This document shows positions 1 to 64,000 of a DNA stretch of 64,000 nt, in pieces. Within the stretch, counting starts at the first letter, position 1, and the number at the start of each line of letters is the position of its first letter. This DNA comes from an uncultured Chthonomonas sp. (GTDB lineage Bacteria; Armatimonadota; Chthonomonadetes; Chthonomonadales; Chthonomonadaceae): NCBI GenBank assembly GCA_903859705.1, contig CAIONQ010000099.1, positions 1-64,000 on the forward strand, read 5' to 3'. Made by a program: the position numbers and the translations under genes. The notes below the pieces were generated by a model. The model was not told the origin of the DNA and searched no databases. It saw nothing but the letters and a program-made list of their open reading frames with translations.

Positions 1-1
1 C

Positions 2-136
2 AGAGAACTCGAAGAACAGGCGCTGGCGCAGGGCTTTACAAAAAGCGTATTCACCCGAGCCAAAGCAGCCATCACCCACTCCACACGTACCGGCGGAATA
101 GGCCCCAACGGCACCTGGCAAACATCACTAAAATAA
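2..136 (+). CDS. C-terminal end of a RepA-like / primase-helicase family protein (partial)
   Basis: The reading frame is open from the left edge and stops at 134-136, giving 44 residues that begin RELEEQALAQGF and end in TWQTSLK. The pattern (an E/A-rich helix, then 'GFTKSVFTRAKAA', then a short Gly-rich turn and an aromatic near the end) resembles the small winged-helix tail found at the C-terminus of many AAA/RepA-like helicases and bifunctional primase-polymerases of plasmids, phages and integrative elements, where it reads like 'GISKATLRRAKK...GGWYWSLP'. This is family resemblance only; the catalytic part is outside the window. It is the only hint of a mobile-element gene here, and it sits directly upstream of the repeat-bearing gap at 137-1211. 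Confidence 0.5.
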   Translation, partial: RELEEQALAQGFTKSVFTRAKAAITHSTRTGGIGPNGTWQTSLK

Positions 137-240
137 CCCGCTATCACTGCAGGCATTCCTATCACGTTAGCGAAGAAGTCCGGAATCTGCCTCGCAGCAC
201 AAAATTGCCACAAGAAGCGCGCAAACCACCCCGGTTGTCG

Positions 241-262
241 CAGGGACGGCGGCTCGTCCCTG
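241..262. repeat. Short perfect hairpin
   Basis: The arms cagggacg (241-248) and cgtccctg (255-262) are perfectly complementary around a 6-base loop. No T-run follows on either strand, so a rho-independent terminator is unlikely. It may be a dispersed palindromic element; no second copy is apparent in the window. Confidence 0.45.
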
Positions 263-500
263 TCTGTGTGATCAACACAGCAACACCATCCACCGAAGGT
301 GCGCATTTCCCCGCCCCCCCCCAATCGCCTAAACGCAGTCCCGCGCTGCTGGGTGCTCTCGTCGCATTTTCTTCGCGCCCTGGCGGCTTCGCGAGGGCAA
401 ATGAAACCATCCTACCAGACACCAGTTTTCATCCGGCAGGCGACCCCTCGCTCCCTAACTTTCCTGTCCTCCTGGCTGAGCGAAGCGTCCTCCCTTCGCC

Positions 501-625
501 ATGCAATCTTAGGCACGAAAGATGCAATCTTAGCAACCAAATCAGGCATTTTAGAAACAATAAATATCATTAATTATCAATATAAAACAAAATAAGGGGG
601 ATCATGCACAGACATGCAATCTTAG
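501..625. repeat. Three copies of direct repeat atgcaatcttag, iteron-like
   Basis: Perfect copies of atgcaatcttag lie at 501-512, 522-533 and 614-625. The first two start 21 bp apart, two helical turns, as in iterons or tandem binding sites. Between the second and third copies lies an AT-rich stretch (about 540-595). A degenerate extra half copy (catcttag) follows the third. The function is not known from sequence; a replication or regulator-binding role is inferred only from spacing and the neighbouring helicase-like gene. Confidence 0.6.
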
Positions 626-1211
626 CATCTTAGCACACGGCTGGTCTCCACCAGCAACAACTCGAGCATCAGATTTCCGGGTTTACCGGCTGCAATCTAT
701 CCATAAGCCGGGCTGCTCACAAGCTGGTTTACCGCTATCATGTAGGGCTCGCAAACCCAGGCCGGCAACCCCTCAGTGCTTCATCCTACCCTCGGCCCTC
801 GCTTCCCTTCTCTATTCACACGCACTGAACTCAGCAATGCCCCTGAGATTACTGACAAATGACAGTAATAATCAATAAATACAACCCCAAAAGCCCAATC
901 CCTCTCGACGCGCCCTGCAATTGTCGTACGCTTACATGTCTGCATTGCCATCCGGCAGGTGCGACCCCCCAAAAAATCCAACACCCAACCCCGCCGCGAA
1001 GCGCCACTCCCCGCATTTTCCGTCCATTTCCGGGTATAAAGTTAGCCTGTTGCCTGTTACCTGCAAGCAATAACAGTGTCTGAATAAGCACGGGTGTCTC
1101 GTTGCGGCAATTCTCTCCTCGCCTGCATGTTTTCCATATAGCGTTTCCTGGGCCGTTCTATGCCCTGTGGAACGGGAGCAAGTTTATTTGAAGGTACTCA
1201 CGCACATCAGA

Positions 1212-4200
1212 ATGCGCAATGCACAGTTTGCCCTCGGCGCACTGGCTTTTTCAGGCGTTCTTGCCTGGGCTGGCATGCAGCCCTCGGGCGCAGCACCCGA
1301 TAAAACCCGCGCCGACCTGGAAGCCCGCTTCACCACCGTGGTTCGCCCGTTTATGCAGGGTTATTGTGTTTCCTGCCATGGCAAAGTGAAGCCGCAGGCG
1401 CAGTTGGACCTCACCGCATACCCGACCATGGATGCCGTGGCGAAGGATTTTAACCACTGGACCCTATTAATGGAGCGCCTTACTGAGCGCACCATGCCCC
1501 CGGCTGGTGTTAAAATGCCGCCGCAGGCGCAGGTAGCAAAGGTTATCAGCTGGATTAAGGATGCACGTGCCTACGAAATTAGCCGCAATGCCGGCGACCC
1601 GGGCCCTGTTACCTCCCGACGCCTCAGCAATATGGAGTACGATTACACCGTTCGAGACCTTACCGGCGTGGATCTGCACCCCTCTAAAGAGTTCCCAGTA
1701 GACCCGGCCAACCAGGAGGGCTTCGATAACTCCAGCGAGTCGCTCACACTCTCGCCAGCCCTTATTAAGAAGTATATGGCGGCAGCGCGCGATATCGCCG
1801 ATCGCGCCGCCCTTACCTCCACAGGCATCGAGTTCGCCTCGCACCCTGTGCTTGCCGAAACAGATCGTGATAAGTTCTGCATTCTGCGCATTGTTGATTT
1901 CTACAAAAAGCAGCCAACCGATCTGGCCGATTATTTCCGCGCCGCTAACCACTACAAACACCGCGCAGAGCTGGGCTCGCCCAACGCCACTCTGAAGGAT
2001 TTTGCCGTACGGGCAAAGGTTAGCCCGGGATACCTGGATCTTATCTGGAAAACTCTGAACACTCCCGGCAAACCCGTTGGCCCCGTTGGCACCATGCAAA
2101 AACTCTTTGCGGAGCTTCCCGCTCCCGATAAGAGCGTGGACGGCCCGGAACATTCGGGCTGTGTTGACCTGCGAGATTGGGCGCTTGCTCTGCGTAAAAA
2201 GCTTGCATGGAAGTTCCCCAACCTGCGCGTTCCCAACGGGTTCTCGGATGGTGGGCAGTGCTTTGTTCTGTGGAAAGACCGCGAATATGCCACCCATCGC
2301 CGCTCTGTAAACCCGGCCGGCCTGCAGATTGGTGGCGCAACGGCATCGCACACAATCCCGAAGCGCGGCAATCAGCCCGCCCGGGTGGTGAAAGACACAC
2401 CGGATCCCGATCTGTTTATCCCCGAGGATGAGGCGCAGCGCAAACCGTTTACAGATAGCTTTGACCTGTTTTGCAGCGTGGTGCCAGATGCGTTCTACAT
2501 CTCGGAGCGCGGACGCATGTTTGTGGATGATCCCGGAGATAAGGGACGCTTGCTAACTGCCGGCCTGCACAACTCTATGGGCTACTTCCGAGACGATCAG
2601 CCCCTGATGGAGCTTATTCTGGATGAGGCTGGCCGCGCCAAGCTGGACCACATGTGGATGGACTTTAACCAGGTGGCGTTTGTGCCAGAGCGCATGCACA
2701 CCGAGTTCTTCCACTACGAGCGCGCCGAATCCGCAACCATCACCTCAGAAGAGTTCAACTTTGTTCGCTCTGAAGACCCGGATGCCTGCTCTGATGCCAA
2801 GATTTTTCGGCTGGCCGATGCCTACAAGGCAAAGGCAGTGCGCAATGGCGGCGGCGAGCCCGATTCTCTGAAAGCGATTGATGAGCACTTTAAGTGGGTA
2901 TCGCACACCATCCGATCTACAGAGAAGGGGCGCATTGCCGCACAACCCATTCATCTCAAGACACTGGTTGAGTTTGCACAGCGCGCCTTCCGCCGCCCAC
3001 TCTCTGCCGATGAGCGCGCCGGTATCCTTAACTTCTACCAGACTCTGCGTAAGAAAGAGGGCCTGAGCCACGAAGAGGCCATTCGAGACTCTCTGGCAAG
3101 CATCCTAATCTCTCCGAAGTTCCTGTTCCACGTAACTGCCGATGGCGATACCGCCAGCAACAGCACAGGCAGTGGCTTCCGAACAGCAAGCTATGCGCCG
3201 CCCCTTCGTACTCAAAACCTATCTGAGTATGCGCTGGCAAATAGGCTGAGCTACTTCCTTTGGTCGAGCATGCCAGATGCCGAGTTGATGGCACATGCTG
3301 CGGCGGGAGACTTGCATAAGCCCGAGGTGCTGGTTGCACAGGCACACCGCATGCTGAAGGATGCCCGTGTACGGGCTCTTGCCCTGGAGTTCGGTGGCAA
3401 CTGGCTGGATTTTCGGCGATTTGAACAGCACAACGCTGTGGATAGAAACCGCTTCCCGGTGTTTACAGACGATCTGCGCCAGGCGATGTTCGAGGAGCCA
3501 GTGCACTACCTGGTGGATACCTTCCAGAACAACCGATCGGTGCTGGATATCCTCTACGGGCGGCACACTTTTGTAAACTCTCTGCTGGCCCGCCACTATG
3601 GAATGCCGATGAGCCCTGAAGAAGGTAAGTGGGTGCGGGTAGATAATGCCGACCAGTATGGCCGTGGCGGCCTGTTGCCGATGGCGCTATTTCTAACAGA
3701 AAACAGCCCGGGCCTGCGCACCAGCCCCGTTAAACGCGGTTACTGGGTGGTGCGGCGCGTGCTTGGGGAGGTGATACCTGCTCCCCCGCCGAATGTGCCC
3801 GTGCTTCCCACCGATGAGAGCAAACTGGGCAAACTAACCCTGCGCCAGGCACTTGTAGAGCACCGAAACAACCCGGCCTGCGCCGGGTGCCATGCTCGCT
3901 TTGATTCCTATGGGCTGGTGTTTGAGGGATATGGGCCCGTTGGCGAAATCCGAACCCGTGACCTTGGCGGCAAGCCGGTGGATGCAAGCGCACCCTTCCC
4001 GGGCTCTCCCGATAGAACGGGCGTGGCTGGCCTGCGAGACTACCTGAAAGAGAAGCGGCAGAAAGATTTTGTGAACACCTGCTGCCGCAAACTACTATCT
4101 TATGGGCTTGGGCGCACCCTGCTTGCCTCGGACGACCCAACCTTAGAACAGATGCAACAGAAGCTTGCATCTGGCGGTTACCGCTTTGAACCAATGGTTG

Positions 4201-4265
4201 ATGCCATTGTGCTTAGCAAACAGTTCCGAACCAAACGAGCGCCAGCCAACCTGGCAGTACGATAG
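1212..4265 (+). CDS. Secreted cytochrome c-type DUF1587/1592/1595/1588/1585 protein
   Basis: A protein of 1017 residues with an N-terminal signal peptide (MRNAQFALGALAF...). A c-type haem site, C52-V-S-C-H56, is followed by the conserved MPP motif region. Then come a DUF1587-like part (SRRLSNMEYDYTVRDLTG), a DUF1595-like helix bundle (FAQRAFRRPLSADE), DUF1592 (LANRLSYFLWSSMPD...), DUF1588 (GLRTSPVKRGYWV) carrying a second haem-type motif C890-A-G-C-H894, and a C-terminal DUF1585. This domain order is the standard one in planctomycete-type proteins thought to act outside the cytoplasm; the substrate is unknown. I chose the ATG at 1212 over the in-frame GTG at 1167 because it directly starts the signal peptide. 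The DUF1552 gene follows 32 bp downstream, the usual partnership. Confidence 0.88.
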   Translation: MRNAQFALGALAFSGVLAWAGMQPSGAAPDKTRADLEARFTTVVRPFMQGYCVSCHGKVKPQAQLDLTAYPTMDAVAKDFNHWTLLMERLTERTMPPAGVKMPPQAQVAKVISWIKDARAYEISRNAGDPGPVTSRRLSNMEYDYTVRDLTGVDLHPSKEFPVDPANQEGFDNSSESLTLSPALIKKYMAAARDIADRAALTSTGIEFASHPVLAETDRDKFCILRIVDFYKKQPTDLADYFRAANHYKHRAELGSPNATLKDFAVRAKVSPGYLDLIWKTLNTPGKPVGPVGTMQKLFAELPAPDKSVDGPEHSGCVDLRDWALALRKKLAWKFPNLRVPNGFSDGGQCFVLWKDREYATHRRSVNPAGLQIGGATASHTIPKRGNQPARVVKDTPDPDLFIPEDEAQRKPFTDSFDLFCSVVPDAFYISERGRMFVDDPGDKGRLLTAGLHNSMGYFRDDQPLMELILDEAGRAKLDHMWMDFNQVAFVPERMHTEFFHYERAESATITSEEFNFVRSEDPDACSDAKIFRLADAYKAKAVRNGGGEPDSLKAIDEHFKWVSHTIRSTEKGRIAAQPIHLKTLVEFAQRAFRRPLSADERAGILNFYQTLRKKEGLSHEEAIRDSLASILISPKFLFHVTADGDTASNSTGSGFRTASYAPPLRTQNLSEYALANRLSYFLWSSMPDAELMAHAAAGDLHKPEVLVAQAHRMLKDARVRALALEFGGNWLDFRRFEQHNAVDRNRFPVFTDDLRQAMFEEPVHYLVDTFQNNRSVLDILYGRHTFVNSLLARHYGMPMSPEEGKWVRVDNADQYGRGGLLPMALFLTENSPGLRTSPVKRGYWVVRRVLGEVIPAPPPNVPVLPTDESKLGKLTLRQALVEHRNNPACAGCHARFDSYGLVFEGYGPVGEIRTRDLGGKPVDASAPFPGSPDRTGVAGLRDYLKEKRQKDFVNTCCRKLLSYGLGRTLLASDDPTLEQMQQKLASGGYRFEPMVDAIVLSKQFRTKRAPANLAVR

Positions 4266-4297
4266 CCAACCGATCTGATTTAGAGAAGGATCTGAAC

Positions 4298-5644
4298 ATG
4301 CCTGACGAGATAGAAACAGATGCCCGTTCATCCATGTCCCGCCGCAACTTCCTGCGCGGCGCCGGCGTCGTTATGGGCCTGCCATGGCTGGAGTCGCTGC
4401 CCGTGTGGGGCTCGGCATCCGAGGTAACGCATGCGGCAAGCACGCCGCCAAAGCGCTTTATTGTGCAGTTTATGGGCACCGGTATTAGCCCCAACAACTG
4501 GGGCGCAACCGGCAGCGGCGCCACCATGGAGCTGGGCAAAAGCCTGAAGCCGCTGGATCCATACCGATCCAAGCTCAACGTTATCGATGGCCTGTTTAAC
4601 CGCCCCAGCACCGGCGTGGGCATCCACCCGGGTATGACCGGCAACATCCTCTCTGGTATGCCGCTTACCCGTGGCGCGGTGCTGCATGGCGGCACCTCGG
4701 TAGACCAGGTGCTTGCATCCAAAATTGGGCAAGAGACCATTCAGCCAAGCCTTGTTCTTTCCTGCGAGCAGCCCCTTACCGGCTACCACGAATCCAACTT
4801 CTCGATGGCCTACAGCTCTCACATCTCCTGGCAGAGCCCGGATTCCCCGGTGCCAGCCGAGGTGTACCCGTCGCTGGCGTTTGATAGCCTGTTTGAAAAC
4901 AGCGGCAGCCGGCGCATGGAGTCTATTCTTGACAGGGTAAGTGGGGAAGCCGCAGACCTGAAGAAGAAGATTAGCCGCGAAGACAGAACCCGCCTGGAAG
5001 AGTATCTCACCAGTGTTCGTGAAGTTGAACAACGTGCGCAGCGCATGCGGGGTGAGCTGGGCAAAGCAGCAAACAGGGCTAAAGATGGCGGCAAGCAGCT
5101 GATTGCCATGAAGCGCCCGGAAAACGGCCTGCCAGAAGACATTCGGGAGCATATGCGCCTGATGTGCGATATCGTTGCCCTGGCGGTTCAAACCGACCGC
5201 ACACGCATCGCCACCATGCTTATGTGCCGAGACCTTTCGGGCCTCTTTTATCCCTTCTTAAACGTTCGCGATGCACACCACCTGGCATCGCACCGGGATA
5301 ACTCGGACGATTACGAGCGGATTACCCGCCACTACATTACACAGTTGGCCTACCTTGCGGGCCGCCTGGAAAGCATGAAGGAAGGCGAAACCAGCGTGCT
5401 GGATAACACCTGCCTGCTCTGGCTTTCCAACATGTATAGCGGCTCCAACCACGATAACTCCAAGCTGCCCGTGCTTACGCTCGGCGGCCTTGGCGGCACC
5501 CTGGAAACTGGCCGCGTGCTTAACTACCACGATAAGGGCGACGAAAACCGCAAAATCTGCAGCCTGTATCTATCCATTATGGATAAGATGGGCGTGCATC
5601 TGGAGCATTTCGGAGATTCCGATCTGCGCCTCGCGAAGATATAG
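4298..5644 (+). CDS. Tat-exported DUF1552 protein
   Basis: A 448-residue protein with a twin-arginine signal, S-R15-R16-N-F-L-R-G-A, followed by a short hydrophobic stretch. The body matches DUF1552 by its typical segments (MGTGISPNNWG; GIHPGMTGNILSG; SVDQVLASKIG; 'LSNMYSGSNHDNSKLPVLTLGG' region; C-terminal 'NYHDKGDENRKICSLYLSIMDKMGV' region). DUF1552 proteins are almost always encoded next to DUF1592-type cytochromes and are presumed to work with them after folding in the cytoplasm; no reaction is established. An aagga ribosome-binding site lies 8 bases before the ATG at 4298. The 32-bp gap to the upstream gene and the terminator at 5661-5688 define a two-gene operon. Confidence 0.88.
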   Translation: MPDEIETDARSSMSRRNFLRGAGVVMGLPWLESLPVWGSASEVTHAASTPPKRFIVQFMGTGISPNNWGATGSGATMELGKSLKPLDPYRSKLNVIDGLFNRPSTGVGIHPGMTGNILSGMPLTRGAVLHGGTSVDQVLASKIGQETIQPSLVLSCEQPLTGYHESNFSMAYSSHISWQSPDSPVPAEVYPSLAFDSLFENSGSRRMESILDRVSGEAADLKKKISREDRTRLEEYLTSVREVEQRAQRMRGELGKAANRAKDGGKQLIAMKRPENGLPEDIREHMRLMCDIVALAVQTDRTRIATMLMCRDLSGLFYPFLNVRDAHHLASHRDNSDDYERITRHYITQLAYLAGRLESMKEGETSVLDNTCLLWLSNMYSGSNHDNSKLPVLTLGGLGGTLETGRVLNYHDKGDENRKICSLYLSIMDKMGVHLEHFGDSDLRLAKI

Positions 5645-5660
5645 CGATACGCCATTGCAC

Positions 5661-5688
5661 AAAAAGCCGCCCCCCGGGGCGGCTTTTT
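5661..5688. terminator. Strong bidirectional rho-independent terminator
   Basis: A GC-rich stem, gccgcccc paired with ggggcggc, is flanked by AAAAA on the left and TTTTT on the right, so it can end transcription in both directions. It sits between the convergent DUF1552 gene (plus) and retropepsin-like gene (minus). Confidence 0.9.
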
Positions 5689-5788
5689 GTTTGGGTTGTT
5701 TGCCGGTATTTCCAGGGCTTGCGCCATTCGCTATCCTATGCCGCACTTTTGGCGCTCTGATACGTTATACTGCCCTTTCAGGGCTGGG

Positions 5789-7495
5789 TTACCTGCCGGA
5801 ACGCAATTCCCCGCTGAACCCATCCAGAGGAAGGCGTTCGCCGTTTGGGCCGATGATCCACCCCACGCCACCTACCCAGATTGCCCCTTGCCCAAGCTGG
5901 AGTAATGGCGCTCTGCCTGGCTCGTTAGGTGCGGCGAAGATATGGTATTTATCGCTGGGCAGGGTTAGTCGGAAGCTTTTTACACCGGTACTACGGTACG
6001 TTACCAGATATCTGCCGGCCTCCAGAAGCACCGATCCGCCTGGCCGAACCACTCTCAAACTTCCATCTCTTTCATAAAGTAGCCCACCCAGTGGAAATCG
6101 GCGTGCCGCGTTAAATCCCTCTGGCACCTGCGGGAATGTAGCAGGCGGTGCGGCGATGTTCCAGGCACGGCTTGCACCGGGCGGAAACGCAAACTCTACG
6201 AGTTGCGGGGATCCGGAGCGCCGGACAAATAACCGAATTGTACGGTCATCACCATCCCGGGTTACGGCAACCGATTCATCTGGCCGGGCAGGCGGCAAAC
6301 CTTCTGTTTCATGAATCTGGTCTCCATCCTTCATCCCAAGCCGATCTGCCGGAGAGCCGCTGCCAATAAGCGTTCGCCGCGCTCCTCCGCTTTCTGCCAG
6401 AAATATCCCCAGATCTGCCAGCATCCTTTTGGGCGCATCTCGGCCCGCCAGCGGACGTGCAAGATACATCCTGTGCGCCGGAAAATCCAAAACCATACGG
6501 CAGCCAGCAAACAGATCCATGCCGCCGGTTGGCCTGCGCATCAATCCGGAGCGGCCTTCACTTTCACTTTGCATGGCCGCAGGGTACGCAATAGCAAAAC
6601 GCCCAACCGTTAGGTCGCGATATATGGAAAGCTCCGCACGCTGATTGCTATCTATCGAGCGTATGGTTGTGTGGCCCGCATGGGCTACCGGGTGCAGAAC
6701 TTCCGAAAAGCCAGAGGGAAGCACGAAGTGCGTGGTGCCCGTATCGATATCGAAAGGCAATCGGCTGCCATCAAGGGTGCCCTCAACGGTCCACGGGCGC
6801 CCCTCATGTTCTCGGATTGCAACCGAAGTGATAGCGGGCGGAACGGCCAGCGGGTTGTGGAGCATGTTCCCGCCGAGATCCATGCTGGCAGCAGGCGGGA
6901 GCCACACGGCGATGCTGCCATCTTCCTGGGTACGAATTGCGGTTGCAGGCGGTATTTTTGTTGATTCTGGCAGGGCTGTTCCGGCAGGAGCCCAGGCACA
7001 GAACATTTTGAACCACAGGCTATAATCTTCTATCCCTACTCGGCCACCCGGCCAGAGAGTGAGTGTGTGTGCATCTGCAGCCAGATCGAAGCCGATAGCA
7101 ACTCTGGAAAGCAGATCCAACCCGAGGCTGCCATCTACTGGCAACACTGCAGAACCGAGCGAGCTCCACACATCTGCAGCCGGGGCAGCAACAGCATATG
7201 CTGCACTTGCCCAGTGCATTGGCCCGGCATCCAGGCTGTTTAAGGTGCCCTGCCCTGTAAACAATCGATTTTCATGGGGGAGGGCATCGGCATGCAGCCC
7301 GAGGCGTGCCGCTGCTATCGAGCTGAATGTGGTGGTTTGTGCCCCGGTATCCACCAGCAAGTGGGCGGACGCGCCATTAACACGCACCGCCAGAACACAC
7401 ATGCCACGCACGGTATCGCAGGGCACAGTTATCTGTGCATCCGCTTTCCCCACACCCAGGAACCCGAATAGAGTTGCCAGCAGAAGGCTGCTCAT
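5789..7495 (-). CDS. Exported protein with two retropepsin-like domains and a PDZ domain
   Basis: A protein of 568 residues with a signal peptide (MSSLLLATLFGFLGVGKADA). Two successive aspartyl-protease-like domains each carry a D-T-G catalytic motif: LLVDTGAQTT with Asp near residue 49, and FDIDTGTTHF with Asp near residue 251. Each ends in a typical 'GLDLLSR' or 'DLFAGCRMVLDF' strand. A PDZ-like segment follows (LIGSGSPADRLGMKDGDQI). Retropepsin folds need two DTG halves, so the two domains may pair within one chain; that is inference. I chose the ATG at 7495 because AGGGA lies just before it and it begins the signal peptide; the longer frame from 7540 adds an unlikely His-rich leader. The target is unknown. 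Confidence 0.78.
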   Translation of the reverse strand: MSSLLLATLFGFLGVGKADAQITVPCDTVRGMCVLAVRVNGASAHLLVDTGAQTTTFSSIAAARLGLHADALPHENRLFTGQGTLNSLDAGPMHWASAAYAVAAPAADVWSSLGSAVLPVDGSLGLDLLSRVAIGFDLAADAHTLTLWPGGRVGIEDYSLWFKMFCAWAPAGTALPESTKIPPATAIRTQEDGSIAVWLPPAASMDLGGNMLHNPLAVPPAITSVAIREHEGRPWTVEGTLDGSRLPFDIDTGTTHFVLPSGFSEVLHPVAHAGHTTIRSIDSNQRAELSIYRDLTVGRFAIAYPAAMQSESEGRSGLMRRPTGGMDLFAGCRMVLDFPAHRMYLARPLAGRDAPKRMLADLGIFLAESGGARRTLIGSGSPADRLGMKDGDQIHETEGLPPARPDESVAVTRDGDDRTIRLFVRRSGSPQLVEFAFPPGASRAWNIAAPPATFPQVPEGFNAARRFPLGGLLYERDGSLRVVRPGGSVLLEAGRYLVTYRSTGVKSFRLTLPSDKYHIFAAPNEPGRAPLLQLGQGAIWVGGVGWIIGPNGERLPLDGFSGELRSGR

Positions 7496-7686
7496 AAATT
7501 CCCTATGGCAGCTATGTTTGTTGTGGTGAATTGGTTTCATTTACGGCTTTGCCTGTGGAGGAACATACCCCCTGATACGCAGGGGAGCGGACAAATTTCA
7601 CCCTGCCAGCCAGAGAGTGGCTGGCAGATAACAATGCGGGCAGGTTACGAGGGGCCAATTCAAGATGAAGTGATATTGAGTTCACT
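7496..7686. other. Intergenic region with hairpin
   Basis: The gap between two minus-strand genes contains one clear hairpin: tgccagcc (7604-7611) pairs with ggctggca (7619-7626) around a 7-base loop. There is no T-run in the direction of transcription, so termination would have to be rho-dependent. It could equally protect the end of the upstream message. Confidence 0.5.
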
Positions 7687-8760
7687 TCAGTGAGTGGTGT
7701 AATGTTCTGGAAAGCCTTTGAGCTCCAGGCCGTAAAGCGCCCAGTGCTGAACGCTGTAGAACCCGGAAGAGGCCGCCTGAAAGTACAAAATCCAACGATT
7801 GCCAATGTGATAAATGGCCGGTGTTGCCACGTGGTACATCAAGGCATCGGAGTAGTTATCCCACTTTGTTTGATCGATGAGTTTTACCGGGCGCTTTTGC
7901 CAGCCAGAGGTTAGGCTATTGCTAACCGCAATATCGGCTCCCCAGCGTGTTCCGCCATTATATCCTTCATAAAACATTACATACTGTTTGCCGATTTTAT
8001 ATATCTGATGCCACTCCAGATAGCGTGATTCTGGCCCGGCCGCCAGCAGATCTGGCCCGGGCTGCTTCAGCCAGTGGATGCCATCGGTAGATTCTGCGAG
8101 CCGTATTCCGGGCAGTACCTGGTTAGCCGTGCGATAGGAGTAGAGCGAGTACCAGTGGCCCTTCTCCCGAACTACGGCACCTTGAGACACGTAGGCCTCA
8201 TCTGCACGGCCCTGGCCGCCCGGAGAGAGAATGGGGTTTTCTGCGGCGCGCTTCACATTGGCGGGCGTAACGGAGCTGTATCCATCCTTACCGGCAGATA
8301 CCATTGCCATGCCGATGGCATCGCTCTGTGTTTTGCTGCTGTTGCCGGTGTAGTAGATCCAGTACTCGGTGGTTTCTTTGTGATAGATAACGGCATCCAG
8401 CCGAATGCCGGATATCTCAAATGGAACATTGGGGTCCGGGGCAATCAGCGGGTTCTCTTTGTCTTCATGCCACGTAAAGGGATCTGCAACGGTGGCCCAG
8501 GCCTTGCCAATAGCGCCTTTGGCGCCCCCGAGAGCCATGCCGGAATAGAACATGATAAGGCGAGACCTGTTTTTGGGGTTGGGCAGGATAATCGGTTCAT
8601 TTACCTGCCCATCCTTCCAGCCACCACCGCCAAAATCGATGATTTTGCGCGGCGAATCGCCAGATTGGCCGGGTACGGCTTTCGCCGCACTGGCAATCCA
8701 GAATATTATCAGCACGATGGCTGATGTAACGAAGAAGGCAGATCTTCGTAGGGTTTTCAT
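7687..8760 (-). CDS. Secreted five-bladed beta-propeller glycosidase-like protein (GH43/GH32/GH62-type fold)
   Basis: A protein of 357 residues that begins at the ATG at 8760 with a hydrophobic signal (MKTLRRSAFFVTSAIVLII). The chain has recurring propeller-type blades: an early 'NEPIILPNP' segment, 'RLIMFYSGM', 'YWIYYTGNSS', 'WYSLYSYRT' and 'RWILYFQAAS'. Such aromatic-rich 'YxxYY' strands with acidic residues are typical of clan GH-F/GH-J folds and of bacterial proteins annotated as family 43 glycosidases. I cannot assign the catalytic acids or a substrate. It lies directly downstream of the M28 peptidase, with one base between that gene's stop and this start, so the two are co-transcribed. 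The in-frame extension to 8811 lies inside the upstream gene and is not needed. Confidence 0.65.
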   Translation of the reverse strand: MKTLRRSAFFVTSAIVLIIFWIASAAKAVPGQSGDSPRKIIDFGGGGWKDGQVNEPIILPNPKNRSRLIMFYSGMALGGAKGAIGKAWATVADPFTWHEDKENPLIAPDPNVPFEISGIRLDAVIYHKETTEYWIYYTGNSSKTQSDAIGMAMVSAGKDGYSSVTPANVKRAAENPILSPGGQGRADEAYVSQGAVVREKGHWYSLYSYRTANQVLPGIRLAESTDGIHWLKQPGPDLLAAGPESRYLEWHQIYKIGKQYVMFYEGYNGGTRWGADIAVSNSLTSGWQKRPVKLIDQTKWDNYSDALMYHVATPAIYHIGNRWILYFQAASSGFYSVQHWALYGLELKGFPEHYTTH

Positions 8761-8761
8761 G

Positions 8762-10291
8762 CTATTTCTTCGGGGCCGTTCGCACAAACTTCTCGGGCAT
8801 CTGAGCAGCATTTAGCCCGAGAACTGCCAGCACGCAGGCCCCCTGCTTCAGATCGTCCGGGCGTACCTTATCAAAGGTATCCGATTGAGAGTGGTGGGTA
8901 AGCCCGTACTCCGCACCATCCTGATTAAAGGCGAAGGCGGGCACGCCGGCATCATCAAACGAGGCATGATCGGTGCCATTCATTTTGCCGGGAATGATGT
9001 TGGGCTCATCGGTAAGCAAGCCCAGGTTTTTTAGCAAAGCAAACTGCGTATCTATCTGCGGCTTTGCTTCGGTGCGATCCTGCAGCCAGAGTCCCTTCAC
9101 GCGGCCTGTACCCGTATCATGCACGTACACTACATCAAAGTTCTGCATTTCATTCTTGTGGGAATCCACATAGGCTTTGGACCCGAACAGCCCCTCTTCT
9201 TCGCCGCTAAACAGCACAAAGCGGATGGTGCGATCCGGGGTAACTCCGGTGGATTTGATGAGTTTGGCCGCTTCCAGCACCGCCATAGAGCCGGTGCCAT
9301 TATCGGTGGTGCCCGTGCCCAGATCCCATGAATCCAGATGGGCGCCAAGCAGCACAACCTCATCTGGCTTAGTGGCACCTTTAATCTCGCCAACGGTGTT
9401 GTACACAGTTACTGGCCCGCTGCTGCTTTTGGATTTTACGTTCAGTTCTACTGTTACTGGCTGGCCGCGTTTAAGCAGGCGCTGCAATAGCGCGATGTGC
9501 TCGTGAGTTACGAACAGCGTTGGAATTGGAGATGCGTATGCGGGGCTGCCGGTCATATTCTGTAGCTGGTGCGGTTTGCCAGAATCACGCAATACAGCAG
9601 CGGCTCCCTCTTTCACCAGAAACGCCGTTACCTTTTTGCGGAAGGCAATCATCTGTTCAAACGTTCTGGCAGGTGCGGGCTGCGCTGGCTTAGTGGTATC
9701 TACCGGGGCTTTTGCGCCCGCAAATGCAGGGATGGGCGACAGGGTGGCACCGCCTGGCCACGCCAGCATGCCGGTGGGAGATGCGCCAGGGCCAGTTGGC
9801 GCAGAAGGAACGATGATGGCATTTTTGAGCTTGCCTTCAAACGCTGCGAAATCTTCCTCAGTTTGTGGCTCAAACACCACTACTTTGCCAGTTACCTTGC
9901 CGTGTGTGCCACCGGTCCATGCCATTTGCTCCGCAAAAATGGGCAGGCTGGTGGGAGAGACAACCCGTGCTTCCACACTGCCTCGCTCCCACCCCTGAGC
10001 GATGGCGTACTTCTCCAGGTGCACATTCTGCAGGCCATACGCGCGCATCTTTTCGGCGGTCCAATCGTTTGCGCGCTTCATACGCGCAGAGCCCGTGAGC
10101 CGTGGGCCGATCATATCGCTCAAGTATTCCAGGTTGGTAACCGCGTCGGAGGCATCCCGCTCGGTAAGTATCATCTTCTCCAGTACTCCTCTATCGGCCT
10201 GGGCGCTGGCATGTGTTTGCGCGAGGCACAGGGGGAGAAGCATGGCAGGGAGGATAGCGGCGGCTCTTAATTTATGGGAAACACGGTTCAC
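8762..10291 (-). CDS. Exported M28-family zinc aminopeptidase
   Basis: A protein of 509 residues starting from GTG at 10291, preceded by AGGAG at good spacing; a signal peptide ends at about THASAQA. A protease-associated-type insert lies in the first half. The M28 metal ligands are all visible: H-x-D in GAHLDSWD near residue 316, D in TTDNGTG, the catalytic Glu pair in FSGEEEG near 362, D in VHDTG near 391, and the final His in LTHHSQSDT near 464. These enzymes remove N-terminal residues from peptides using two zinc ions, here in the periplasm or outside the cell. It is the first gene of a minus-strand pair with the glycosidase-like gene, and divergent from arsR. Confidence 0.88.
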   Translation of the reverse strand: MNRVSHKLRAAAILPAMLLPLCLAQTHASAQADRGVLEKMILTERDASDAVTNLEYLSDMIGPRLTGSARMKRANDWTAEKMRAYGLQNVHLEKYAIAQGWERGSVEARVVSPTSLPIFAEQMAWTGGTHGKVTGKVVVFEPQTEEDFAAFEGKLKNAIIVPSAPTGPGASPTGMLAWPGGATLSPIPAFAGAKAPVDTTKPAQPAPARTFEQMIAFRKKVTAFLVKEGAAAVLRDSGKPHQLQNMTGSPAYASPIPTLFVTHEHIALLQRLLKRGQPVTVELNVKSKSSSGPVTVYNTVGEIKGATKPDEVVLLGAHLDSWDLGTGTTDNGTGSMAVLEAAKLIKSTGVTPDRTIRFVLFSGEEEGLFGSKAYVDSHKNEMQNFDVVYVHDTGTGRVKGLWLQDRTEAKPQIDTQFALLKNLGLLTDEPNIIPGKMNGTDHASFDDAGVPAFAFNQDGAEYGLTHHSQSDTFDKVRPDDLKQGACVLAVLGLNAAQMPEKFVRTAPKK

Positions 10292-10409
10292 GGGTACTCT
10301 CCTGAAACTGTTAGCGGATGCGGATAATTGTGAAGTCCTAAAGTTCGGCCCCAGCAAACAGCACTCCTGCCTGAACCGAATACTCGTACCATCAATAAAG
10401 AATCATTTC

Positions 10410-10427
10410 AATATTTCATGAAATATT
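10410..10427. promoter_or_regulatory. Perfect 18-bp palindrome, candidate ArsR operator
   Basis: The sequence aatatttcatgaaatatt reads the same on both strands. ArsR/SmtB repressors bind AT-rich inverted repeats of this type over their own promoter. It lies 50 bp before the arsR start codon. A second imperfect repeat, catttc (10458-10463) with gaaatg (10474-10479), overlaps the start codon and could be an accessory site. Confidence 0.6.
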
Positions 10428-10476
10428 GTTGTATTTCTCGCGTATGCGAGGTACTATCATTTCAATAATTAACGAA

Positions 10477-10848
10477 ATGAGAAACCTGATGCAGATAGAG
10501 CTAACCCAAAGGATAGATGCTGCCGTAATGTTCAAGGCACTTGGCGACCCCACGCGGCTGCACATCTACAATTTTTTGCGGAGCTGCTGCTGCCCGGTTG
10601 CACTGGATGAGAGTGGCGATGTGCGCCCGGTAGATGGCCCAACAGTGGGAGAAGTTTGCTGCCACGTAACTGGTGCTCAGCAGATAAACTCGCTGATATC
10701 GCATCACTTGAAAGAGCTACGCGTGGCGGGCCTTATCACGGTAGAGCGCCGTGGCAAAAACATGATTTGCGGTGTGAACCGCAAGGCTGCGCATGCACTG
10801 GCAGCATACCTTACGGATGGATCTGAAAACAGAAATGGCAGCTGTTGT
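10477..10848 (+). CDS. arsR: ArsR-family arsenite-responsive repressor
   Basis: A protein of about 124 residues from the ATG at 10477; the stop codon follows at 10849-10851. The winged helix-turn-helix core reads 'MFKALGDPTRLHIYNFL' and then 'INSLISHHLKELRVAGLITVERRGK'. Cysteines are abundant: SCCCPV at residues 37-39, GEVCCHV at 61-62, and a terminal Cys-Cys at 123-124. These are good candidates for a three-coordinate As(III) site, although the layout differs from the classical ELCVCDL helix. In such repressors arsenite binding releases DNA. A perfect palindrome just upstream supports autoregulation. An ATG at 10489 is an alternative start. The fusion gene arsM-arsD begins 26 bp downstream, in the same operon. 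Confidence 0.88.
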
Positions 10849-10877
10849 TGAGGGCCGCTGGCCCGGGGGTTAAAGAC

Positions 10878-12227
10878 ATGCAAAACAACGATAACTTGAT
10901 GGATAGAGAAGATGTGCGTGAGCTGGTGCGGAGCAAATATGGCGCCGCAGCGCTTACCGTGTTGAATGGCCAGGGTGCGGCATGCTGTGGTGGCAGTGCA
11001 GGCGGCGGCAAGAAGAACGAAGGAGATACGGATTGCTGCGGCGGATCCGACGCGATTACGGGCAAACTTTACACGGATACTGAGGCTGCCTCTATCCCGG
11101 AGGCAGCTCTGCTGGCCTCGCTGGGATGCGGCAACCCCACCGCGCTTGCACAGCTAAATGCGGGAGAAGTGGTGCTGGACCTTGGCAGCGGCGGTGGCAT
11201 TGATGTGCTGCTTTCTGCAAGCCGCGTTGGCCCAACCGGGTATGTTTACGGCCTGGATATGACCGACGAGATGCTGGCACTTGCCGAGAGCAACCGGGCG
11301 CAGGCGGGCGCTGAAAACGTGAAGTTTATGAAGGGGCACATCGAAGAGATTCCCCTGCCAGATAATAGCGTGGATGTGATTATCTCCAACTGTGTTATCA
11401 ACCTTTCGGCAGATAAAGATGCGGTGCTGAAAGAGGCCTTCCGCGTGCTGAAACCCGGAGGAAGATTTGCGGTATCTGATGTGGTGGTAGATGGCCACCT
11501 TCCAGAACAGATACGGGCGGATATGGAGGCTTATGTTGGTTGCGTTGCAGGAGCACTGGAGCGAGATGAGTACCTTGCGAAATTGAAATCTGCGGGTTTT
11601 GCAGATGCCAGCATCGAACCCACCAGGCGCTATACCTTTGCGGATTTAGAGGAAAGTGCGTGCAGCATGGCCGCGATATCAACCCTTTCTGCTTCAGAAA
11701 TTGCCGATCTGGATGGGAGGGTAATGGGAGGGTTTATACGGGCAACAAAGCCGCTGGCAACAGAGGAAGCGTGCTGTGGCACCGATTGCTGCAGCGTAGA
11801 GCCGAACGCTGTTACGGAGAGTGGCTGCTGTGGAGACGATTGCTGCGGTGAGGTACCAGGGGCAGAGCAACCGGCCAAACTGGTACAGGTTTTTGACCCG
11901 GCGCTGTGCTGTTCAACAGGCGTTTGCGGCGCTTCGGTAGACCCGGCATTGGTGGCCGCAGCCAGAAACCTGGCATGGCTGAAGCAACGCGGAGTTGCTG
12001 TAGAGCGGTTTAACCTTGGCCAGCAGGCGGCGGAGTTTGTGAACCGACCAGAGATACTGGCCGAGATACAAAAGGATGCAACTGCGCTGCCGATAGTTAT
12101 GGTAGACGGCAAAATAGTGAGCCAGGGCGGTTATCCCACACTGGAAACTCTGCTGGAGGTGCTCGGAATCAGTACAGAAGAACTGCCCGAACCTACCGGG
12201 ATACAGATACCACTTACCCTTAAATAA
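10878..12227 (+). CDS. arsM: Arsenite S-adenosylmethionine methyltransferase fused to ArsD metallochaperone
   Basis: A protein of 449 residues. Residues about 40-310 are a class I methyltransferase of the ArsM family: VLDLGSGGGIDVLLSA is the SAM-binding loop, and conserved arsenic cysteines appear in SLGCGNP, SNCVINLS and YVGCVAG. A Cys-rich linker follows with two C-C-x-x-x-C-C units (CCGTDCC and CCGDDCC). Residues about 338-430 are a complete ArsD: VFDPALCCSTGVCG contains the three As(III)-binding cysteines (344, 345, 350), followed by LAWLKQRGVAVERFNLGQQ and LPIVMVDGK. ArsD normally passes arsenite to ArsA; ArsM methylates arsenite. Joining them in one chain suggests direct hand-over between methylation and the ArsA encoded next. 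The ATG at 10878 is chosen; an upstream in-frame start at 10845 overlaps arsR. Confidence 0.9.
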   Translation: MQNNDNLMDREDVRELVRSKYGAAALTVLNGQGAACCGGSAGGGKKNEGDTDCCGGSDAITGKLYTDTEAASIPEAALLASLGCGNPTALAQLNAGEVVLDLGSGGGIDVLLSASRVGPTGYVYGLDMTDEMLALAESNRAQAGAENVKFMKGHIEEIPLPDNSVDVIISNCVINLSADKDAVLKEAFRVLKPGGRFAVSDVVVDGHLPEQIRADMEAYVGCVAGALERDEYLAKLKSAGFADASIEPTRRYTFADLEESACSMAAISTLSASEIADLDGRVMGGFIRATKPLATEEACCGTDCCSVEPNAVTESGCCGDDCCGEVPGAEQPAKLVQVFDPALCCSTGVCGASVDPALVAAARNLAWLKQRGVAVERFNLGQQAAEFVNRPEILAEIQKDATALPIVMVDGKIVSQGGYPTLETLLEVLGISTEELPEPTGIQIPLTLK

Positions 12228-12242
12228 GTAGATTTGGAATTG

Positions 12243-12281
12243 CGGCCGCAGCGTTATTTGAATGTGCCATTGCTGCGGCCG
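12243..12281 (+). promoter_or_regulatory. Intercistronic hairpin abutting the arsA ribosome-binding site
   Basis: cggccgcagc (12243-12252) is perfectly complementary to gctgcggccg (12272-12281) around a 19-base loop. The arsA Shine-Dalgarno GGAG is at 12281-12284, so its first base is in the stem and the rest is immediately beside it. The hairpin may lower arsA translation or mark an RNA processing site. No T-run follows, so full termination is unlikely. Confidence 0.55.
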
Positions 12282-12291
12282 GAGCAAGACC

Positions 12292-14010
12292 ATGTGGGCC
12301 ACAAAACTTACACAACGATTCATTTTTTTCACCGGCAAAGGCGGCACGGGGAAAACCTCTTTATCCTGCGCGGCAGCCTTATACCTCTCTTCAATGGGCA
12401 AAAAGGTACTGCTGGTAAGCACCGACCCGGCATCCAACCTGGATGAAACGCTGGGAATTTCGCTTGGTGCAACCCCGGTGCCCGTACCCGGTGCAGAGAA
12501 CTTGTTTGCGGCAAACCTGGACACTGAAGAGGCGGCAAGCCGTTATCGGGAGCGGGCCGTTGGTCCGTACCGAGGATTGCTTCCAGAGGCATCCATAAGA
12601 AATATGGAAGAGCAGCTCTCTGGAGCGTGCACAACCGAAATCGCTGCATTTGATGAGTTTACTGCCCTGCTGGGCGCAGACCCAGAGCATCTACAGTACG
12701 ACCATATTGTGTTTGATACCGCCCCCACCGGCCACACATTGCGACTGCTTAGCCTGCCTGCAGCGTGGAGTGGGTTTATAGATACCAGCACATCGGGTGT
12801 ATCGTGCCTTGGTCCATTATCGGCCCTTAAGCAGCAGGATGCCATGTACAGAGCCGCCATTGCCGCGCTGAAAGATACGGAACAAACGGTAATTGTGCTT
12901 GTGGCACGGCCAGACAGGGCTGCCATCAAAGAGGCGGCACGAGCATCTCATGAGCTAAAAACACTGCAGATCAACGGCCAGCGACTGATTATAAATGGCC
13001 TGTTTAAAGCAACCGATTGCAGCGATTCCATTGCCGTAGCCCTGGAGGCACGCGGCAAAACGGCACTCAGCCAGATGCCTGCTGAGCTGGCCGAAATGCC
13101 CTGCGATACCATTGTATTGCTGCCACAGGCTGTACTTGGTTTACGGGGTATTCAGAGATTGCTTGATCCGCCCAATGCACTGGGGGCCATTGCTGCCTGT
13201 GATACAACCGATGCTCCTGTGGCAACCGATACGCTGGATTCGTTGATAGACGCGATTGTGGCGCATGGCCGTGGCCTGGTAATGACAATGGGCAAAGGCG
13301 GAGTGGGCAAAACCACCACGGCAGCAGAGATTGCTATCCAGCTTGCAGTGCGCGGCAACAGGGTTTTGCTAACCACAACAGACCCGGCAGCGCATGTGCA
13401 GGATGCGGTGGGCGGAGCAATCGCCGGGCTAAGTATAGAGCGTATAGACCCGGCTGCAGAGGTGGAAACCTACCGGCAAGAGGTGCTGAGCACGGCGGGT
13501 AAAGGGATGGATGCAGGCGGGCTTGCAGTGTTAGAAGAAGACCTGCGCTCGCCATGTACTGAGGAGATAGCCGTGTTCAGGGCATTTGCCCGCGCTGTGG
13601 AGCGTGCGGCAGATAGTTTTGTTGTGATAGACACGGCACCCACTGGCCACACCATACTTCTGCTGGATGCCGCCGAAGCCTACCATCGCGAGGTGCTACG
13701 AACATTGCCCGGTGCGGAGATGCCAGAGATGGTGCGGCAGTTGCTGCCGCGCCTTCGCGATCCCAACTGGACCCATATTTTGATAGTAACCCTGCCAGAA
13801 CCCACACCTGTGCACGAGGCATCATGCCTGCAGCAAGATCTGCGCCGGGCAGGCATAGAGCCCTACGCCTGGATAGTTAACCAGAGCCTGCTTGCCGCAG
13901 GCACAACGGACCCCCTGCTAAGTGCACGCGCCCACCAGGAGGCCGCGATGATTCAGGAAGTTGCCCACCTCGCCGGCAGGTTTGCTGTGCTGCCGTGGCG
14001 GGTTGGGTGA
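12292..14010 (+). CDS. arsA: Arsenical pump-driving ATPase ArsA (two-domain)
   Basis: A protein of 572 residues with tandem nucleotide-binding halves: P-loop FFTGKGGTGKTS near residue 15 and MGKGGVGKTTT near 334, each followed by the ArsA signature DTAPTGHT. The three As(III)-binding cysteines fall at exactly the positions known from the E. coli plasmid R773 enzyme: Cys113 (SGACTTE), Cys172 (SGVSCLG) and Cys422 (SPCTEE). This agreement also supports the ATG at 12292. ArsA normally energises the ArsB permease with ATP after receiving arsenite from ArsD. No arsB or acr3 gene is present in the window. A weak GGAG precedes the start next to a hairpin. Confidence 0.93.
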   Translation: MWATKLTQRFIFFTGKGGTGKTSLSCAAALYLSSMGKKVLLVSTDPASNLDETLGISLGATPVPVPGAENLFAANLDTEEAASRYRERAVGPYRGLLPEASIRNMEEQLSGACTTEIAAFDEFTALLGADPEHLQYDHIVFDTAPTGHTLRLLSLPAAWSGFIDTSTSGVSCLGPLSALKQQDAMYRAAIAALKDTEQTVIVLVARPDRAAIKEAARASHELKTLQINGQRLIINGLFKATDCSDSIAVALEARGKTALSQMPAELAEMPCDTIVLLPQAVLGLRGIQRLLDPPNALGAIAACDTTDAPVATDTLDSLIDAIVAHGRGLVMTMGKGGVGKTTTAAEIAIQLAVRGNRVLLTTTDPAAHVQDAVGGAIAGLSIERIDPAAEVETYRQEVLSTAGKGMDAGGLAVLEEDLRSPCTEEIAVFRAFARAVERAADSFVVIDTAPTGHTILLLDAAEAYHREVLRTLPGAEMPEMVRQLLPRLRDPNWTHILIVTLPEPTPVHEASCLQQDLRRAGIEPYAWIVNQSLLAAGTTDPLLSARAHQEAAMIQEVAHLAGRFAVLPWRVG

Positions 14011-14197
14011 GCGGAGTACATCAATTTTCATGATCCCACCCCCCCTGCATCGCGCAGGATTACACTGGCTCCGGGGTTAATGATTCTGCGTTGTGCAGCG
14101 GGTGTTGCCTGTATTCACCCATGCATGGAATTCTTAACCTGCCGGATTTGGAGGGTGCTGTGGCTGGCATGCCTGCAGGTTTCAGGAGTCTGGTGAT

Positions 14198-16435
14198 ATG
14201 TTGGTACGGATTGCTCCCTGCGTTTCGGCGCTGCTGCTGGCGGTTACAGGATTTATGGTGAACTCTATTTCTGCAAACGCAGCCCCGCCGCGCCCTGGCT
14301 CCCTTACCCTGTGGTACACAAAGCCCGCGGCCCCTGGCATGAATGAGGCGCTGCCTATTGGCAATGGGAGGCTTGGTGGCCTGATTTATGGCGCACCGGA
14401 TAGTGAACGGGTTGTGTTTAATGAGGACAGCCTGTGGACCGGTGATGCCAACCCCAGTGGCGTATATGAGAGCATGGGCGCCTACCAGAAGTTTGCCGAA
14501 GTGCATGTGGAGCTTGCCGGCAAAGGGACGACTTCTGCGTACCGGCGAGATCTGGATATTGAGAAGGCCCTGGCGCATGTGCAGTACGCTCAGGGTGGGG
14601 TGCGTTTTACCCGCGAGTACCTCGCCAGCCACCCTGCCCAGGCGCTGCTTATGCACTTTGGTGCCGATAAGCCGGGCAGCTACACCGGCAAAGTGCTACT
14701 GCAAGATACGCACGCTGGCACTGTTAGTGCTGATGGACACGCGGCTGTTATCACACTGAGGGGCTTGCTTACCAACGGAATTATCTACGAGGCGCAACTG
14801 CATCTGGCCACAAAGGGCGGCACCGTTGCCGCCGATGGCAATGCACTTACCTTTACTAACTGCTCCGAACTTACCATCGCTGTTACCGGTGCAACCAGCT
14901 ATTCTATGGATGCCGCTGGCAGGAAGTACCTTGGCACAGATCCGCATGAGCGTATTTCCAGGCAGGGTGCCGCTGCTGTTTTGCGCCCCTATACAGCCCT
15001 GAAATCGGAGCATATCGCCGATTATCAAAAGCTGTTTTCTCGCGTGAAGTTGAACCTCGGCAACACACCTGCCGAGCGCGCGGCCCTGCCCACGGATGAG
15101 CGCAAACTGCTTGCTGCAAAGGGTGGCGACCCAGAGCTGGAGGCCCTGCTTTACCAGTTTGGGCGCTACCTGCTTATTGGCTGCTCGCGCCCGGGCTCTT
15201 TACCCGCAAACCTGCAGGGGCTGTGGAACGATAGCAACACCCCACCCTGGAGCAGCGATTATCACGCCAACATCAATGTGCAGATGAACTATTGGCCTGC
15301 CGAGGTTGCTGGCCTGCCGGAGTGCCACACGCCCCTGTTCGATCTGGTTAAAAGTCAGCTTGCCGATTGGCGCATCGCAACTGCCGCCGCTCCTGAGTAT
15401 AAGCTGGCATCCGGGGCAGCAGTGCGCGGCTGGGCGCTCCGAACATCTCACAACATCACCGGTGGAATGGGCTGGAACTGGGATAAGACGGCCAACGCAT
15501 GGTACTGCCTGCACTTCTGGGAGCATTATGCATTTACAGGCGACAAAGCCTACCTTAAGAACACCGCCTACCCGGTAATGAAAGAGATTACGGAGTTCTG
15601 GGAAGATCACCTCAAGGCACTGCCGGATGGCAGGCTGGTTGTTCCGGATGGCTGGTCGCCAGAACATGGCCCCGTGGAAGATGGCTGCAGCTACAATCAG
15701 GAGATTGTGTGGGATCTGTTTACGAACTATGTTCAGGCTGCCACAGAGCTGGGCGTGGATGCCGATTACCGCAAGAAGATAGAGGGGATGCGCAATAGGC
15801 TGGTTACGCCAGCCATTGGCCGCTGGGGACAGCTGCAGGAGTGGATGACCGACCGCGACGATGAGAAAGATCATCACCGGCACACATCGCATCTGTTTGG
15901 CGTGTACCCCGGCAGGCAATTCAGCGTAAGCCATACCCCGGAACTGGCAGCTGCCGCAAAGAAGAGCCTGATTGCCCGCAGCGACTCGGATGATGTTCGA
16001 GAATGGTCGTTTGCATGGCGAACCGCGCTCTATGCCCGCCTGCAGGATGGCGATGCAGCCTATGGACAGGTTCTGCATCTGTTTTCTGCGCGCGATAGCT
16101 GCCCCAACCTGTTTGGGCTGCACCCACCGATGCAGATAGACGGAAACTTTGGAATAACGGCCGGCATCGCCGAGATGCTGCTGCAGAGCCATGCTGCTGA
16201 AATAGAGCTGCTGCCAGCGCTGCCAAAAGTGTGGAAGAGCGGAAGCGCAACAGGGCTGCGGGCGCGCGGCGGCTTTGTGGTGGATCAAACGTGGCAAGAG
16301 GGGCAGTTAAAGCACGCTGTTATCCACAGCCTGCATGGCGGCGTTTGTACCGTACGCCTGGGAGATAAAGAGCGTAAGCTTAACCTGGGTGCTGGAGCGC
16401 AGATTGTTCTGAACAGTGAGCTGGAAACGCGCTGA
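14198..16435 (+). CDS. Secreted GH95 alpha-L-fucosidase/galactosidase
   Basis: A 745-residue protein with a signal peptide of about 28 residues. The N-terminal GH95 domain is clear (LWYTKPAAPGMNEALPIGNGRLGGLIYG; VVFNEDSLWTGD). The (alpha/alpha)6 catalytic region carries NINVQMNYWPAEVAGL, whose two Asn correspond to N421/N423 of Bifidobacterium AfcA. The Glu of GWSPEHGP corresponds to E566, and the Asp of QIDGNFGITAGIAEML to D766. Family members release terminal L-fucose (or L-galactose) by inversion. An AGGAG lies 9 bases before the ATG. It opens a compact same-strand run with the sulfatase and GH32-like genes, which points to breakdown of sulfated or fucosylated glycans. Confidence 0.9.
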   Translation: MLVRIAPCVSALLLAVTGFMVNSISANAAPPRPGSLTLWYTKPAAPGMNEALPIGNGRLGGLIYGAPDSERVVFNEDSLWTGDANPSGVYESMGAYQKFAEVHVELAGKGTTSAYRRDLDIEKALAHVQYAQGGVRFTREYLASHPAQALLMHFGADKPGSYTGKVLLQDTHAGTVSADGHAAVITLRGLLTNGIIYEAQLHLATKGGTVAADGNALTFTNCSELTIAVTGATSYSMDAAGRKYLGTDPHERISRQGAAAVLRPYTALKSEHIADYQKLFSRVKLNLGNTPAERAALPTDERKLLAAKGGDPELEALLYQFGRYLLIGCSRPGSLPANLQGLWNDSNTPPWSSDYHANINVQMNYWPAEVAGLPECHTPLFDLVKSQLADWRIATAAAPEYKLASGAAVRGWALRTSHNITGGMGWNWDKTANAWYCLHFWEHYAFTGDKAYLKNTAYPVMKEITEFWEDHLKALPDGRLVVPDGWSPEHGPVEDGCSYNQEIVWDLFTNYVQAATELGVDADYRKKIEGMRNRLVTPAIGRWGQLQEWMTDRDDEKDHHRHTSHLFGVYPGRQFSVSHTPELAAAAKKSLIARSDSDDVREWSFAWRTALYARLQDGDAAYGQVLHLFSARDSCPNLFGLHPPMQIDGNFGITAGIAEMLLQSHAAEIELLPALPKVWKSGSATGLRARGGFVVDQTWQEGQLKHAVIHSLHGGVCTVRLGDKERKLNLGAGAQIVLNSELETR

Positions 16436-16465
16436 GTCTGCAGCCTGCCGGGAGGGATCCGCACC

Positions 16466-17857
16466 TTGCCTGTACGTTCAATTGCGCCAGTAATCGCCAC
16501 TCTTGGGCTGGCTATAGCCGGGTTTTCGGCGCTTCCCGCAAGCGGCGATAAGGCTCAAAACACCGAAAAACGGCCGAACATACTGGTTATATTAACGGAT
16601 GATCAGGGGCGAGGAGACTATTCTGCCTTCGGCACGCCAGATGTTAGCACACCCAACATCGATAGAATTTTTCACGAAGGCGTAACGTTTGATAACTTCT
16701 ACGCCAATAGCAGCGTGTGCTCGCCATCCAGGGCGGCGCTGCTTACCGGCTGTTACCCGGACAGGGTTGGAGTGCCAGGCGTTATTCGGGAAGAGACCCC
16801 CAACGACTCCTGGGGATACCTTAAACAGGGTGTAAAGCTACTGCCGCAGATGCTAAAGCCCGCAGGTTATCACACGGCGCTGGTGGGCAAATGGCACCTG
16901 GGAATAGGGGCTCCTAACACGCCGAACGGCCGGGGATTTGATCTGTTTCACGGCTTTTTGGGCGATATGATGGACGATTACTACACCCATCTGCGCCATG
17001 GCCTGAACCTTATGCGGCACAATGGCCAAGCCGTAAATCCGCAGGGGCATGCCACGGATGTGTTCACCCAGTGGGCTTGCGACTATCTACATGAGCGCGC
17101 ATCCGCAAACAACCCTTTCTTTTTGTATCTTGCCTATAACGCCCCGCACGATCCGGTTCAACCGCCCGCCGAATGGCTGCAAAAGGTGAAAAAACGGCAT
17201 CCCGAACTATCTGCTAAGCGCGCACGCCTTGTAGCTTTGATTGAGCACCTGGACTCTGGAATTGGCAAAGTGCTGGATACGCTGGATGCCGAAGGGTTGG
17301 CGCAAAACACGCTGGTTATTTTTACATCGGATAACGGTGGGTTGCTGGAAAATGGCGCGAATAACGGGCCGTGGCGGAGTGGCAAGGGCCATATGTATGA
17401 AGGTGGCTTGCGTGTGCCGGCAGCAATGCGTTGGCCCGGCCGGGTGGCTGCAGGCAGTAGTACACAGCACATGGCACTTACCATGGATATATTTTCAACC
17501 GCCTGCGAGGCAGCCGGAGTAAAACCACCTGGGGGCATAGACGGTCGCAGTTTTCTGGCCGAAGTTACGGGCACAGGCACCCCGCAACAGTCCAGAGATA
17601 CCTACTTTGTAAGGCGCGAAGGCGGCATAGCCTACGGCGGCAAAACGATTGATGCGTACAGGCGCGGAGATTGGAAGCTACTGCAGGATAGCCCTTTCGC
17701 ACCCCTTGAACTTTATAACCTTAAGACCGATCCCGGCGAAACCACCAATATGGCGGCCACTGCACCGGATCGCTTCCGAGAACTTGCAGAAGCGCTACGC
17801 AGGCAGATACAGATTGGCGGAGAAACTCCATGGCAAAAACGGCCCTCCGGGCGATAA
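16466..17857 (+). CDS. Secreted type I sulfatase (formylglycine-dependent)
   Basis: A 463-residue protein from a TTG start at 16466, preceded by GGAGGG at 9 bases; a signal peptide ends near residue 25. The catalytic signature C85-S-P-S-R is the standard site whose cysteine is converted to formylglycine. Metal ligands appear in NILVILTDDQG and in TSDNGG, and KWHLG carries the conserved Lys/His. The family hydrolyses sulfate esters, often on algal, plant or animal glycans. No formylglycine-generating enzyme is seen in the window. The gene ends 28 bases inside the next reading frame, so translation of the two is probably coupled. Confidence 0.9.
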   Translation: MPVRSIAPVIATLGLAIAGFSALPASGDKAQNTEKRPNILVILTDDQGRGDYSAFGTPDVSTPNIDRIFHEGVTFDNFYANSSVCSPSRAALLTGCYPDRVGVPGVIREETPNDSWGYLKQGVKLLPQMLKPAGYHTALVGKWHLGIGAPNTPNGRGFDLFHGFLGDMMDDYYTHLRHGLNLMRHNGQAVNPQGHATDVFTQWACDYLHERASANNPFFLYLAYNAPHDPVQPPAEWLQKVKKRHPELSAKRARLVALIEHLDSGIGKVLDTLDAEGLAQNTLVIFTSDNGGLLENGANNGPWRSGKGHMYEGGLRVPAAMRWPGRVAAGSSTQHMALTMDIFSTACEAAGVKPPGGIDGRSFLAEVTGTGTPQQSRDTYFVRREGGIAYGGKTIDAYRRGDWKLLQDSPFAPLELYNLKTDPGETTNMAATAPDRFRELAEALRRQIQIGGETPWQKRPSGR

Positions 17858-20661
17858 CCGGTGCGCTTTGCATTGCGCTAACTATGGCCGCTGGTGGTAC
17901 AAGCCACCTGGCAGCCGCCCCACCAGAGCCAGGCTTTGTGCCCCTATTTGATGGCAAAACACTTAACGGCTGGGAAACGCCGGATATGAGCTGCTGGAGT
18001 GTGCAGGATGGCGCTATTACGGGCAGGATAACGCCAGAACATCCTATCAAATCCAATCAGTATCTGGTGTGGCATGAGCCCATGGGCGATTTTGAGCTGA
18101 AGCTGCAGTTCCGCATGTTTGGCTCCCATGGTATCAACAGTGGCTTTCAGTTTCGCAGCCGCATCATCCCCGGGCATGATTTGGCCGGGTACCAGATGGA
18201 TAACAACCTGGATACTCCCTGGCTATGCCGCCTGTACGAAGAGCATGGCAGGGAAACCCTTGCTTTTAGGGGCAAACGGGCAGATATTGACCCAACGGGA
18301 AGCAGCCGCCTATCCGATATTTCAGATGCAGGGGGCACTCCCTGGTTTCGGCTGGAAGATTGGCATGAGTATCACCTGATTGCGCAGGGCACACACCTTA
18401 GTCTGTTTGTAAACGGCAAACCCGCTGCAGAGGTGCTGGATGGGGACGCGCAGCGAGCGGCTATTTCTGGAGTGCTGGGCCTCCAATTACATACCGGCCC
18501 ACCCACCACGGTTCAGTTCCGAAACATTAGGCTCCGCACCCTTAAGCCAGGTGCAAAGCCCACTGCAGTAATAAGGCCAGTAGCAGAACGTGCAACCTCA
18601 ACGGCTGCCATTGCGGATAAAACGCTGGTGGCATGGGTGGTGCCAGCAAACTTAACCCAGCACGGTGGCAGTGTGCTTACACTCGACGACCGCCGTGGAC
18701 ATTTTGATGGAATTGTTTTCGGGGAAACAGCGCCCGCAAGGTGGGTAACTGGCAGCGAGTTCTACCACCGTACCGATAGAGGCGTGGCTGCAGCCGCACC
18801 AGCCGAAACCGGTGGCGCTGAGCCTATACAGATGGCAGCGGTGTACAGAGGCCGAGAGGTTACCCTGTATCGCAACGGCAAGGTCTACTCACATCACACC
18901 GTGGCTGAGCCCCAATCTTTTGTTACGGATAGCACAACAATTATTGGCCTGCGCCACCTGGAGGCCGGAGACAGAGCCTGTTTTGCGGGCTCTGTGCTGG
19001 ACGCACGTATTTACCGGGCACCGCTAACTGCTGAGGAGCTGGAAGCGCTGCGGCCGGGCACCATGGGGAGTACAAAGCCCTACGCGTGGTGGAACTTTGC
19101 CCGGGGCAATGGAAAAGATGTTATGGGAAGATACCCGGCTGCAAAGCTGGTAGGTAATGCGCGGGTGGCTGGGGGCCGCCTGCAGTTGGATGGAGAGGGT
19201 AGCTACATGGTATCGCCGCCAGAATCCGGCCAGACTCCCGATGCAGCGCAGTTGCCGGTGTACCACTTTACCAGCCCAACCGGGCAAGATTGCATGCCTT
19301 TCGACCCAAATGGTGCGGTGTATTTTCACGGCAGATACCACCTGGGTTACATCTACCAGCAAGAGGGCAGGCACTACTGGGGGCATGTATCCAGCACCGA
19401 TTTGCTGCACTGGAAGCAGCAGCTTCCAATGCTATCGCCTGGCCCGGAAGCGGGAATATTCAGCGGCAATGCGTTTATCACAAAAGAGGGGCATGTGGCG
19501 CTCTCTTACCATGGGCTGGGCACCGATAATCCGCACCATGACGCGGGCAACTGCATCGCAATATCTCGAGACCCGGATCTGAACAGTTTTAAGAAGCTGC
19601 CAGAAAACCCGGTTATGAAAAACCCGGGATGGGACCCCCATACGTGGCTGCAGGGCAGTACGTACTATTCGATTTCTGGCGGGAACCCGGGCTCTGGCAG
19701 GGGTCCATCCATATACAGAGCGAACGATGATTCGCTGGCTCACTGGACACTTCTTGGCCCACTGCTATCTCACGATATGCCAGATATCTTCCCGGAAGAG
19801 GATATCTCCTGCCCGGATCTGTTTACATTGGGCGAGAAGCAGATACTGCTGTGCATAAGCCATAGCCGGGGTGCGCGGTACTACACCGGCCACTTTGAGA
19901 ATGGAAAATTCACACCGGAAGCGCACCATAGAATGAACTGGCCGGGCGGCACCTGCTTTGCGCCAGAAACACTGTTGGATGCAAAAGGCAGGCGGATAAT
20001 GTGGGGCTGGGTGCTGGGCTCGCCTTCGACCATGACATTACCGAGAGTGCTTACCCCTGGTGAAGATGGCGCACTGAATATTGCGCCTGTTCAGGAGTTA
20101 ACCCAGTTGCGACGTGCCCACACAGCGGCGGGTGCAACAAAGGTAGCGGCTGGCGATACCATGCCTATTGCCGCGATAGCAGGCGTGTGCAAAGAGATAG
20201 ATGCTGAATTCTCGGCGAATTCAGCTGCCGCTGAGTACGGCCTGAAGGTAAGGCGCAGCCCGGATGGTATGGAGGAGACAACGATACGGTACATCCCGGC
20301 ACGGGGTGTGCTACAGATAGATGTGGAGCGCTCTACCCTTACGCCGGGCATAAAACCAAAGACCTATGCCATGAGCTTTATGCTGGCGCAGGGTGCGCCA
20401 AACCCGGATGTAACCGTTCAGGAAGCGCCCTTTGCGTTGAAGCCCGGTGAACCGCTTAAACTGCGTGTGTTTCTGGATCACTCCATTATTGAGGTGTACG
20501 CTAATGGCAGGCAGTGCCTTACTCAGCGCATATGGCCCACCCGTGCAGACAGCACAGGCATTGCCTTGTTTGCTAATGGTGGGGAGGCAGAATTGAACGC
20601 CATAAATGCATGGGATATGGCACCGATAACAATCGCGCGGTTGAAATCTGGAGCGCACTAA
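17830..20661 (+). CDS. Three-domain glycan-acting protein: DUF1080, LamG-like, GH32-like
   Basis: A 943-residue protein with a signal peptide. Residues about 37-250 form a DUF1080 (3-keto-disaccharide hydrolase-type) domain: PLFDGKTLNGWE, GINSGFQFRS, QLHTGPPTTVQFRNIRLR. Residues about 260-420 resemble a LamG/concanavalin sandwich ending in RAPLTAEELEALRPG. Residues about 475-940 are GH32-like: CMPFDPNGAVYF (nucleophile Asp near 490, where the family usually reads NDPNG), SRDPDLN (RDP stabiliser near 577) and a C-terminal sandwich with FLDHSIIEVYANG. At the acid/base site the family reads ECPD, but here it is EEDISCPDLF near 658, with Ser directly before Cys. Either a nearby acid replaces the usual Glu or the activity differs. 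Known GH32 enzymes act on fructans or sucrose. Overlaps the sulfatase by 28 bases. Confidence 0.78.
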   Translation: MAKTALRAITGALCIALTMAAGGTSHLAAAPPEPGFVPLFDGKTLNGWETPDMSCWSVQDGAITGRITPEHPIKSNQYLVWHEPMGDFELKLQFRMFGSHGINSGFQFRSRIIPGHDLAGYQMDNNLDTPWLCRLYEEHGRETLAFRGKRADIDPTGSSRLSDISDAGGTPWFRLEDWHEYHLIAQGTHLSLFVNGKPAAEVLDGDAQRAAISGVLGLQLHTGPPTTVQFRNIRLRTLKPGAKPTAVIRPVAERATSTAAIADKTLVAWVVPANLTQHGGSVLTLDDRRGHFDGIVFGETAPARWVTGSEFYHRTDRGVAAAAPAETGGAEPIQMAAVYRGREVTLYRNGKVYSHHTVAEPQSFVTDSTTIIGLRHLEAGDRACFAGSVLDARIYRAPLTAEELEALRPGTMGSTKPYAWWNFARGNGKDVMGRYPAAKLVGNARVAGGRLQLDGEGSYMVSPPESGQTPDAAQLPVYHFTSPTGQDCMPFDPNGAVYFHGRYHLGYIYQQEGRHYWGHVSSTDLLHWKQQLPMLSPGPEAGIFSGNAFITKEGHVALSYHGLGTDNPHHDAGNCIAISRDPDLNSFKKLPENPVMKNPGWDPHTWLQGSTYYSISGGNPGSGRGPSIYRANDDSLAHWTLLGPLLSHDMPDIFPEEDISCPDLFTLGEKQILLCISHSRGARYYTGHFENGKFTPEAHHRMNWPGGTCFAPETLLDAKGRRIMWGWVLGSPSTMTLPRVLTPGEDGALNIAPVQELTQLRRAHTAAGATKVAAGDTMPIAAIAGVCKEIDAEFSANSAAAEYGLKVRRSPDGMEETTIRYIPARGVLQIDVERSTLTPGIKPKTYAMSFMLAQGAPNPDVTVQEAPFALKPGEPLKLRVFLDHSIIEVYANGRQCLTQRIWPTRADSTGIALFANGGEAELNAINAWDMAPITIARLKSGAH

Positions 20662-21471
20662 ATGTTTGAGGAGCAGGTTATTGCATGGCTGGAAGAGTGC
20701 GGAGTGGGGCCACAGGAGCCTGGGTCGGCATATGTGCGTTCTGCCTACTGTATGCAGAGCCCCCCTGTTACTGATGCTGCTGGCCAGCACTACCCGCAGG
20801 GCCGAATAATAATTGGGCACACCACAGAAGCCGAAGGAGCCAATCCGGAAGAGCAAGAACCAGAACAGCAATCTGCCACTGTAAAGCTGGACATCTCCTG
20901 GCTTGCCGATGCAAACATCCGTGAGGCCCTGGCGTTACTTCCGGCCGATACGCCAACAGGTTTTCGGGTAGCTTTGCCATCCCCAAGGGCTGCAAGGTTG
21001 TTGCTGGAGCGTGCCCTGCTGGAAGGCAACCCGGATGCAGTGGTATTTAAAGGCACTGCCAATGCAACTTCCGTTTCTGCATTGTTGGAAGAGGTTGCAT
21101 TTTCGGAAGAGAGCCTGCGGATTGACTCGATTGTGGAGGCTACGAAAGAGCTGCTGCAACAGGAACTTGGCTTGAAACCAGGCGACTTTATAGAGCTGCC
21201 AGCCCTGTTTATAGAGGGAAAACCCGCAATGCCCAACCCCGTTAACTGCCTTGTGTGCAACAGAAGGGTGTTGATGCCTTCACCCAACGGCCCGATTATC
21301 GATGGGATAGATATTATTGAGGCGGCCATACGCCACAAGGTAGGCCTGCCAGAAAGCACATTAACTTTCATTGATACTCGGTGTGCCAGCGCAGATGCGC
21401 CGCGTATGATGGGACTGTTCGGAGTGACTGTTGTTCAGCACGGAGTGGCCATTGAGGAAAATGCGGAATGA
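20662..21471 (+). CDS. Degenerate peptidylarginine deiminase-like protein
   Basis: A 269-residue cytoplasmic-looking protein without a signal peptide, beginning on the base after the preceding stop, with GGAG 9 bases upstream. Residues about 90-240 match the C-terminal catalytic fold of vertebrate-type PAD enzymes almost continuously: PTGFRVALPSPRAARLL (human PAD4 GFRLLLASPRS), then ELLQQELGL with FIELPALF, then PNPVNCLV, PSPNGPIIDGIDIIE and LTFIDTRC. The catalytic His-Val-Asp-Glu equivalent reads Asn-Ile-Arg-Glu (residues 85-88), and the final HCGTN nucleophile motif is absent, the chain ending 'MGLFGVTVVQHG'. Deiminase activity is therefore unlikely. A binding role or a different chemistry is possible. 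Its stop overlaps the next start by 4 bases (ATGA). Confidence 0.72.
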   Translation: MFEEQVIAWLEECGVGPQEPGSAYVRSAYCMQSPPVTDAAGQHYPQGRIIIGHTTEAEGANPEEQEPEQQSATVKLDISWLADANIREALALLPADTPTGFRVALPSPRAARLLLERALLEGNPDAVVFKGTANATSVSALLEEVAFSEESLRIDSIVEATKELLQQELGLKPGDFIELPALFIEGKPAMPNPVNCLVCNRRVLMPSPNGPIIDGIDIIEAAIRHKVGLPESTLTFIDTRCASADAPRMMGLFGVTVVQHGVAIEENAE

Positions 21472-22778
21472 AAGCCTTTGCTGCATGTGTGGTAATTGCT
21501 GCAACACTCTCTTTTACTATGCCGGCTTTCGCTCAGTCTGGAACATTCAGTTTTGCGCCCAATCAGCTTGCGGCCAACGCATGGTATAAGCCAGGAACAC
21601 CACCGAGCCTGATAAATGGGCACCTTGATGAGGCGTTTGGGCAGGCTGACCGCTGGCCAAAGCTACTGAGCGCGCTGAAGAAGAGGCATGGGTCGTTTTC
21701 GGTGTTTGCAGCCGAAATTGGGTATCTATCCAGCAGTAAAGGGCTGCTGCCCCTGTTAAAGGCGAATCACGTCCCAATTTCGGTAGAGACTCCCGGGTTT
21801 ACGCAGGTGCCTAATGGGGAGAAGCTCGCCCACATGGAGATACTGGGGGAGCCTGTGGATGGCACCAACCTCTATGCGCAGGTGTTTCAAATTACAAAAC
21901 CAGCAGATAGGCCGAACCCCGCGGGCAAAGGCTGGTTTGTTACCGGAGACGGCAAGCCATTTATTCCGGATGAGCTGTTGTTTGATGAGCGGATACCGGG
22001 CCTGCTTCCCTATTTTGATGCTGGCATACTGGCAAAAACGGCCGGAACCTGGGAGCAGCGCAAGGCCGCTGCTAGTATTACTATCCCCGGCACTGAGGCA
22101 GGCACCTACGCGCAGCGCCGACAGATACTGATGCAGGACTATGTTCGCTACCTAAATATTGCACGCACGCACTGGCGCAATAAGATGCCCGCTGTTAGCC
22201 TACATTGGAATGTGAACCCGGGCTGGGCATGGCGCGATGAAGCAGGACTGGATGCAATAAATAGTGCGGATCCCAACTGGTTTAACAGCATAGACAGATT
22301 TAACGCGATTGTAAGCCAAAAGCCTCAATACGGCTGTGTTGGCTACCTGAATGAGCTGATAGCTGTGCTTACCACGGCAGGCTATAAACCGCGGACAGTA
22401 TATATGGATGTTGACTGGACCTACAATGTGCCCTACATCACCGAGGTTTTGAAGCGCCACCAGGCTGCCTTGAAGGAGCGTGGTATTCAGATGGGGATTA
22501 ATGTGGTGGAAGCGAGCATCGGCGATGACGAGACGTTGCGCTTTGAGCACGGAACCTTGAGCCGAGCGCACATGGCGGGATCCCCTCCAAACGTGTTGTA
22601 TGAGCAAACTCTGAATGCCATTTTCGATTACCTTAAATCGGTGGGGTTAACTGGCCCATCGGTGCAGATAAGAGTTGGAAGCTGGTCTCACCGCCCATAC
22701 GAACGTGGCTACCAGATAAGTGAGCGCACTCCGGGTTCTCTTCCACACACCGCGCTCGAGATAGAAAAGAAGCTCTAA
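21468..22778 (+). CDS. Secreted protein of unknown function
   Basis: A 436-residue protein with a clear signal peptide (MKAFAACVVIAATLSFTMPAFAQ). I do not recognise the family. The body is rich in Trp and Tyr, with segments such as 'KLLSALKKRHGSFSVFAAEIGYLSS', 'TVYMDVDWTYNVPYITEVLKRH' and 'ERGIQMGINVVEAS'. The alternation of hydrophobic strands with helices, and strand-end acids (MDVDW, NVVEAS), suggests a TIM-barrel, perhaps a glycoside hydrolase; this is structural guesswork. The start overlaps the PAD-like stop by 4 bases, which makes it part of the GH95-to-PAD operon. Confidence 0.6.
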   Translation: MKAFAACVVIAATLSFTMPAFAQSGTFSFAPNQLAANAWYKPGTPPSLINGHLDEAFGQADRWPKLLSALKKRHGSFSVFAAEIGYLSSSKGLLPLLKANHVPISVETPGFTQVPNGEKLAHMEILGEPVDGTNLYAQVFQITKPADRPNPAGKGWFVTGDGKPFIPDELLFDERIPGLLPYFDAGILAKTAGTWEQRKAAASITIPGTEAGTYAQRRQILMQDYVRYLNIARTHWRNKMPAVSLHWNVNPGWAWRDEAGLDAINSADPNWFNSIDRFNAIVSQKPQYGCVGYLNELIAVLTTAGYKPRTVYMDVDWTYNVPYITEVLKRHQAALKERGIQMGINVVEASIGDDETLRFEHGTLSRAHMAGSPPNVLYEQTLNAIFDYLKSVGLTGPSVQIRVGSWSHRPYERGYQISERTPGSLPHTALEIEKKL

Positions 22779-22837
22779 CCCTGCAGCGTTAAGATTACTG
22801 CCTGTAGTTAACATAGCAAATGCCAGAGAGGTAACTG

Positions 22838-23914
22838 ATGCCCGTATCGAATTGGATTACCACGATTGCCGCCGGGGTTGCGATCACCGGCACGATGGTT
22901 GGACCCAGGTGTGCCAGCGCCCAAGATCTGGCTTCTGCAGGTGTGTTTACGGCACCGCAGCGAGCCTTATCTACGGCAGGTACTCGTGAGAAAGCGCTCG
23001 CCGCAGAAGCCGCTAATAACCCCGCAGAGGCTTTGACAGCGTGGGAACGCCTGCTGGATAGAACGCCCGCGAGCGAAGATGACATTGTGGAGGCTCACAA
23101 GCACATCCATCTATTGAGGCCAAAGGTTGCCAGAAACACCAATCCGGCGAAGGCACGTAAGTGGCATGTGCTGGCCGTGGTGTACCGGCATCTGGACTTT
23201 CAGTGGACCAATGATGCGGGTACCATCGTGGAAGTACATAAAACCATCAGCGCTGAAGACGAGGCCAAAATTAAGAAGAGCCTTGCGGCCTTTAAGTCTC
23301 ATGTACTCAAATATACCAGCGGCCAGTTGGATCTGGATCTGGATATTCAAACGGTGGAAGAGCCGCTTACGAAACTGGCAGGTGACGCGGCGGGTAAACC
23401 ACCATTTTCACCTGCTCCGCATCTTGTGCTTCCTACCATACGCCAGCTTCTACAAAAGCGCTCTTATGATACAGTAATGGCTTATGTTAAGTTCAATGGT
23501 GATCAGGGACCATCTGTACCGGCACCATTTACGGCTGCAACCTATGGCCGCCTGCCAGATATGCAGAATGCCGGTTTTATAATGGTGCCGTGGCATACAA
23601 ACTATCCATACCCCGGTGAAACCGATGGAGAGATGGAGCTGCACGAGTGGCTGCATCAGATGCAAACCCTGTTCGTTGATGTACTGCACTATCCGCAGCC
23701 AGTTACGGCCAACCCGGATGGCGGGCGTGCTGAAGGAGACAAGCGGCCGGGTGGAGACATGGATTATGGGCGACCAGCTGGCGAGACCACATGGATCCAC
23801 TTCTATCAGCATATCCTTGAAGAGCACTACACTCGCCAGATGTGGTGTGAAGTGGCCACTTCTTTGCCTGCAGACACTAAGCCACCTGGTGAAATACTAA
23901 AGGGCGCAAAATAG
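22838..23914 (+). CDS. Secreted putative zinc metallopeptidase-like protein (HExxH)
   Basis: A 358-residue protein with GAGAGG 7 bases before the ATG and a signal peptide ending around CASAQ. The first 70 mature residues contain a helical segment like a tetratricopeptide-type pair (AAEAANNPAEALTAWERLL). A metallopeptidase-type H-E-W-L-H motif (MELHEWLHQMQ) lies near residue 270, and a further WIHFYQHILEEHYT helix near the end could supply the third ligand. No known family comes to mind. It lies 59 bp after the preceding unknown gene, so it may be in the same transcript. Confidence 0.55.
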   Translation: MPVSNWITTIAAGVAITGTMVGPRCASAQDLASAGVFTAPQRALSTAGTREKALAAEAANNPAEALTAWERLLDRTPASEDDIVEAHKHIHLLRPKVARNTNPAKARKWHVLAVVYRHLDFQWTNDAGTIVEVHKTISAEDEAKIKKSLAAFKSHVLKYTSGQLDLDLDIQTVEEPLTKLAGDAAGKPPFSPAPHLVLPTIRQLLQKRSYDTVMAYVKFNGDQGPSVPAPFTAATYGRLPDMQNAGFIMVPWHTNYPYPGETDGEMELHEWLHQMQTLFVDVLHYPQPVTANPDGGRAEGDKRPGGDMDYGRPAGETTWIHFYQHILEEHYTRQMWCEVATSLPADTKPPGEILKGAK

Positions 23915-23943
23915 GAACTCGAAACGGTAGATATTCAAGGTAA

Positions 23944-23978
23944 TAACCAGCGGGTTCTGCAGCCTGGCCCGCTGGTTA
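23944..23978. terminator. Hairpin downstream of the metallopeptidase-like gene
   Basis: taaccagcggg (23944-23954) is perfectly complementary to cccgctggtta (23968-23978) around a 13-base loop. No clear T-run follows, and the next gene starts 16 bases later. It may act as a weak or rho-assisted terminator or as an mRNA end stabiliser. Confidence 0.45.
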
Positions 23979-23994
23979 CTGATGAGGGTAGTGT

Positions 23995-24459
23995 ATGAAA
24001 GCATGGATTAAGCGGGTTCCAATATGGGTGAAGGTGTTGTGTGTGCTTTTTGCTATGGGGTGTGCGTTAATTGGTGCGTTGTTTATGATGCTTGAATCTG
24101 CTTTTGGGATGGTAGACGACAAGGGCATTACAGCCTGGTCTCCCGATCATCGTTATAAGGCCACGCTGCATCGCAAAGACGGAATAACCTGTGACTACCA
24201 GCATATTGTGTTGGAGGCCCCGGGCTGGCACCCACTTGGCATCGGAATTGCGGATATTGTGGAAGTGGATTGCAGCGGCTTAAATGGCGTAAGCTGGCGC
24301 AACAACCGTACCCTGGTTGTTGATTACGATGCCACTGTGCACAAAGACCCCATGTGGGATACCGACTTTATGCATAAGGACACCCACTGGCGAGACGTGC
24401 AGATTGAATATCACAAATCGTTCAGTAAAGATGAATCCGTGGCTCCGGCAACAAAATAG
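23995..24459 (+). CDS. Small membrane-anchored protein of unknown function
   Basis: A 154-residue protein with GAGGG 6 bases before the ATG. A single N-terminal hydrophobic segment (about residues 11-33: VKVLCVLFAMGCALIGALFM) places the rest outside the cytoplasm. The extracytoplasmic part begins 'TAWSPDHRYKATLHRKDGITCDYQHIVLE' and contains two cysteines that could form a disulfide. 'SPDxxY' openings of this sort are common in small beta-sandwich proteins of unknown function. It converges with the TlpA-like gene at 24470 with only 10 bp between stops. Confidence 0.6.
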   Translation: MKAWIKRVPIWVKVLCVLFAMGCALIGALFMMLESAFGMVDDKGITAWSPDHRYKATLHRKDGITCDYQHIVLEAPGWHPLGIGIADIVEVDCSGLNGVSWRNNRTLVVDYDATVHKDPMWDTDFMHKDTHWRDVQIEYHKSFSKDESVAPATK

Positions 24460-24469
24460 TGTGTTAGGA

Positions 24470-25771
24470 TCAGGGGCGGGTGGAGGCGTTTGCCTGAGCC
24501 ACTGCAGTTAACAAGGGTTTGTTATCTGGATTGAAGCCAACCGAAGAATATTGAACGATGCCTGCTGGATCGATGACGAATTGTGTTGGAATACCGTTGA
24601 CCTTGTACAGATCGGTACTAACTCGCGCCTTGGGATCGCTAAAGACGAACATCAGGTCCGAGTATTTGCCAGAATTCTTCTTAATCCATTCGTCAAAAGC
24701 CGGTCTGGCTTCGCCATCATCAACAGCAATCAAAACCACATTGGAGTTGTTACGCTTCTTTAGATCCCTCATGATTCGCTGGTTGTGTGGCATCGACTGC
24801 ATGCAAGGTCCACACCAACTTGCCCAGAAGTCCAGAATAACGGTCTTTCCCCGATAGTCAGAAAGTTTAACGGCCTGCCCCTCAGTGTTGTAGGCAGTAA
24901 AATCGGGTGCAGCCAGTTTGTTGGCAAGAACAGGTCTGTCAGCTATTGGTTTCTCAAGCGCTACGCCTGGGCCTGGGGAGTAGTTGTAAACCGCTCGATT
25001 AAAGTGGGTACCAAGTTGGATGTTTACCAGAACGGCATCACGGAAATACGACTGTTTTCCATCGTTGAATACCTCTGAGGTACCACGGCGCACCAGATGA
25101 TCTGGGCCGATATACCGGGTCTCCTTCATTCGTAGGCCGTTAGCGCCATACGCAGAAGTGATATCGAAGTATATCTTGTCGCACACCACACCGTTCACTG
25201 TTTCTTTGCCAAGATAAGTAACCTGTAATAGCTCTTTCTTATTCCTGGATTTCACGCATATGTCGAAAGCTGTTTCATTGTCAGAATAGAAACCAGTCCA
25301 TGGCTCCAGTATCGTGTACATAGTACGGAGATTGATCTTCCCATCGCTTAATGCAGATCGGTACATTTCCCCATACTGCCTAAAATACTGTTTCCCATTG
25401 CATGCAAAGATATATTGGGGTGCGCTTTTACCGGGGCTCCAATCCACCGATCCCGTTAGCTCAGGCAGGTTCCAGGATTCATAGCGCATCAGGTTCGGCT
25501 TTTCAGCCTTGAGCGTGGCAACACTATAGCTTACAGCAAGCTGGCCCTTAATGGGAGTCTGCCTGGATGTGGTGGTTCTGCACTCGGCACTGTAGGCAGG
25601 CAGGGCCAGCATGGTTTCAGCATTGGCTTTCAGAATTGTCCAGGCAGTTGCATCATCATCATCTGCTGACGCTGCATTGGGACAGAGCACGGCAATTTGA
25701 GCAAAAAGCAGGCATAACAACAGCGAAAAAACACTGCTCCTAAGCGTCCGGTCCGGTATAGGATTGGTCAT
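24470..25771 (-). CDS. TlpA-like thioredoxin-fold protein with LolA-like N-terminal domain (copy A)
   Basis: A 433-residue protein with a signal peptide. Residues about 45-290 resemble the DUF2092/LolA-like beta-rich fold (YSAECRTTTS..., NLMRYESW, GKQYFRQYG). Residues about 300-430 are a redoxin/TlpA domain: APDFTAYNTEGQAVKLSDYRGK, FWASWCGPCMQSMPHNQ (active-site CGPC), VNGIPTQFVIDPAG. It is likely a periplasmic thiol-disulfide oxidoreductase; the substrate is unknown. An AAGGAG sits 7 bases before the ATG at 25771. It is the downstream copy of a tandem pair with the gene at 25869. Confidence 0.82.
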   Translation of the reverse strand: MTNPIPDRTLRSSVFSLLLCLLFAQIAVLCPNAASADDDDATAWTILKANAETMLALPAYSAECRTTTSRQTPIKGQLAVSYSVATLKAEKPNLMRYESWNLPELTGSVDWSPGKSAPQYIFACNGKQYFRQYGEMYRSALSDGKINLRTMYTILEPWTGFYSDNETAFDICVKSRNKKELLQVTYLGKETVNGVVCDKIYFDITSAYGANGLRMKETRYIGPDHLVRRGTSEVFNDGKQSYFRDAVLVNIQLGTHFNRAVYNYSPGPGVALEKPIADRPVLANKLAAPDFTAYNTEGQAVKLSDYRGKTVILDFWASWCGPCMQSMPHNQRIMRDLKKRNNSNVVLIAVDDGEARPAFDEWIKKNSGKYSDLMFVFSDPKARVSTDLYKVNGIPTQFVIDPAGIVQYSSVGFNPDNKPLLTAVAQANASTRP

Positions 25772-25868
25772 CAAAACGCTCCTTCACCCAGCTCCTGGGG
25801 GATGGGACTGCACAGATTGCCAGGGAAACGTTCGATTTGCCTCCGGCTGGCAAGTCGGTAGTGGCCGC

Positions 25869-27167
25869 CTATTGTGAGATTGAACCGCAGATTTGCTCCA
25901 CGGCTTTCAACAGAGATGAGCTCTTTGGATCAAAACCCACTACAGAGAAGCGGATAACACCCTGTTTATCTATCACAAACTGTGTGGGGATGCCAGGTAC
26001 CTTATACCGTTCATTACTCACATGATCGGCGGGATCGCTGTGTACAAACAACAGTTCGCCGTACTTCTGAGCATTCCGCTTAATCCAGCGATCAAATGCT
26101 TCTCGGTCTTCTCCCGCATCTACCGCCAGCAGCACCACATCCGATTTGTAGCGCTTTCGCAACTCCTCCATTAGCTGCTGATTGTGCGGCATGGATTGCA
26201 TGCAGGGTCCGCACCAGCTTGCCCAGAAGTCCAGAATAACAGTTTTGCCCCGTAAATCCGCAAGTTTCACAGGTTTGCCACTCACATCTGTAGCGGTGAA
26301 ATCTGGCGCGGTAACACCGTTTGCAAGCACGGGAAGCAAGGGGGCCGGGTTATCCAGCACGATGCCTGGCCCTGGCGAGTAGTTATAGATTGATTTGTTG
26401 TAGTGCTGGCCCGTTTGTATATTGATCACAAGCGAATCCCGCACATATGCGAGTTTACCTTCCGACTCAACTTTTGCCAAACAGCGGCGTGTAAGATGAT
26501 CGGGCCCGATGAACCATATAGATTTAACTCTGAGGCCATCCTTACCCTGGATATAAACGAGATCGGTATATACCTTATCGCAGATAGTGCCATTAACTAC
26601 CTCTGTGCCGAGGTAGTTAATCTCCTTAAGGGCATCCTCTTTCTTGTAATGCACGCAAAGGCCGTAGACCGTTTCGTTGGATGCAAAGAAGCCAGACCAG
26701 GGTTCATCAATGGTCAGCAGAAACCGCGGGTCGATCTTGCCATCAAGGAGTGCAGAGCGATACTTTGAGCCATACTGTCGGAAATACTGTTTGCCGTTGC
26801 TGGCATAATGCTGGCTTGGATGCAGATTGCCAGGGGTCCAAAAAATAGTGGATTGCGGCGTTGGTAGATCGTATCTTTCATAACGCATCAAGTTTGGTTT
26901 TTCTGCCTTCAGCATGGAGACAGCATAGTAAACCGGCGCCTGCCCTTCCAAAATCAGTTTCCGAGATGTGGTTGTTCTGCATTCGGCGCTGTATGCAGGC
27001 AGGGCCAGCATGGTTTCGGAATTGGCTTTCAGAATTTGCCATGCGCGGGCGTCTTCATCTGCCATTGCGGTAATTGGACAGAGCACGGCAATTTGAGCAA
27101 AAAACAGGCATGACAACAGCGACAACACACTACTCCTAAGCGCACGGGCTGGTATCGAAGTGGTCAT
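25869..27167 (-). CDS. TlpA-like thioredoxin-fold protein with LolA-like N-terminal domain (copy B)
   Basis: A 432-residue paralogue of the gene at 24470, collinear through its whole length. It shares the signal peptide (SLLSCLFFAQIAVLCP), the 'AYSAECRTTTSR' opening, 'GKQYFRQYG', 'YNYSPGPG', the 'WCGPCMQSMPHNQ' active site and the 'PGIPTQFVIDKQG' cis-proline loop. Even the leader before the start is nearly identical (AAGGAGCGTTTT then ATGACC), so the duplication included the ribosome-binding site. The middle of the N-terminal domain has diverged most. It lies 21 bp downstream of the SGNH gene and probably belongs to the same minus-strand transcript. Confidence 0.82.
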   Translation of the reverse strand: MTTSIPARALRSSVLSLLSCLFFAQIAVLCPITAMADEDARAWQILKANSETMLALPAYSAECRTTTSRKLILEGQAPVYYAVSMLKAEKPNLMRYERYDLPTPQSTIFWTPGNLHPSQHYASNGKQYFRQYGSKYRSALLDGKIDPRFLLTIDEPWSGFFASNETVYGLCVHYKKEDALKEINYLGTEVVNGTICDKVYTDLVYIQGKDGLRVKSIWFIGPDHLTRRCLAKVESEGKLAYVRDSLVINIQTGQHYNKSIYNYSPGPGIVLDNPAPLLPVLANGVTAPDFTATDVSGKPVKLADLRGKTVILDFWASWCGPCMQSMPHNQQLMEELRKRYKSDVVLLAVDAGEDREAFDRWIKRNAQKYGELLFVHSDPADHVSNERYKVPGIPTQFVIDKQGVIRFSVVGFDPKSSSLLKAVEQICGSISQ

Positions 27168-27188
27168 TAAAACGCTCCTTCAAGCCTA

Positions 27189-28799
27189 TTACGGGGAATA
27201 AGCCCGCACAATTCCATCTGCAATTAGCCGGGCAAGCAGGTCGGTGCCTGTAGAGTTTGGGTGAACTCCATCGTAAGTAAGAATGCCGGAAGGTGCAGAG
27301 TAGATGGTGCCATCCACGCGCAGCTGGGCGTTGTTGTTTTGCAGGTAAGCAGTGCATGCGCGCCGCAGGTCTACCAGTGTGGCATGTGTCTCGGCGGCCA
27401 CTTTGCGTGTGATGGTGCAGAACTCCTCAATCCTTGGGTCGTCGGCATTGCGGCCGTCTGGCAGCTCGCCATGGAGCTCCATGGTAGCCATCACGAGTTT
27501 AACATGGCTGTTTGCGGCCACTGTGGCGAGATCGCGCAGCCCCTTTTCAAACAGTGCGGGAGTTGTTTTGCGCCACCACACATCATTGATGCCGATGAAG
27601 ACGAAGGCGGTATTGGCATGATCGGCCTCAAGAAGCTCTGCAAAGGATGCCTGGGGGGAATTGCCTGGATACCCGGCCTCTTTTGCCCCATCTCGGATTT
27701 GTTCGACACCTCCTCCATTGATGCCGTGGTTCACCACTTTCCACGCAGACCCCGAGTTTTGAAGGCAGGATTGGATGGCTCTGCAGTAGCCATTGAGCCA
27801 GGTGATAGAATCACCAAACAAAGCAACCGTGCCGTTACCCTGGTGCAGCGGGATGCAGCCTGCCAGTTCCTTGAGTCCCTCCACGTTGTATAGTTTTGCG
27901 CGGCGGGTTTGCGCCGCCACACTCATATCAAATGGCGGAGCCGATGCTTTCACCTCTGCCGCTGGCAGCAGTTCACCAGCTGAATTTTGCTTTGCAGCAT
28001 AAAGGCCAGAGTGCTTGCCGAAGGGCGAATCAAATCCGATACGTGCCAGCAATTGTTGTGGCAATGCCGCGCCAGCAAACTTGAAGTGACAATTTGGAGC
28101 CCACCCCCGGATAGTGATGGTTTTACTGAGATCCCAGGTGCCGTTGTTGAAGTCAATCTGAACAGTAGAGCCGGTTGAGGTTTTTGAACTAAGATCGATG
28201 ACGGCATGTGCCTTAACCTGGATGCCGGCAATATGCAGATTGTATCCATTAGTATCCAGCTGGCTAATGCCTGGGCCGGCAAAGGTGATTACCGCTTTAT
28301 CTGAAATCTGCCCCTCTGCAAACATGCGAAGCACCGTATCGCCGCGCTGCCCAATGGTAATGTTGCCCGGGATGGCGCAAACACCGCTGGCCTTTTGCAA
28401 ATCCAGGATGCCGTTGGCAAGAACGAACTCTCCCACAAAGGTGTTCGGGCGCGAACCACTGAGAATAGACTGCGCCACCTGCGGTACGCCGCCACCGCGC
28501 CACTCTACGCTTCCGGTTCCGGTAATTTGCCCGCTAAACTCTGTACGGTTGCCTCCGCCGGTATCCATCAATAAATGGTGACCATTAAGATCGATATCGC
28601 CAGGGATGGCAGATGTTCGCCAGCCGAACTTCGTGTCTGCCATTAAAATATATGCAGTATCCCGGCCATACTTCTCACCGGGATTCTCGATTTCACCGGA
28701 CACTGCTGCGGGTGGCGCTATTTTGGCTATAGCAACGGTTGGTATCACAATTATCGCCATTGCGCAGGCTGTAAGCCTTATAACTGTTGTGGTAATCAT
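27189..28799 (-). CDS. Secreted SGNH/GDSL hydrolase with N-terminal beta-helix-like passenger
   Basis: A 536-residue protein with a signal peptide. Residues about 60-240 look like an autotransporter-type beta-helix passenger (GTGSVEWRGGG, 'FVGEFVLANGILDLQ', 'NITIGQRGDTVLRMF'). Residues about 322-536 form an SGNH hydrolase: block I FGDSITW with Ser331, the Gly block GINGGG, block III GINDVW with Asn, and block V DGVHPN with Asp and His. These enzymes are esterases or lipases, often removing acetyl groups from glycans; the substrate here is unknown. The gene follows the WD40 gene with a 31-bp gap. The ribosome-binding site is weak. Confidence 0.83.
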   Translation of the reverse strand: MITTTVIRLTACAMAIIVIPTVAIAKIAPPAAVSGEIENPGEKYGRDTAYILMADTKFGWRTSAIPGDIDLNGHHLLMDTGGGNRTEFSGQITGTGSVEWRGGGVPQVAQSILSGSRPNTFVGEFVLANGILDLQKASGVCAIPGNITIGQRGDTVLRMFAEGQISDKAVITFAGPGISQLDTNGYNLHIAGIQVKAHAVIDLSSKTSTGSTVQIDFNNGTWDLSKTITIRGWAPNCHFKFAGAALPQQLLARIGFDSPFGKHSGLYAAKQNSAGELLPAAEVKASAPPFDMSVAAQTRRAKLYNVEGLKELAGCIPLHQGNGTVALFGDSITWLNGYCRAIQSCLQNSGSAWKVVNHGINGGGVEQIRDGAKEAGYPGNSPQASFAELLEADHANTAFVFIGINDVWWRKTTPALFEKGLRDLATVAANSHVKLVMATMELHGELPDGRNADDPRIEEFCTITRKVAAETHATLVDLRRACTAYLQNNNAQLRVDGTIYSAPSGILTYDGVHPNSTGTDLLARLIADGIVRAYSP

Positions 28800-28830
28800 A
28801 CATTTAGTTTAGCCTGTAATGGCCGCGTGG

Positions 28831-30906
28831 TTATTTGAAAACCGCCGGAAGAATGCTGGCAGGAACGGCCGGATTGTGAACGTAAAGGGCGTTGCCATCC
28901 TTCTGAAAGCCAACATATGTAATCCATCGGGGCTCGCCGCCAGTTTGAAACGTAAGTATATCCCGCCCTCGTGTGGTTTCATACACATGTACTTCGCCAC
29001 CAGTTACTCCAATCACCACCCGCTTTCCATCTGGGCTAAATGAAGCATCCCTGGGCCCATTGGGTAACCCCACAATATTTGTTATCTTTACCCCAGTATC
29101 AGCATTCCAGAGTGAAGGCGTTTCTCCGGTAATCAGCACGCGCTTACCATCTTCCGATGCATAGAGGCTGTACCTGAGATCACTTGCAATATCTGGAATG
29201 GTACAAATGAGATCTCCATTTCTACTATCCCGGATCTGGACATCATGATTGGCCGATGTCAATGCTAACCTACTCCCGCCACCAATCCATTTAATAGTAT
29301 AGGCCCGGTATTTTATATCTCGTTTAACAGTACGCTCACCGGTTTGAATATCCCAAATTTCAACATTACCGGTTGCCGTGGAGCATGCGAGATATCTGGA
29401 ATCCGCAGAGAATTCAGCCGCAAGCACTTCGCTTCGTTCACCGACCAACCTGCGAACAACGTAACCATTTTCGGTACTGTAAATCTCAGGCCATCCATCC
29501 CTTGTGAGAAATGCGGCCAGTTTGCCATCATGCGAAAGTGCGGGTTCTCCTGCGTGTAATTGGCTCAAAGGTACTCCGCCCATTGTCTTTCCGGTTGGCA
29601 CATTCCAGAACCAGAGCTTGCCGCCTTCATCGCGCGCGGTGACGGTACCGTCGTCTGAGAGCGGTACCGATCGAAAGCCTCTGGGAAACAGCTGAAACGG
29701 CAGCTTACTGGCACTGATATTCTGGGAGCGAAGCTCTGCCGGGTTAACCGCAACCAGTTGCGCCGTGGGAGGGGTGATATCCCAGATAAACACCTTGCCA
29801 TCCCCTTCGGCACTGGCTACAAATTTGCCACCCGGGCTGAGCGCTGCAACTTCCACTGGCTGGTAGTGGCCCCTCAAATCCTTTAGCAATGTTCCTGTAT
29901 GTGCATCCCACAGCTTGATGCTTCCATCCGTTGCGCACGTTACAAGGCGTTTGCTATCCGGAAGGAAGCTTACGAATATTATGGGGGACTCATGGGCTTT
30001 GATTGTGCAGAACTCTGAGCCATCCTCCATGCTCCATACTTTCAGAAACCCATCCCGTGCTGCACTTGCGTATTGGGTTCCATCTGGCGAAAAGGCGGTG
30101 CGAATTACGCGCGATTGGTGGCTGCGCAGCCGGAACCTGGCCCCCCCGGTTGCAGTATCGTAAATCCAGCTAATGTTGCCATCATCGCCAGTACCAATGC
30201 AACGGCCATCGTTAGAGACAGATGCCGAATAGAAGGATCCAACCGCCCGTTCTGTAGAGTGGCCAATTTGCTGAAGGGTGGATGCATCAAACCGATAGAT
30301 CCAACCATCCAATCCAACCGAAGCCACCCAATCGCCTTTTGGTGAAAATGCGAGCGACACGGCACCATGATGCACGGATGTTTGCGCCAGCCGAGCACCT
30401 GTACTCACATCCCAGAGGCATATTTTGTAATCCTTGACGGTTGCCAGAAGCTTCCTATCTGGTGAGAATATTCCCGAGTTAAAATCTTCGGCAACGGTTA
30501 TTTTGCTAATCTCATTGCCTGTATCTGGCCGAATAGAACGGATAGTGCCCGTTTTGCCTTCAGCGATGAGCAGGTTGGTACCTTCTTTGCTCCAGGACAT
30601 CACGGTAGGCGAGCTGTGAACTCCAGGTGGAGGCGCAATAGTGCGGAGCTGCTGTGAACAGCGGGCGTTCCAAAATCCCCATTCAAACCCTTTTTGTGGG
30701 AGGTTTCTGGTTTGGTTAAGCAGATCTCTTACCACATTCAGGTTGCCCGCACTATACTCTTTCTCGATAAGCCTTATGGAGGTGAAGTACAGCTGATCCT
30801 GCAGATCGGTAATACTCTGCCCGCTTTGCGCTTTTGCCCAATTTGCAGCAGCTATCATAAGAAGAAGAGCTGCACCTATCGTAAGCAACCTGCCTGTGTT
30901 GATCAA
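28831..30906 (-). CDS. Secreted WD40-repeat protein
   Basis: A 691-residue protein that appears to begin at TTG (30906), with a signal peptide ending at about NWAKAQ. The helical start (LIEKEYSAGNLNVVRDLLNQTRN..GFEWGFWNARC) is the linker usually seen between planctomycete-type kinases and their propellers, here without a kinase. At least ten WD-type blades follow, with typical 'FSPDGTQYASAARDGFLKVW', 'VTCATDGSIKLWD' and 'FSADSRYLACSTATGNVEIWD' segments, enough for two seven-bladed propellers if weaker blades are counted. It probably serves as a protein-binding platform outside the cytoplasm. It is the first gene of the minus-strand run to 24470. Confidence 0.82.
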   Translation of the reverse strand: MINTGRLLTIGAALLLMIAAANWAKAQSGQSITDLQDQLYFTSIRLIEKEYSAGNLNVVRDLLNQTRNLPQKGFEWGFWNARCSQQLRTIAPPPGVHSSPTVMSWSKEGTNLLIAEGKTGTIRSIRPDTGNEISKITVAEDFNSGIFSPDRKLLATVKDYKICLWDVSTGARLAQTSVHHGAVSLAFSPKGDWVASVGLDGWIYRFDASTLQQIGHSTERAVGSFYSASVSNDGRCIGTGDDGNISWIYDTATGGARFRLRSHQSRVIRTAFSPDGTQYASAARDGFLKVWSMEDGSEFCTIKAHESPIIFVSFLPDSKRLVTCATDGSIKLWDAHTGTLLKDLRGHYQPVEVAALSPGGKFVASAEGDGKVFIWDITPPTAQLVAVNPAELRSQNISASKLPFQLFPRGFRSVPLSDDGTVTARDEGGKLWFWNVPTGKTMGGVPLSQLHAGEPALSHDGKLAAFLTRDGWPEIYSTENGYVVRRLVGERSEVLAAEFSADSRYLACSTATGNVEIWDIQTGERTVKRDIKYRAYTIKWIGGGSRLALTSANHDVQIRDSRNGDLICTIPDIASDLRYSLYASEDGKRVLITGETPSLWNADTGVKITNIVGLPNGPRDASFSPDGKRVVIGVTGGEVHVYETTRGRDILTFQTGGEPRWITYVGFQKDGNALYVHNPAVPASILPAVFK

Positions 30907-30982
30907 CGCCTACCCCACTCGCATTCTATCACGGTAAAGAAACTTTTGTTACCCATACTACATTTGATGGCGAATTTGCGGA

Positions 30983-32470
30983 TTAAGGGGCGGACTGTTG
31001 AAAAGTGTACAGAAGATCATCCAGATAAACGCGCTGACCGTTGCCATCTATCCAGGTGGTTACAAATCCAAATCGGTTGAAGCGTGTTTTGCCAGCCTTC
31101 ATACCGGGGTCCAGTGGGATGGTTACAGTGTGGGCATCCATCTTGAGGGTGAGGGTGCCATTGCCATCTGCCCCATTGGGATCGTACTTCAGATCAAAAC
31201 TGTGTGGCACCCCATCTGGATAGATGTGGGGGCATTCTGCCAAGTGGCTATCTGTTGAATCAAGGTTTCTGGTATTGAGCATTGGGCGCAGCAAAAATCC
31301 CTCTCGGCTTGGCCCTTCCAGCACTAAGCCGAGGAACGAGGCAGGCAGCAGGGAAGATTGCTCGTTACTTACCTTAAGGCTATCCTTACTATGGTAGAAG
31401 CCAATCAGAACGGCACTATCTGTTACTCCCTGGCGTAGCGCAATTTTGCCAGATGCATGCAGAGCTTCCGCAAGGCTCAACGGTTCCAGCTTATCCCCGT
31501 ATGCAGCCATCGTGTTCTTATCGCGACAATCTCCCCGAAATATAAGCCCACCGATCTCACCAGTTTTGTTGCCACCTGCAAAGTTGGTAGGCGAGAAACC
31601 GAAGTTGCCATGCGGGCGCACCTCGCTGGTCGCATAGGCTGTGTGGCTGCCCTGTGAATCCCACAGAGCGGGGTTGCGTAGATCCGGGATTTTGCCGTTT
31701 ACTTTCAGATTTCCTATCCACACTTCGCCGCCATTAACGGCACTTTTCACCACCGTTTGTAGCCCAAACCGGTCAAATGCCGCACCATCGGTGCGGTGGG
31801 CGGGCGCAATGCGGCAGTTTGCGCTTTGCGTACCAAGGTGCACTGTAATGAGGCCAGCACCACCAGAGGCTGCTGGATCATAATCGATGGTCCATGGGAG
31901 CGTTTGTTGTAACGGGAAGCCTTTGAGCGGGCGCTTTCTTGAGGACGGATCTTCCGGTTCTTCCGTATCAAAGCCACCTGGCGAATCGCCTCCTGCGCGC
32001 CACCGGGATGTGCAGTACTCGGTAAACGCAATAAACTTATCTCCGCGTCCCTGAATTCGGAGAGCGACGGTGTTGGGAGTTCTCCATTCGTTGCGGGTTT
32101 TGCTGTTGTAGAAACCAAGCAGCACATGAAATTTGCCGCCCTGGCAGCGCAGAACACCGGAGGCCGTGAGGTGTGTGCTGAGACTTGAAGGTGGCAAGCG
32201 CAAACCGTAGCTTGCGGGTACAGCGGCAGGGGTGATGGTGCCACCAATTTCGCCCGGGGTTGCAACACAATGCGTGGTTGGGCTAAAGCCAAAATCCTGA
32301 ACAACTTTACGCGAGATGTCTGGCACTGGCCGGTTGTTTATGCCTTCCCAGCCTGGATCTGCATCGAAGGTTTGCTGACGTTCACCAGCAGAGTGAGGTG
32401 GCGCTATTGGTGAGGCAGACGCCATGAGGCATGTGGTGCCCAGCACAAATAATGCGGTTATGAGCCTCAT
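30983..32470 (-). CDS. Secreted protein with a duplicated concanavalin-like domain, function unknown
   Basis: A 495-residue protein with a signal peptide. I start it at the ATG at 32470, where GGAG lies about 10 bases upstream; an ATG at 32479 is too close to the same site. The chain holds two related halves: 'NFGFSPT', 'GEIGG', 'LHASGKIAL' and 'LIGFYHSKDS' in the second half match 'DFGFSPTTH', 'GEIGG', 'LTASGVLRC' and 'LLGFYNSKTRNEW' in the first. Each half ends with a strand of the type 'TRFNRFGF' and 'LDDLLY', as in jelly-roll carbohydrate-binding folds. No enzyme motif is visible. Confidence 0.6.
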   Translation of the reverse strand: MRLITALFVLGTTCLMASASPIAPPHSAGERQQTFDADPGWEGINNRPVPDISRKVVQDFGFSPTTHCVATPGEIGGTITPAAVPASYGLRLPPSSLSTHLTASGVLRCQGGKFHVLLGFYNSKTRNEWRTPNTVALRIQGRGDKFIAFTEYCTSRWRAGGDSPGGFDTEEPEDPSSRKRPLKGFPLQQTLPWTIDYDPAASGGAGLITVHLGTQSANCRIAPAHRTDGAAFDRFGLQTVVKSAVNGGEVWIGNLKVNGKIPDLRNPALWDSQGSHTAYATSEVRPHGNFGFSPTNFAGGNKTGEIGGLIFRGDCRDKNTMAAYGDKLEPLSLAEALHASGKIALRQGVTDSAVLIGFYHSKDSLKVSNEQSSLLPASFLGLVLEGPSREGFLLRPMLNTRNLDSTDSHLAECPHIYPDGVPHSFDLKYDPNGADGNGTLTLKMDAHTVTIPLDPGMKAGKTRFNRFGFVTTWIDGNGQRVYLDDLLYTFQQSAP

Positions 32471-32577
32471 CGAATTCATTCTCCATTACATGTGGTGTGC
32501 AAGGCATTGCGTGCCGCAATCCCTGATTCCTTCTGATCGTTCTTTTGAGAGTGCTGATCGGCGGGTATTCTTACACT

Positions 32578-34800
32578 ATGTTAATGCCAATGGGAAAACA
32601 AATGCGCTGCTCTCACCTTCTTTCTCTGCTCAGTTTATTGGTTCTCGGCACGGTTGCGGATGCTGCAGAACAGCTGCCGCTCGTGCCATGGCCCGCCGAG
32701 GTTCGGCAATCAGGTAGTGCGCCGGTACGCTTCCGTGCAGAGAAGGGCATTCGATGTACCGATGCCAGCCTTAAGCCTGCAGTTGCCATGCTAACGATGG
32801 AGTTTAAGGCCGGGCTGGGAGTTAACTTTGCATCGACTTCGCGCACAGATGCCGCACTAACAGTAAACCTGGACCCAACCCTGCGAGAAGAGGAGTATGT
32901 GCTAACAACAGGAACGCGTTGCGCAATACGCGCAGGCAGCAGCATCGCAGCTGCCTGGGCAGAAAGCACACTGTTTCAGCTGCTTAAGCCTGGAGCAGCG
33001 GGTATCACCGTTCCTAAGGTTGAGATACACGATCATCCGCGTTACTACTACCGCGGTGCCCTGGTAGATGTGGCGCGCAAGTACCACACTGCCGATGGCT
33101 TGAAGCAGGTAATTCAGCTATGCTGGCTGTATAAGGTTCGGTTTCTGCAGTTGCACCTCACAGATGATCAGCTGTTTATGTTTCCCTCGGCCTCGCTTCC
33201 GCAGTTGGGCCGCAGCAATCGAGAGTTTGCGCGCTTTGAGCCAGCCTCTGCTCCCCATATCCGCCCTTACACTCTGGATGAACTGCGAGATCTGGATAGT
33301 TTTGCCAGTGAGCATGGTGTGGCGCTGGTGCCAGAGGTAGAGATGCCCGGCCACTCTGGCAGGCTGATTGCAGATGCGCCGGAACTGTTTGCGATACCCG
33401 GCAATGGATCTACCATCAATATTGCCAGTGCGAAGGCAGTAACAGCCATCAAGACTCTGCTTGGGGAAGTGATTGATGTGTTTAAGAGCTCCCCCATAGT
33501 TCACATTGGGGCCGATGAAGTATCTCTGGATGGCCTGGATAGAACGCCTGAGTTTGCCGCGCGAAAGCTGGTAGAGCCGGATATTACACCCCACACACTT
33601 TACTGCCAGTTTATTTCGGATGTTCAACGTTATGCGCGTGCTCATGGCAAAACAACGGCCGTTTGGGAAGAGGCCTGGGATACCCATAGCAAGTATCCGT
33701 TGGAGCGCGATACTCTCATTATGTGCTGGAGCCTGGGCAGAAACCCGGCAGAGGTTGCAGCCTCGGGATACCGCGTGATTAATGCTGGCTGGACCCCACT
33801 TTACATAGTTCGGGATAACCGAAAAACTCCCGAGTTTCTATATAAGTGGCGGGTAGATGAGTTCGGGCGCGAGGGGTCTGAACAGTTTACGGACTTTAAT
33901 AAGCAAGTAGCAGGCGGCGAAGAGAGGCTGGCGGGCCTACAGCTGTGCTCCTGGGAAAACTCCGAGAGCATAGAGATCCAGAGTCTGCGCCAGCGCCTCG
34001 CGATATCTGCAGAGCGCGGTTGGAGCGGAACGTCCCCGGGAGATTATGCTTCGTTCCTTCAACGCTTCGCATCCACCGACGCCTGTTTGGAGGGCTTAAC
34101 ACAGAGCGTGCATATCTCATTAAACGGCGGCGGTAATCTGGGAGAGAACGTGTTTACCGCGCCACTTGCCGTTAACTTGAAATCGCAAGTACTGCCAGCT
34201 GGCCAGCGCATCCGTTATGCCCTGGATAATAGCCTGCCCGGCCCAACCTGGAAAGATTACTCCTTACCGTTGAGCCTAGAGAAAACAGCATGGCTGCGGG
34301 CGGGAGTGTTTGATGCGGCCGGCAAACAGCATGGCCCACTTACCGGTGCCTGGCTAAAGTGTGAGATTGTGCCTCGACCTAATTTGGCCACCAATAAGGC
34401 AGTAACCGTAGGCCCATCTCCGGATAGAAAAGACGGCTGGTTTGCGAGACTGGCTGTAGATGGCAAGCGAGACGACGCCATGGCGCACTGGGCACCTGAT
34501 GGGCCAGCCCCACAATGGCTAATGGTGGATATGCAGAAAGTACAGCCGATAAACACCATAAACGTAGTGACCTACTGGGATGGCGGCCGGTACTACCAGT
34601 GGACTGCAGAGGCATCCGTGGATGGAAAAACCTGGAGAACAGTTGCGGACTTTTCGAAGAACTCGCAAATTGCCACGGAAGCGGGATACCAGGCGAAGTT
34701 TTCCACAGTGCCTGCCAGATACGTGCGTATCAATATGTTGAAAAACAGCGCCAATCCGTTTGTGCATATTGTAGAGCTGATCGTTGATTTAAAGAAATAG
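32578..34800 (+). CDS. Secreted GH20 beta-N-acetylhexosaminidase with C-terminal discoidin domain
   Basis: A protein of about 740 residues with a signal peptide. A GH20 N-terminal domain (LPLVPWPAEVRQSG) precedes the barrel, which opens with YYYRGALVDVARKYH. The catalytic pair D313-E314 is in HIGADEV, where most relatives have GGDE. TAVWEEAWD and WGxW-type aromatic residues line the pocket. The last 130 residues are an F5/8 type C (discoidin) domain: LATNKAVTV, WLMVDMQKVQPINTI, ARYVRINM. The enzyme removes terminal GlcNAc or GalNAc, and the discoidin domain probably binds glycan. Several in-frame starts exist (32545, 32578, 32584, 32590, 32602). I prefer 32578, with a GGCGGG upstream, but this is uncertain. 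Confidence 0.88.
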   Translation: MLMPMGKQMRCSHLLSLLSLLVLGTVADAAEQLPLVPWPAEVRQSGSAPVRFRAEKGIRCTDASLKPAVAMLTMEFKAGLGVNFASTSRTDAALTVNLDPTLREEEYVLTTGTRCAIRAGSSIAAAWAESTLFQLLKPGAAGITVPKVEIHDHPRYYYRGALVDVARKYHTADGLKQVIQLCWLYKVRFLQLHLTDDQLFMFPSASLPQLGRSNREFARFEPASAPHIRPYTLDELRDLDSFASEHGVALVPEVEMPGHSGRLIADAPELFAIPGNGSTINIASAKAVTAIKTLLGEVIDVFKSSPIVHIGADEVSLDGLDRTPEFAARKLVEPDITPHTLYCQFISDVQRYARAHGKTTAVWEEAWDTHSKYPLERDTLIMCWSLGRNPAEVAASGYRVINAGWTPLYIVRDNRKTPEFLYKWRVDEFGREGSEQFTDFNKQVAGGEERLAGLQLCSWENSESIEIQSLRQRLAISAERGWSGTSPGDYASFLQRFASTDACLEGLTQSVHISLNGGGNLGENVFTAPLAVNLKSQVLPAGQRIRYALDNSLPGPTWKDYSLPLSLEKTAWLRAGVFDAAGKQHGPLTGAWLKCEIVPRPNLATNKAVTVGPSPDRKDGWFARLAVDGKRDDAMAHWAPDGPAPQWLMVDMQKVQPINTINVVTYWDGGRYYQWTAEASVDGKTWRTVADFSKNSQIATEAGYQAKFSTVPARYVRINMLKNSANPFVHIVELIVDLKK

Positions 34801-35045
34801 CACTATGTAGATATGAAACAGTAGTTACTTGTAATTAATCAATATTACCGATGCACAAAATACGCCAATAAAAGGATATGCAACCAATAAATACCTGCTA
34901 ATATATGATTGTCTGATGTCACGCAGCTTCAGACAACGGTCTTTCGGTAAGTTTGAAAGGCTCTGCGCCGGCAAAGTTTGCCGGCGATACTCACTGCGAT
35001 AATGGTTCCCCTGAGGGAACCTGAGATCTAAGGAGTGCAGGAACC
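34801..35045 (+). promoter_or_regulatory. Structured 5' leader of the prepilin-like gene
   Basis: This region carries two strong hairpins: a perfect 10-bp inverted repeat around one central G (34966-34986, cgccggcaaa paired with tttgccggcg), and ggttccc/gggaacc with a CTGA loop (35004-35021). A weaker ctttc/gaaag stem lies at about 34941-34959. The AGGAG ribosome-binding site follows at 35031-35035. Such a compact array could be a riboswitch or protein-binding leader. I looked for the c-di-GMP (GEMM) core and could not fit it. Confidence 0.45.
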
Positions 35046-36236
35046 ATGAATCGTCGTTCCCTGAAAAGTGGCTCCCACAAGAGCGCATTCACATTGATCG
35101 AACTGCTGGTAGCGCTGGCAATTATTTCTATTCTGGCAGCCGTTCTTTTCCCCGTATTTTCGAGTGCACGCGCCAATCGCAATGCCTCTTGTCTTTCAAA
35201 TCATCGGCAGCTTGCCGAAGCGGTATCCCTCTATATTCAGGATTACAACGCTTCGTTTATCCCATCCCCAACCGCGTTGGATACTTATCTTCCCGTAAAC
35301 AACCTGGCGAAGTGCCCCCTGCAATACATGTATGTTGTGGGTGATCAGCATTACTGCGAAGCCAGGGGCCATAGCAATGGCTTAGGAAGTAGTGGTAAAG
35401 CCAACGACAGCGGCGGTGACGATGGTGATGACGATGATAACGAGCTAAACCCCGGCAGCGGAGGTGGCGACCAGCACTTTGCTGGCGGAGGAGGATCTTC
35501 CTCGCCCAATATGACTTATCACGCCGGCACCATTATGGCCACAGCCACTACCGCCGCAATTTACTGGGGCACAAGCTGGGGCAACTCCACATTTGTTGGT
35601 GATAAGATAACGGGCTTGGACTCCTGGTATGTAGGCTTCAACGGTAGCCATTACGCTGTAACCAGCGATGAGTACACCGGCACAAACGGAACGGTAACTG
35701 CATCCACCACCCACCTGGGTCACCTGGTGGACGTTACCCCTGCACCAACCGGAGCGCCAACCACCGCTCAGATACTTGCAGAAGTATGTTCCCACATCGC
35801 AAACCCGGTATCCAATGGCTACTATGCGGTGTATGTGGATACGCCGCGTGGAACCAACGGCTTCTGTGCATGGCATAGCTGGGGCACGTGCGGCAGCGTG
35901 CCTGTTCAGATAGCATTCCACTTCAGCCTGGATGGCGATGCTGGCTGTAATCCCAGTGATGCCTCCGGCCTGCACTCTCAGGGCCTTGCCGCCCTGGCAA
36001 ATGTAACGGGCCATGAGCTTTCCGAAGCAAGAACCGACCCACGCGGTATTGGCTGGTTCGATTCTGCCGGCGCAGAGAATGGCGACAAGTGCGCATGGAC
36101 ATACGGAGCACCGCTGGTAACGTTCTCCAACGGTACCCAGTGGAAGATCCAGGGTGAATGGTCTAACAAGGCCTACACCAAGGGCACCGGTTACGCCAAC
36201 CTTTCCGGGCAAAAGGGCTGCATCTCTGGCCTATAA
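35046..36236 (+). CDS. Type IV prepilin leader fused to an EXORDIUM/phosphate-induced-protein-like domain
   Basis: A 396-residue protein. It begins with a class III (prepilin) signal: basic residues, then S-A | F15-T-L-I-E19-L-L, with Ala instead of the usual Gly before the cleavage point, followed by the hydrophobic helix ending AAVLFPVFSSAR, as in Armatimonadota pilins. A pilin-like stalk (SCLSNHRQLAEAVSLYIQDY) is followed by an acidic low-complexity linker at 111-154. Residues about 155-396 resemble the EXORDIUM/phosphate-induced-protein 1 family: IYWGTSWG, HLGHLV, GFCAWHSWG, TGHELSEARTDP (322-332) and GDKCAWTYG. It is probably displayed on a type IV pilus or type II secretion pseudopilus. 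AGGAG lies 10 bases before the ATG. A strong terminator follows. Confidence 0.75.
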   Translation: MNRRSLKSGSHKSAFTLIELLVALAIISILAAVLFPVFSSARANRNASCLSNHRQLAEAVSLYIQDYNASFIPSPTALDTYLPVNNLAKCPLQYMYVVGDQHYCEARGHSNGLGSSGKANDSGGDDGDDDDNELNPGSGGGDQHFAGGGGSSSPNMTYHAGTIMATATTAAIYWGTSWGNSTFVGDKITGLDSWYVGFNGSHYAVTSDEYTGTNGTVTASTTHLGHLVDVTPAPTGAPTTAQILAEVCSHIANPVSNGYYAVYVDTPRGTNGFCAWHSWGTCGSVPVQIAFHFSLDGDAGCNPSDASGLHSQGLAALANVTGHELSEARTDPRGIGWFDSAGAENGDKCAWTYGAPLVTFSNGTQWKIQGEWSNKAYTKGTGYANLSGQKGCISGL

Positions 36237-36261
36237 TTCCGGAAACCGATAAACAATCAAG

Positions 36262-36305
36262 GTCCCGCCTGGCAGAGTTGCAGATGCCAGGCGGGACTTT
36301 TTTGT
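36262..36305 (+). terminator. Rho-independent terminator after the prepilin-like gene
   Basis: A 13-bp perfect stem (gtcccgcctggca at 36262-36274 with tgccaggcgggac at 36285-36297) is followed by TTTTTT. It ends the plus-strand unit and separates it from the convergent RseB-like gene. Confidence 0.92.
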
Positions 36306-36373
36306 TGCCAGTAGCTAAACTCTTTCCCTAACATATGACTGCAATTGTGAATACAAAAAGGGTGTCCGGGGTG

Positions 36374-37408
36374 TTACTGGATAGACTTGTTAAGCTCGAT
36401 TACAAACCGCCTCATGGCCTCCGGGGTAATGTGGGACACTGCCGTAAATTGGAACTTATTGGAGGCCCAGGAGAGGGCGTAAACGTGGTGGTCTGTGTTC
36501 TGGAAAGCGATAAGGCCTGGCAGCATCAGTTTGCTCCATCCGCCAGAGGGCACGGGCTGAGCACCCGTTTCCTTTTGAACAAAGATAGATACCGTTTCAA
36601 TTCCATCGGTATAAAGCAGCTGTTGAGCTGGCCGCCCATCCAGGCTGCTAATTGCGGCTGAGATCCTACGGAAGCCCAGGGGTGCCTTAGCAGGCACTTT
36701 GGCCGCTTCTAGCTCTGAGTGAGGATCCAATGTGATAGTGGCTGCTTCCCGATGCGTTGTTTTTCCGTTTTGTGGAACGAACAGGTTTGCGGTAATGGTT
36801 GCAGGCAGCGACGTAGGCGTGTACATCACCATACGGGCCACAACATTATCGGTGTAGGTGGTTTCTATTCGGATCGTCCTGCTGGTTATACGATCAATCC
36901 ACCGGCGCTGTCGGCTCTTGCCCGGATGCACCGGCAACAGATCCAGCACCCAGCACTGCCGACCAGCAATTGCCACGGATGGCGACACTATGTTTACTCT
37001 GTAATTCGTTTCTATTAGCTGCTGTACACTACGGTCTCTCTGCTCGGATGCGGCACTCAGCCTTGTTTCTTCCAGTGCAGAGGTATGCGGATCGTAGTGC
37101 CATGCAGATTGGCCATCCGAGCAGATAACTCGGCCCTGAACCTCAGTCGGCGTCAAGAACTCAACGCGGCTGGCTCCATGGGGGCCAAGCACCACATGTG
37201 CTTTAACCGTATGCACAATGCCATGCCTACGGTAAGTCATCAGCATATCGGCACGCATTGGTACTTCCGCCCCGGCCGTAATGGATCTACGCCAGACAGA
37301 GGCTGCAGAAGCTGTATCGGATTTACGGCGTGGTCCGGCCGCTGCACCCGGGCAGGATAGATGCATGGCCGTTGCCATGCCTGCAATCATCAGGCATGCT
37401 CTCTTCAT
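36374..37408 (-). CDS. RseB/MucB-like periplasmic sigma-factor regulator
   Basis: A 344-residue protein with a signal peptide (MKRACLMIAGMATAMHLSCPG). The N-terminal two-thirds has a LolA-like half-barrel pattern (MLMTYRRHGIVHTVKAHVVL, 'GRVICSDGQSAWHYDP'). The C-terminal part has the RseB-like 'LGFRRISAAISSLDGRPAQQLLYTDGIETVSIFVQ' and 'HITPEAMRRFVIELNKSI' segments. RseB proteins bind the anti-sigma factor in the periplasm and sense lipids or lipoproteins. The start codon overlaps the stop of the anti-sigma gene (ATGA), and the sigma factor gene is upstream, which strongly supports the call over a plain DUF2092 protein. Confidence 0.75.
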   Translation of the reverse strand: MKRACLMIAGMATAMHLSCPGAAAGPRRKSDTASAASVWRRSITAGAEVPMRADMLMTYRRHGIVHTVKAHVVLGPHGASRVEFLTPTEVQGRVICSDGQSAWHYDPHTSALEETRLSAASEQRDRSVQQLIETNYRVNIVSPSVAIAGRQCWVLDLLPVHPGKSRQRRWIDRITSRTIRIETTYTDNVVARMVMYTPTSLPATITANLFVPQNGKTTHREAATITLDPHSELEAAKVPAKAPLGFRRISAAISSLDGRPAQQLLYTDGIETVSIFVQKETGAQPVPSGGWSKLMLPGLIAFQNTDHHVYALSWASNKFQFTAVSHITPEAMRRFVIELNKSIQ

Positions 37409-37983
37409 CGGCTGATCTCGTTATTTATAACGGTGCTTCCCGAGTCGGTATCGCCAAGGGCTAATTGCTGTACGCCGCTATCGCCCGGTGCCACACCGAT
37501 GCTTCGTGCGGTGTGTAGCGATGCCATTTCATCCAGCGCCTCTCCAGAGGGCAGTGCAGGTGGGCGCGGGGTGGCTCGGGTAACGCGATTTCCGTTTATT
37601 TTCAAGCCGTTGCCGGCATGCGTCTCTTGTCTTACCCAGAGGGTAAACAGGGCGGCTGCGGCGGTTACTGTGGCCAACGCGGTCCAACTCAGATTGCGTA
37701 TTACAGGAGCAGTTATGACGGCAGTTTGCTGGGGCAGCGCTCTAAGCTCACGCAACGCCTTGCCTTTTGCTTCATCCAATAAATGTGCCGGTGGATTGGC
37801 TGATCGCAGTTGCAGGATAGTGTGCCGAATTGCTGCCAGCTCCATTGTGCATGCGGCGCACATTTCGAGATGGGCGTTCAGTGAAACGAGCCTCTCAGAA
37901 TCGAGAGTACCATCAATGAAGTCGCTCATTAGCGTACGCGCAACCTCACAAGACAGTTGATTGTATCGGTTTACTTCCTGCAT
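37405..37983 (-). CDS. Membrane-bound zinc-finger anti-sigma factor
   Basis: A 192-residue protein. The cytoplasmic N-terminus has a ZAS/zf-HC2-type motif: an early Cys (LSC12EV), then H-x3-C-x2-C in NAHLEMCAAC. A hydrophobic segment (NLSWTALATVTAAAALFTLWV, about residues 111-131) anchors it in the membrane, and a Pro/Thr-rich extracytoplasmic tail follows. Such proteins hold an ECF sigma factor until a periplasmic signal triggers release. The gene overlaps the sigma gene by 13 bases upstream and the RseB-like gene by 4 bases downstream, the classical three-gene order. Confidence 0.88.
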   Translation of the reverse strand: MQEVNRYNQLSCEVARTLMSDFIDGTLDSERLVSLNAHLEMCAACTMELAAIRHTILQLRSANPPAHLLDEAKGKALRELRALPQQTAVITAPVIRNLSWTALATVTAAAALFTLWVRQETHAGNGLKINGNRVTRATPRPPALPSGEALDEMASLHTARSIGVAPGDSGVQQLALGDTDSGSTVINNEISR

Positions 37984-38651
37984 TGAGTATCGGGTTCCTG
38001 ATCTGCATGCGAGCGGGAGAGGTCGCCATAGATCGTCTTCATTTCTGGATCGGCCACAAGCATGAGCCGTAACCGGGCTCTGGCTCTGTGTAACCGGGAT
38101 CTTACCGTTCCTAACGGCAGCTGTAAAATCTGGGCTATCTCTGCGTAGTCCAGGTTCTCCATATCTGCCAACACCACAATCAAACGATGTTCCTCTGAAA
38201 GGGCCATAAGGGCCAGGTGCACAGGGCTGGAAAGCTCGTTTCTGGATAAGAGTACAACCGGGTCTGCCGCAGAATCGGCTGGCTCGCTTAGCTCTCCGTT
38301 CTCCTCACAAAGTGCGTCCAGGCTCACCGCCTGATGCCTCTGGCTCTTGCGATAGAGATCTATTCTCGTTGTTCTCATGATGCGATACATCCACTTAAGA
38401 AAAGTGGTTTCCCCACGAAACCTCGGGAAGCTTCTATATCCTTCAAGAACAGTTTCACTCAGCAGATCTGAGGCATCATCCGGCGTGTTGCTCCAGTGGT
38501 ACGCACAGCGCCACAGAGGCTCCCAGCATGGTTCCAGCTGAGCCTCAAAGGCGGCTTTGCGTGCTTCTTCTTCGCGGCGTTCCTTGCGTGCAGCAAGGGC
38601 GCGCGAGCCAATTCCAAGTTTGAATTGTATCACGAGACTGCGGCCAGACAT
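37971..38651 (-). CDS. ECF-family RNA polymerase sigma factor
   Basis: A 226-residue protein. Region 2 reads DDASDLLSETVLEGYRSFPRFRGETTFLKWMYRIMRTTRIDLYRK, and region 4 reads LMALSEEHRLIVVLADMENLDYAEIAQILQLPLGTVRSRLHRARARLR, with the usual region 4 helix-turn-helix. A basic, Arg/Glu-rich extension of about 40 residues precedes region 2. It starts at the ATG at 38651. It is divergent from the RND efflux operon, whose upstream region contains an ECF-type promoter sequence (38769-38796), so it may control that operon as well as itself. Confidence 0.9.
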   Translation of the reverse strand: MSGRSLVIQFKLGIGSRALAARKERREEEARKAAFEAQLEPCWEPLWRCAYHWSNTPDDASDLLSETVLEGYRSFPRFRGETTFLKWMYRIMRTTRIDLYRKSQRHQAVSLDALCEENGELSEPADSAADPVVLLSRNELSSPVHLALMALSEEHRLIVVLADMENLDYAEIAQILQLPLGTVRSRLHRARARLRLMLVADPEMKTIYGDLSRSHADQEPDTQCRK

Positions 38652-38768
38652 TCCGTAGTGTTATCCTCGGCGCAGCTTTTCTGAAAAAGTGTTCGCCTCA
38701 CAGATAGAGGCGCAGACTGCTGGCAGCAAAGTTCCACGCTGTGCATTCGTTCACACCTTTTGCAGCAT

Positions 38769-38796
38769 GGAACTTTACGACTCACAGATATCGACT
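38769..38796 (+). promoter_or_regulatory. Candidate ECF sigma promoter for the efflux operon
   Basis: GGAACTT (38769-38775), a canonical ECF -35 element, is followed after 15 bases by TCGACT (38791-38796), an acceptable -10. It lies 61 bp before the first RND gene and about 120 bp from the divergent sigma factor start. Confidence 0.45.
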
Positions 38797-38856
38797 TTGA
38801 TTGCGAGCCCGTGATCTTAGAAGCCCCACTTTGCCGCATAGGAAACAACGCATCTC

Positions 38857-41800
38857 ATGAGCATCGTAGCATCCGCTCTCCGCAGGCCGTACACGTATAT
38901 CGTGGCCACACTTCTTGTGCTAATTCTGGGAATTGCGACCGTTGTTAGCACTCCAACCGATGTCTTCCCCAATATCGATATTCCCGTTGCCAGCGTGATC
39001 TGGAGTTATGGTGGTGCTTCGCCAGATGACATGGAAAAGCGGATTGTAACCATAGCGGAACGCTCATATACAACATCGGTCAACGATATTCAACATATCG
39101 AAAGCCAGAGTATGCCGGGTGTAAGCGTTATTAAAGTGTTTTTTCAGCCAGGTGCAAAGGTAGAAGGTGCAGTTGCGCAACTAACGGCAACATCGCAAAC
39201 GCTGTTAAAGAGCTTGCCCCCCGGTATCACACCACCCTTAATCATACAGTTCAATGCCAGCAGTGTACCTATCATCCAACTGGGTGTAAGCAGCAAAACA
39301 ATGAGCGAGCAGCAGTTGTACGATTATGCTCAGAACTTTGTGCGCGTTCAGCTTGCCACCGTCCAGGGAGCCTCAACCCCATCGCCCTATGGCGGAAAAC
39401 CTCGCCAGATAATGGTGGATCTAAACCCTGCAGCAATGCAGGCCAGAGGGCTTTCAGCATACGATGTCAGCGCGGCCATCAATGCACAGAACCTTATTTT
39501 GCCAGCTGGTACAGCAAAAATGGGCGACCGTGAGTATACCGTAAGCATCAACAGCAGCCCCGGTTTGCTTGATGCACTTAACAACCTGCCGGTAAAGCAG
39601 ATAAACGGCGCAACCATTTTTGTGCGCGATGTAGCCCAGGTTCATGATGGTTTTGCCGTGCAAACCAATATTGTGAACAGGGATGGCAAACGCGCCTGCC
39701 TTCTCACTATCTTGAAAAGTGGATCTGCCAGCACTTTAAGTGTTGTTCAGCGTGTAAAAGATCTGCTACCAACTATTCGAGCTACGCTTCCTCAGGGGGT
39801 TGAGTTGGACGTAATGTCTGACCAATCCCTATTCGTACGCGCTTCTGTAAATGGAGTTGTGCGCGAGGCTGTAATTGCCGCACTGCTTACTGCCGTTATG
39901 ATTCTGCTGTTTCTGGGCAGCTGGCGCAGCACGTTAATTGTTGCTGTATCCATCCCGCTCTCCATCCTTACATCCATTATAGTGCTGGGTGCAACAGGGC
40001 AAACATTAAATGTAATGACGCTTGGCGGCCTTGCGCTGGCGGTTGGAATACTGGTGGATAACGCCATTGTGGTTATCGAGAATATCTATAGAAACCTTGG
40101 CCACGGAAAGCGCCTACGTACGGCGATACTTGATGGTGCAGAACAGATTGCTTCCCCAAGCCTGGTAGCAACCATGGCCATATGTGTTGTGTTTGTGCCT
40201 ATATTGTTTCTTACAGGGGCTGCAGGCTCACTATTTAAACCGCTGGCTATGGCGGTTATCTATGCAATGATCGCCTCATACCTGCTCTCCCGTACTGTGG
40301 TGCCGGTGGTTGTGAACTTCCTGCTTAAGAGTGAAGTTACGTTGCACCAGCATGGGCACGAAACAAGCGCACATGCCGGGCCACAGGGAGATATTTTCTG
40401 GCGGATCCATCAAAAGTTCAACCGGTACTTTGATATTGGCCTGGAGTGGTACCGGCACCGACTGCATGCCGCTATGGAGCGGCGTGGCATGGTGCTGGCA
40501 TGCTATGGGCTTTTGTGCGTTGCATCCGGTGCATTGTTGCCGTTTATCGGCAGAGACTTCTTTCCGGCTGTGGATTCCGGTTCCTTCAGGCTGCATGTGC
40601 GTGCCCCAGCCGGTACAAGAGTAGAAAAAACCGAGCAACTGTTTGCGCAGGTGGAGGCACAGATAAGACAACGGGTACCCTCCAGCCAGCTTGAGTTGAT
40701 ACTGGATAACATTGGGCTACCAGTTGGTGGGGTTAATTTTGCCTACTCCACAACAGGCTCAATTGGTCCATCCGATGGCGAGATACTGGTGGCCCTTAAA
40801 GAGGAACATCGGCCTACCGCAGAGCTGATTGATGAGTTGAGAATTGAGTTGCCGAAGCGGTTTCCTCAGCTCACATTCTTCTTTCAGCCAGCGGATATAA
40901 CCACTCAGATTCTGAACTTCGGGCTTCCCGCCCCCGTGGATGTTCAAGTTGTGGGGCGCTCAGAACGGAATTTTGATACCGCAAGAGAGATTGCAAGAAA
41001 GCTGGCACAAATACCCGGCGCAGCCGATGTGCACATACACCAGGTAATGGATGTGCCTGAACTGCACGTGAGTGTAGACAGAGACCGGGCGCTTGAAATG
41101 GGCCTTACTCAGCGTGATGTTGCAAACTCCGTACTTGTTAATCTGAGCGGAAGTGGGCAGGCCTTTCCCAACTACTGGCTGGACCCCAAAAATGGTGTTA
41201 GTTACCTGGTTGCCGTGCAAACCCCGCAATACAGGCTGAACAGTGTGCCAACTCTGGATGCAATCTCGTTTGCAGGAACCTCTGCTCGGCCGCCACAGCA
41301 GCTAGGAAGCCTTGCCACCGTAATGCGCCAAACCAGTGCTGAAGTAATTAACCACTACAACGTTCAGCCCACATTTGATATTTATGCAAATGTTGCCAAC
41401 AGAGACCTGGGCGGAGTTTCCACGGATATTAACCGGGTGCTTGCCGAAATGCAGCACCGGTTACCACGCGGCACCTCTGTAACCGTGCGCGGCCAGGTGG
41501 AAAGCATGAACAGCTCATTTGCTGGATTAGGCGCAGGGCTGGTGTTCTCCATCTTGTTCATCTACTTGCTGATGGTGGTGAACTACCAATCACTTGTGGA
41601 CCCGCTGATCATCATCACCGCATTGCCAGGCGCACTTTGCGGCATTGTGTGGATGTTGTTTGTTACGCACACCGTGTTCAGCGTGCCAGCACTCATGGGT
41701 GCGATTATGTGTGTTGGTGTATCCACCGCAAACTCCATCCTTGTAGTGACATTTGCAAACGACAGACGCCTTGAGGGCGATACCGCTCTCACCGCAGCAA

Positions 41801-42075
41801 TTACAGCTGGCTGCACGCGTTTGAGGCCCGTATTGATGACCGCCGCAGCTATGGTAATTGGCATGTTACCGATGGCACTTGGGATTGGCGAAGGCGGTGA
41901 ACAGAATGCCCCCCTGGGTAGGGCCGTTGTTGGCGGCTTGATGTTGGCTACCGTTTCTACACTGTTGTTTGTTCCAGTTATCTACTCTCTGCTCAGGAAG
42001 CAAGCCCCACACTTTGCAGCGGAAGAGGGAGAAGAGAAGCCGCATTCTACACCCCATACCGAGGCAATTAGATAG
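38857..42075 (+). CDS. RND-family efflux permease (HAE-type), system 1
   Basis: A 1072-residue inner-membrane transporter. It has the standard layout: TM1 at about residues 16-34, a large periplasmic loop, TM2-6, a second loop and TM7-12. The TM4 proton-relay segment reads GILVDNAIVVIEN, so it keeps the first Asp of the AcrB D407-D408 pair but has Asn at the second. TM10-11 end with 'PLIIITALPGALCGIVWML' and a C-terminal acidic tail. It exports compounds from the periplasm using proton import; the substrate is unpredictable, but the sequence is more like drug exporters than CusA-type metal exporters. It is followed by adaptor and outer-membrane genes with gaps of 21 and -4 bp. Confidence 0.92.
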   Translation: MSIVASALRRPYTYIVATLLVLILGIATVVSTPTDVFPNIDIPVASVIWSYGGASPDDMEKRIVTIAERSYTTSVNDIQHIESQSMPGVSVIKVFFQPGAKVEGAVAQLTATSQTLLKSLPPGITPPLIIQFNASSVPIIQLGVSSKTMSEQQLYDYAQNFVRVQLATVQGASTPSPYGGKPRQIMVDLNPAAMQARGLSAYDVSAAINAQNLILPAGTAKMGDREYTVSINSSPGLLDALNNLPVKQINGATIFVRDVAQVHDGFAVQTNIVNRDGKRACLLTILKSGSASTLSVVQRVKDLLPTIRATLPQGVELDVMSDQSLFVRASVNGVVREAVIAALLTAVMILLFLGSWRSTLIVAVSIPLSILTSIIVLGATGQTLNVMTLGGLALAVGILVDNAIVVIENIYRNLGHGKRLRTAILDGAEQIASPSLVATMAICVVFVPILFLTGAAGSLFKPLAMAVIYAMIASYLLSRTVVPVVVNFLLKSEVTLHQHGHETSAHAGPQGDIFWRIHQKFNRYFDIGLEWYRHRLHAAMERRGMVLACYGLLCVASGALLPFIGRDFFPAVDSGSFRLHVRAPAGTRVEKTEQLFAQVEAQIRQRVPSSQLELILDNIGLPVGGVNFAYSTTGSIGPSDGEILVALKEEHRPTAELIDELRIELPKRFPQLTFFFQPADITTQILNFGLPAPVDVQVVGRSERNFDTAREIARKLAQIPGAADVHIHQVMDVPELHVSVDRDRALEMGLTQRDVANSVLVNLSGSGQAFPNYWLDPKNGVSYLVAVQTPQYRLNSVPTLDAISFAGTSARPPQQLGSLATVMRQTSAEVINHYNVQPTFDIYANVANRDLGGVSTDINRVLAEMQHRLPRGTSVTVRGQVESMNSSFAGLGAGLVFSILFIYLLMVVNYQSLVDPLIIITALPGALCGIVWMLFVTHTVFSVPALMGAIMCVGVSTANSILVVTFANDRRLEGDTALTAAITAGCTRLRPVLMTAAAMVIGMLPMALGIGEGGEQNAPLGRAVVGGLMLATVSTLLFVPVIYSLLRKQAPHFAAEEGEEKPHSTPHTEAIR

Positions 42076-42096
42076 TAAATTCTGAGGAAAAAACAC

Positions 42097-43824
42097 ATGA
42101 CAGAACACATACACCCTGAAACTGGTATGGCAGAAGAGCACAGTGAGAGCCATACCACGCCAAAACAGCATCCACATCATGCTGGCAAGGGCAATCACAG
42201 TTCACGGGCCGGGCGTGCGCTACGCATTGTAGCACTGCTAACTCTTGGTGGCGCGGTGGGTGCAGCCGGAATATTACCGAGAATTAAGCAGAGCAACAAG
42301 CTGAAACTCATTGCTGCCACCAGCAAGAACAGTACGCCACTGGTTAATGCGATTGGGCTAACCCGAATGCAAGAAGGTGATGGCATTGCCCTGCCGGGCA
42401 GTGTTCAGGCAGAATCGGAAACGGTAGTGAATGCCAGAACAAGTGGCTACGTGCGCGAACTGCATGCAGACATTGGAGTGCATGTGAAGGCGGGCCAACT
42501 CCTTGCTTTGATTGAAAGCCCGGAAGTGGACAATCAGCTGGATCAAGCAGTTGCAGAATCTGCCCGTGCCAGAGCAGGAAGGCAGCAGGCAAGCGCCGAT
42601 CAATCCAGATTGGAAGCTTCCAGAGCGCAGGCCGGTTCCGAAGCGGTGCGGGCCCAGGCAGGGATAGATACAGCACTCTCGGATCTGGCGCACTCAAAGG
42701 CTCGCTTAGCTGCCACACAGGCCTCCGAGGCGGAAGCTACTGCAAGAATACAGCAGGCAGAGAAGCATCTCATAGGAAAGAAAGCAGACCTGAACCGTAT
42801 TGTTGCCCGCAGAGATCTCGCAAAGAAAACTGTTTCCAGATGGCGTGAACTGGAAAAAGGCGGAGCGGTATCCGGGCAAGAGCTGGATGAGGCGGAATCT
42901 GCTTATGACCAGGCGCAGGCCAGTGTAACTGCAGCGGAGGCGGAGGTAGATTCTGCACAGGCGGATCTCAGCGCTGCGAAGGCAATTCTAACAGCCCGCA
43001 ACAGTGATGCTGAGGCTGCGATGGCAGACATCGCATCGTCTAACCAGCGTGTAAATGCGGCACGGGCCACCCTGGATTCTAATCGGCAGCAAATTAGAGC
43101 TGCAGAAGCGGGAGTACGCGCCGGGGTGGCGGGCGTGGAGGCGGCCACAGCACTGGCATCTGCGGCAACCGCCAATACATCCCGATTTAGAGTTTTACGC
43201 TCTTTTGAACGTGTAGTGGCCCCGTTTGATGGTGTGATTACAGCTCGTAACGTAGACATTGGCACGCTTGTAACTCCGGGAGTTATGGGATTGCTGCCCG
43301 ATCCGGCAGCCACCGTAACTCACAACGGCCTCTTCACGATAGCCCATACCAACAGGCTTCGCGTGTTGGTGAACGTGCCACAAACTACGGCACCAGAGAT
43401 TCATGAAGGATTGGCCGCCGATGTTACCGTTGCAGAGCTGCCGGGAAAAGTATTCCATGGATCGGTTGCGCGGTTATCCGGTGCCCTGGATTCTGCTTCT
43501 CGAACCGTTATGGCGGAGGTATGGATCAATGGCAACACGGGCCTAATCCAACCCGGTACCTACACGCAGGTGCATTTCCGAACCGGTGTTGGCCACACAG
43601 TATTGCGAATACCGGCAAATACCCTGCTTGTTGATGGCCAGGGTGTGAGAGTAGCATTGGTTACCTCTGCCAGCCTCATTCACTATGTGCCGGTGCAAAT
43701 CGGAAGGGACCTTGGCAAAGAGGTTGAGATTGCGAGTGGACTAACAGGCACAGAGACACTGGTAGCAGACCCGGGCGACATGCTGATTGAAGGCCAGCGT
43801 GTGGAGGCAATAGCTGTAAAGTGA
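42097..43824 (+). CDS. Membrane-fusion (HlyD/AcrA-like) adaptor, system 1
   Basis: A 575-residue protein. It has a His-rich cytoplasmic N-terminus (several His in the first 35 residues), one membrane segment (ALRIVALLTLGGAVGAAGILP) and a barrel-sandwich strand GYVRELHADIGVHVKAGQLLALIE. A very long alpha-helical hairpin (about residues 135-365) is full of Ala/Glu/Gln heptads. The second lipoyl half (FERVVAPFDGVITARNVDIGTLV) and the beta-barrel and membrane-proximal domains follow. It bridges the permease and the TolC-type channel. GAGGAA lies 8 bases before the ATG. The His-rich tail could bind metal, which would be unusual for an adaptor. Confidence 0.92.
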   Translation: MTEHIHPETGMAEEHSESHTTPKQHPHHAGKGNHSSRAGRALRIVALLTLGGAVGAAGILPRIKQSNKLKLIAATSKNSTPLVNAIGLTRMQEGDGIALPGSVQAESETVVNARTSGYVRELHADIGVHVKAGQLLALIESPEVDNQLDQAVAESARARAGRQQASADQSRLEASRAQAGSEAVRAQAGIDTALSDLAHSKARLAATQASEAEATARIQQAEKHLIGKKADLNRIVARRDLAKKTVSRWRELEKGGAVSGQELDEAESAYDQAQASVTAAEAEVDSAQADLSAAKAILTARNSDAEAAMADIASSNQRVNAARATLDSNRQQIRAAEAGVRAGVAGVEAATALASAATANTSRFRVLRSFERVVAPFDGVITARNVDIGTLVTPGVMGLLPDPAATVTHNGLFTIAHTNRLRVLVNVPQTTAPEIHEGLAADVTVAELPGKVFHGSVARLSGALDSASRTVMAEVWINGNTGLIQPGTYTQVHFRTGVGHTVLRIPANTLLVDGQGVRVALVTSASLIHYVPVQIGRDLGKEVEIASGLTGTETLVADPGDMLIEGQRVEAIAVK

Positions 43825-45293
43825 TAATCCACCAGAAGCAAGCGGCTATTGGCACCGCGCTGGCGATACTGGCGGGGTTCCCCTGCCAAACACACGCTCA
43901 AAAGCCCCAAAAAGAGTTGGTTGCGCGCCTGCATTCCCCCACGCTCGCGGCAATTACGGGCAAGCCCGATAATCTGCCACTTACTATAAACGAGTGTATG
44001 CGAATTGGCCTATCGCTGAGCCGGCCCCTGGAACAAGCTGCTGAGGCGGCGGTGCGCGCGTCTGCGCACACGGGCGAAGCGAAGTCGGCACTGAACCCTA
44101 CCATCGGCACAGCGCCAGGCGATGTGTATTTGCATGATGCGGCAAGGCTTTCACTTGGCATTCAAGGAACGCTCCCTATCGATATTTCTGGAGCCATACG
44201 CTCAGCAGTAGACAGGAGCCGATTTGAGGAGATTGCCGCGAGGTTAGCCCTGCAACGCGTTCGTAACCAGGTAATTCTGGATATACAAACAGCGTTTTAC
44301 GATGCTTTGCGCGCCAGAGCACTTGTAGAGGTGGCAGATAGCAACTTGAAGACGGCAGCCGAACGCCTGCACGATGCACGCGAAAAATATAGAGCGCAGG
44401 CGGTTGCTTACTTCGATGTGGTGCGAGCAGAAACAGATTATGCCAACAGCCAGAAACTAAGCATAGATGCACGCAGCAGTTCTGCGCTAGCAACGGCGCG
44501 ACTCGCGGCTACTCTTGGAATACAGGTACAAACGCCACTAAACCTCAGCGATGAGAATGCTATACAGCTACCGACCGCTGCATTTACAGCGGGCACAAAG
44601 GGCGCTGTGCAAGGGGGAGCAGTTCCGGATGATGCCGCATCAATATCAGCCTTCCTGCAGCAGGCAGATACGGCAGTACAACCCGGTGCCGAGTTGAGTG
44701 CTGCGCTTATAAAGGCCATGAAGGCACGCCCGGAGCTGATGGAAGCCGATGCCGACATTGCAGCAGCACAAAAGGGGGTTGCTTACGCACGCAGAAGCCA
44801 GCTTCCCACACTCTCTGTTTCTGCCGGATATTTCAATATACGCAGCTCCACTGGCACGGCAATTAATGAGCCCGAAGCGCTGCTTAATCTAAACGTACCT
44901 ATTTCTGATGGCGGCACTGCCCGCGCCAGAGTACAGCAGGCACGGATGGATGTAGAGAGCGCTAAAACAGCACGCAGGCAAACAGAAGATGTGATATCGC
45001 TTCAGGTTCAGCAGGCCTGGCTTAACGAAGTGCAGGCGCGCCAGCAGGTATCCGTATCCGAGCAGGCAGCTATTCAGGCACGCACAGCATATGGCATTGC
45101 CCGCGTACGTTACAATGCGGGGGTTTCTGCCCGGGCCGGAATTTCACCGGGGTTGGAGATGAGCGATGCTCAATCGGCTCTTACGCTGGCAGAACAAAAC
45201 AGAGTGAACGCCCTGTACGATTTTAACCGTGCGCTCGCGCTGATGCGGTGGGCCATTGCAGATGAAGTGATGGCAGCAGGCAACAAAAAGTAA
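43821..45293 (+). CDS. TolC-family outer-membrane efflux channel
   Basis: A 490-residue protein starting at GTG (43821) within the stop of the adaptor gene (GTGA overlap, translational coupling). It has a signal peptide ending near QTHAQ. The outer-membrane-factor family is recognised from two repeats: the 'LTINECMRIGLSLSRPLEQA' helix opening, and the 'ALIKAMKARPELMEADADIAAAQKGVAYARRSQLPTLSVSAGY' boundary between repeats. A C-terminal 'LALMRWAIA' helix ends the chain. The second RND system downstream lacks its own channel gene and probably shares this one. Confidence 0.9.
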   Translation: MIIHQKQAAIGTALAILAGFPCQTHAQKPQKELVARLHSPTLAAITGKPDNLPLTINECMRIGLSLSRPLEQAAEAAVRASAHTGEAKSALNPTIGTAPGDVYLHDAARLSLGIQGTLPIDISGAIRSAVDRSRFEEIAARLALQRVRNQVILDIQTAFYDALRARALVEVADSNLKTAAERLHDAREKYRAQAVAYFDVVRAETDYANSQKLSIDARSSSALATARLAATLGIQVQTPLNLSDENAIQLPTAAFTAGTKGAVQGGAVPDDAASISAFLQQADTAVQPGAELSAALIKAMKARPELMEADADIAAAQKGVAYARRSQLPTLSVSAGYFNIRSSTGTAINEPEALLNLNVPISDGGTARARVQQARMDVESAKTARRQTEDVISLQVQQAWLNEVQARQQVSVSEQAAIQARTAYGIARVRYNAGVSARAGISPGLEMSDAQSALTLAEQNRVNALYDFNRALALMRWAIADEVMAAGNKK

Positions 45294-45328
45294 CCGACTA
45301 TATTCCCGCCCGGAATCGAATGATGTGG

Positions 45329-45366
45329 AGGCTCTGGCTGCTTGCGGCACAGAGCCTTTCTCATTT
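45329..45366 (+). terminator. Likely terminator between the two efflux systems
   Basis: aggctctg (45329-45336) pairs with cagagcct (45350-45357) and is followed by TTTCTCATTT. The tail is imperfect, so read-through into the second system is possible. Confidence 0.65.
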
Positions 45367-45408
45367 ATAGCGAATTCCATATATTTTATAGCTATCCGCC
45401 AGATCATG

Positions 45409-45440
45409 TTGAAAATATATGAAAATAGTGGTATTACTAT
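45409..45440 (+). promoter_or_regulatory. Candidate sigma-70 promoter for efflux system 2
   Basis: TTGAAA (45409-45414) is followed after 17 bases by TATTAC (45432-45437), in an AT-rich stretch 61 bp before the adaptor gene. A short inverted repeat, atagt (45425-45429) with actat (45436-45440), overlaps the -10 and could be an operator. Confidence 0.4.
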
Positions 45441-45497
45441 ATTGTTATTCACCATTCAGACAGGTGATGTCAGCTTCATCCATTACAGAGGCCAGTT

Positions 45498-47060
45498 ATG
45501 AACAAACTATTCAAAAGAACAGGATCTTCGTTATCTTCAGAGAGTGGCACGCTCGGGATTTGGAAAGTGGCTCCCATTCTTGGAGCCGGGCTGGGCGTGG
45601 TTATGGGTGCTTACGCGCTTCATGGTGCGCGGAGTGCTGGCGGCCAGTATGGCGCAGCCCAATCCCAGCCAAGGTCCGAGAGTTCCGCTTCCTCCATAGA
45701 AGCAGCTACAGAAACGGTTTCCCTTACAGCAACCCCAATCATTACAGAGGCCACCGGTACTATTCGAGCTGAGTTTGAAGCGCCGCTTGCCGCAAGAGTG
45801 ATGGCACGTGTTGTGCGCGTTGCCGTGCGCGAAGGCGAGCATGTAAAGAAGGGGCAGACGCTGATCTGGCTGGATGCCCTGGATCTGGATGCATCTGTAA
45901 GGCAGGCATCCGCAGGGGTAAATGCAGCCAGCGCCGGGTATGGCGCAGCTCAAACTGCGGCTCATATGGAGAGTGCACTGAGCGCAGCACGTATCGATCA
46001 GGCTCATTCCAAAGCAGCCGAAGCCGAGGCTGGCCTGCAGGCAGCAAAGGCAAGATTAGACATGGTACTTGCTGGCCCACGCAAACAGGAGCGAGAACAG
46101 GCCACGCTTGCAGTAGCTCAGGCGAAGGCGGCACTGAACCTGGCGGAAGCCAACCAGAAAAGAATGGATGAGCTATTTAAAGAGGGGGCAATCTCCGCGC
46201 AGCAACTGGATCAGTACCGAACTGCTGCTGAGGCCACACGAGCACAGTACCAGTCTTCACTCCAGGCCAGAAACATGGTTGATGAGGGCAGCCGTACAGA
46301 AGAAGTTCGTGCCGCCCGCCAGGCCCTTCGGCAGGCGCAGGCCGGTGTGCAAGAGGCAGCATCCGGGATACGAACAGCAGAAGCTGCAGCAATGCAAACC
46401 GCATTGCGACAGCAGGAGGCACTGGGTGCAAAGGCCCAGATTAGCTTATCAAAAGCCGGGCTGGATACCGCACGCATCGCACGAACCTATGCAACCATCA
46501 CGGCTCCCTTTGATGGTGTAGTAACTCGCAGAAATGCCGACCCCGGTGCCATGGCATCGCCAGGAATGCCGTTGCTTACAATAGATGGTGGGAAGATGAG
46601 GCTTGAGGCCATCGTCCCAGAATCGGTTCTTCCCAGCGCCAGCAAAGGGCAAATAGCTAGCGTTGTACTATCTCAGGCTGGCATTGAAAAGTCCATTCCC
46701 ACAACTGTTTCCGAGGTTACACCCCAGGGCGATCCAGCAAGCCACACCTTTACGGTAAAGCTCAACCTTCCCGAAGGCCAGCATGCTATATCAGGAATGT
46801 TTGGCAAGGCGCTATTTACAACGGCTTTTCGCAACAACTTAACGGTTCCGAATGCTGCCCTGTTGGAGCGCGAAGGGCTGCGTTTTGTGTATACCGTGGA
46901 CGCTTCCGGGATAGCCCACTTGAGAATGGTAACCGTTGGCAACAGTGCCGCTGGCAGAACAACGGTGCTTTCTGGCCTGAACCCTGGCGAAAAGATTGTT
47001 GCTGCCGGAGGCAGCGTCGCCACCGAAGGGGCCGTTATTCGGCCCGTATCTGGCAAATAG
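45498..47060 (+). CDS. Membrane-fusion (HlyD/AcrA-like) adaptor, system 2
   Basis: A 520-residue protein with one N-terminal membrane segment (WKVAPILGAGLGVVMGAYAL) and the lipoyl halves 'RVMARVVRVAVREGEHVKKGQTLIWLD' and 'ARTYATITAPFDGVVTRRNADPGAMAS'. A long Ala/Gln-rich helical hairpin lies between them (about residues 140-325). The beta-barrel part contains 'AISGMFGKALFTTAFRNNLTVPNAAL'. It acts with the permease encoded 19 bp downstream. The hairpin is similar in length to that of system 1, consistent with docking to the same TolC-type channel. Confidence 0.9.
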   Translation: MNKLFKRTGSSLSSESGTLGIWKVAPILGAGLGVVMGAYALHGARSAGGQYGAAQSQPRSESSASSIEAATETVSLTATPIITEATGTIRAEFEAPLAARVMARVVRVAVREGEHVKKGQTLIWLDALDLDASVRQASAGVNAASAGYGAAQTAAHMESALSAARIDQAHSKAAEAEAGLQAAKARLDMVLAGPRKQEREQATLAVAQAKAALNLAEANQKRMDELFKEGAISAQQLDQYRTAAEATRAQYQSSLQARNMVDEGSRTEEVRAARQALRQAQAGVQEAASGIRTAEAAAMQTALRQQEALGAKAQISLSKAGLDTARIARTYATITAPFDGVVTRRNADPGAMASPGMPLLTIDGGKMRLEAIVPESVLPSASKGQIASVVLSQAGIEKSIPTTVSEVTPQGDPASHTFTVKLNLPEGQHAISGMFGKALFTTAFRNNLTVPNAALLEREGLRFVYTVDASGIAHLRMVTVGNSAAGRTTVLSGLNPGEKIVAAGGSVATEGAVIRPVSGK

Positions 47061-47079
47061 ATAGAACAGGCAGCTTTCC

Positions 47080-50000
47080 ATGCAAAAGAACACTGTTGAA
47101 ACAGGTGGGGCGGAACACATAGGTATTGCGGGCCGCATTGCGGCCGCATTCGTAAACTCGAAACTTACGCCTCTTATAATAATTGCGTCACTTCTGTTGG
47201 GCTTCATGGCGGTAATGAAAACACCTCGCGAAGAAGAGCCCCAGATTATCGTGCCCATGATGGATGTTATGGTGGGCATGCCCGGTGCCACTTCAAAAGA
47301 GGTAGAGCAGCGTGTAACAGTTCCCATGGAGAAATTGCTGTGGGAAATACCTGGCGTTGAGTATGTGTACACAACTTCCAGCCCCGGGCAAGCCATAGCC
47401 ATTGTGCGCTTCTTTGTTGGGCAGGATCAGGAGGCTGCGCAGGTTCGCCTGCGAGAGAAGCTGCAATCTCACTTTGATATTATTCCGCCGGGTGCAACCC
47501 AGCCAATCATCAAACCACGCTCTATCGATGACGTGCCTATCCTTGCCCTTACGCTACACAGCGCACACTATGGTGCTGCAGCATTGAGGCAGATTGCATC
47601 TCGCGTGGAGACTGCCGTAAAGCAGATAGATAACGTTTCTGAAACAACGCTTATTGGTGGGCGGCGTAGAGAGATAACTGTTTCTCTGAATAAAGAGAAG
47701 ATGGCTGGCATGGGAGTTAGCCCGGAAGGTGTGGCGCATGCGGTGCAGGTTTCCAACCAGCGTGGCGGTGCAGGCAGTTTCTCAAATAATAATCAAGATA
47801 CAGTAATAAAAACCGGCCAGTTTATCGTTACCGCCGAGCAGGCTGCCAACCTGGTAATTGCTGGCCCTGCGGGCCGGCCCGTATACTTGCGGGATGTAGC
47901 CGATGTAACCGATGGGGCGGAAGAGCTCTCACAGTACGTGCGTTTTGGCTACGGGCCAGCCGCCGGCAAAGAAGAAGCAGCAAGGGCGGTTGAACCTGCC
48001 GTAACAATATCTGTTGCCAAGCGGCCCGGCAAAAATGCGGTAGACATTGCGAAGGCCGTGCTTACAAAGGTAGATGGGCTGAAGAACGCGCTGATACCGG
48101 CCGATGTGACGGTAACGGTTACACGCAATTACGGCGAAACCGCGGCAGAAAAGTCTGGCGAGTTGCTGTACCACATGATGATTGCTGTGGTATCCGTAAC
48201 CTTGCTGATAGCGTTCACTCTTGGGCGCAAAGAGTCTATGGTGGTGGCCATCGCCATCCCGGTAACGCTGGCGCTTACCCTGCTTGTGTTCTACCTGTAT
48301 GGCTATACGCTCAACCGCATTACGCTTTTCGCGCTGATATTCTCAATTGGCATTCTGGTAGATGATGCGATTGTGGTTGTTGAAAACATTGTACGGCACT
48401 ACCGAATGCCGGATGGAGAGCGCAAACCGCCGTTGCAGGCCGCAATCCATGCCGTGGATGAGGTAGGCAACCCAACAATTCTGGCAACATTCGCCGTTAT
48501 AGCCGCAATTCTGCCTATGGCATTTGTTGGCGGGCTCATGGGCCCCTATATGCGCCCCATCCCAGTTGGCGCATCGGCCGCAATGCTCTTCTCACTGCTG
48601 ATTGCGTTTATCGTTACCCCCTGGGCTGCTTTCCGACTGCTAAAAAGCGAGTACGGCAAGAATCACGGCAAAGGGCATGGTGGTGGGCACGAGGCACAGG
48701 ATGATGCCATGACCCGGCTATACCGGAAGATCATGACTCCCCTGCTGGAATCTGGCAAGGTGCGGGCGTTCTTCTTTGTTGGTGTTATAGCCCTGCTACT
48801 GGGCGCCGTTTCGCTGATTGGCCTGAAAAAGGTAACAGTGAAGATGCTTCCGTTCGACAACAAGAACGAGTTTCAGATAATAGTAGATATGCCCACCGGT
48901 TACACGCTGGAGCAAACGGCGGCTGCAACCAGTGCACTCGGCGAGTATGTGGCGCATATACCGGAAGTGGAAAACTACCAGATGGTGGTTGGGGCAGCCA
49001 GCCCATACAATTTTAATGGACTGGTGCGCCACTACTATCTGCGCAACCAACCCAATCAGGCAGATATCCAGGTGAATCTGGTTGGTAAGAATGAACGCAA
49101 AGCACAGAGCCACGACATCGCAAAGCGAATCCGCCCGGATATCGAGCGCATCGCCAGGCAATGGGGAATTCGCGTAAAGATCTCAGAAGTACCGCCAGGC
49201 CCACCGGTGCTGCAAACGCTGGTTGCCGAAATCTACGGCCCAACCGGGGATGAACGAACTCGCATTGCTGGCCAGGTGAAGCAGGTTTTCGAAACCACAC
49301 AGGGCGTATCGGATGTGGACTGGTATGTGGATGACGATCAGCCAACCACGCAGTTCACTGTGGATACCGAGAAGGCCGCACGCACCGGCGTGGATGTGCA
49401 GAGCGTAAACCGAACACTTTCAATCGCGCTATCTGGCCTGCAGGTTGGGTTTGCGCACGATGAAACGGCACGAGAAGATGTGCCTATAAGGGTACGACTT
49501 CCACGTTCCGAGAGATCCAGTGACGCTGCGCTAACTTCCCTTTATGTAACAGCCGCCGATGGCAGAACGGTTCCGTTGCGTGAACTGGTGAAGCCAGTAC
49601 AGATTGCAACAGAAAAATCTATCTACCACAAAAATCTGCTGCCCGTAGTTTATGTAACGGGCGATGTATCTGGCATCCAGGAGAGCCCGGTTTACGCCAT
49701 CTTCTCAATGAATAGTAAGATAGCAAACCTCAAGCTCCCGGCCGGTTATCAGCTGAAGGTTCTGAACATCGCCATGCCGGAGAATACAGCAAAGCCGGTA
49801 ATGAAGTGGGACGGCGAGTGGCACATAACGCTGGAGGTTTTCCGTGATCTCGGCATTGCATTTGGTGCCGTACTTATCCTGATTTACATTCTGGTGGTAG
49901 CCTGGTTCCAGTCGTTCAAAACTCCGCTAGTTATCATGGCCCCCATCCCACTCACTCTGGTGGGGATTTTGCCAGCCCATGCCATGATGGGAGCATTTTT

Positions 50001-50325
50001 CACAGCTACTTCCATGATCGGCTTTATAGCCGGTGCCGGAATCATTGTGAGAAACTCCATTATTCTGGTGGACTTCATAGAGCTGAGGCTGCGCGAGGGA
50101 ATGCCGCTGGAACAGGCTGTTATAGATGCGGGAGCCACCCGTTTCCGCCCGATGCTTCTGACTGCTGCCGCAGTTATTGTTGGATCCTTTGTGATCCTCT
50201 TCGATCCCATTTTCCAGGGACTGGCCATTGCGTTGATGGCTGGCGAGATCGCCTCTACCCTGCTTTCCCGCCTGGCGGTACCTGTGCTGTACTTCCTGGT
50301 GCGCCGAAGCGAAGGGGCAAAGTAA
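47080..50325 (+). CDS. RND-family efflux permease, system 2
   Basis: A 1081-residue transporter from a subfamily different from system 1. It has an N-terminal extension before TM1 ([28 protein letters not shown]), a TM4 relay with the full Asp pair ([18 protein letters not shown]), and a C-terminal half with '[21 protein letters not shown]' and '[24 protein letters not shown]'. The 'TPREEEPQI' motif is common in RND permeases found next to DUF2892 genes, as here. The substrate is unknown. It lies 19 bp after its adaptor and 51 bp before DUF2892. Confidence 0.92.
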
Positions 50326-50376
50326 TAGGGAACAGGTAATTAGTAATTGATACTAGAGAGACGAGGAGTGTGTGAT

Positions 50377-50580
50377 ATGAACATAGAAAGATGGCTCAGG
50401 CTGATAGCCGGAGTAGTGGTTACCGCTAGCGTTGCACTGGGCATGCTGGTAAACCATCGGTGGTTCTACCTTACCGCTTTCGCGGGGCTCAATCTGCTGC
50501 AATCCGGCTTTACAAACTGGTGCCCCATGGTGTGGGTACTGCAGAAACTTGGCGCAAAGCCAGCGGGTTACCGGCCATAA
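50377..50580 (+). CDS. Small DUF2892 (YgaP transmembrane-like) protein
   Basis: A 67-residue protein, MNIERWLRLIAGVV..., with two hydrophobic helices (about 7-25 and 29-48) and the family's typical 'FTNWCPM' motif near residue 46, whose cysteine is conserved. GAGGAG precedes the ATG. In other bacteria this domain is the membrane part of rhodanese-type sulfurtransferases or stands alone beside sulfur- or metal-responsive genes. Here it follows the second RND permease in the same orientation. Confidence 0.85.
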   Translation: MNIERWLRLIAGVVVTASVALGMLVNHRWFYLTAFAGLNLLQSGFTNWCPMVWVLQKLGAKPAGYRP

Positions 50581-50616
50581 CAACGGTTTAGCGATGTTGG
50601 TGAACGGGAGCATACC

Positions 50617-51030
50617 ATGGATAAGCAAGACGGATGCGCAGAGCCCTTGAGCTGCGTGCTGGCATGTGAGTTTGAAGATGCGGTGCAGCTTGTGAAGGCT
50701 GCACTCAAACTGCAAGGATTTGGAATACTCAGCGAGATAGATGTTCAGAAAACTCTGGATGAGAAGATCGGCCACAAAATCCCGCCCTATCTCATCCTCG
50801 GTGCGTGTAACCCACACCTTGCCTCCCGGGCAATTGCTGCGGAACCAAAGATAGGGCTGTTTCTGCCCTGCAATGTGCTGATAGCGGCAAGAGACGCGGA
50901 TGTTGAGATTACTATGCAGGACCCGGGCATGATGGTGCCAATTACCGGCAACGAGAACCTGGAGCCTATTGCTATAGAGGCACGCAGCAAGCTTGCCGCC
51001 GCCATTGCGGAGCTTGTGAGTAAAGGGTAA
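50617..51030 (+). CDS. DUF302-family protein
   Basis: A 137-residue protein with GGAG 7 bases before the ATG. It matches the DUF302 fold: 'FEDAVQLVKAALKLQGFGILSEIDVQKTL', then 'YLILGACNPHLASRAIAAEPKIGLFLPCNVLI' and 'AAIAELV' at the end. The conserved 'GACNP' and 'LPCNV' cysteines are both present. A role in redox or metal binding is suspected for the family but not proven. It is the last gene of the efflux system 2 unit. Confidence 0.88.
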   Translation: MDKQDGCAEPLSCVLACEFEDAVQLVKAALKLQGFGILSEIDVQKTLDEKIGHKIPPYLILGACNPHLASRAIAAEPKIGLFLPCNVLIAARDADVEITMQDPGMMVPITGNENLEPIAIEARSKLAAAIAELVSKG

Positions 51031-51058
51031 CCGCGAGTAACAACTCTATTTCAAACCA

Positions 51059-51098
51059 CAAACGCACCGTAACGGCAGCTGCCATTGCGGTGCGTTTG
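51059..51098. terminator. Hairpin between convergent genes
   Basis: caaacgcaccg (51059-51069) and cggtgcgtttg (51088-51098) form a perfect 11-bp stem around an 18-base loop. It lies between the convergent DUF302 and VOC genes. The T content is low, so it is a moderate terminator at best. Confidence 0.6.
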
Positions 51099-51123
51099 CA
51101 TGTGTTCTACCGTTGTAGCGAGA

Positions 51124-51501
51124 CTATGCCACTTCACAATCTGCGCCGAATGTGAGCATGTTCTGATCGAGATCGAAGGCAACAAAATCCCGCATTCCAT
51201 AGGGATAGTTCTGTGGCTCTTTATCTGTTTTGCCGCCTGCAGCTATAATCTGCGCGTAGGCCTCATCCACCGCTGCCGGCGATTCCAGAATGAAGTAGAT
51301 GTTTGCCCCGCCAATGGGGCGCCCGAAGGCACCGCAGCCCATGCTGAGATGAAGTTTGCGCTCCCCCAGGGTTACGCCGGCGTAGAAGCCCTCCCACATA
51401 AAATCCTGCACAGCACCAAATACCTCGGTATAGTACTTCAGCGATTCCGTAAGGTTTGAAACATGCAGCACCGGGCAAACGCCCACGGGATTGATTGCCA
51501 T
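51124..51501 (-). CDS. VOC/glyoxalase-fold protein
   Basis: A 125-residue protein with GGAGG close before the ATG. It has the two beta-alpha-beta-beta-beta halves of the vicinal oxygen chelate fold: GVCPVLHVSNLTESLKYYTEVFGA and 'AGVTLGERKLHLSM', then 'IYFILESPAAVDEAYAQIIAAGG' and 'RDFVAFDLDQNMLTFGAD'. Family members include dioxygenases, antibiotic-resistance proteins and DNA-binding or isomerase types, and no specific one is evident. It starts 26 bp after thuA ends and is probably co-transcribed with it. Confidence 0.82.
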   Translation of the reverse strand: MAINPVGVCPVLHVSNLTESLKYYTEVFGAVQDFMWEGFYAGVTLGERKLHLSMGCGAFGRPIGGANIYFILESPAAVDEAYAQIIAAGGKTDKEPQNYPYGMRDFVAFDLDQNMLTFGADCEVA

Positions 51502-51527
51502 CCTACATCCTCCATAGTTTCGGTTGT

Positions 51528-52481
51528 TTATTTTGCCGCATGGGCTTCTGCCATGAGGGTATCCAGCTCTTCTTTTGTGGGTGTAGGGGTTTCAATTCCA
51601 TTCTTTGGAATATCCAATCCAGAAACCCACGCCACTCCGTTGAGAAGCAGCTTTCGGAAGTCGTCGTTTTGTAGATTGTAATAGTTGTGGAAGCCGGTAA
51701 ACCCGAATCCGCGGCCATTCCTGCGCTGATACGCCCAGGCAAGGTGCTGGGGCTCTTTGGCCTGAACTTCCTTCATTACATCGGCATTGCCGCCACGTTC
51801 TGTGGGCATATTATCCACGTACGTAAGCGAGCTAACTGGTGGAACTGCAGAGATGAGCGGGGTAACGCCCATCATGTTCTCCTGAAACCGCATGTGGTAG
51901 TACCACTCATCCCTTATCGAGAATGGATGAACCCCATTCAGCACAGGATGGTTGCCAACAAGCAGTGGTTCAGGGGTCCACCAGGGGTTAACCGACCAGA
52001 ATGTTTCGAAATAACCGCCCATCCAGCTCAGGTAGTTGCTACCCTGATCTCCCTTGTTTACCTCCACACCGAAGTGGATGGCTCCGAAGCCTGCACCTTT
52101 TGCAACGGCTGCCTTGATGTTGGCATCCTCTGCGGCAGGCCCACCGTGGTTGAGCAGTACAATTACTGCGCTAACGCCGGTAAGATCTTTAGGCCACTGT
52201 TTTTCATCATAAACAACGGCGTAAGCGTTTTTGTAGCGGGCATTGATGGTGCGGGCAAAGTAGAGGCTGCCAGCAAAAAACTCATGATTGCCGCGCGCGC
52301 CATGATCGGCACGGGAGGCTATGATTACGATTTTATGCACCTTAGCAGGCGCGGCCTTTTGAGCCTCGTAGTTGTACGGATCCTTTTTACCGCCTGGCTT
52401 TTGTGCCCAGGAATGTGAGCCGATGCAGAGGATAGAAGCGGCCAGTGAGAGCGTAATACGCAGTGCGGACAGCTGTGTCAT
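51528..52481 (-). CDS. Secreted ThuA-domain protein
   Basis: A 317-residue protein with a signal peptide (LRITLSLAASILCIGSHSWAQ). It has a ThuA fold of glutamine amidotransferase-like topology: VHKIVIIASRADHGARGNHEFFAG, VSAVIVLLNHGG, GFGAIHFGVEV, 'NHPVLNGVHPFSIRDEWYYHMRF', and the late 'GRGFGFTGFHNYYNLQNDDFRKLLLNGVAWV'. ThuA proteins are linked to carbohydrate metabolism and are frequent in planctomycete-type secretomes; the reaction is unsettled. A decayed copy of its N-terminal part lies on the far side of the NRPS gene (60439-60632). Confidence 0.88.
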   Translation of the reverse strand: MTQLSALRITLSLAASILCIGSHSWAQKPGGKKDPYNYEAQKAAPAKVHKIVIIASRADHGARGNHEFFAGSLYFARTINARYKNAYAVVYDEKQWPKDLTGVSAVIVLLNHGGPAAEDANIKAAVAKGAGFGAIHFGVEVNKGDQGSNYLSWMGGYFETFWSVNPWWTPEPLLVGNHPVLNGVHPFSIRDEWYYHMRFQENMMGVTPLISAVPPVSSLTYVDNMPTERGGNADVMKEVQAKEPQHLAWAYQRRNGRGFGFTGFHNYYNLQNDDFRKLLLNGVAWVSGLDIPKNGIETPTPTKEELDTLMAEAHAAK

Positions 52482-52694
52482 TTTGTCTGCCTTTCAAACC
52501 ACCTTAACGTGTTGGCAGGCATTTCGGCGGAGCGTGTTGTTACTCCTGCATGGTGGTAAAGTTGCGCGCACCCAGAGCACGGGGCTGGGGTATGGGGTTT
52601 AGGGGGCAGAAGCGCTTTGTGCGCGAGTGCCGGGCTGTTGTTGCCCGCCGCCAATTGATTGTAAGTTTATGTTTGGCTGCTATTTCCCATTCCC

Positions 52695-55600
52695 TTACCT
52701 TGAATTTAAACGTGCGTTCGTTGCTTGAGTTTCCGGGCGCGAAACCATGGTTTCGATCATATCTGCGATATCTTTTGCACGCTCAGAGGCCAGAAGATCG
52801 GCATGCTCGCCGCGTATAAACCGGCAGTTAACAGTAGTTGCTTCACTCCAACTGAGCCGCCGATGCAGATATCCAACGGTACTGGAACCAGTACTCACTA
52901 TGTGATGAACTAACCCTGCGTACTCCGGGCAATCGTACTTCAATACCGCCTCATGATTGGCTCGGTGCAGCTTTTGAAGGTGTGGTAACGATGAGACTAC
53001 ATTGTGATTAACTCGAGATTGAACAGCATCGGCTACTATCGTGATCCCATATTTCAACTTTGAGGCTGTGCCCTGCAGCCGTGCAATACGTGACCAGTGG
53101 TATTCAGCAACCTTTATCAGCTGGTAGATGCGGGAGCCAGCAATATCATCATCAGGCGACCAGTGCTTACCCGTGCGATACTCCGTATCTATCATGATGA
53201 GCGCGGGTTGTGGCCTGCCCATGGCCGTCATCTGCCGGGCCATTTCATAAGCTATTATCCCGCCAAGGGTGCATTGCCCAATCAGCACCACAGGGCCAAA
53301 TGGAGCCGTGGCGAGCACTTCTGCGAGGTACTCTTTCGCCATTTGCTCCACGGTTTCTACAGGGGCAACATCCGGGTCCATGCCAGCGCTTTGCAGGCCA
53401 TAGAAGGGCCTATCCTTATTCAGGCAGGCAGCCAGAGCCCGCGCATCCAGCAAGCCACCGCCCATGCCATGCACAAAAAACATGGGTGGGAGTTTGCCTT
53501 CCGGTTTGATTGGTACCAGGCATCGCGTCGGAACATCAACGCGAGTTGTTCGCATTACGGCACACATAGATCGAACTGTGGGTGCCTTAAAGAGCACATC
53601 CAGTCTTAGACGAATGCCTGTTTCCGTTTCGATTGCTGCAAGCAGCTTAACCGCCATCAGCGAGTGTCCACCCAATTCAAAGAAATCTTCTTCAGGCTTA
53701 ACCGACTTGCGCAAATAGCGAGCCCAGATTTCACCAACCTGCATTTCAAGCGGATCGGCGGCCTCTGTAAGCGGCTCTTCTTTAACTGCGGTGGCTGCTG
53801 CAGCCATTGCGCGCAACGCTTTGCGGTCTGTTTTCGCATTGGGAGTAAGCGGCAATTCAGGCAGTTCTATGAACTCTGCAGGAACCATATATGCGGGTAG
53901 CATGGCCATTACATGCTCGCGCAATATGCGGTACATCCCGGCTTTGCCGAAGCCTGCCGCAGGCTCAAGTACCACAAATGCTGCCAGATATGCATCTACG
54001 CCTTCGCCTGCCAGTACCACCGCGCTTTGCATGATAAATGGATGGTTTACAAGTGCAGCCTCAACATCTCCCGTTTCAATACGAAAGCCCCGCAGCTTTA
54101 CCTGGCCATCTGCACGGCCCAGGCACTGTATATATCCATCTCCCACCCATCGGGCGAGATCTCCCGACCGGTACACGCGATGCCCACCAACGGCAGGCGC
54201 ATTTACAAACCGGTCTGCGGTTTGCTCGGGAAGGTTAACATAACCTATAGCCAGCCCGTTGCCACCGATACACAGCTCACCAATTCGCCCAGGTGGCAGT
54301 GGCATGCGTGCCTCATCCAGGATGTACAGCTGTGTGTTATCCATCGGCTTACCAATTAAGATTGGCCCACTCGCGTTTTCTACTTTGTGAATTGTGGAGT
54401 AGATGGTGGTTTCGGTTGGGCCGTACATGTTCCAGAGGCCGCCGACACAGGTCAAAAGCTCAGCCACCAGGTCGATCGGCAGCGGCTCGCCGCCAGAAAT
54501 TGCCTTAATGTTACTGCCGCCCTGCCAACCGGATGCCAGCAAAACCCTCCACCCTGCCGGAGTTGCCTGCACCAGGCATATATTGTGCTTCTGGATTAGA
54601 GCGGCGATGGCATCGCCGTGCATTGCGTCCGTTGTGCTGGCAATAACTACGGTTCCACCCGTAATAAGTGGCAGATAAAGCTCCAGGCACGAGATATCAA
54701 AACTCAGCGTGGTGGCTGCAAGTATCTTTTCTCCGGCCGATAACCCCGGTGCTTTACTTACCGATTGCAGTAAGTTGTACAGTGCACGGTGCGGTGTTGC
54801 CACGCCCTTGGGCTGGCCTGTAGAGCCGGATGTATAAAGCACATAGGCACAGCACTGCTGAGCAACAGGTGGCAAAGTAACTGGCTGGCACTCTTTCAGC
54901 TCTTCGATGAATAGGAGCTTACAGTTCGGTGCAATTTCTGCGGCCCTGGCGGCAAGCTCCTTGCTGGTAACTATGCAGGCAATGGTTCCGTTTCCTACAA
55001 TCTGCTTCAGACGGTCTGCCGGATAACCAGGATCCAGAGGTACATACCCCGCGCCAGCGCGCATTATCCCAAGCGTACTTACAAGCATATCCAGGCTGCG
55101 CTCAACAAAAACGCCAACGCACTTCAGCTCAGCCTTTTGCTCTATAAACGGATAGATACCTGATGCAGCGTTGATGCTTAGCGTCTGTAGTTCTGTATAG
55201 GTAAGCTGGCTATCTGCAAAGATTGCTGCCGGAAAAGAAGGATACTGGCTGCATATGCCATCGAACGCAGTGATAACGGTGCCACTCTCTGCGAGAGGAA
55301 CTGCCGTCGCGTTCCAGCGCTCAAACATCAATGCGCGTTGATCCTTAGTAAGCAAGTTGAGATTGCGTAAATTGCTATCAGGATCTTCTGTTGCCGAAAT
55401 TGCGAGCATGTGAAAGGCGCTATCCAGCGTCTGAATGGTACTTTCGTCATACAGCGCAGTATCGTATTCCCACTCGCATCGAAGAGTGCCGTTGTCCGGG
55501 GTAAGGCGCAAATTGATGTCAAACATAGAGGTGCCGTTTGTAAGCACCAACTCCTCTGCCTTCAGTACGGCACTGCACGGGAGTGGGGTTGCCGGGTTAT

Positions 55601-58600
55601 CAAAAACCAACGACAGATCGAACAGGGGAGTTCGGTTTTGTGAGCGCGGTGGATTAAGCGCATGTAATACGCTCTCAAAGGGAACATCCTGGTTCTGCAA
55701 TGCCTCCAGGGTTAGCTTTCTTGCCTCGCCAACTAAACCTCGGAAGCTGTATGCAGAACCTATTGGCATGCGTAGAACTACGGAGTTAACAAACATTCCC
55801 ACCATGCATTGATACTCTGCGCGTGTTCTGCCGGAAGTGACCACGCCAAACACGGTTTCGGCAGGATACTGGTTGCTCAACCGTGCTATCAGCAAGGAAT
55901 ACAAACTTGCCGATACAGAGAAAAGAGTTGTATCCTCCTGGCGCGCAAGGGCACACAACGCGTTGTATACGGGTGCTGGAAGTACAGATCGAAACGTTGT
56001 GCCAGAAAAAACTCTGTGTTCCGGCCGGGGCCGATCTCCTGTAATCTCAGATGCCGTGCATCCCTGCAGCTTATTTACCCAGTAGGCAAGCTGTTCTTTA
56101 TACTCTGTAGAACTCTCATTTTTGTGCTCTTGCACCGCATACTCGAAATAACTAATTGGCAGCGGCTCTAAACTTGGAGCGTTTCCGTTAGCTAATTCAT
56201 AATATGCCGAAAGCAGCTCTCGCAGCATAAGATCCAACGACCAGCCATCGGTAACAGCATGGTGGATTGTGATTGAAAGCAAGCTTTCTGTTTTTGAACG
56301 GCGAAGAAGCACGGATCTAACGAGAGGACCTTGTTCCGGACTAAAAGGCTTGCACCCCTCTGCCTGTGCCGCTGCAAGCATCTCTTCTTCAGAGTTTACT
56401 GTTCTCACTTCTATGGGCGGCAGTGTATGCAGAGCCTTGAGGATTACTGCTCCATCCTCTTCAGATCGTGCAAAGTAGCAACGCAATGCCTCGTGCCTCT
56501 CGGCAATTATCTGATAGGCTTGCTGCAGTTCATCGATTTTTAGGATGCCAGTTAAACGAATATTGAGGAGGGTATTTAGGAATGCCGAACCAGACTGCAG
56601 CATATCCATTAGATAAAAGCGCAGTTGCCCGGGTGCAGGGAGGATCTGCTGGTTTGTATCAGGCTGTTGTGATACTTGTAAACTTGCAGGCTCAAGCTTA
56701 TCCATTAACCGAGCCAACGCAGCCATTGTTGGACACTTGAGGAAATCCCGTAATGATGGAGCAATGCCAAACTCTGCTTTAACGGAAGCGAGCAAAAGTA
56801 CTGCGGAAAGAGAGGAACCGCCCATGGCAAAAAAGCTATCGTTTTCGGTAGCATCCGTAGCCCAATCACCAAGTACCCTCTGCATTATTTGCAATAGCCT
56901 GTGCTTTGTATCACTTATTCCGGATATAGCTGGTGTACTGCTTGTTGAAGGGGCAGCAGTGTTTACCTTGCCAGAGCCTTCAGCAGATACACTGCCGGCT
57001 GTTGCAAGCTCACGCAGCATCTTGCGGTCTACTTTGGAATTTGGTGTGAGGGGCAACCGCGGCAGCGAAATGTACCGCGCTGGAATCATATAAACAGGCA
57101 GTTGTATCAATAAGTGCTCACTTAGTGAGCGGCGTATACCCTGTGTACCGAAATCCGCGTTATCCTCAAGTACCAGGAATGCTGCCAGATACGCTTCGAG
57201 GCCTTCGCCAGCGAGAACCACTGCGGCGTGCTTGATGAATGGGTGGCCCGCAATTGCTGCCTCAACATCCCCCGTTTCAATGCGGTAGCCCCTCAGTTTT
57301 ACCTGACCATCTGCGCGTCCCAGGCAAAGAACATTGCCATCCCCAACCCAACGCGCGAGGTCTCCAGATCGGTACAGACGCTGCCCACCAACAGATGGCA
57401 CGTTTACAAACCTATCCGATGTTTGATTGGGCAGATTAACATACCCAATGGCCATGCCATCGCCACCGATCCACAACTCTCCAACGCGGCCAGGCGGCAC
57501 GGGCATGCGGGCCTCATCCAGAATGTACAGCCGTGTATTATCCATCGGCTTACCAATCAGGATGGGCAGATCGGCGCTCTCCACTCTGAAAATGGTGGTG
57601 TAACCCGTTTCGGTTGGTCCATACATATTCCAGATGTCACCAACACAATTTAGAAGCCTGGCTGCAAGATCGGGAGGCAATGGTTCCCCACTTGAAACCG
57701 CCTTAATATTGCTGCCACCCTCCCAGCCGGAAGCCAGCAGAATCCGCCAGCCTGCTGGAGTTGCCTGAACCAGCCGTATGTTGTGCTTCTGTATTAAGGC
57801 AGCCATAGCTGCGCCATCCATAGCAGCGTCTCTGGTGGCAATAACTACTGTTCCACCTGTAAATAGTGGAAGATACAGCTCCAGGCAGGACATATCGAAG
57901 CTGAGAGTGGTGGTTGCAAGGGATTTCTCACCGGCCTTTAAGCCTGGCGCTTTGCTTACCGATTGCAGAAAGTTGAAGAGGGCACGATGCGGTATTGCCA
58001 CACCCTTTGGCCTGCCAGTGGAGCCGGATGTATAAAGCACATAGGCACAGGCCTCCTGAGCAACCTCCGGCAGTGCAACAGGCAGGCACTGTTTCAGCTC
58101 ATCGATAAAAAGGAGTTTGCAGTTCGGTGCTATTTCTGCAGCCTTTGCGGCAAGTTCCTTACTGGTAACTATGCAGGTAAAGGCACCATCCCCCACGATC
58201 TGCTTCAAACGATCTGCGGGATAGTCTGGATCCAGCGGTACATAGCCAGCTCCGGCGCGCATAACGCTGAGTGTGCTTACCAGCATTTCCAGGCTACGCT
58301 CAACATACACACCTACTGCTTTGAGTTCGGCATTGTGATTAATGAATGGGTAGATGCCGGAGGCAGCATTAACACTCAGTGTCTGAAGTTCAGAGTAGTT
58401 GAGCTGGCTATCTGCAAAGATTGCGGCGGCATGGGAAGGAAATTGGCTGCATATGCTATCGAACGCAGTAATTACAGAGGCATTATCAGAGATAGGAACG
58501 GCTGTATCATTCCATTGCTCGAACATCAAGGAACGTTGTTCCCGGGTAAGCAGATTGAGCGTACGGATATCACTGCACGTGTCTTCTACTGCGGAAGCTG

Positions 58601-60158
58601 CCAGCATCTTAAACGCGCTATCCAGCATCTGGATTGTGGCCGCACTATACAGCTCTGTATCATATTCCCACTCGCATTGAAGCGTGCCATTATCCGGAGT
58701 AAGGCGCAAAGTAATATCAAGCCTGGAGGTGCCCGTGGTTATTGGCAGTTTTTCAGCTGTGAGCGTTGAAGTGCCCGGGATTGACGATGTTGGATTATCA
58801 AAAATCAACATTAAGTTGAACAGGGGGTTTCGGTTCAACGAACCGGGTGGGTTGATTGTACTTACCACTCTCTCAAAGGGTACGTCCTGGTTCTGCAGTG
58901 CCTCCACAGTTCTTTCACCGGCATGCCGAAGCAAATCGGCAAAAGTCGGGTTATTCCTTAAGTCAAGACGCATAACTACAGAATTATTGAAGATGCCAAT
59001 CAGCGGATGGAGATCTGTATCAGCTCTTCCAAATGTGGCAGTGCCAAACACCACATCGGCAGGATACTCATCTGCAAAGCGCGCGCATAACACACCGAAA
59101 AGCGCAGCCATTACTGAGTATGTGGTGGCTTTGTGAGAGCGCGCCAGCTGGCATAGTTCGAAGTATAGTTCTGACCCAATTACAGACACATGCACATCGC
59201 CACAATATTTTCGGGCAGCCGGCCTCGGCCAATCTCCTGCTATTTCTGAGCCCGTTGCGCCCTGCAGGTGCTTATCCCAATACTGCAGCTGGCTTAGATG
59301 CTCTCTCTCGGCAGATTGGTTATTTAGCTGCTGAGCGTATTGTGTGTAGGTAATGGGCAGGTTCTCAAAAGCTGGAGACCCGCCCTCCACAATCGCATGA
59401 TAAGCTGTGAATAGCTCCGTAATGAGCAGATCTAAAGACCATCCATCGACTATTGCATGGCTCATTGTTAGCGATAAAACGTGGTTTGCAGCGGAGGTTG
59501 AGATGAGTGCCGCCCGGATTAACGGACCTTCTGCAAGTTGAAACGGAGTACGAGCCAGCTTCTGGGCCTCTTCCAGCATATCCAAATCGGTTTCAACAGT
59601 AACCTGAGCAATTGCCGGCAAATCTTCCAGTACCTTAAGCCGTACTGGCCCATGCACATCTGCTGGCACAAATACATATCGCAGGGTTTCATGCCGGTGC
59701 GCAACTGCCTTGTACGCCCGCTGTAACGCATCCCTGGTAAGGGCGCCGGTGAGGCGGATATTGGTGCAAACATTGTAAAGAGCGGAACCAGGCATCAACT
59801 GCTCCGCTATATAACACCTCATCTGCCCGGGCGTTGGAAGCAAATGCGTACTGTTATCAGCCAGTTGGTCCGTTTCTGAAGTTGTTGGCTGAATTGCATC
59901 CAACAATTGTGCCAGCGCGGAAACGGTGGGGCATTTAAGAAACTCGCTTAAGGTAGGCGCGGAGCCAAACTCGGCTTTTACCAGTGCCAGCATGCCTGCA
60001 GCAGAGAGTGACGATCCACCAAGCGCAAAAAAACTGGGGTTTGCCGTGGCATCGCATGCCCAATCGCCCAGCAGATGCTGCCAGATGTGCATCAGCTTAC
60101 TCTCGGTTATCGTTAATGTAAGGTCGTTTATGGTTGGTATTGCTATTTCAGAACGCAT
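52695..60158 (-). CDS. Non-ribosomal peptide synthetase, T-C-A-T-C-A-T-TE
   Basis: A 2487-residue enzyme preceded by GAGGA 7 bases before the ATG. Domains in order: carrier T1 (GGSS, Ser50); condensation C1 about 105-530 (SHAIVDG at 233-239, first His replaced by Ser, catalytic His234 kept); adenylation A1 about 555-1050 (YTSGSTGRPKG, GPTETGY); T2 (Ser1116); C2 about 1165-1590 (HHAVTDG at 1299-1305); A2 about 1620-2120 (YTSGSTGQPKG); T3 (GGHS, Ser2166); thioesterase about 2215-2487. Aligning to GrsA by eye gives pocket residues D-M-L-G-V-S-M-Y-T for A1 and D-I-L-G-I-G-M-I-Y for A2; both are tentative. T1 has no cis adenylation domain, so its acyl or aminoacyl group must come from elsewhere. 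The thioesterase elbow reads GQCTLGG with no Ser; Asp2324 and His2452 complete a plausible triad. The product should be a chain of three units. No PPTase, MbtH or transporter is nearby. Confidence 0.93.
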   Translation of the reverse strand: MRSEIAIPTINDLTLTITESKLMHIWQHLLGDWACDATANPSFFALGGSSLSAAGMLALVKAEFGSAPTLSEFLKCPTVSALAQLLDAIQPTTSETDQLADNSTHLLPTPGQMRCYIAEQLMPGSALYNVCTNIRLTGALTRDALQRAYKAVAHRHETLRYVFVPADVHGPVRLKVLEDLPAIAQVTVETDLDMLEEAQKLARTPFQLAEGPLIRAALISTSAANHVLSLTMSHAIVDGWSLDLLITELFTAYHAIVEGGSPAFENLPITYTQYAQQLNNQSAEREHLSQLQYWDKHLQGATGSEIAGDWPRPAARKYCGDVHVSVIGSELYFELCQLARSHKATTYSVMAALFGVLCARFADEYPADVVFGTATFGRADTDLHPLIGIFNNSVVMRLDLRNNPTFADLLRHAGERTVEALQNQDVPFERVVSTINPPGSLNRNPLFNLMLIFDNPTSSIPGTSTLTAEKLPITTGTSRLDITLRLTPDNGTLQCEWEYDTELYSAATIQMLDSAFKMLAASAVEDTCSDIRTLNLLTREQRSLMFEQWNDTAVPISDNASVITAFDSICSQFPSHAAAIFADSQLNYSELQTLSVNAASGIYPFINHNAELKAVGVYVERSLEMLVSTLSVMRAGAGYVPLDPDYPADRLKQIVGDGAFTCIVTSKELAAKAAEIAPNCKLLFIDELKQCLPVALPEVAQEACAYVLYTSGSTGRPKGVAIPHRALFNFLQSVSKAPGLKAGEKSLATTTLSFDMSCLELYLPLFTGGTVVIATRDAAMDGAAMAALIQKHNIRLVQATPAGWRILLASGWEGGSNIKAVSSGEPLPPDLAARLLNCVGDIWNMYGPTETGYTTIFRVESADLPILIGKPMDNTRLYILDEARMPVPPGRVGELWIGGDGMAIGYVNLPNQTSDRFVNVPSVGGQRLYRSGDLARWVGDGNVLCLGRADGQVKLRGYRIETGDVEAAIAGHPFIKHAAVVLAGEGLEAYLAAFLVLEDNADFGTQGIRRSLSEHLLIQLPVYMIPARYISLPRLPLTPNSKVDRKMLRELATAGSVSAEGSGKVNTAAPSTSSTPAISGISDTKHRLLQIMQRVLGDWATDATENDSFFAMGGSSLSAVLLLASVKAEFGIAPSLRDFLKCPTMAALARLMDKLEPASLQVSQQPDTNQQILPAPGQLRFYLMDMLQSGSAFLNTLLNIRLTGILKIDELQQAYQIIAERHEALRCYFARSEEDGAVILKALHTLPPIEVRTVNSEEEMLAAAQAEGCKPFSPEQGPLVRSVLLRRSKTESLLSITIHHAVTDGWSLDLMLRELLSAYYELANGNAPSLEPLPISYFEYAVQEHKNESSTEYKEQLAYWVNKLQGCTASEITGDRPRPEHRVFSGTTFRSVLPAPVYNALCALARQEDTTLFSVSASLYSLLIARLSNQYPAETVFGVVTSGRTRAEYQCMVGMFVNSVVLRMPIGSAYSFRGLVGEARKLTLEALQNQDVPFESVLHALNPPRSQNRTPLFDLSLVFDNPATPLPCSAVLKAEELVLTNGTSMFDINLRLTPDNGTLRCEWEYDTALYDESTIQTLDSAFHMLAISATEDPDSNLRNLNLLTKDQRALMFERWNATAVPLAESGTVITAFDGICSQYPSFPAAIFADSQLTYTELQTLSINAASGIYPFIEQKAELKCVGVFVERSLDMLVSTLGIMRAGAGYVPLDPGYPADRLKQIVGNGTIACIVTSKELAARAAEIAPNCKLLFIEELKECQPVTLPPVAQQCCAYVLYTSGSTGQPKGVATPHRALYNLLQSVSKAPGLSAGEKILAATTLSFDISCLELYLPLITGGTVVIASTTDAMHGDAIAALIQKHNICLVQATPAGWRVLLASGWQGGSNIKAISGGEPLPIDLVAELLTCVGGLWNMYGPTETTIYSTIHKVENASGPILIGKPMDNTQLYILDEARMPLPPGRIGELCIGGNGLAIGYVNLPEQTADRFVNAPAVGGHRVYRSGDLARWVGDGYIQCLGRADGQVKLRGFRIETGDVEAALVNHPFIMQSAVVLAGEGVDAYLAAFVVLEPAAGFGKAGMYRILREHVMAMLPAYMVPAEFIELPELPLTPNAKTDRKALRAMAAAATAVKEEPLTEAADPLEMQVGEIWARYLRKSVKPEEDFFELGGHSLMAVKLLAAIETETGIRLRLDVLFKAPTVRSMCAVMRTTRVDVPTRCLVPIKPEGKLPPMFFVHGMGGGLLDARALAACLNKDRPFYGLQSAGMDPDVAPVETVEQMAKEYLAEVLATAPFGPVVLIGQCTLGGIIAYEMARQMTAMGRPQPALIMIDTEYRTGKHWSPDDDIAGSRIYQLIKVAEYHWSRIARLQGTASKLKYGITIVADAVQSRVNHNVVSSLPHLQKLHRANHEAVLKYDCPEYAGLVHHIVSTGSSTVGYLHRRLSWSEATTVNCRFIRGEHADLLASERAKDIADMIETMVSRPETQATNARLNSR

Positions 60159-60791
60159 TCAATTCCTCATGCTGGTCAGCTCTTGCATCTTCGAGTTGCC
60201 ATTGGCGGTACACAGAAAAAGGGCACTGTAAAGTATCGAGGGAGAACAGTTGGTATCGGCAACAGTTGTGCCGAATGGATACATGGTAAGAGAACTACCC
60301 CAAGAACTGACTGCTACACTTGCTTTGAAGTACCAGGGATTTCGATACGGCTATAGGATAACCACATTAACGTGCTTAGCTTTTTCAGCCCTGATTGTGA
60401 CATCGTCTGCGGCTGGTTCACAACGATTTAGCAGAAAATTATTGTGCTAACTCCGGTAAGACTTTCAATCGCTGGTTTTCAGAATAAACAACAGCTCTGG
60501 CGCTTTTGTATCGGGCATTGTTGGTGCAGGCAAAGTAGAGGCTTTCCGCAAACAAACCTCATGTTTGTTGGGCTCCCACGATCAGCAGGGGAGGCGGTAG
60601 TTGCGACTATATGTAAGGTATGGATGCACGCTTTTTTGGCATTACAACTGTACGGAAGCTAAGAGTAGTGCCTTGACTTCAACATCTAAATAAAACCGAG
60701 TATGTGCGGCGATTTAACAACACACACTACTTGTGCGGAGGCCGCATGGCTGCTTTGAGCAGCAGTTGGCCCCCGCTTCTGCTTCAAATCA
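60159..60791. other. Intergenic region upstream of the NRPS containing a decayed thuA piece
   Basis: About 630 bp without an intact gene. The part next to the NRPS (60159-60438) should hold its promoter, though I see no confident -35/-10 pair. The part from 60439 to 60632 is recognisably homologous to thuA (separate entry). The rest up to the amidohydrolase stop shows nothing recognisable. Confidence 0.6.
60439..60632 (-). pseudogene. Degraded thuA fragment
   Basis: Read on the minus strand, this stretch encodes FAESLYFACTNNARYKSARA followed by VVYSENQ, which lines up with FAGSLYFARTINARYKNAYA and VVYDEKQ of the intact ThuA protein encoded at 51528-52481. Upstream of that, a frame-shifted piece reads VATTASPADRG against VIIASRADHG. 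It lacks a start, the rest of the protein and a single frame, so it is a remnant. Nucleotide similarity is also visible directly (for example cgggcattgttggtgcaggc against cgggcattgatggtgcgggc). Confidence 0.8.
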
Positions 60792-61745
60792 TTATGATAG
60801 TTGATAGTAGGCCTTTGCATTATCGTGAAATAGCTTGCGTTTGTCCGCATCGGGCATATCGCGCACTATCCATTGCAGGGTATCTACCCAGCCCTTAAAG
60901 CTGGAGGTGTTGTTGCATACTGGCCAATCGCCGCCGAACATTACGCGGTTTGTGCCAAAGCTATGGATGCAATGGTGAACGATATGGTCCAGCTCTTTAC
61001 CTGCGTTCCATTCTGGCTTCACTGTTTTGATAACGCCTGAGATCTTGCAAACCACATTCTTGCGCTTTCCAAGCTCGGTAATATCTGCTTCCCACTGTTT
61101 TTGATGCGGGTTTCTGGCAGAGGCGTTGCCACAATGATCGAGGATAAAGCGGGTATCCGGGCAGAGATCCGCGAGTTGCGCAGCATCTGCGAGCTCTTCT
61201 GGGCGGATGCAGATATCATAACTGAAGCCAAGTTCGCCGAGCAGCAGCATATTTTCTATATATCGTGGTGTTAGGCATAGGCCACGTGGGGCACCCGGCA
61301 CCTGCAGAACCTGGCGAAAGCCCTTGATGTATTTGCTGCCCTGAAAGCCACGCACATAGGCTTTGAACCCGGGCTCGCCTGGCCGGCAGGATACCACTCC
61401 GGCAGCCATACGGGTGTTGTGCGATTTGCAGGTTTGTTCCACCCATTGTGCCTCTTCCATCTGCTGATGGGGAGCAACATCTACCTCCATGTATACCGTT
61501 TTTACAACATTAAGGCCACGTGTGGCTTTGTAATAATCTGCCATGGTGGTGCTGTGGTTGAGCTTCGGTTCGCCAGCAAGCCACGGGGGACGAAACTTAC
61601 GAAAATCCCACAGGTGCTGGTGGGTATCGATAATCGGGAAAGAGCGGTCGCCTACAGCAGCGGCATGCTGCTGGTTTGCCAGCACGCCCGCCGCGCTGGT
61701 AGCAGCCATAGTAAGAACTTGCCTTCGGGAAACAGTATCAGCCAT
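60792..61745 (-). CDS. Tat-exported amidohydrolase 2 family protein, L-fuconolactonase-like
   Basis: A protein of 317 residues from the ATG at 61745, where AGGAGAG lies upstream; a longer frame to 61787 lacks this. A twin-arginine signal (SRRQVLTMAATSAAG) precedes the barrel. Amidohydrolase-2 marks: FPIIDTHQHLWDF near the start, MEVDVAP, 'DTRFILDHCGN', 'KISGVI' and 'NRVMFGGDWPVCN', the last supplying the catalytic Asp. Related enzymes open sugar-acid lactones such as L-fucono-1,5-lactone in L-fucose oxidation, fitting the GH95 fucosidase elsewhere in the window; other amidohydrolase activities cannot be excluded. Export of this type is unusual for a fucose catabolic enzyme. Confidence 0.82.
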   Translation of the reverse strand: MADTVSRRQVLTMAATSAAGVLANQQHAAAVGDRSFPIIDTHQHLWDFRKFRPPWLAGEPKLNHSTTMADYYKATRGLNVVKTVYMEVDVAPHQQMEEAQWVEQTCKSHNTRMAAGVVSCRPGEPGFKAYVRGFQGSKYIKGFRQVLQVPGAPRGLCLTPRYIENMLLLGELGFSYDICIRPEELADAAQLADLCPDTRFILDHCGNASARNPHQKQWEADITELGKRKNVVCKISGVIKTVKPEWNAGKELDHIVHHCIHSFGTNRVMFGGDWPVCNNTSSFKGWVDTLQWIVRDMPDADKRKLFHDNAKAYYQLS

Positions 61746-62668
61746 TGAACCTGCTCTCCTGCAGTTAAAGAATGAGTTGCGATGCAAGATTTCGGCAACA
61801 GGATAGGTTAGTCCTGCGGAGTTGCCAGTTGTTCCTTTGTTAGTACCCTGGTATTTAAGTTAGGATCTTTACAGATGGTGTTTTGAGGTTGTGCGGGCTT
61901 GCGCGGTTCTGTTTTCTGGCTGGTTTCCTGCGTAAGATTTCTCTATCGTGTGGCCAGGTCCCCTCCTCTAAGGGAGCCTCATGTCGACCCTCTTAGGATC
62001 TCCCGTGCAAATGAACAAGGGCCTTTACCTCTTCCCACCGTCTCGGCGCATTTTTGCTTATGAATAGTGACTGACCAAATGCGTCGCGAAGAAGTTGGGT
62101 TTGTACCTTTCGGCGCTGCTATACACTCCTCGCAGGCTCGGAGTTACAGCGCGGGTGTACTGTGCTGTTTTGCCAGTGTTTTAGCGGCGGATCGGGATAC
62201 GGAGGTTTGCGTTTGCTGGCGCTGCTATACACTCCTCGCAGGCTCGGAGTTACAGCGCGGGTGTACTGTGCTGTTTTGCCAGTGTTTTAGCGGCGGATCG
62301 CCGCTTGTGCCCTCAGTTTGCTCGGGCAGATGAACACGGCTTTTGCCAGGACCCTTGCATGAGGAAAATCTCAATGCAGGGACGAATGGGACCGTGGAGA
62401 CTTATCTGGCTTTCCTGTTTGGTGAGGGTCGGCAGGAGCTGCAGGCTGGCTGGAAATAGGTACTGGATTGCAGATGAATGAAACGGGGGATTTGGCCGCA
62501 GGGCTGCTTTGCTGCATCCATTGGGGGATGCGGAGGTGCTGGGCGCTCTCGAGTTTGCTATTCCACGTTTAAACTAACAGATATGCTTTGGTTGCTCGGG
62601 AGTGGGAGGTTATCAGTTTTGAGGTAGTGCGCTGACCCGTTATGGTTATTTCTACGTGAATGATTAGG
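61746..62668. other. Long intergenic region with direct repeats
   Basis: About 920 bp without a convincing gene. The only clear structure is an 83-bp perfect direct repeat (62111-62299). Small open frames such as 62067-62333 run through the repeat, are Cys/Ser-rich and have no family resemblance. Promoters for the amidohydrolase presumably lie near 61746-61850. I do not recognise a tRNA or other RNA gene here. Confidence 0.6.
62111..62299. repeat. Two perfect 83-bp direct repeats, 106-bp period
   Basis: 62111-62193 and 62217-62299 are identical over 83 bases, separated by 23 bases that differ. Each unit contains a small internal inverted repeat (ctcc...ggag around the 'tcgcaggctc' loop). Perfect identity in a non-coding context suggests a recent duplication or a conserved functional unit such as a tandem small RNA or protein-binding array. 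Confidence 0.85.
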
Positions 62669-63631
62669 TTAGCTGTAATTACGTACTGCTGGCTCAAGGA
62701 TAGTTACTGTCCTTGAAGTTGCGTCCATCCGCACTCGGCAGTTTAGCGGCAGCGTTAGAGGCGATTCGATGTGACCGAATGGAAACCCTGTGATTACAGG
62801 TTTGCCTAAACCACCAAGGTGGTCATTAATGATCTGGTCTATGGTTAATTCCTGGTTGGTATCGTCTGGATCATTTGTATCGGCCAGATTGCCTATGAGG
62901 AAACCGTTTGCAGATTGCAGGAGCCCTGCATGGCCAAGATGCGTAAGCATTCGGTCTACACGCCAGAGAGGTTCTCCCGTATCCTCCAATGCCATTATCC
63001 CAGGCCCTGGACGGGCTGCATAAGAGGTGCCAATACTGCTATCAACCAGGCATAGAGTCCCGCCGGTCAATACCCCATCTACTACGCCCGGAATAATTGT
63101 GACCCCGAGTGCGGCGCTATTGAGAGTTTCGTATGGTTCTGGATTTGAGATTAGACGCCAAAGCGCTTGAAAGCATGTGTCACTGCTGCATGTTGCCAGG
63201 TCACTCGCCACCATCGGGCCATAAAAGGTGGGCCAGCCTGCCGCATGCTGAATTGCCAGGTGTAACACAGTTACATCACTGTAACCTACAAACACCTTTG
63301 GATGGTGAGATATGGCCATGAGATCAAGGTGTTTAAGAATGCGGGCCGATCCTGATCCTCCTCTGGCGCAAAACACAGCCTTTATTTCCGGGTTCAGAAA
63401 TGCGGCCATAAGGTCGGCGGCTCGATCAGCGTCTGTTCCTGCTAGATGCCCATAAATATCAAGTATATGGGGGCCCAGCCACACGCGAAGCCCCTTATTT
63501 TCCAGAGCGGCAATGCCGTAATCTAATGCGTTGCGATCAACTCTCCCTGCGGGCGCTACGACGGCTACTTTATCGCCGGGAGCTATTGCGTGTGGTAGTA
63601 CCCGGTCGATTTGTGAATACAGATCGCACAT
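62669..63631 (-). CDS. S66-family LD-carboxypeptidase
   Basis: A 320-residue protein with GGAG 8 bases before the ATG and no signal peptide. The nucleophile Ser118 is in the GYSD motif after 'FCARGGSGSARIL'. Catalytic Glu216 is in MALEDTGEPLWRVDRML, and His287 is in GFPFGHIESPLTLP. All three members of the family's Ser-Glu-His triad are therefore present. These cytoplasmic enzymes trim the terminal D-alanine from muropeptides during murein recycling; relatives include the microcin C immunity protein MccF, which is less likely without a microcin locus. The gene is the second of a possible minus-strand pair with the partial gene at the right edge. Confidence 0.88.
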   Translation of the reverse strand: MCDLYSQIDRVLPHAIAPGDKVAVVAPAGRVDRNALDYGIAALENKGLRVWLGPHILDIYGHLAGTDADRAADLMAAFLNPEIKAVFCARGGSGSARILKHLDLMAISHHPKVFVGYSDVTVLHLAIQHAAGWPTFYGPMVASDLATCSSDTCFQALWRLISNPEPYETLNSAALGVTIIPGVVDGVLTGGTLCLVDSSIGTSYAARPGPGIMALEDTGEPLWRVDRMLTHLGHAGLLQSANGFLIGNLADTNDPDDTNQELTIDQIINDHLGGLGKPVITGFPFGHIESPLTLPLNCRVRMDATSRTVTILEPAVRNYS

Positions 63632-63725
63632 CGTTTGTCTCCGTTCGAATATCCGTGTGACGCGTGTCTTTACTTAAATATCGAACTATGCAGGATATAT
63701 CAGTGCGTTTGCCCGTTGCTCGCTA

Positions 63726-64000
63726 CTAGTGGTCAGCTTTTGGTGCATCTGGTGAGATCACTTTTGCATTCAAGGCGGCAAGTGCCTTGTCCAGTTGGAT
63801 GCTACGTTGGGCCGACCAATCAGTTTTCAGGCGTAGCACTAATCGCTGCCCGCCATCAATAAGTTCAGCTTGCTTAGCACCGATTGCTTTTGCAAGATCC
63901 TGGAGCTGCTCCGGGCTCTTACCGGTAAGCCCCTCAACTGGCAACATTATTGTACGGAGATCTACAATAAGTTTTTTCAACCCACTTTCTGGTTGATCTG
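63726..64000 (-). CDS. C-terminal part of an unknown protein (5' end beyond window)
   Basis: The minus-strand frame is open from the right edge to the stop at 63726-63728. A TTG at 63980 could serve as a start, but upstream codons (DQPESG) stay in frame to the edge, so a longer protein is likely. The visible 90 residues read 'LKKLIVDLRTIMLPVEGLTGKSPEQLQDLAKAIGAKQAELIDGGQRLVLRLKTDW' onward, a mixed alpha/beta domain with no motif I recognise. The protein ends in PKADH. It lies 94 bp upstream of the LD-carboxypeptidase. Confidence 0.55.
   Translation of the reverse strand, partial: DQPESGLKKLIVDLRTIMLPVEGLTGKSPEQLQDLAKAIGAKQAELIDGGQRLVLRLKTDWSAQRSIQLDKALAALNAKVISPDAPKADH

Follow-up and report, generated by a model that had tools for sequence, protein, structure and literature searches.

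Results

The synthetase locus and its surroundings

The window analysed here comprises the first 64.0 kb of contig C99, from an assembly of an uncultured Chthonomonas sp. (179 contigs, 6.24 Mb, 95.7% complete), the contig itself running on to position 74257 (74.3 kb). Within it lies an NRPS gene, N1 (52695-60158, minus strand), which starts with ATG and encodes a protein of 2487 residues with the domain order T-C-A-T-C-A-T-TE, i.e. carrier (T), condensation (C), adenylation (A) and thioesterase (TE) domains. The preliminary description of this DNA regarded N1 as a single, isolated synthetase; its apparent isolation is an effect of the window edge, a paralogous synthetase, N2 (L007/L008; C99:65228-72364, minus strand), being located 5 kb upstream on the same strand, just outside the window. 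N2 has the order C-A-T-C-A-T-TE and, counted from its first start codon, a TTG, is 2366 residues long.

The genes between N1 and N2 are all on the strand of the two synthetases and encode an Amidohydro_2 (lactonase-like) protein with a TAT-like leader (60792-61787), a Peptidase S66 protein of the LD-carboxypeptidase/MccF superfamily (62669-63631), and a secreted protein of ~240 residues without a Pfam match, the 3' part of whose gene (63726-64000) is in the window and which extends to contig position 64448. Several of the intergenic gaps are ~600-900 bp in length, which argues against one simple operon. S66 matches are present in 12 of 17 genomes of the family, one in each except for this genome, which has two (the other copy being on C105); the additional copy makes it worth testing whether the peptidase may have a dedicated role, in self-protection or in product trimming. 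The gap before the S66 gene contains two identical 83-bp direct repeats (62112-62194 and 62218-62300, 106 bp apart), a 76% related copy of which is present just downstream of the N2 stop (C99:65139-65200); the element is a dispersed non-coding repeat.

Directly downstream of N1 there is an intact gene for a secreted ThuA-family protein (51528-52481, minus strand), and the gap upstream of N1 contains a degenerate ThuA fragment (60388-60613, minus strand) with a stop and frame damage, the DNA of which is 75% identical to part of the intact gene. N1 is thus flanked on both sides by ThuA sequences in the same orientation. On the opposite strand, 2.4 kb downstream of N1, is an RND efflux cluster (38857-50325) made up of a permease (38857-42075), an adaptor (42097-43824), an outer-membrane factor (43821-45293), a second adaptor (45498-47060) and a second permease (47080-50325). 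The initial statement that there is no transporter nearby is therefore incorrect, the link of this cluster to the NRPSs being one of position only. A PPTase, likewise described as absent nearby, exists elsewhere in the genome, as an Sfp-type frame of 241 residues on C90.

Domain architecture and start of N1

Matches over the Pfam cut-off were obtained in N1 for three PP-binding, two Condensation, two AMP-binding, two AMP-binding_C and one Thioesterase domain; these, and the locally built profiles from which domain order and limits were taken, bear out the order that had been read directly. The N-terminal carrier, T1 (residues 19-86; 59901-60104), has Ser50 within the motif FFALGGSSL, beginning at residue 43, and is followed by C1 (residues 105-543; 58530-59846) and A1 (residues 570-1068; 56955-58451). 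T2 (residues 1086-1152; 56703-56903) has Ser1116 in FFAMGGSSL, beginning at 1109, and precedes C2 (residues 1171-1609; 55332-56648; motif HHAVTDG) and A2 (residues 1636-2135; 53754-55253). T3 (residues 2138-2202; 53553-53747), with Ser2166 in FFELGGHSL, beginning at 2159, leads into the terminal thioesterase (residues 2224-2469; 52752-53489), all on the minus strand. The three carrier serines are exactly those first assigned, each in an intact motif. The other core motifs, including A3, A8, the A10 lysine, GGxS and the HHxxxDG-type motif, are likewise intact, the exception being C1, in which the last reads SHAIVDG. The A, T and C core motifs, along with the terminal TE triad and the Sfp-type PPTase in the genome, identify N1 as a modular NRPS.

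There is an in-frame TGA immediately 5' of the N1 ATG, and GAGG, a plausible ribosome site, is 6 bases upstream of it. Using tblastn with all three NRPSs of the genome, we observed no significant A-domain remnant in the 633-bp gap upstream of N1, and a frame-shifted or broken A domain 5' of T1 was accordingly rejected. The claim that T1 is not preceded by a loading A domain is thus upheld, and an upstream frame encoding an A domain fused to T1 is not present in this gap in the present assembly. Among 126 closed-start, C-containing ORFs, N1 alone has a T domain in the first 150 residues, a rarity that is indicative only, since the set was chosen by similarity to N1. T1 therefore has no A domain of its own where one would normally be and must, if it works, be charged by something else.

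Relationship between N1 and N2

The two modules of N1 are similar to one another, with identities of 63% for T1/T2, 48% for C1/C2 and 75% for A1/A2. Between N1 and N2 the values are 45/55% for T, 37-38% for C, 45-46% for A and 50% for TE domains, such that T1, C2, A2, T2 and TE of N2 all have 37-55% identity to their N1 counterparts, whereas the leading C and A domains of N2 are distant (20-28%). One clade of the tree built from 361 C domains (support 0.999) is made up of N1-C1, N1-C2 and N2-C2, each of which follows a T domain. From these identities and the C-domain tree, T1-C1-A1 is recognised as an internal duplicate of T2-C2-A2; on sequence grounds, N1 and N2 share a [T-C-A]-T-TE core, N1 lacking the leading C-A of N2 and having the T-C-A unit doubled. 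The simplest history would be that an N2-like gene lost its leading C-A and gained a second T-C-A unit, though the order of these events is one that we infer. Identity between the N1 modules is ~45% over most of the C domain and ~80% over the A core (~75-83% for A1 and A2), which suggests that the A region was later exchanged or homogenised, followed by a change of the pocket in which A1 lost a pocket-loop residue. The leading C and A domains of N2 are highly diverged, with KIDG instead of KIRG at A8 and a C-domain score half of normal.

T1 and C1

Ser50 is invariant in an alignment of 33 T-C sequences. The AF2 model of T1-C1 has a mean pLDDT of 85, lower in T1, and shows T1 in the canonical four-helix fold, in which Ser50 begins the second helix; it matches PCP-C didomains, among them those of DhbF, TycC5-6 and LgrA, with CmnI further down the list. 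Between T1 and T2, the proportion of sites that differ is 0.23 for nonsynonymous and 0.86 for synonymous sites; the latter are saturated, from which it follows that T1 was constrained, under purifying selection, for most of its history.

The closest solved relatives of C1 are elongation C domains, including those of the DhbF cross-module construct, teixobactin synthetase and TycC6, whereas the starter C domain of CDA gives a very weak score. By these comparisons C1 is classed as an elongation-type C domain, and neither a starter-type nor a cyclisation domain follows T1 in N1; an aminoacyl starter is thus likelier than a fatty or aryl one. In SHAIVDG the first histidine is replaced by serine, with the second (catalytic) histidine and the aspartate retained. 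Serine at this position was found in 3 of the 361 C domains, and, given this rarity, C1 may be weakened.

Adenylation pockets and the thioesterase

Pocket residues were read from an alignment, with position numbering that rests on the motif anchors of GrsA. The pocket of N1-A1, DMLQVSM-YK, is one residue short in the loop that follows A5, a deletion present in only 2 of 88 sampled domains, N1-A1 included, and gives no substrate call. That of N1-A2 is DILQIGMIYK; those of N2 are DVRHYALMAK (A1) and DILQLGLIWK (A2); and those of the third NRPS of the genome, N3, are DVWHYSMIEK (A1) and DILQLGMIWK (A2). By the published code, DILQLG(L/M)IW resembles a glycine signature and DVWH-S a serine one, and we read the N1-A2 pocket as glycine-like.

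The thioesterases of both N1 and N2 have a cysteine in a GxCTxGG elbow, a histidine and an aspartate at the common place. The N1 triad, Cys2296 (in GQCTLGG), Asp2324 and His2452, was assigned from an alignment and an AF2 model (pLDDT 81), in which Cys2296 opens the helix that follows the strand, as expected of a nucleophile.

Candidates for charging T1

The preliminary description proposed that T1 is charged in trans by an acyl-AMP ligase, a free A domain or another synthetase. Thirteen AMP-binding matches were found in the genome, six of which are the A domains of the three NRPSs; the others, assigned by reading their sequences, are acyl-CoA/acetyl-CoA ligases, one FAAL-ACP-acyltransferase and two A-T-membrane proteins. 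The search for a stand-alone gene thus gave no free NRPS A domain in this 96%-complete genome, and at the locus there is no AMP-binding gene besides N1 and N2, hence no linked acyl- or aryl-AMP ligase. Of the options proposed, another synthetase is retained, and the other two lack a good candidate among the 13 matches. The FAAL protein (L022, C44:22357-23511; about 1011 residues) combines FAAL, ACP and PlsC-like acyltransferase parts. L015 and L017 (on C50 and C170; ~1350 residues) each have an amino-acid adenylation domain, a carrier and a membrane/left-handed-helix part, and are reminiscent of Pls-like enzymes. N3, on C77 (A-T-C-A-T-TE), was considered as an upstream partner joined to C99; we infer no such join, because N3 is complete in itself, with its own stop (C77:1750) and another gene before the contig end, and because C99 continues past N2 with other genes.

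Of 353 sampled carriers, 324 have Gln, Arg or Lys five residues after the carrier serine; neither T1 nor T2 does, a sequence feature that weakly suggests a common A-domain partner. T1 resembles most closely T2, the carrier that A1 usually serves, and departs, as T2 does, from the usual residues at this position; on these grounds N1-A1 is favoured as the loader, followed by N2-A1.

Discussion

The overall results are consistent with N1 and N2 being paralogous terminal NRPSs of a small locus, with T1 charged by an A domain of the pair, most likely N1-A1 and otherwise the starter A domain of N2, a proposal that we judge to have an even chance of being correct. It takes T1, from the above evidence, to be a working carrier, which would be converted to its holo form by the Sfp-type PPTase and would receive an amino acid from an A domain that it has in common with another carrier. 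N1-A1 is the first choice for this role, given the 63% identity of its usual partner, T2, to T1; the alternative would be the N2 starter A domain, whose partner, N2-T1, holds the equivalent position. C1 would then join the T1 residue to that on T2, C2 would extend to the residue on T3, and the cysteine thioesterase would release a short peptide. N1-A1 would have to reach T1 in cis or between molecules, and joint action of N1 and N2 is not implied, each ending in its own TE. Several points stand against this proposal: no orthologue that would show T1 conserved as such was found in 291 genomes of the phylum, C1 has the rare SHxxxDG in place of HHxxxDG, and the likeness of T1 and T2 may stem from a common downstream C domain and from duplication rather than from a common A partner. 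A further possibility, speculative and to our minds improbable, is that N1 and N2 share one loading step, an A domain of one synthetase charging the first carrier of both. The products would be a pair of related short peptides that begin with the same starter and are released by unusual GxCTxGG cysteine TEs, the extra S66 peptidase giving self-protection; if true, this would be an example, in bacteria, of two complete synthetases that depend on a single A domain for initiation.

The main rival, a serious one with an appreciable minority share of the probability, is that the synthetase was truncated at its 5' end and that T1, perhaps together with C1, is what was left behind, with N1 starting at A1-T2 and making a dipeptide via C2, A2, T3 and the TE, T1 remaining uncharged. 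The presence in N2 of a C-A before the equivalent T, missing from N1, the degenerate ThuA fragment upstream, a sign of rearrangement at this point, and the unusual C1 motif are all as expected for such a remnant, but retention of Ser50, the fold and the reading frame, the strong synonymous excess relative to T2, the second histidine and the aspartate of C1, and a GAGG consistent with a used start are not. The three-unit product with an unusual starter that was at first predicted is not established, C1 being of elongation type and a dipeptide being possible should T1 be idle.

Loading of T1 by an off-locus enzyme, for example the FAAL-ACP-acyltransferase on C44 or one of the A-T-membrane proteins on C50 and C170, the starter being an acyl group, an aryl group or an amino acid, was the main reading of the earlier description. 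Such adenylating proteins are indeed encoded in the genome, and aryl carrier-first and ACP-first NRPSs are known in general; however, the proteins in question are all fused to their own carriers and unlinked to the locus, C1 sits with elongation rather than starter C domains, and T1 most resembles T2, a peptidyl carrier, so that we consider this doubtful. It is very improbable that N1 is an assembly artefact, with its 5' part wrongly joined and a longer gene, having an A domain ahead of T1, in the organism. Although the genome is in 179 contigs, N1 lies inside one, with the in-frame stop and plausible ribosome site directly before its ATG and with ThuA-related DNA of the same neighbourhood in the upstream gap; moreover, no orphan NRPS A domain that might be the missing part is present among the AMP-binding matches of the genome.

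No N1 orthologue in which conservation of Ser50 might be followed was found at any level searched, from genus, family and class up to 291 genomes of the phylum; a scan of genome contigs gave only general NRPSs with about 27-38% identity to N1. In the sister genome, compared as a possible empty site, ThuA is present, at 68%, without the other neighbours of the N1 locus. A literature search for NRPSs in this bacterial group gave surveys only. The locus points to a product from a group of bacteria in which condensation domains were seen in only 7 of 31 members of the class. A gene pair sharing a T-C-A core, with the loading part in one and not in the other, is a clean system for studying recognition between carrier and A domains, and is useful as well for seeing how an NRPS loses its initiation module; if T1 is idle, N1 is an ordinary truncated NRPS.

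Comparison with known systems

HMWP2 and PchE are examples of NRPSs with an aryl carrier domain at the start, loaded from elsewhere, after which a heterocyclisation domain comes next, and a salicylate ligase gene is in the cluster; FAAL-started lipopeptides provide known ACP-first systems. Carrier-first organisation is common to HMWP2, PchE and N1, but the C domain that follows in N1 is of the elongation type, and no ligase of this kind accompanies N1. DhbF of bacillibactin biosynthesis has the domain order of N2, C-A-T-C-A-T-TE, and its cross-module fragment (5u89) is the best structural match of N1 T1-C1. DhbF, however, starts with C-A whereas N1 starts with T1, no gene for an aryl carrier or aryl ligase was seen at the locus, and the TEs of N1 and N2 differ in using cysteine as the nucleophile. 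Cysteine nucleophiles are found in the SulM and ObiF TEs, which make four-membered rings and have a moved aspartate (PMC11298585, PMC6668435). N1 shares with these the replacement of the usual serine by cysteine, but its Asp2324 is where AB3403 and EntF also have theirs, at the common position and not at the shifted one, and its GxCTxGG elbow is unlike that of SulM and ObiF; strained-ring chemistry of this type was rejected for N1 on account of the aspartate.

The closest parallel is with CmnI/VioI, module 3 of the capreomycin/viomycin synthetases, which consists of T-C only; the A-less, T-first CmnI is charged in trans by CmnA-A1 (PMC12400406). Fungal siderophore NRPSs are cited as charging A-less modules in the same way, although experimental proof of trans-acting A domains on A-less bacterial modules is still scarce (PMC12400406). 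Like CmnI/VioI, N1 begins with a T and then a C domain and has no A domain for that T, i.e. it has the CmnI-type architecture, and its T1-C1 model matches the CmnI structure (9uay). It lies outside the CmnI sequence group, the members of which share >50% identity (PMC12400406), C1 being only ~23% identical to CmnI in the fold match. CmnI ends after T-C, whereas two full modules and a TE follow in N1, and CmnA-A1 works with CmnN, whereas no MbtH protein was detected in this genome; for N1, trans charging is predicted by analogy. N1 is an NRPS that starts in an unusual way, belongs to a locus with two synthetases and most resembles the known trans-charged, A-less modules; the gene pair that it forms with N2 is of a natural-product kind that is unusual yet, in broad terms, familiar.
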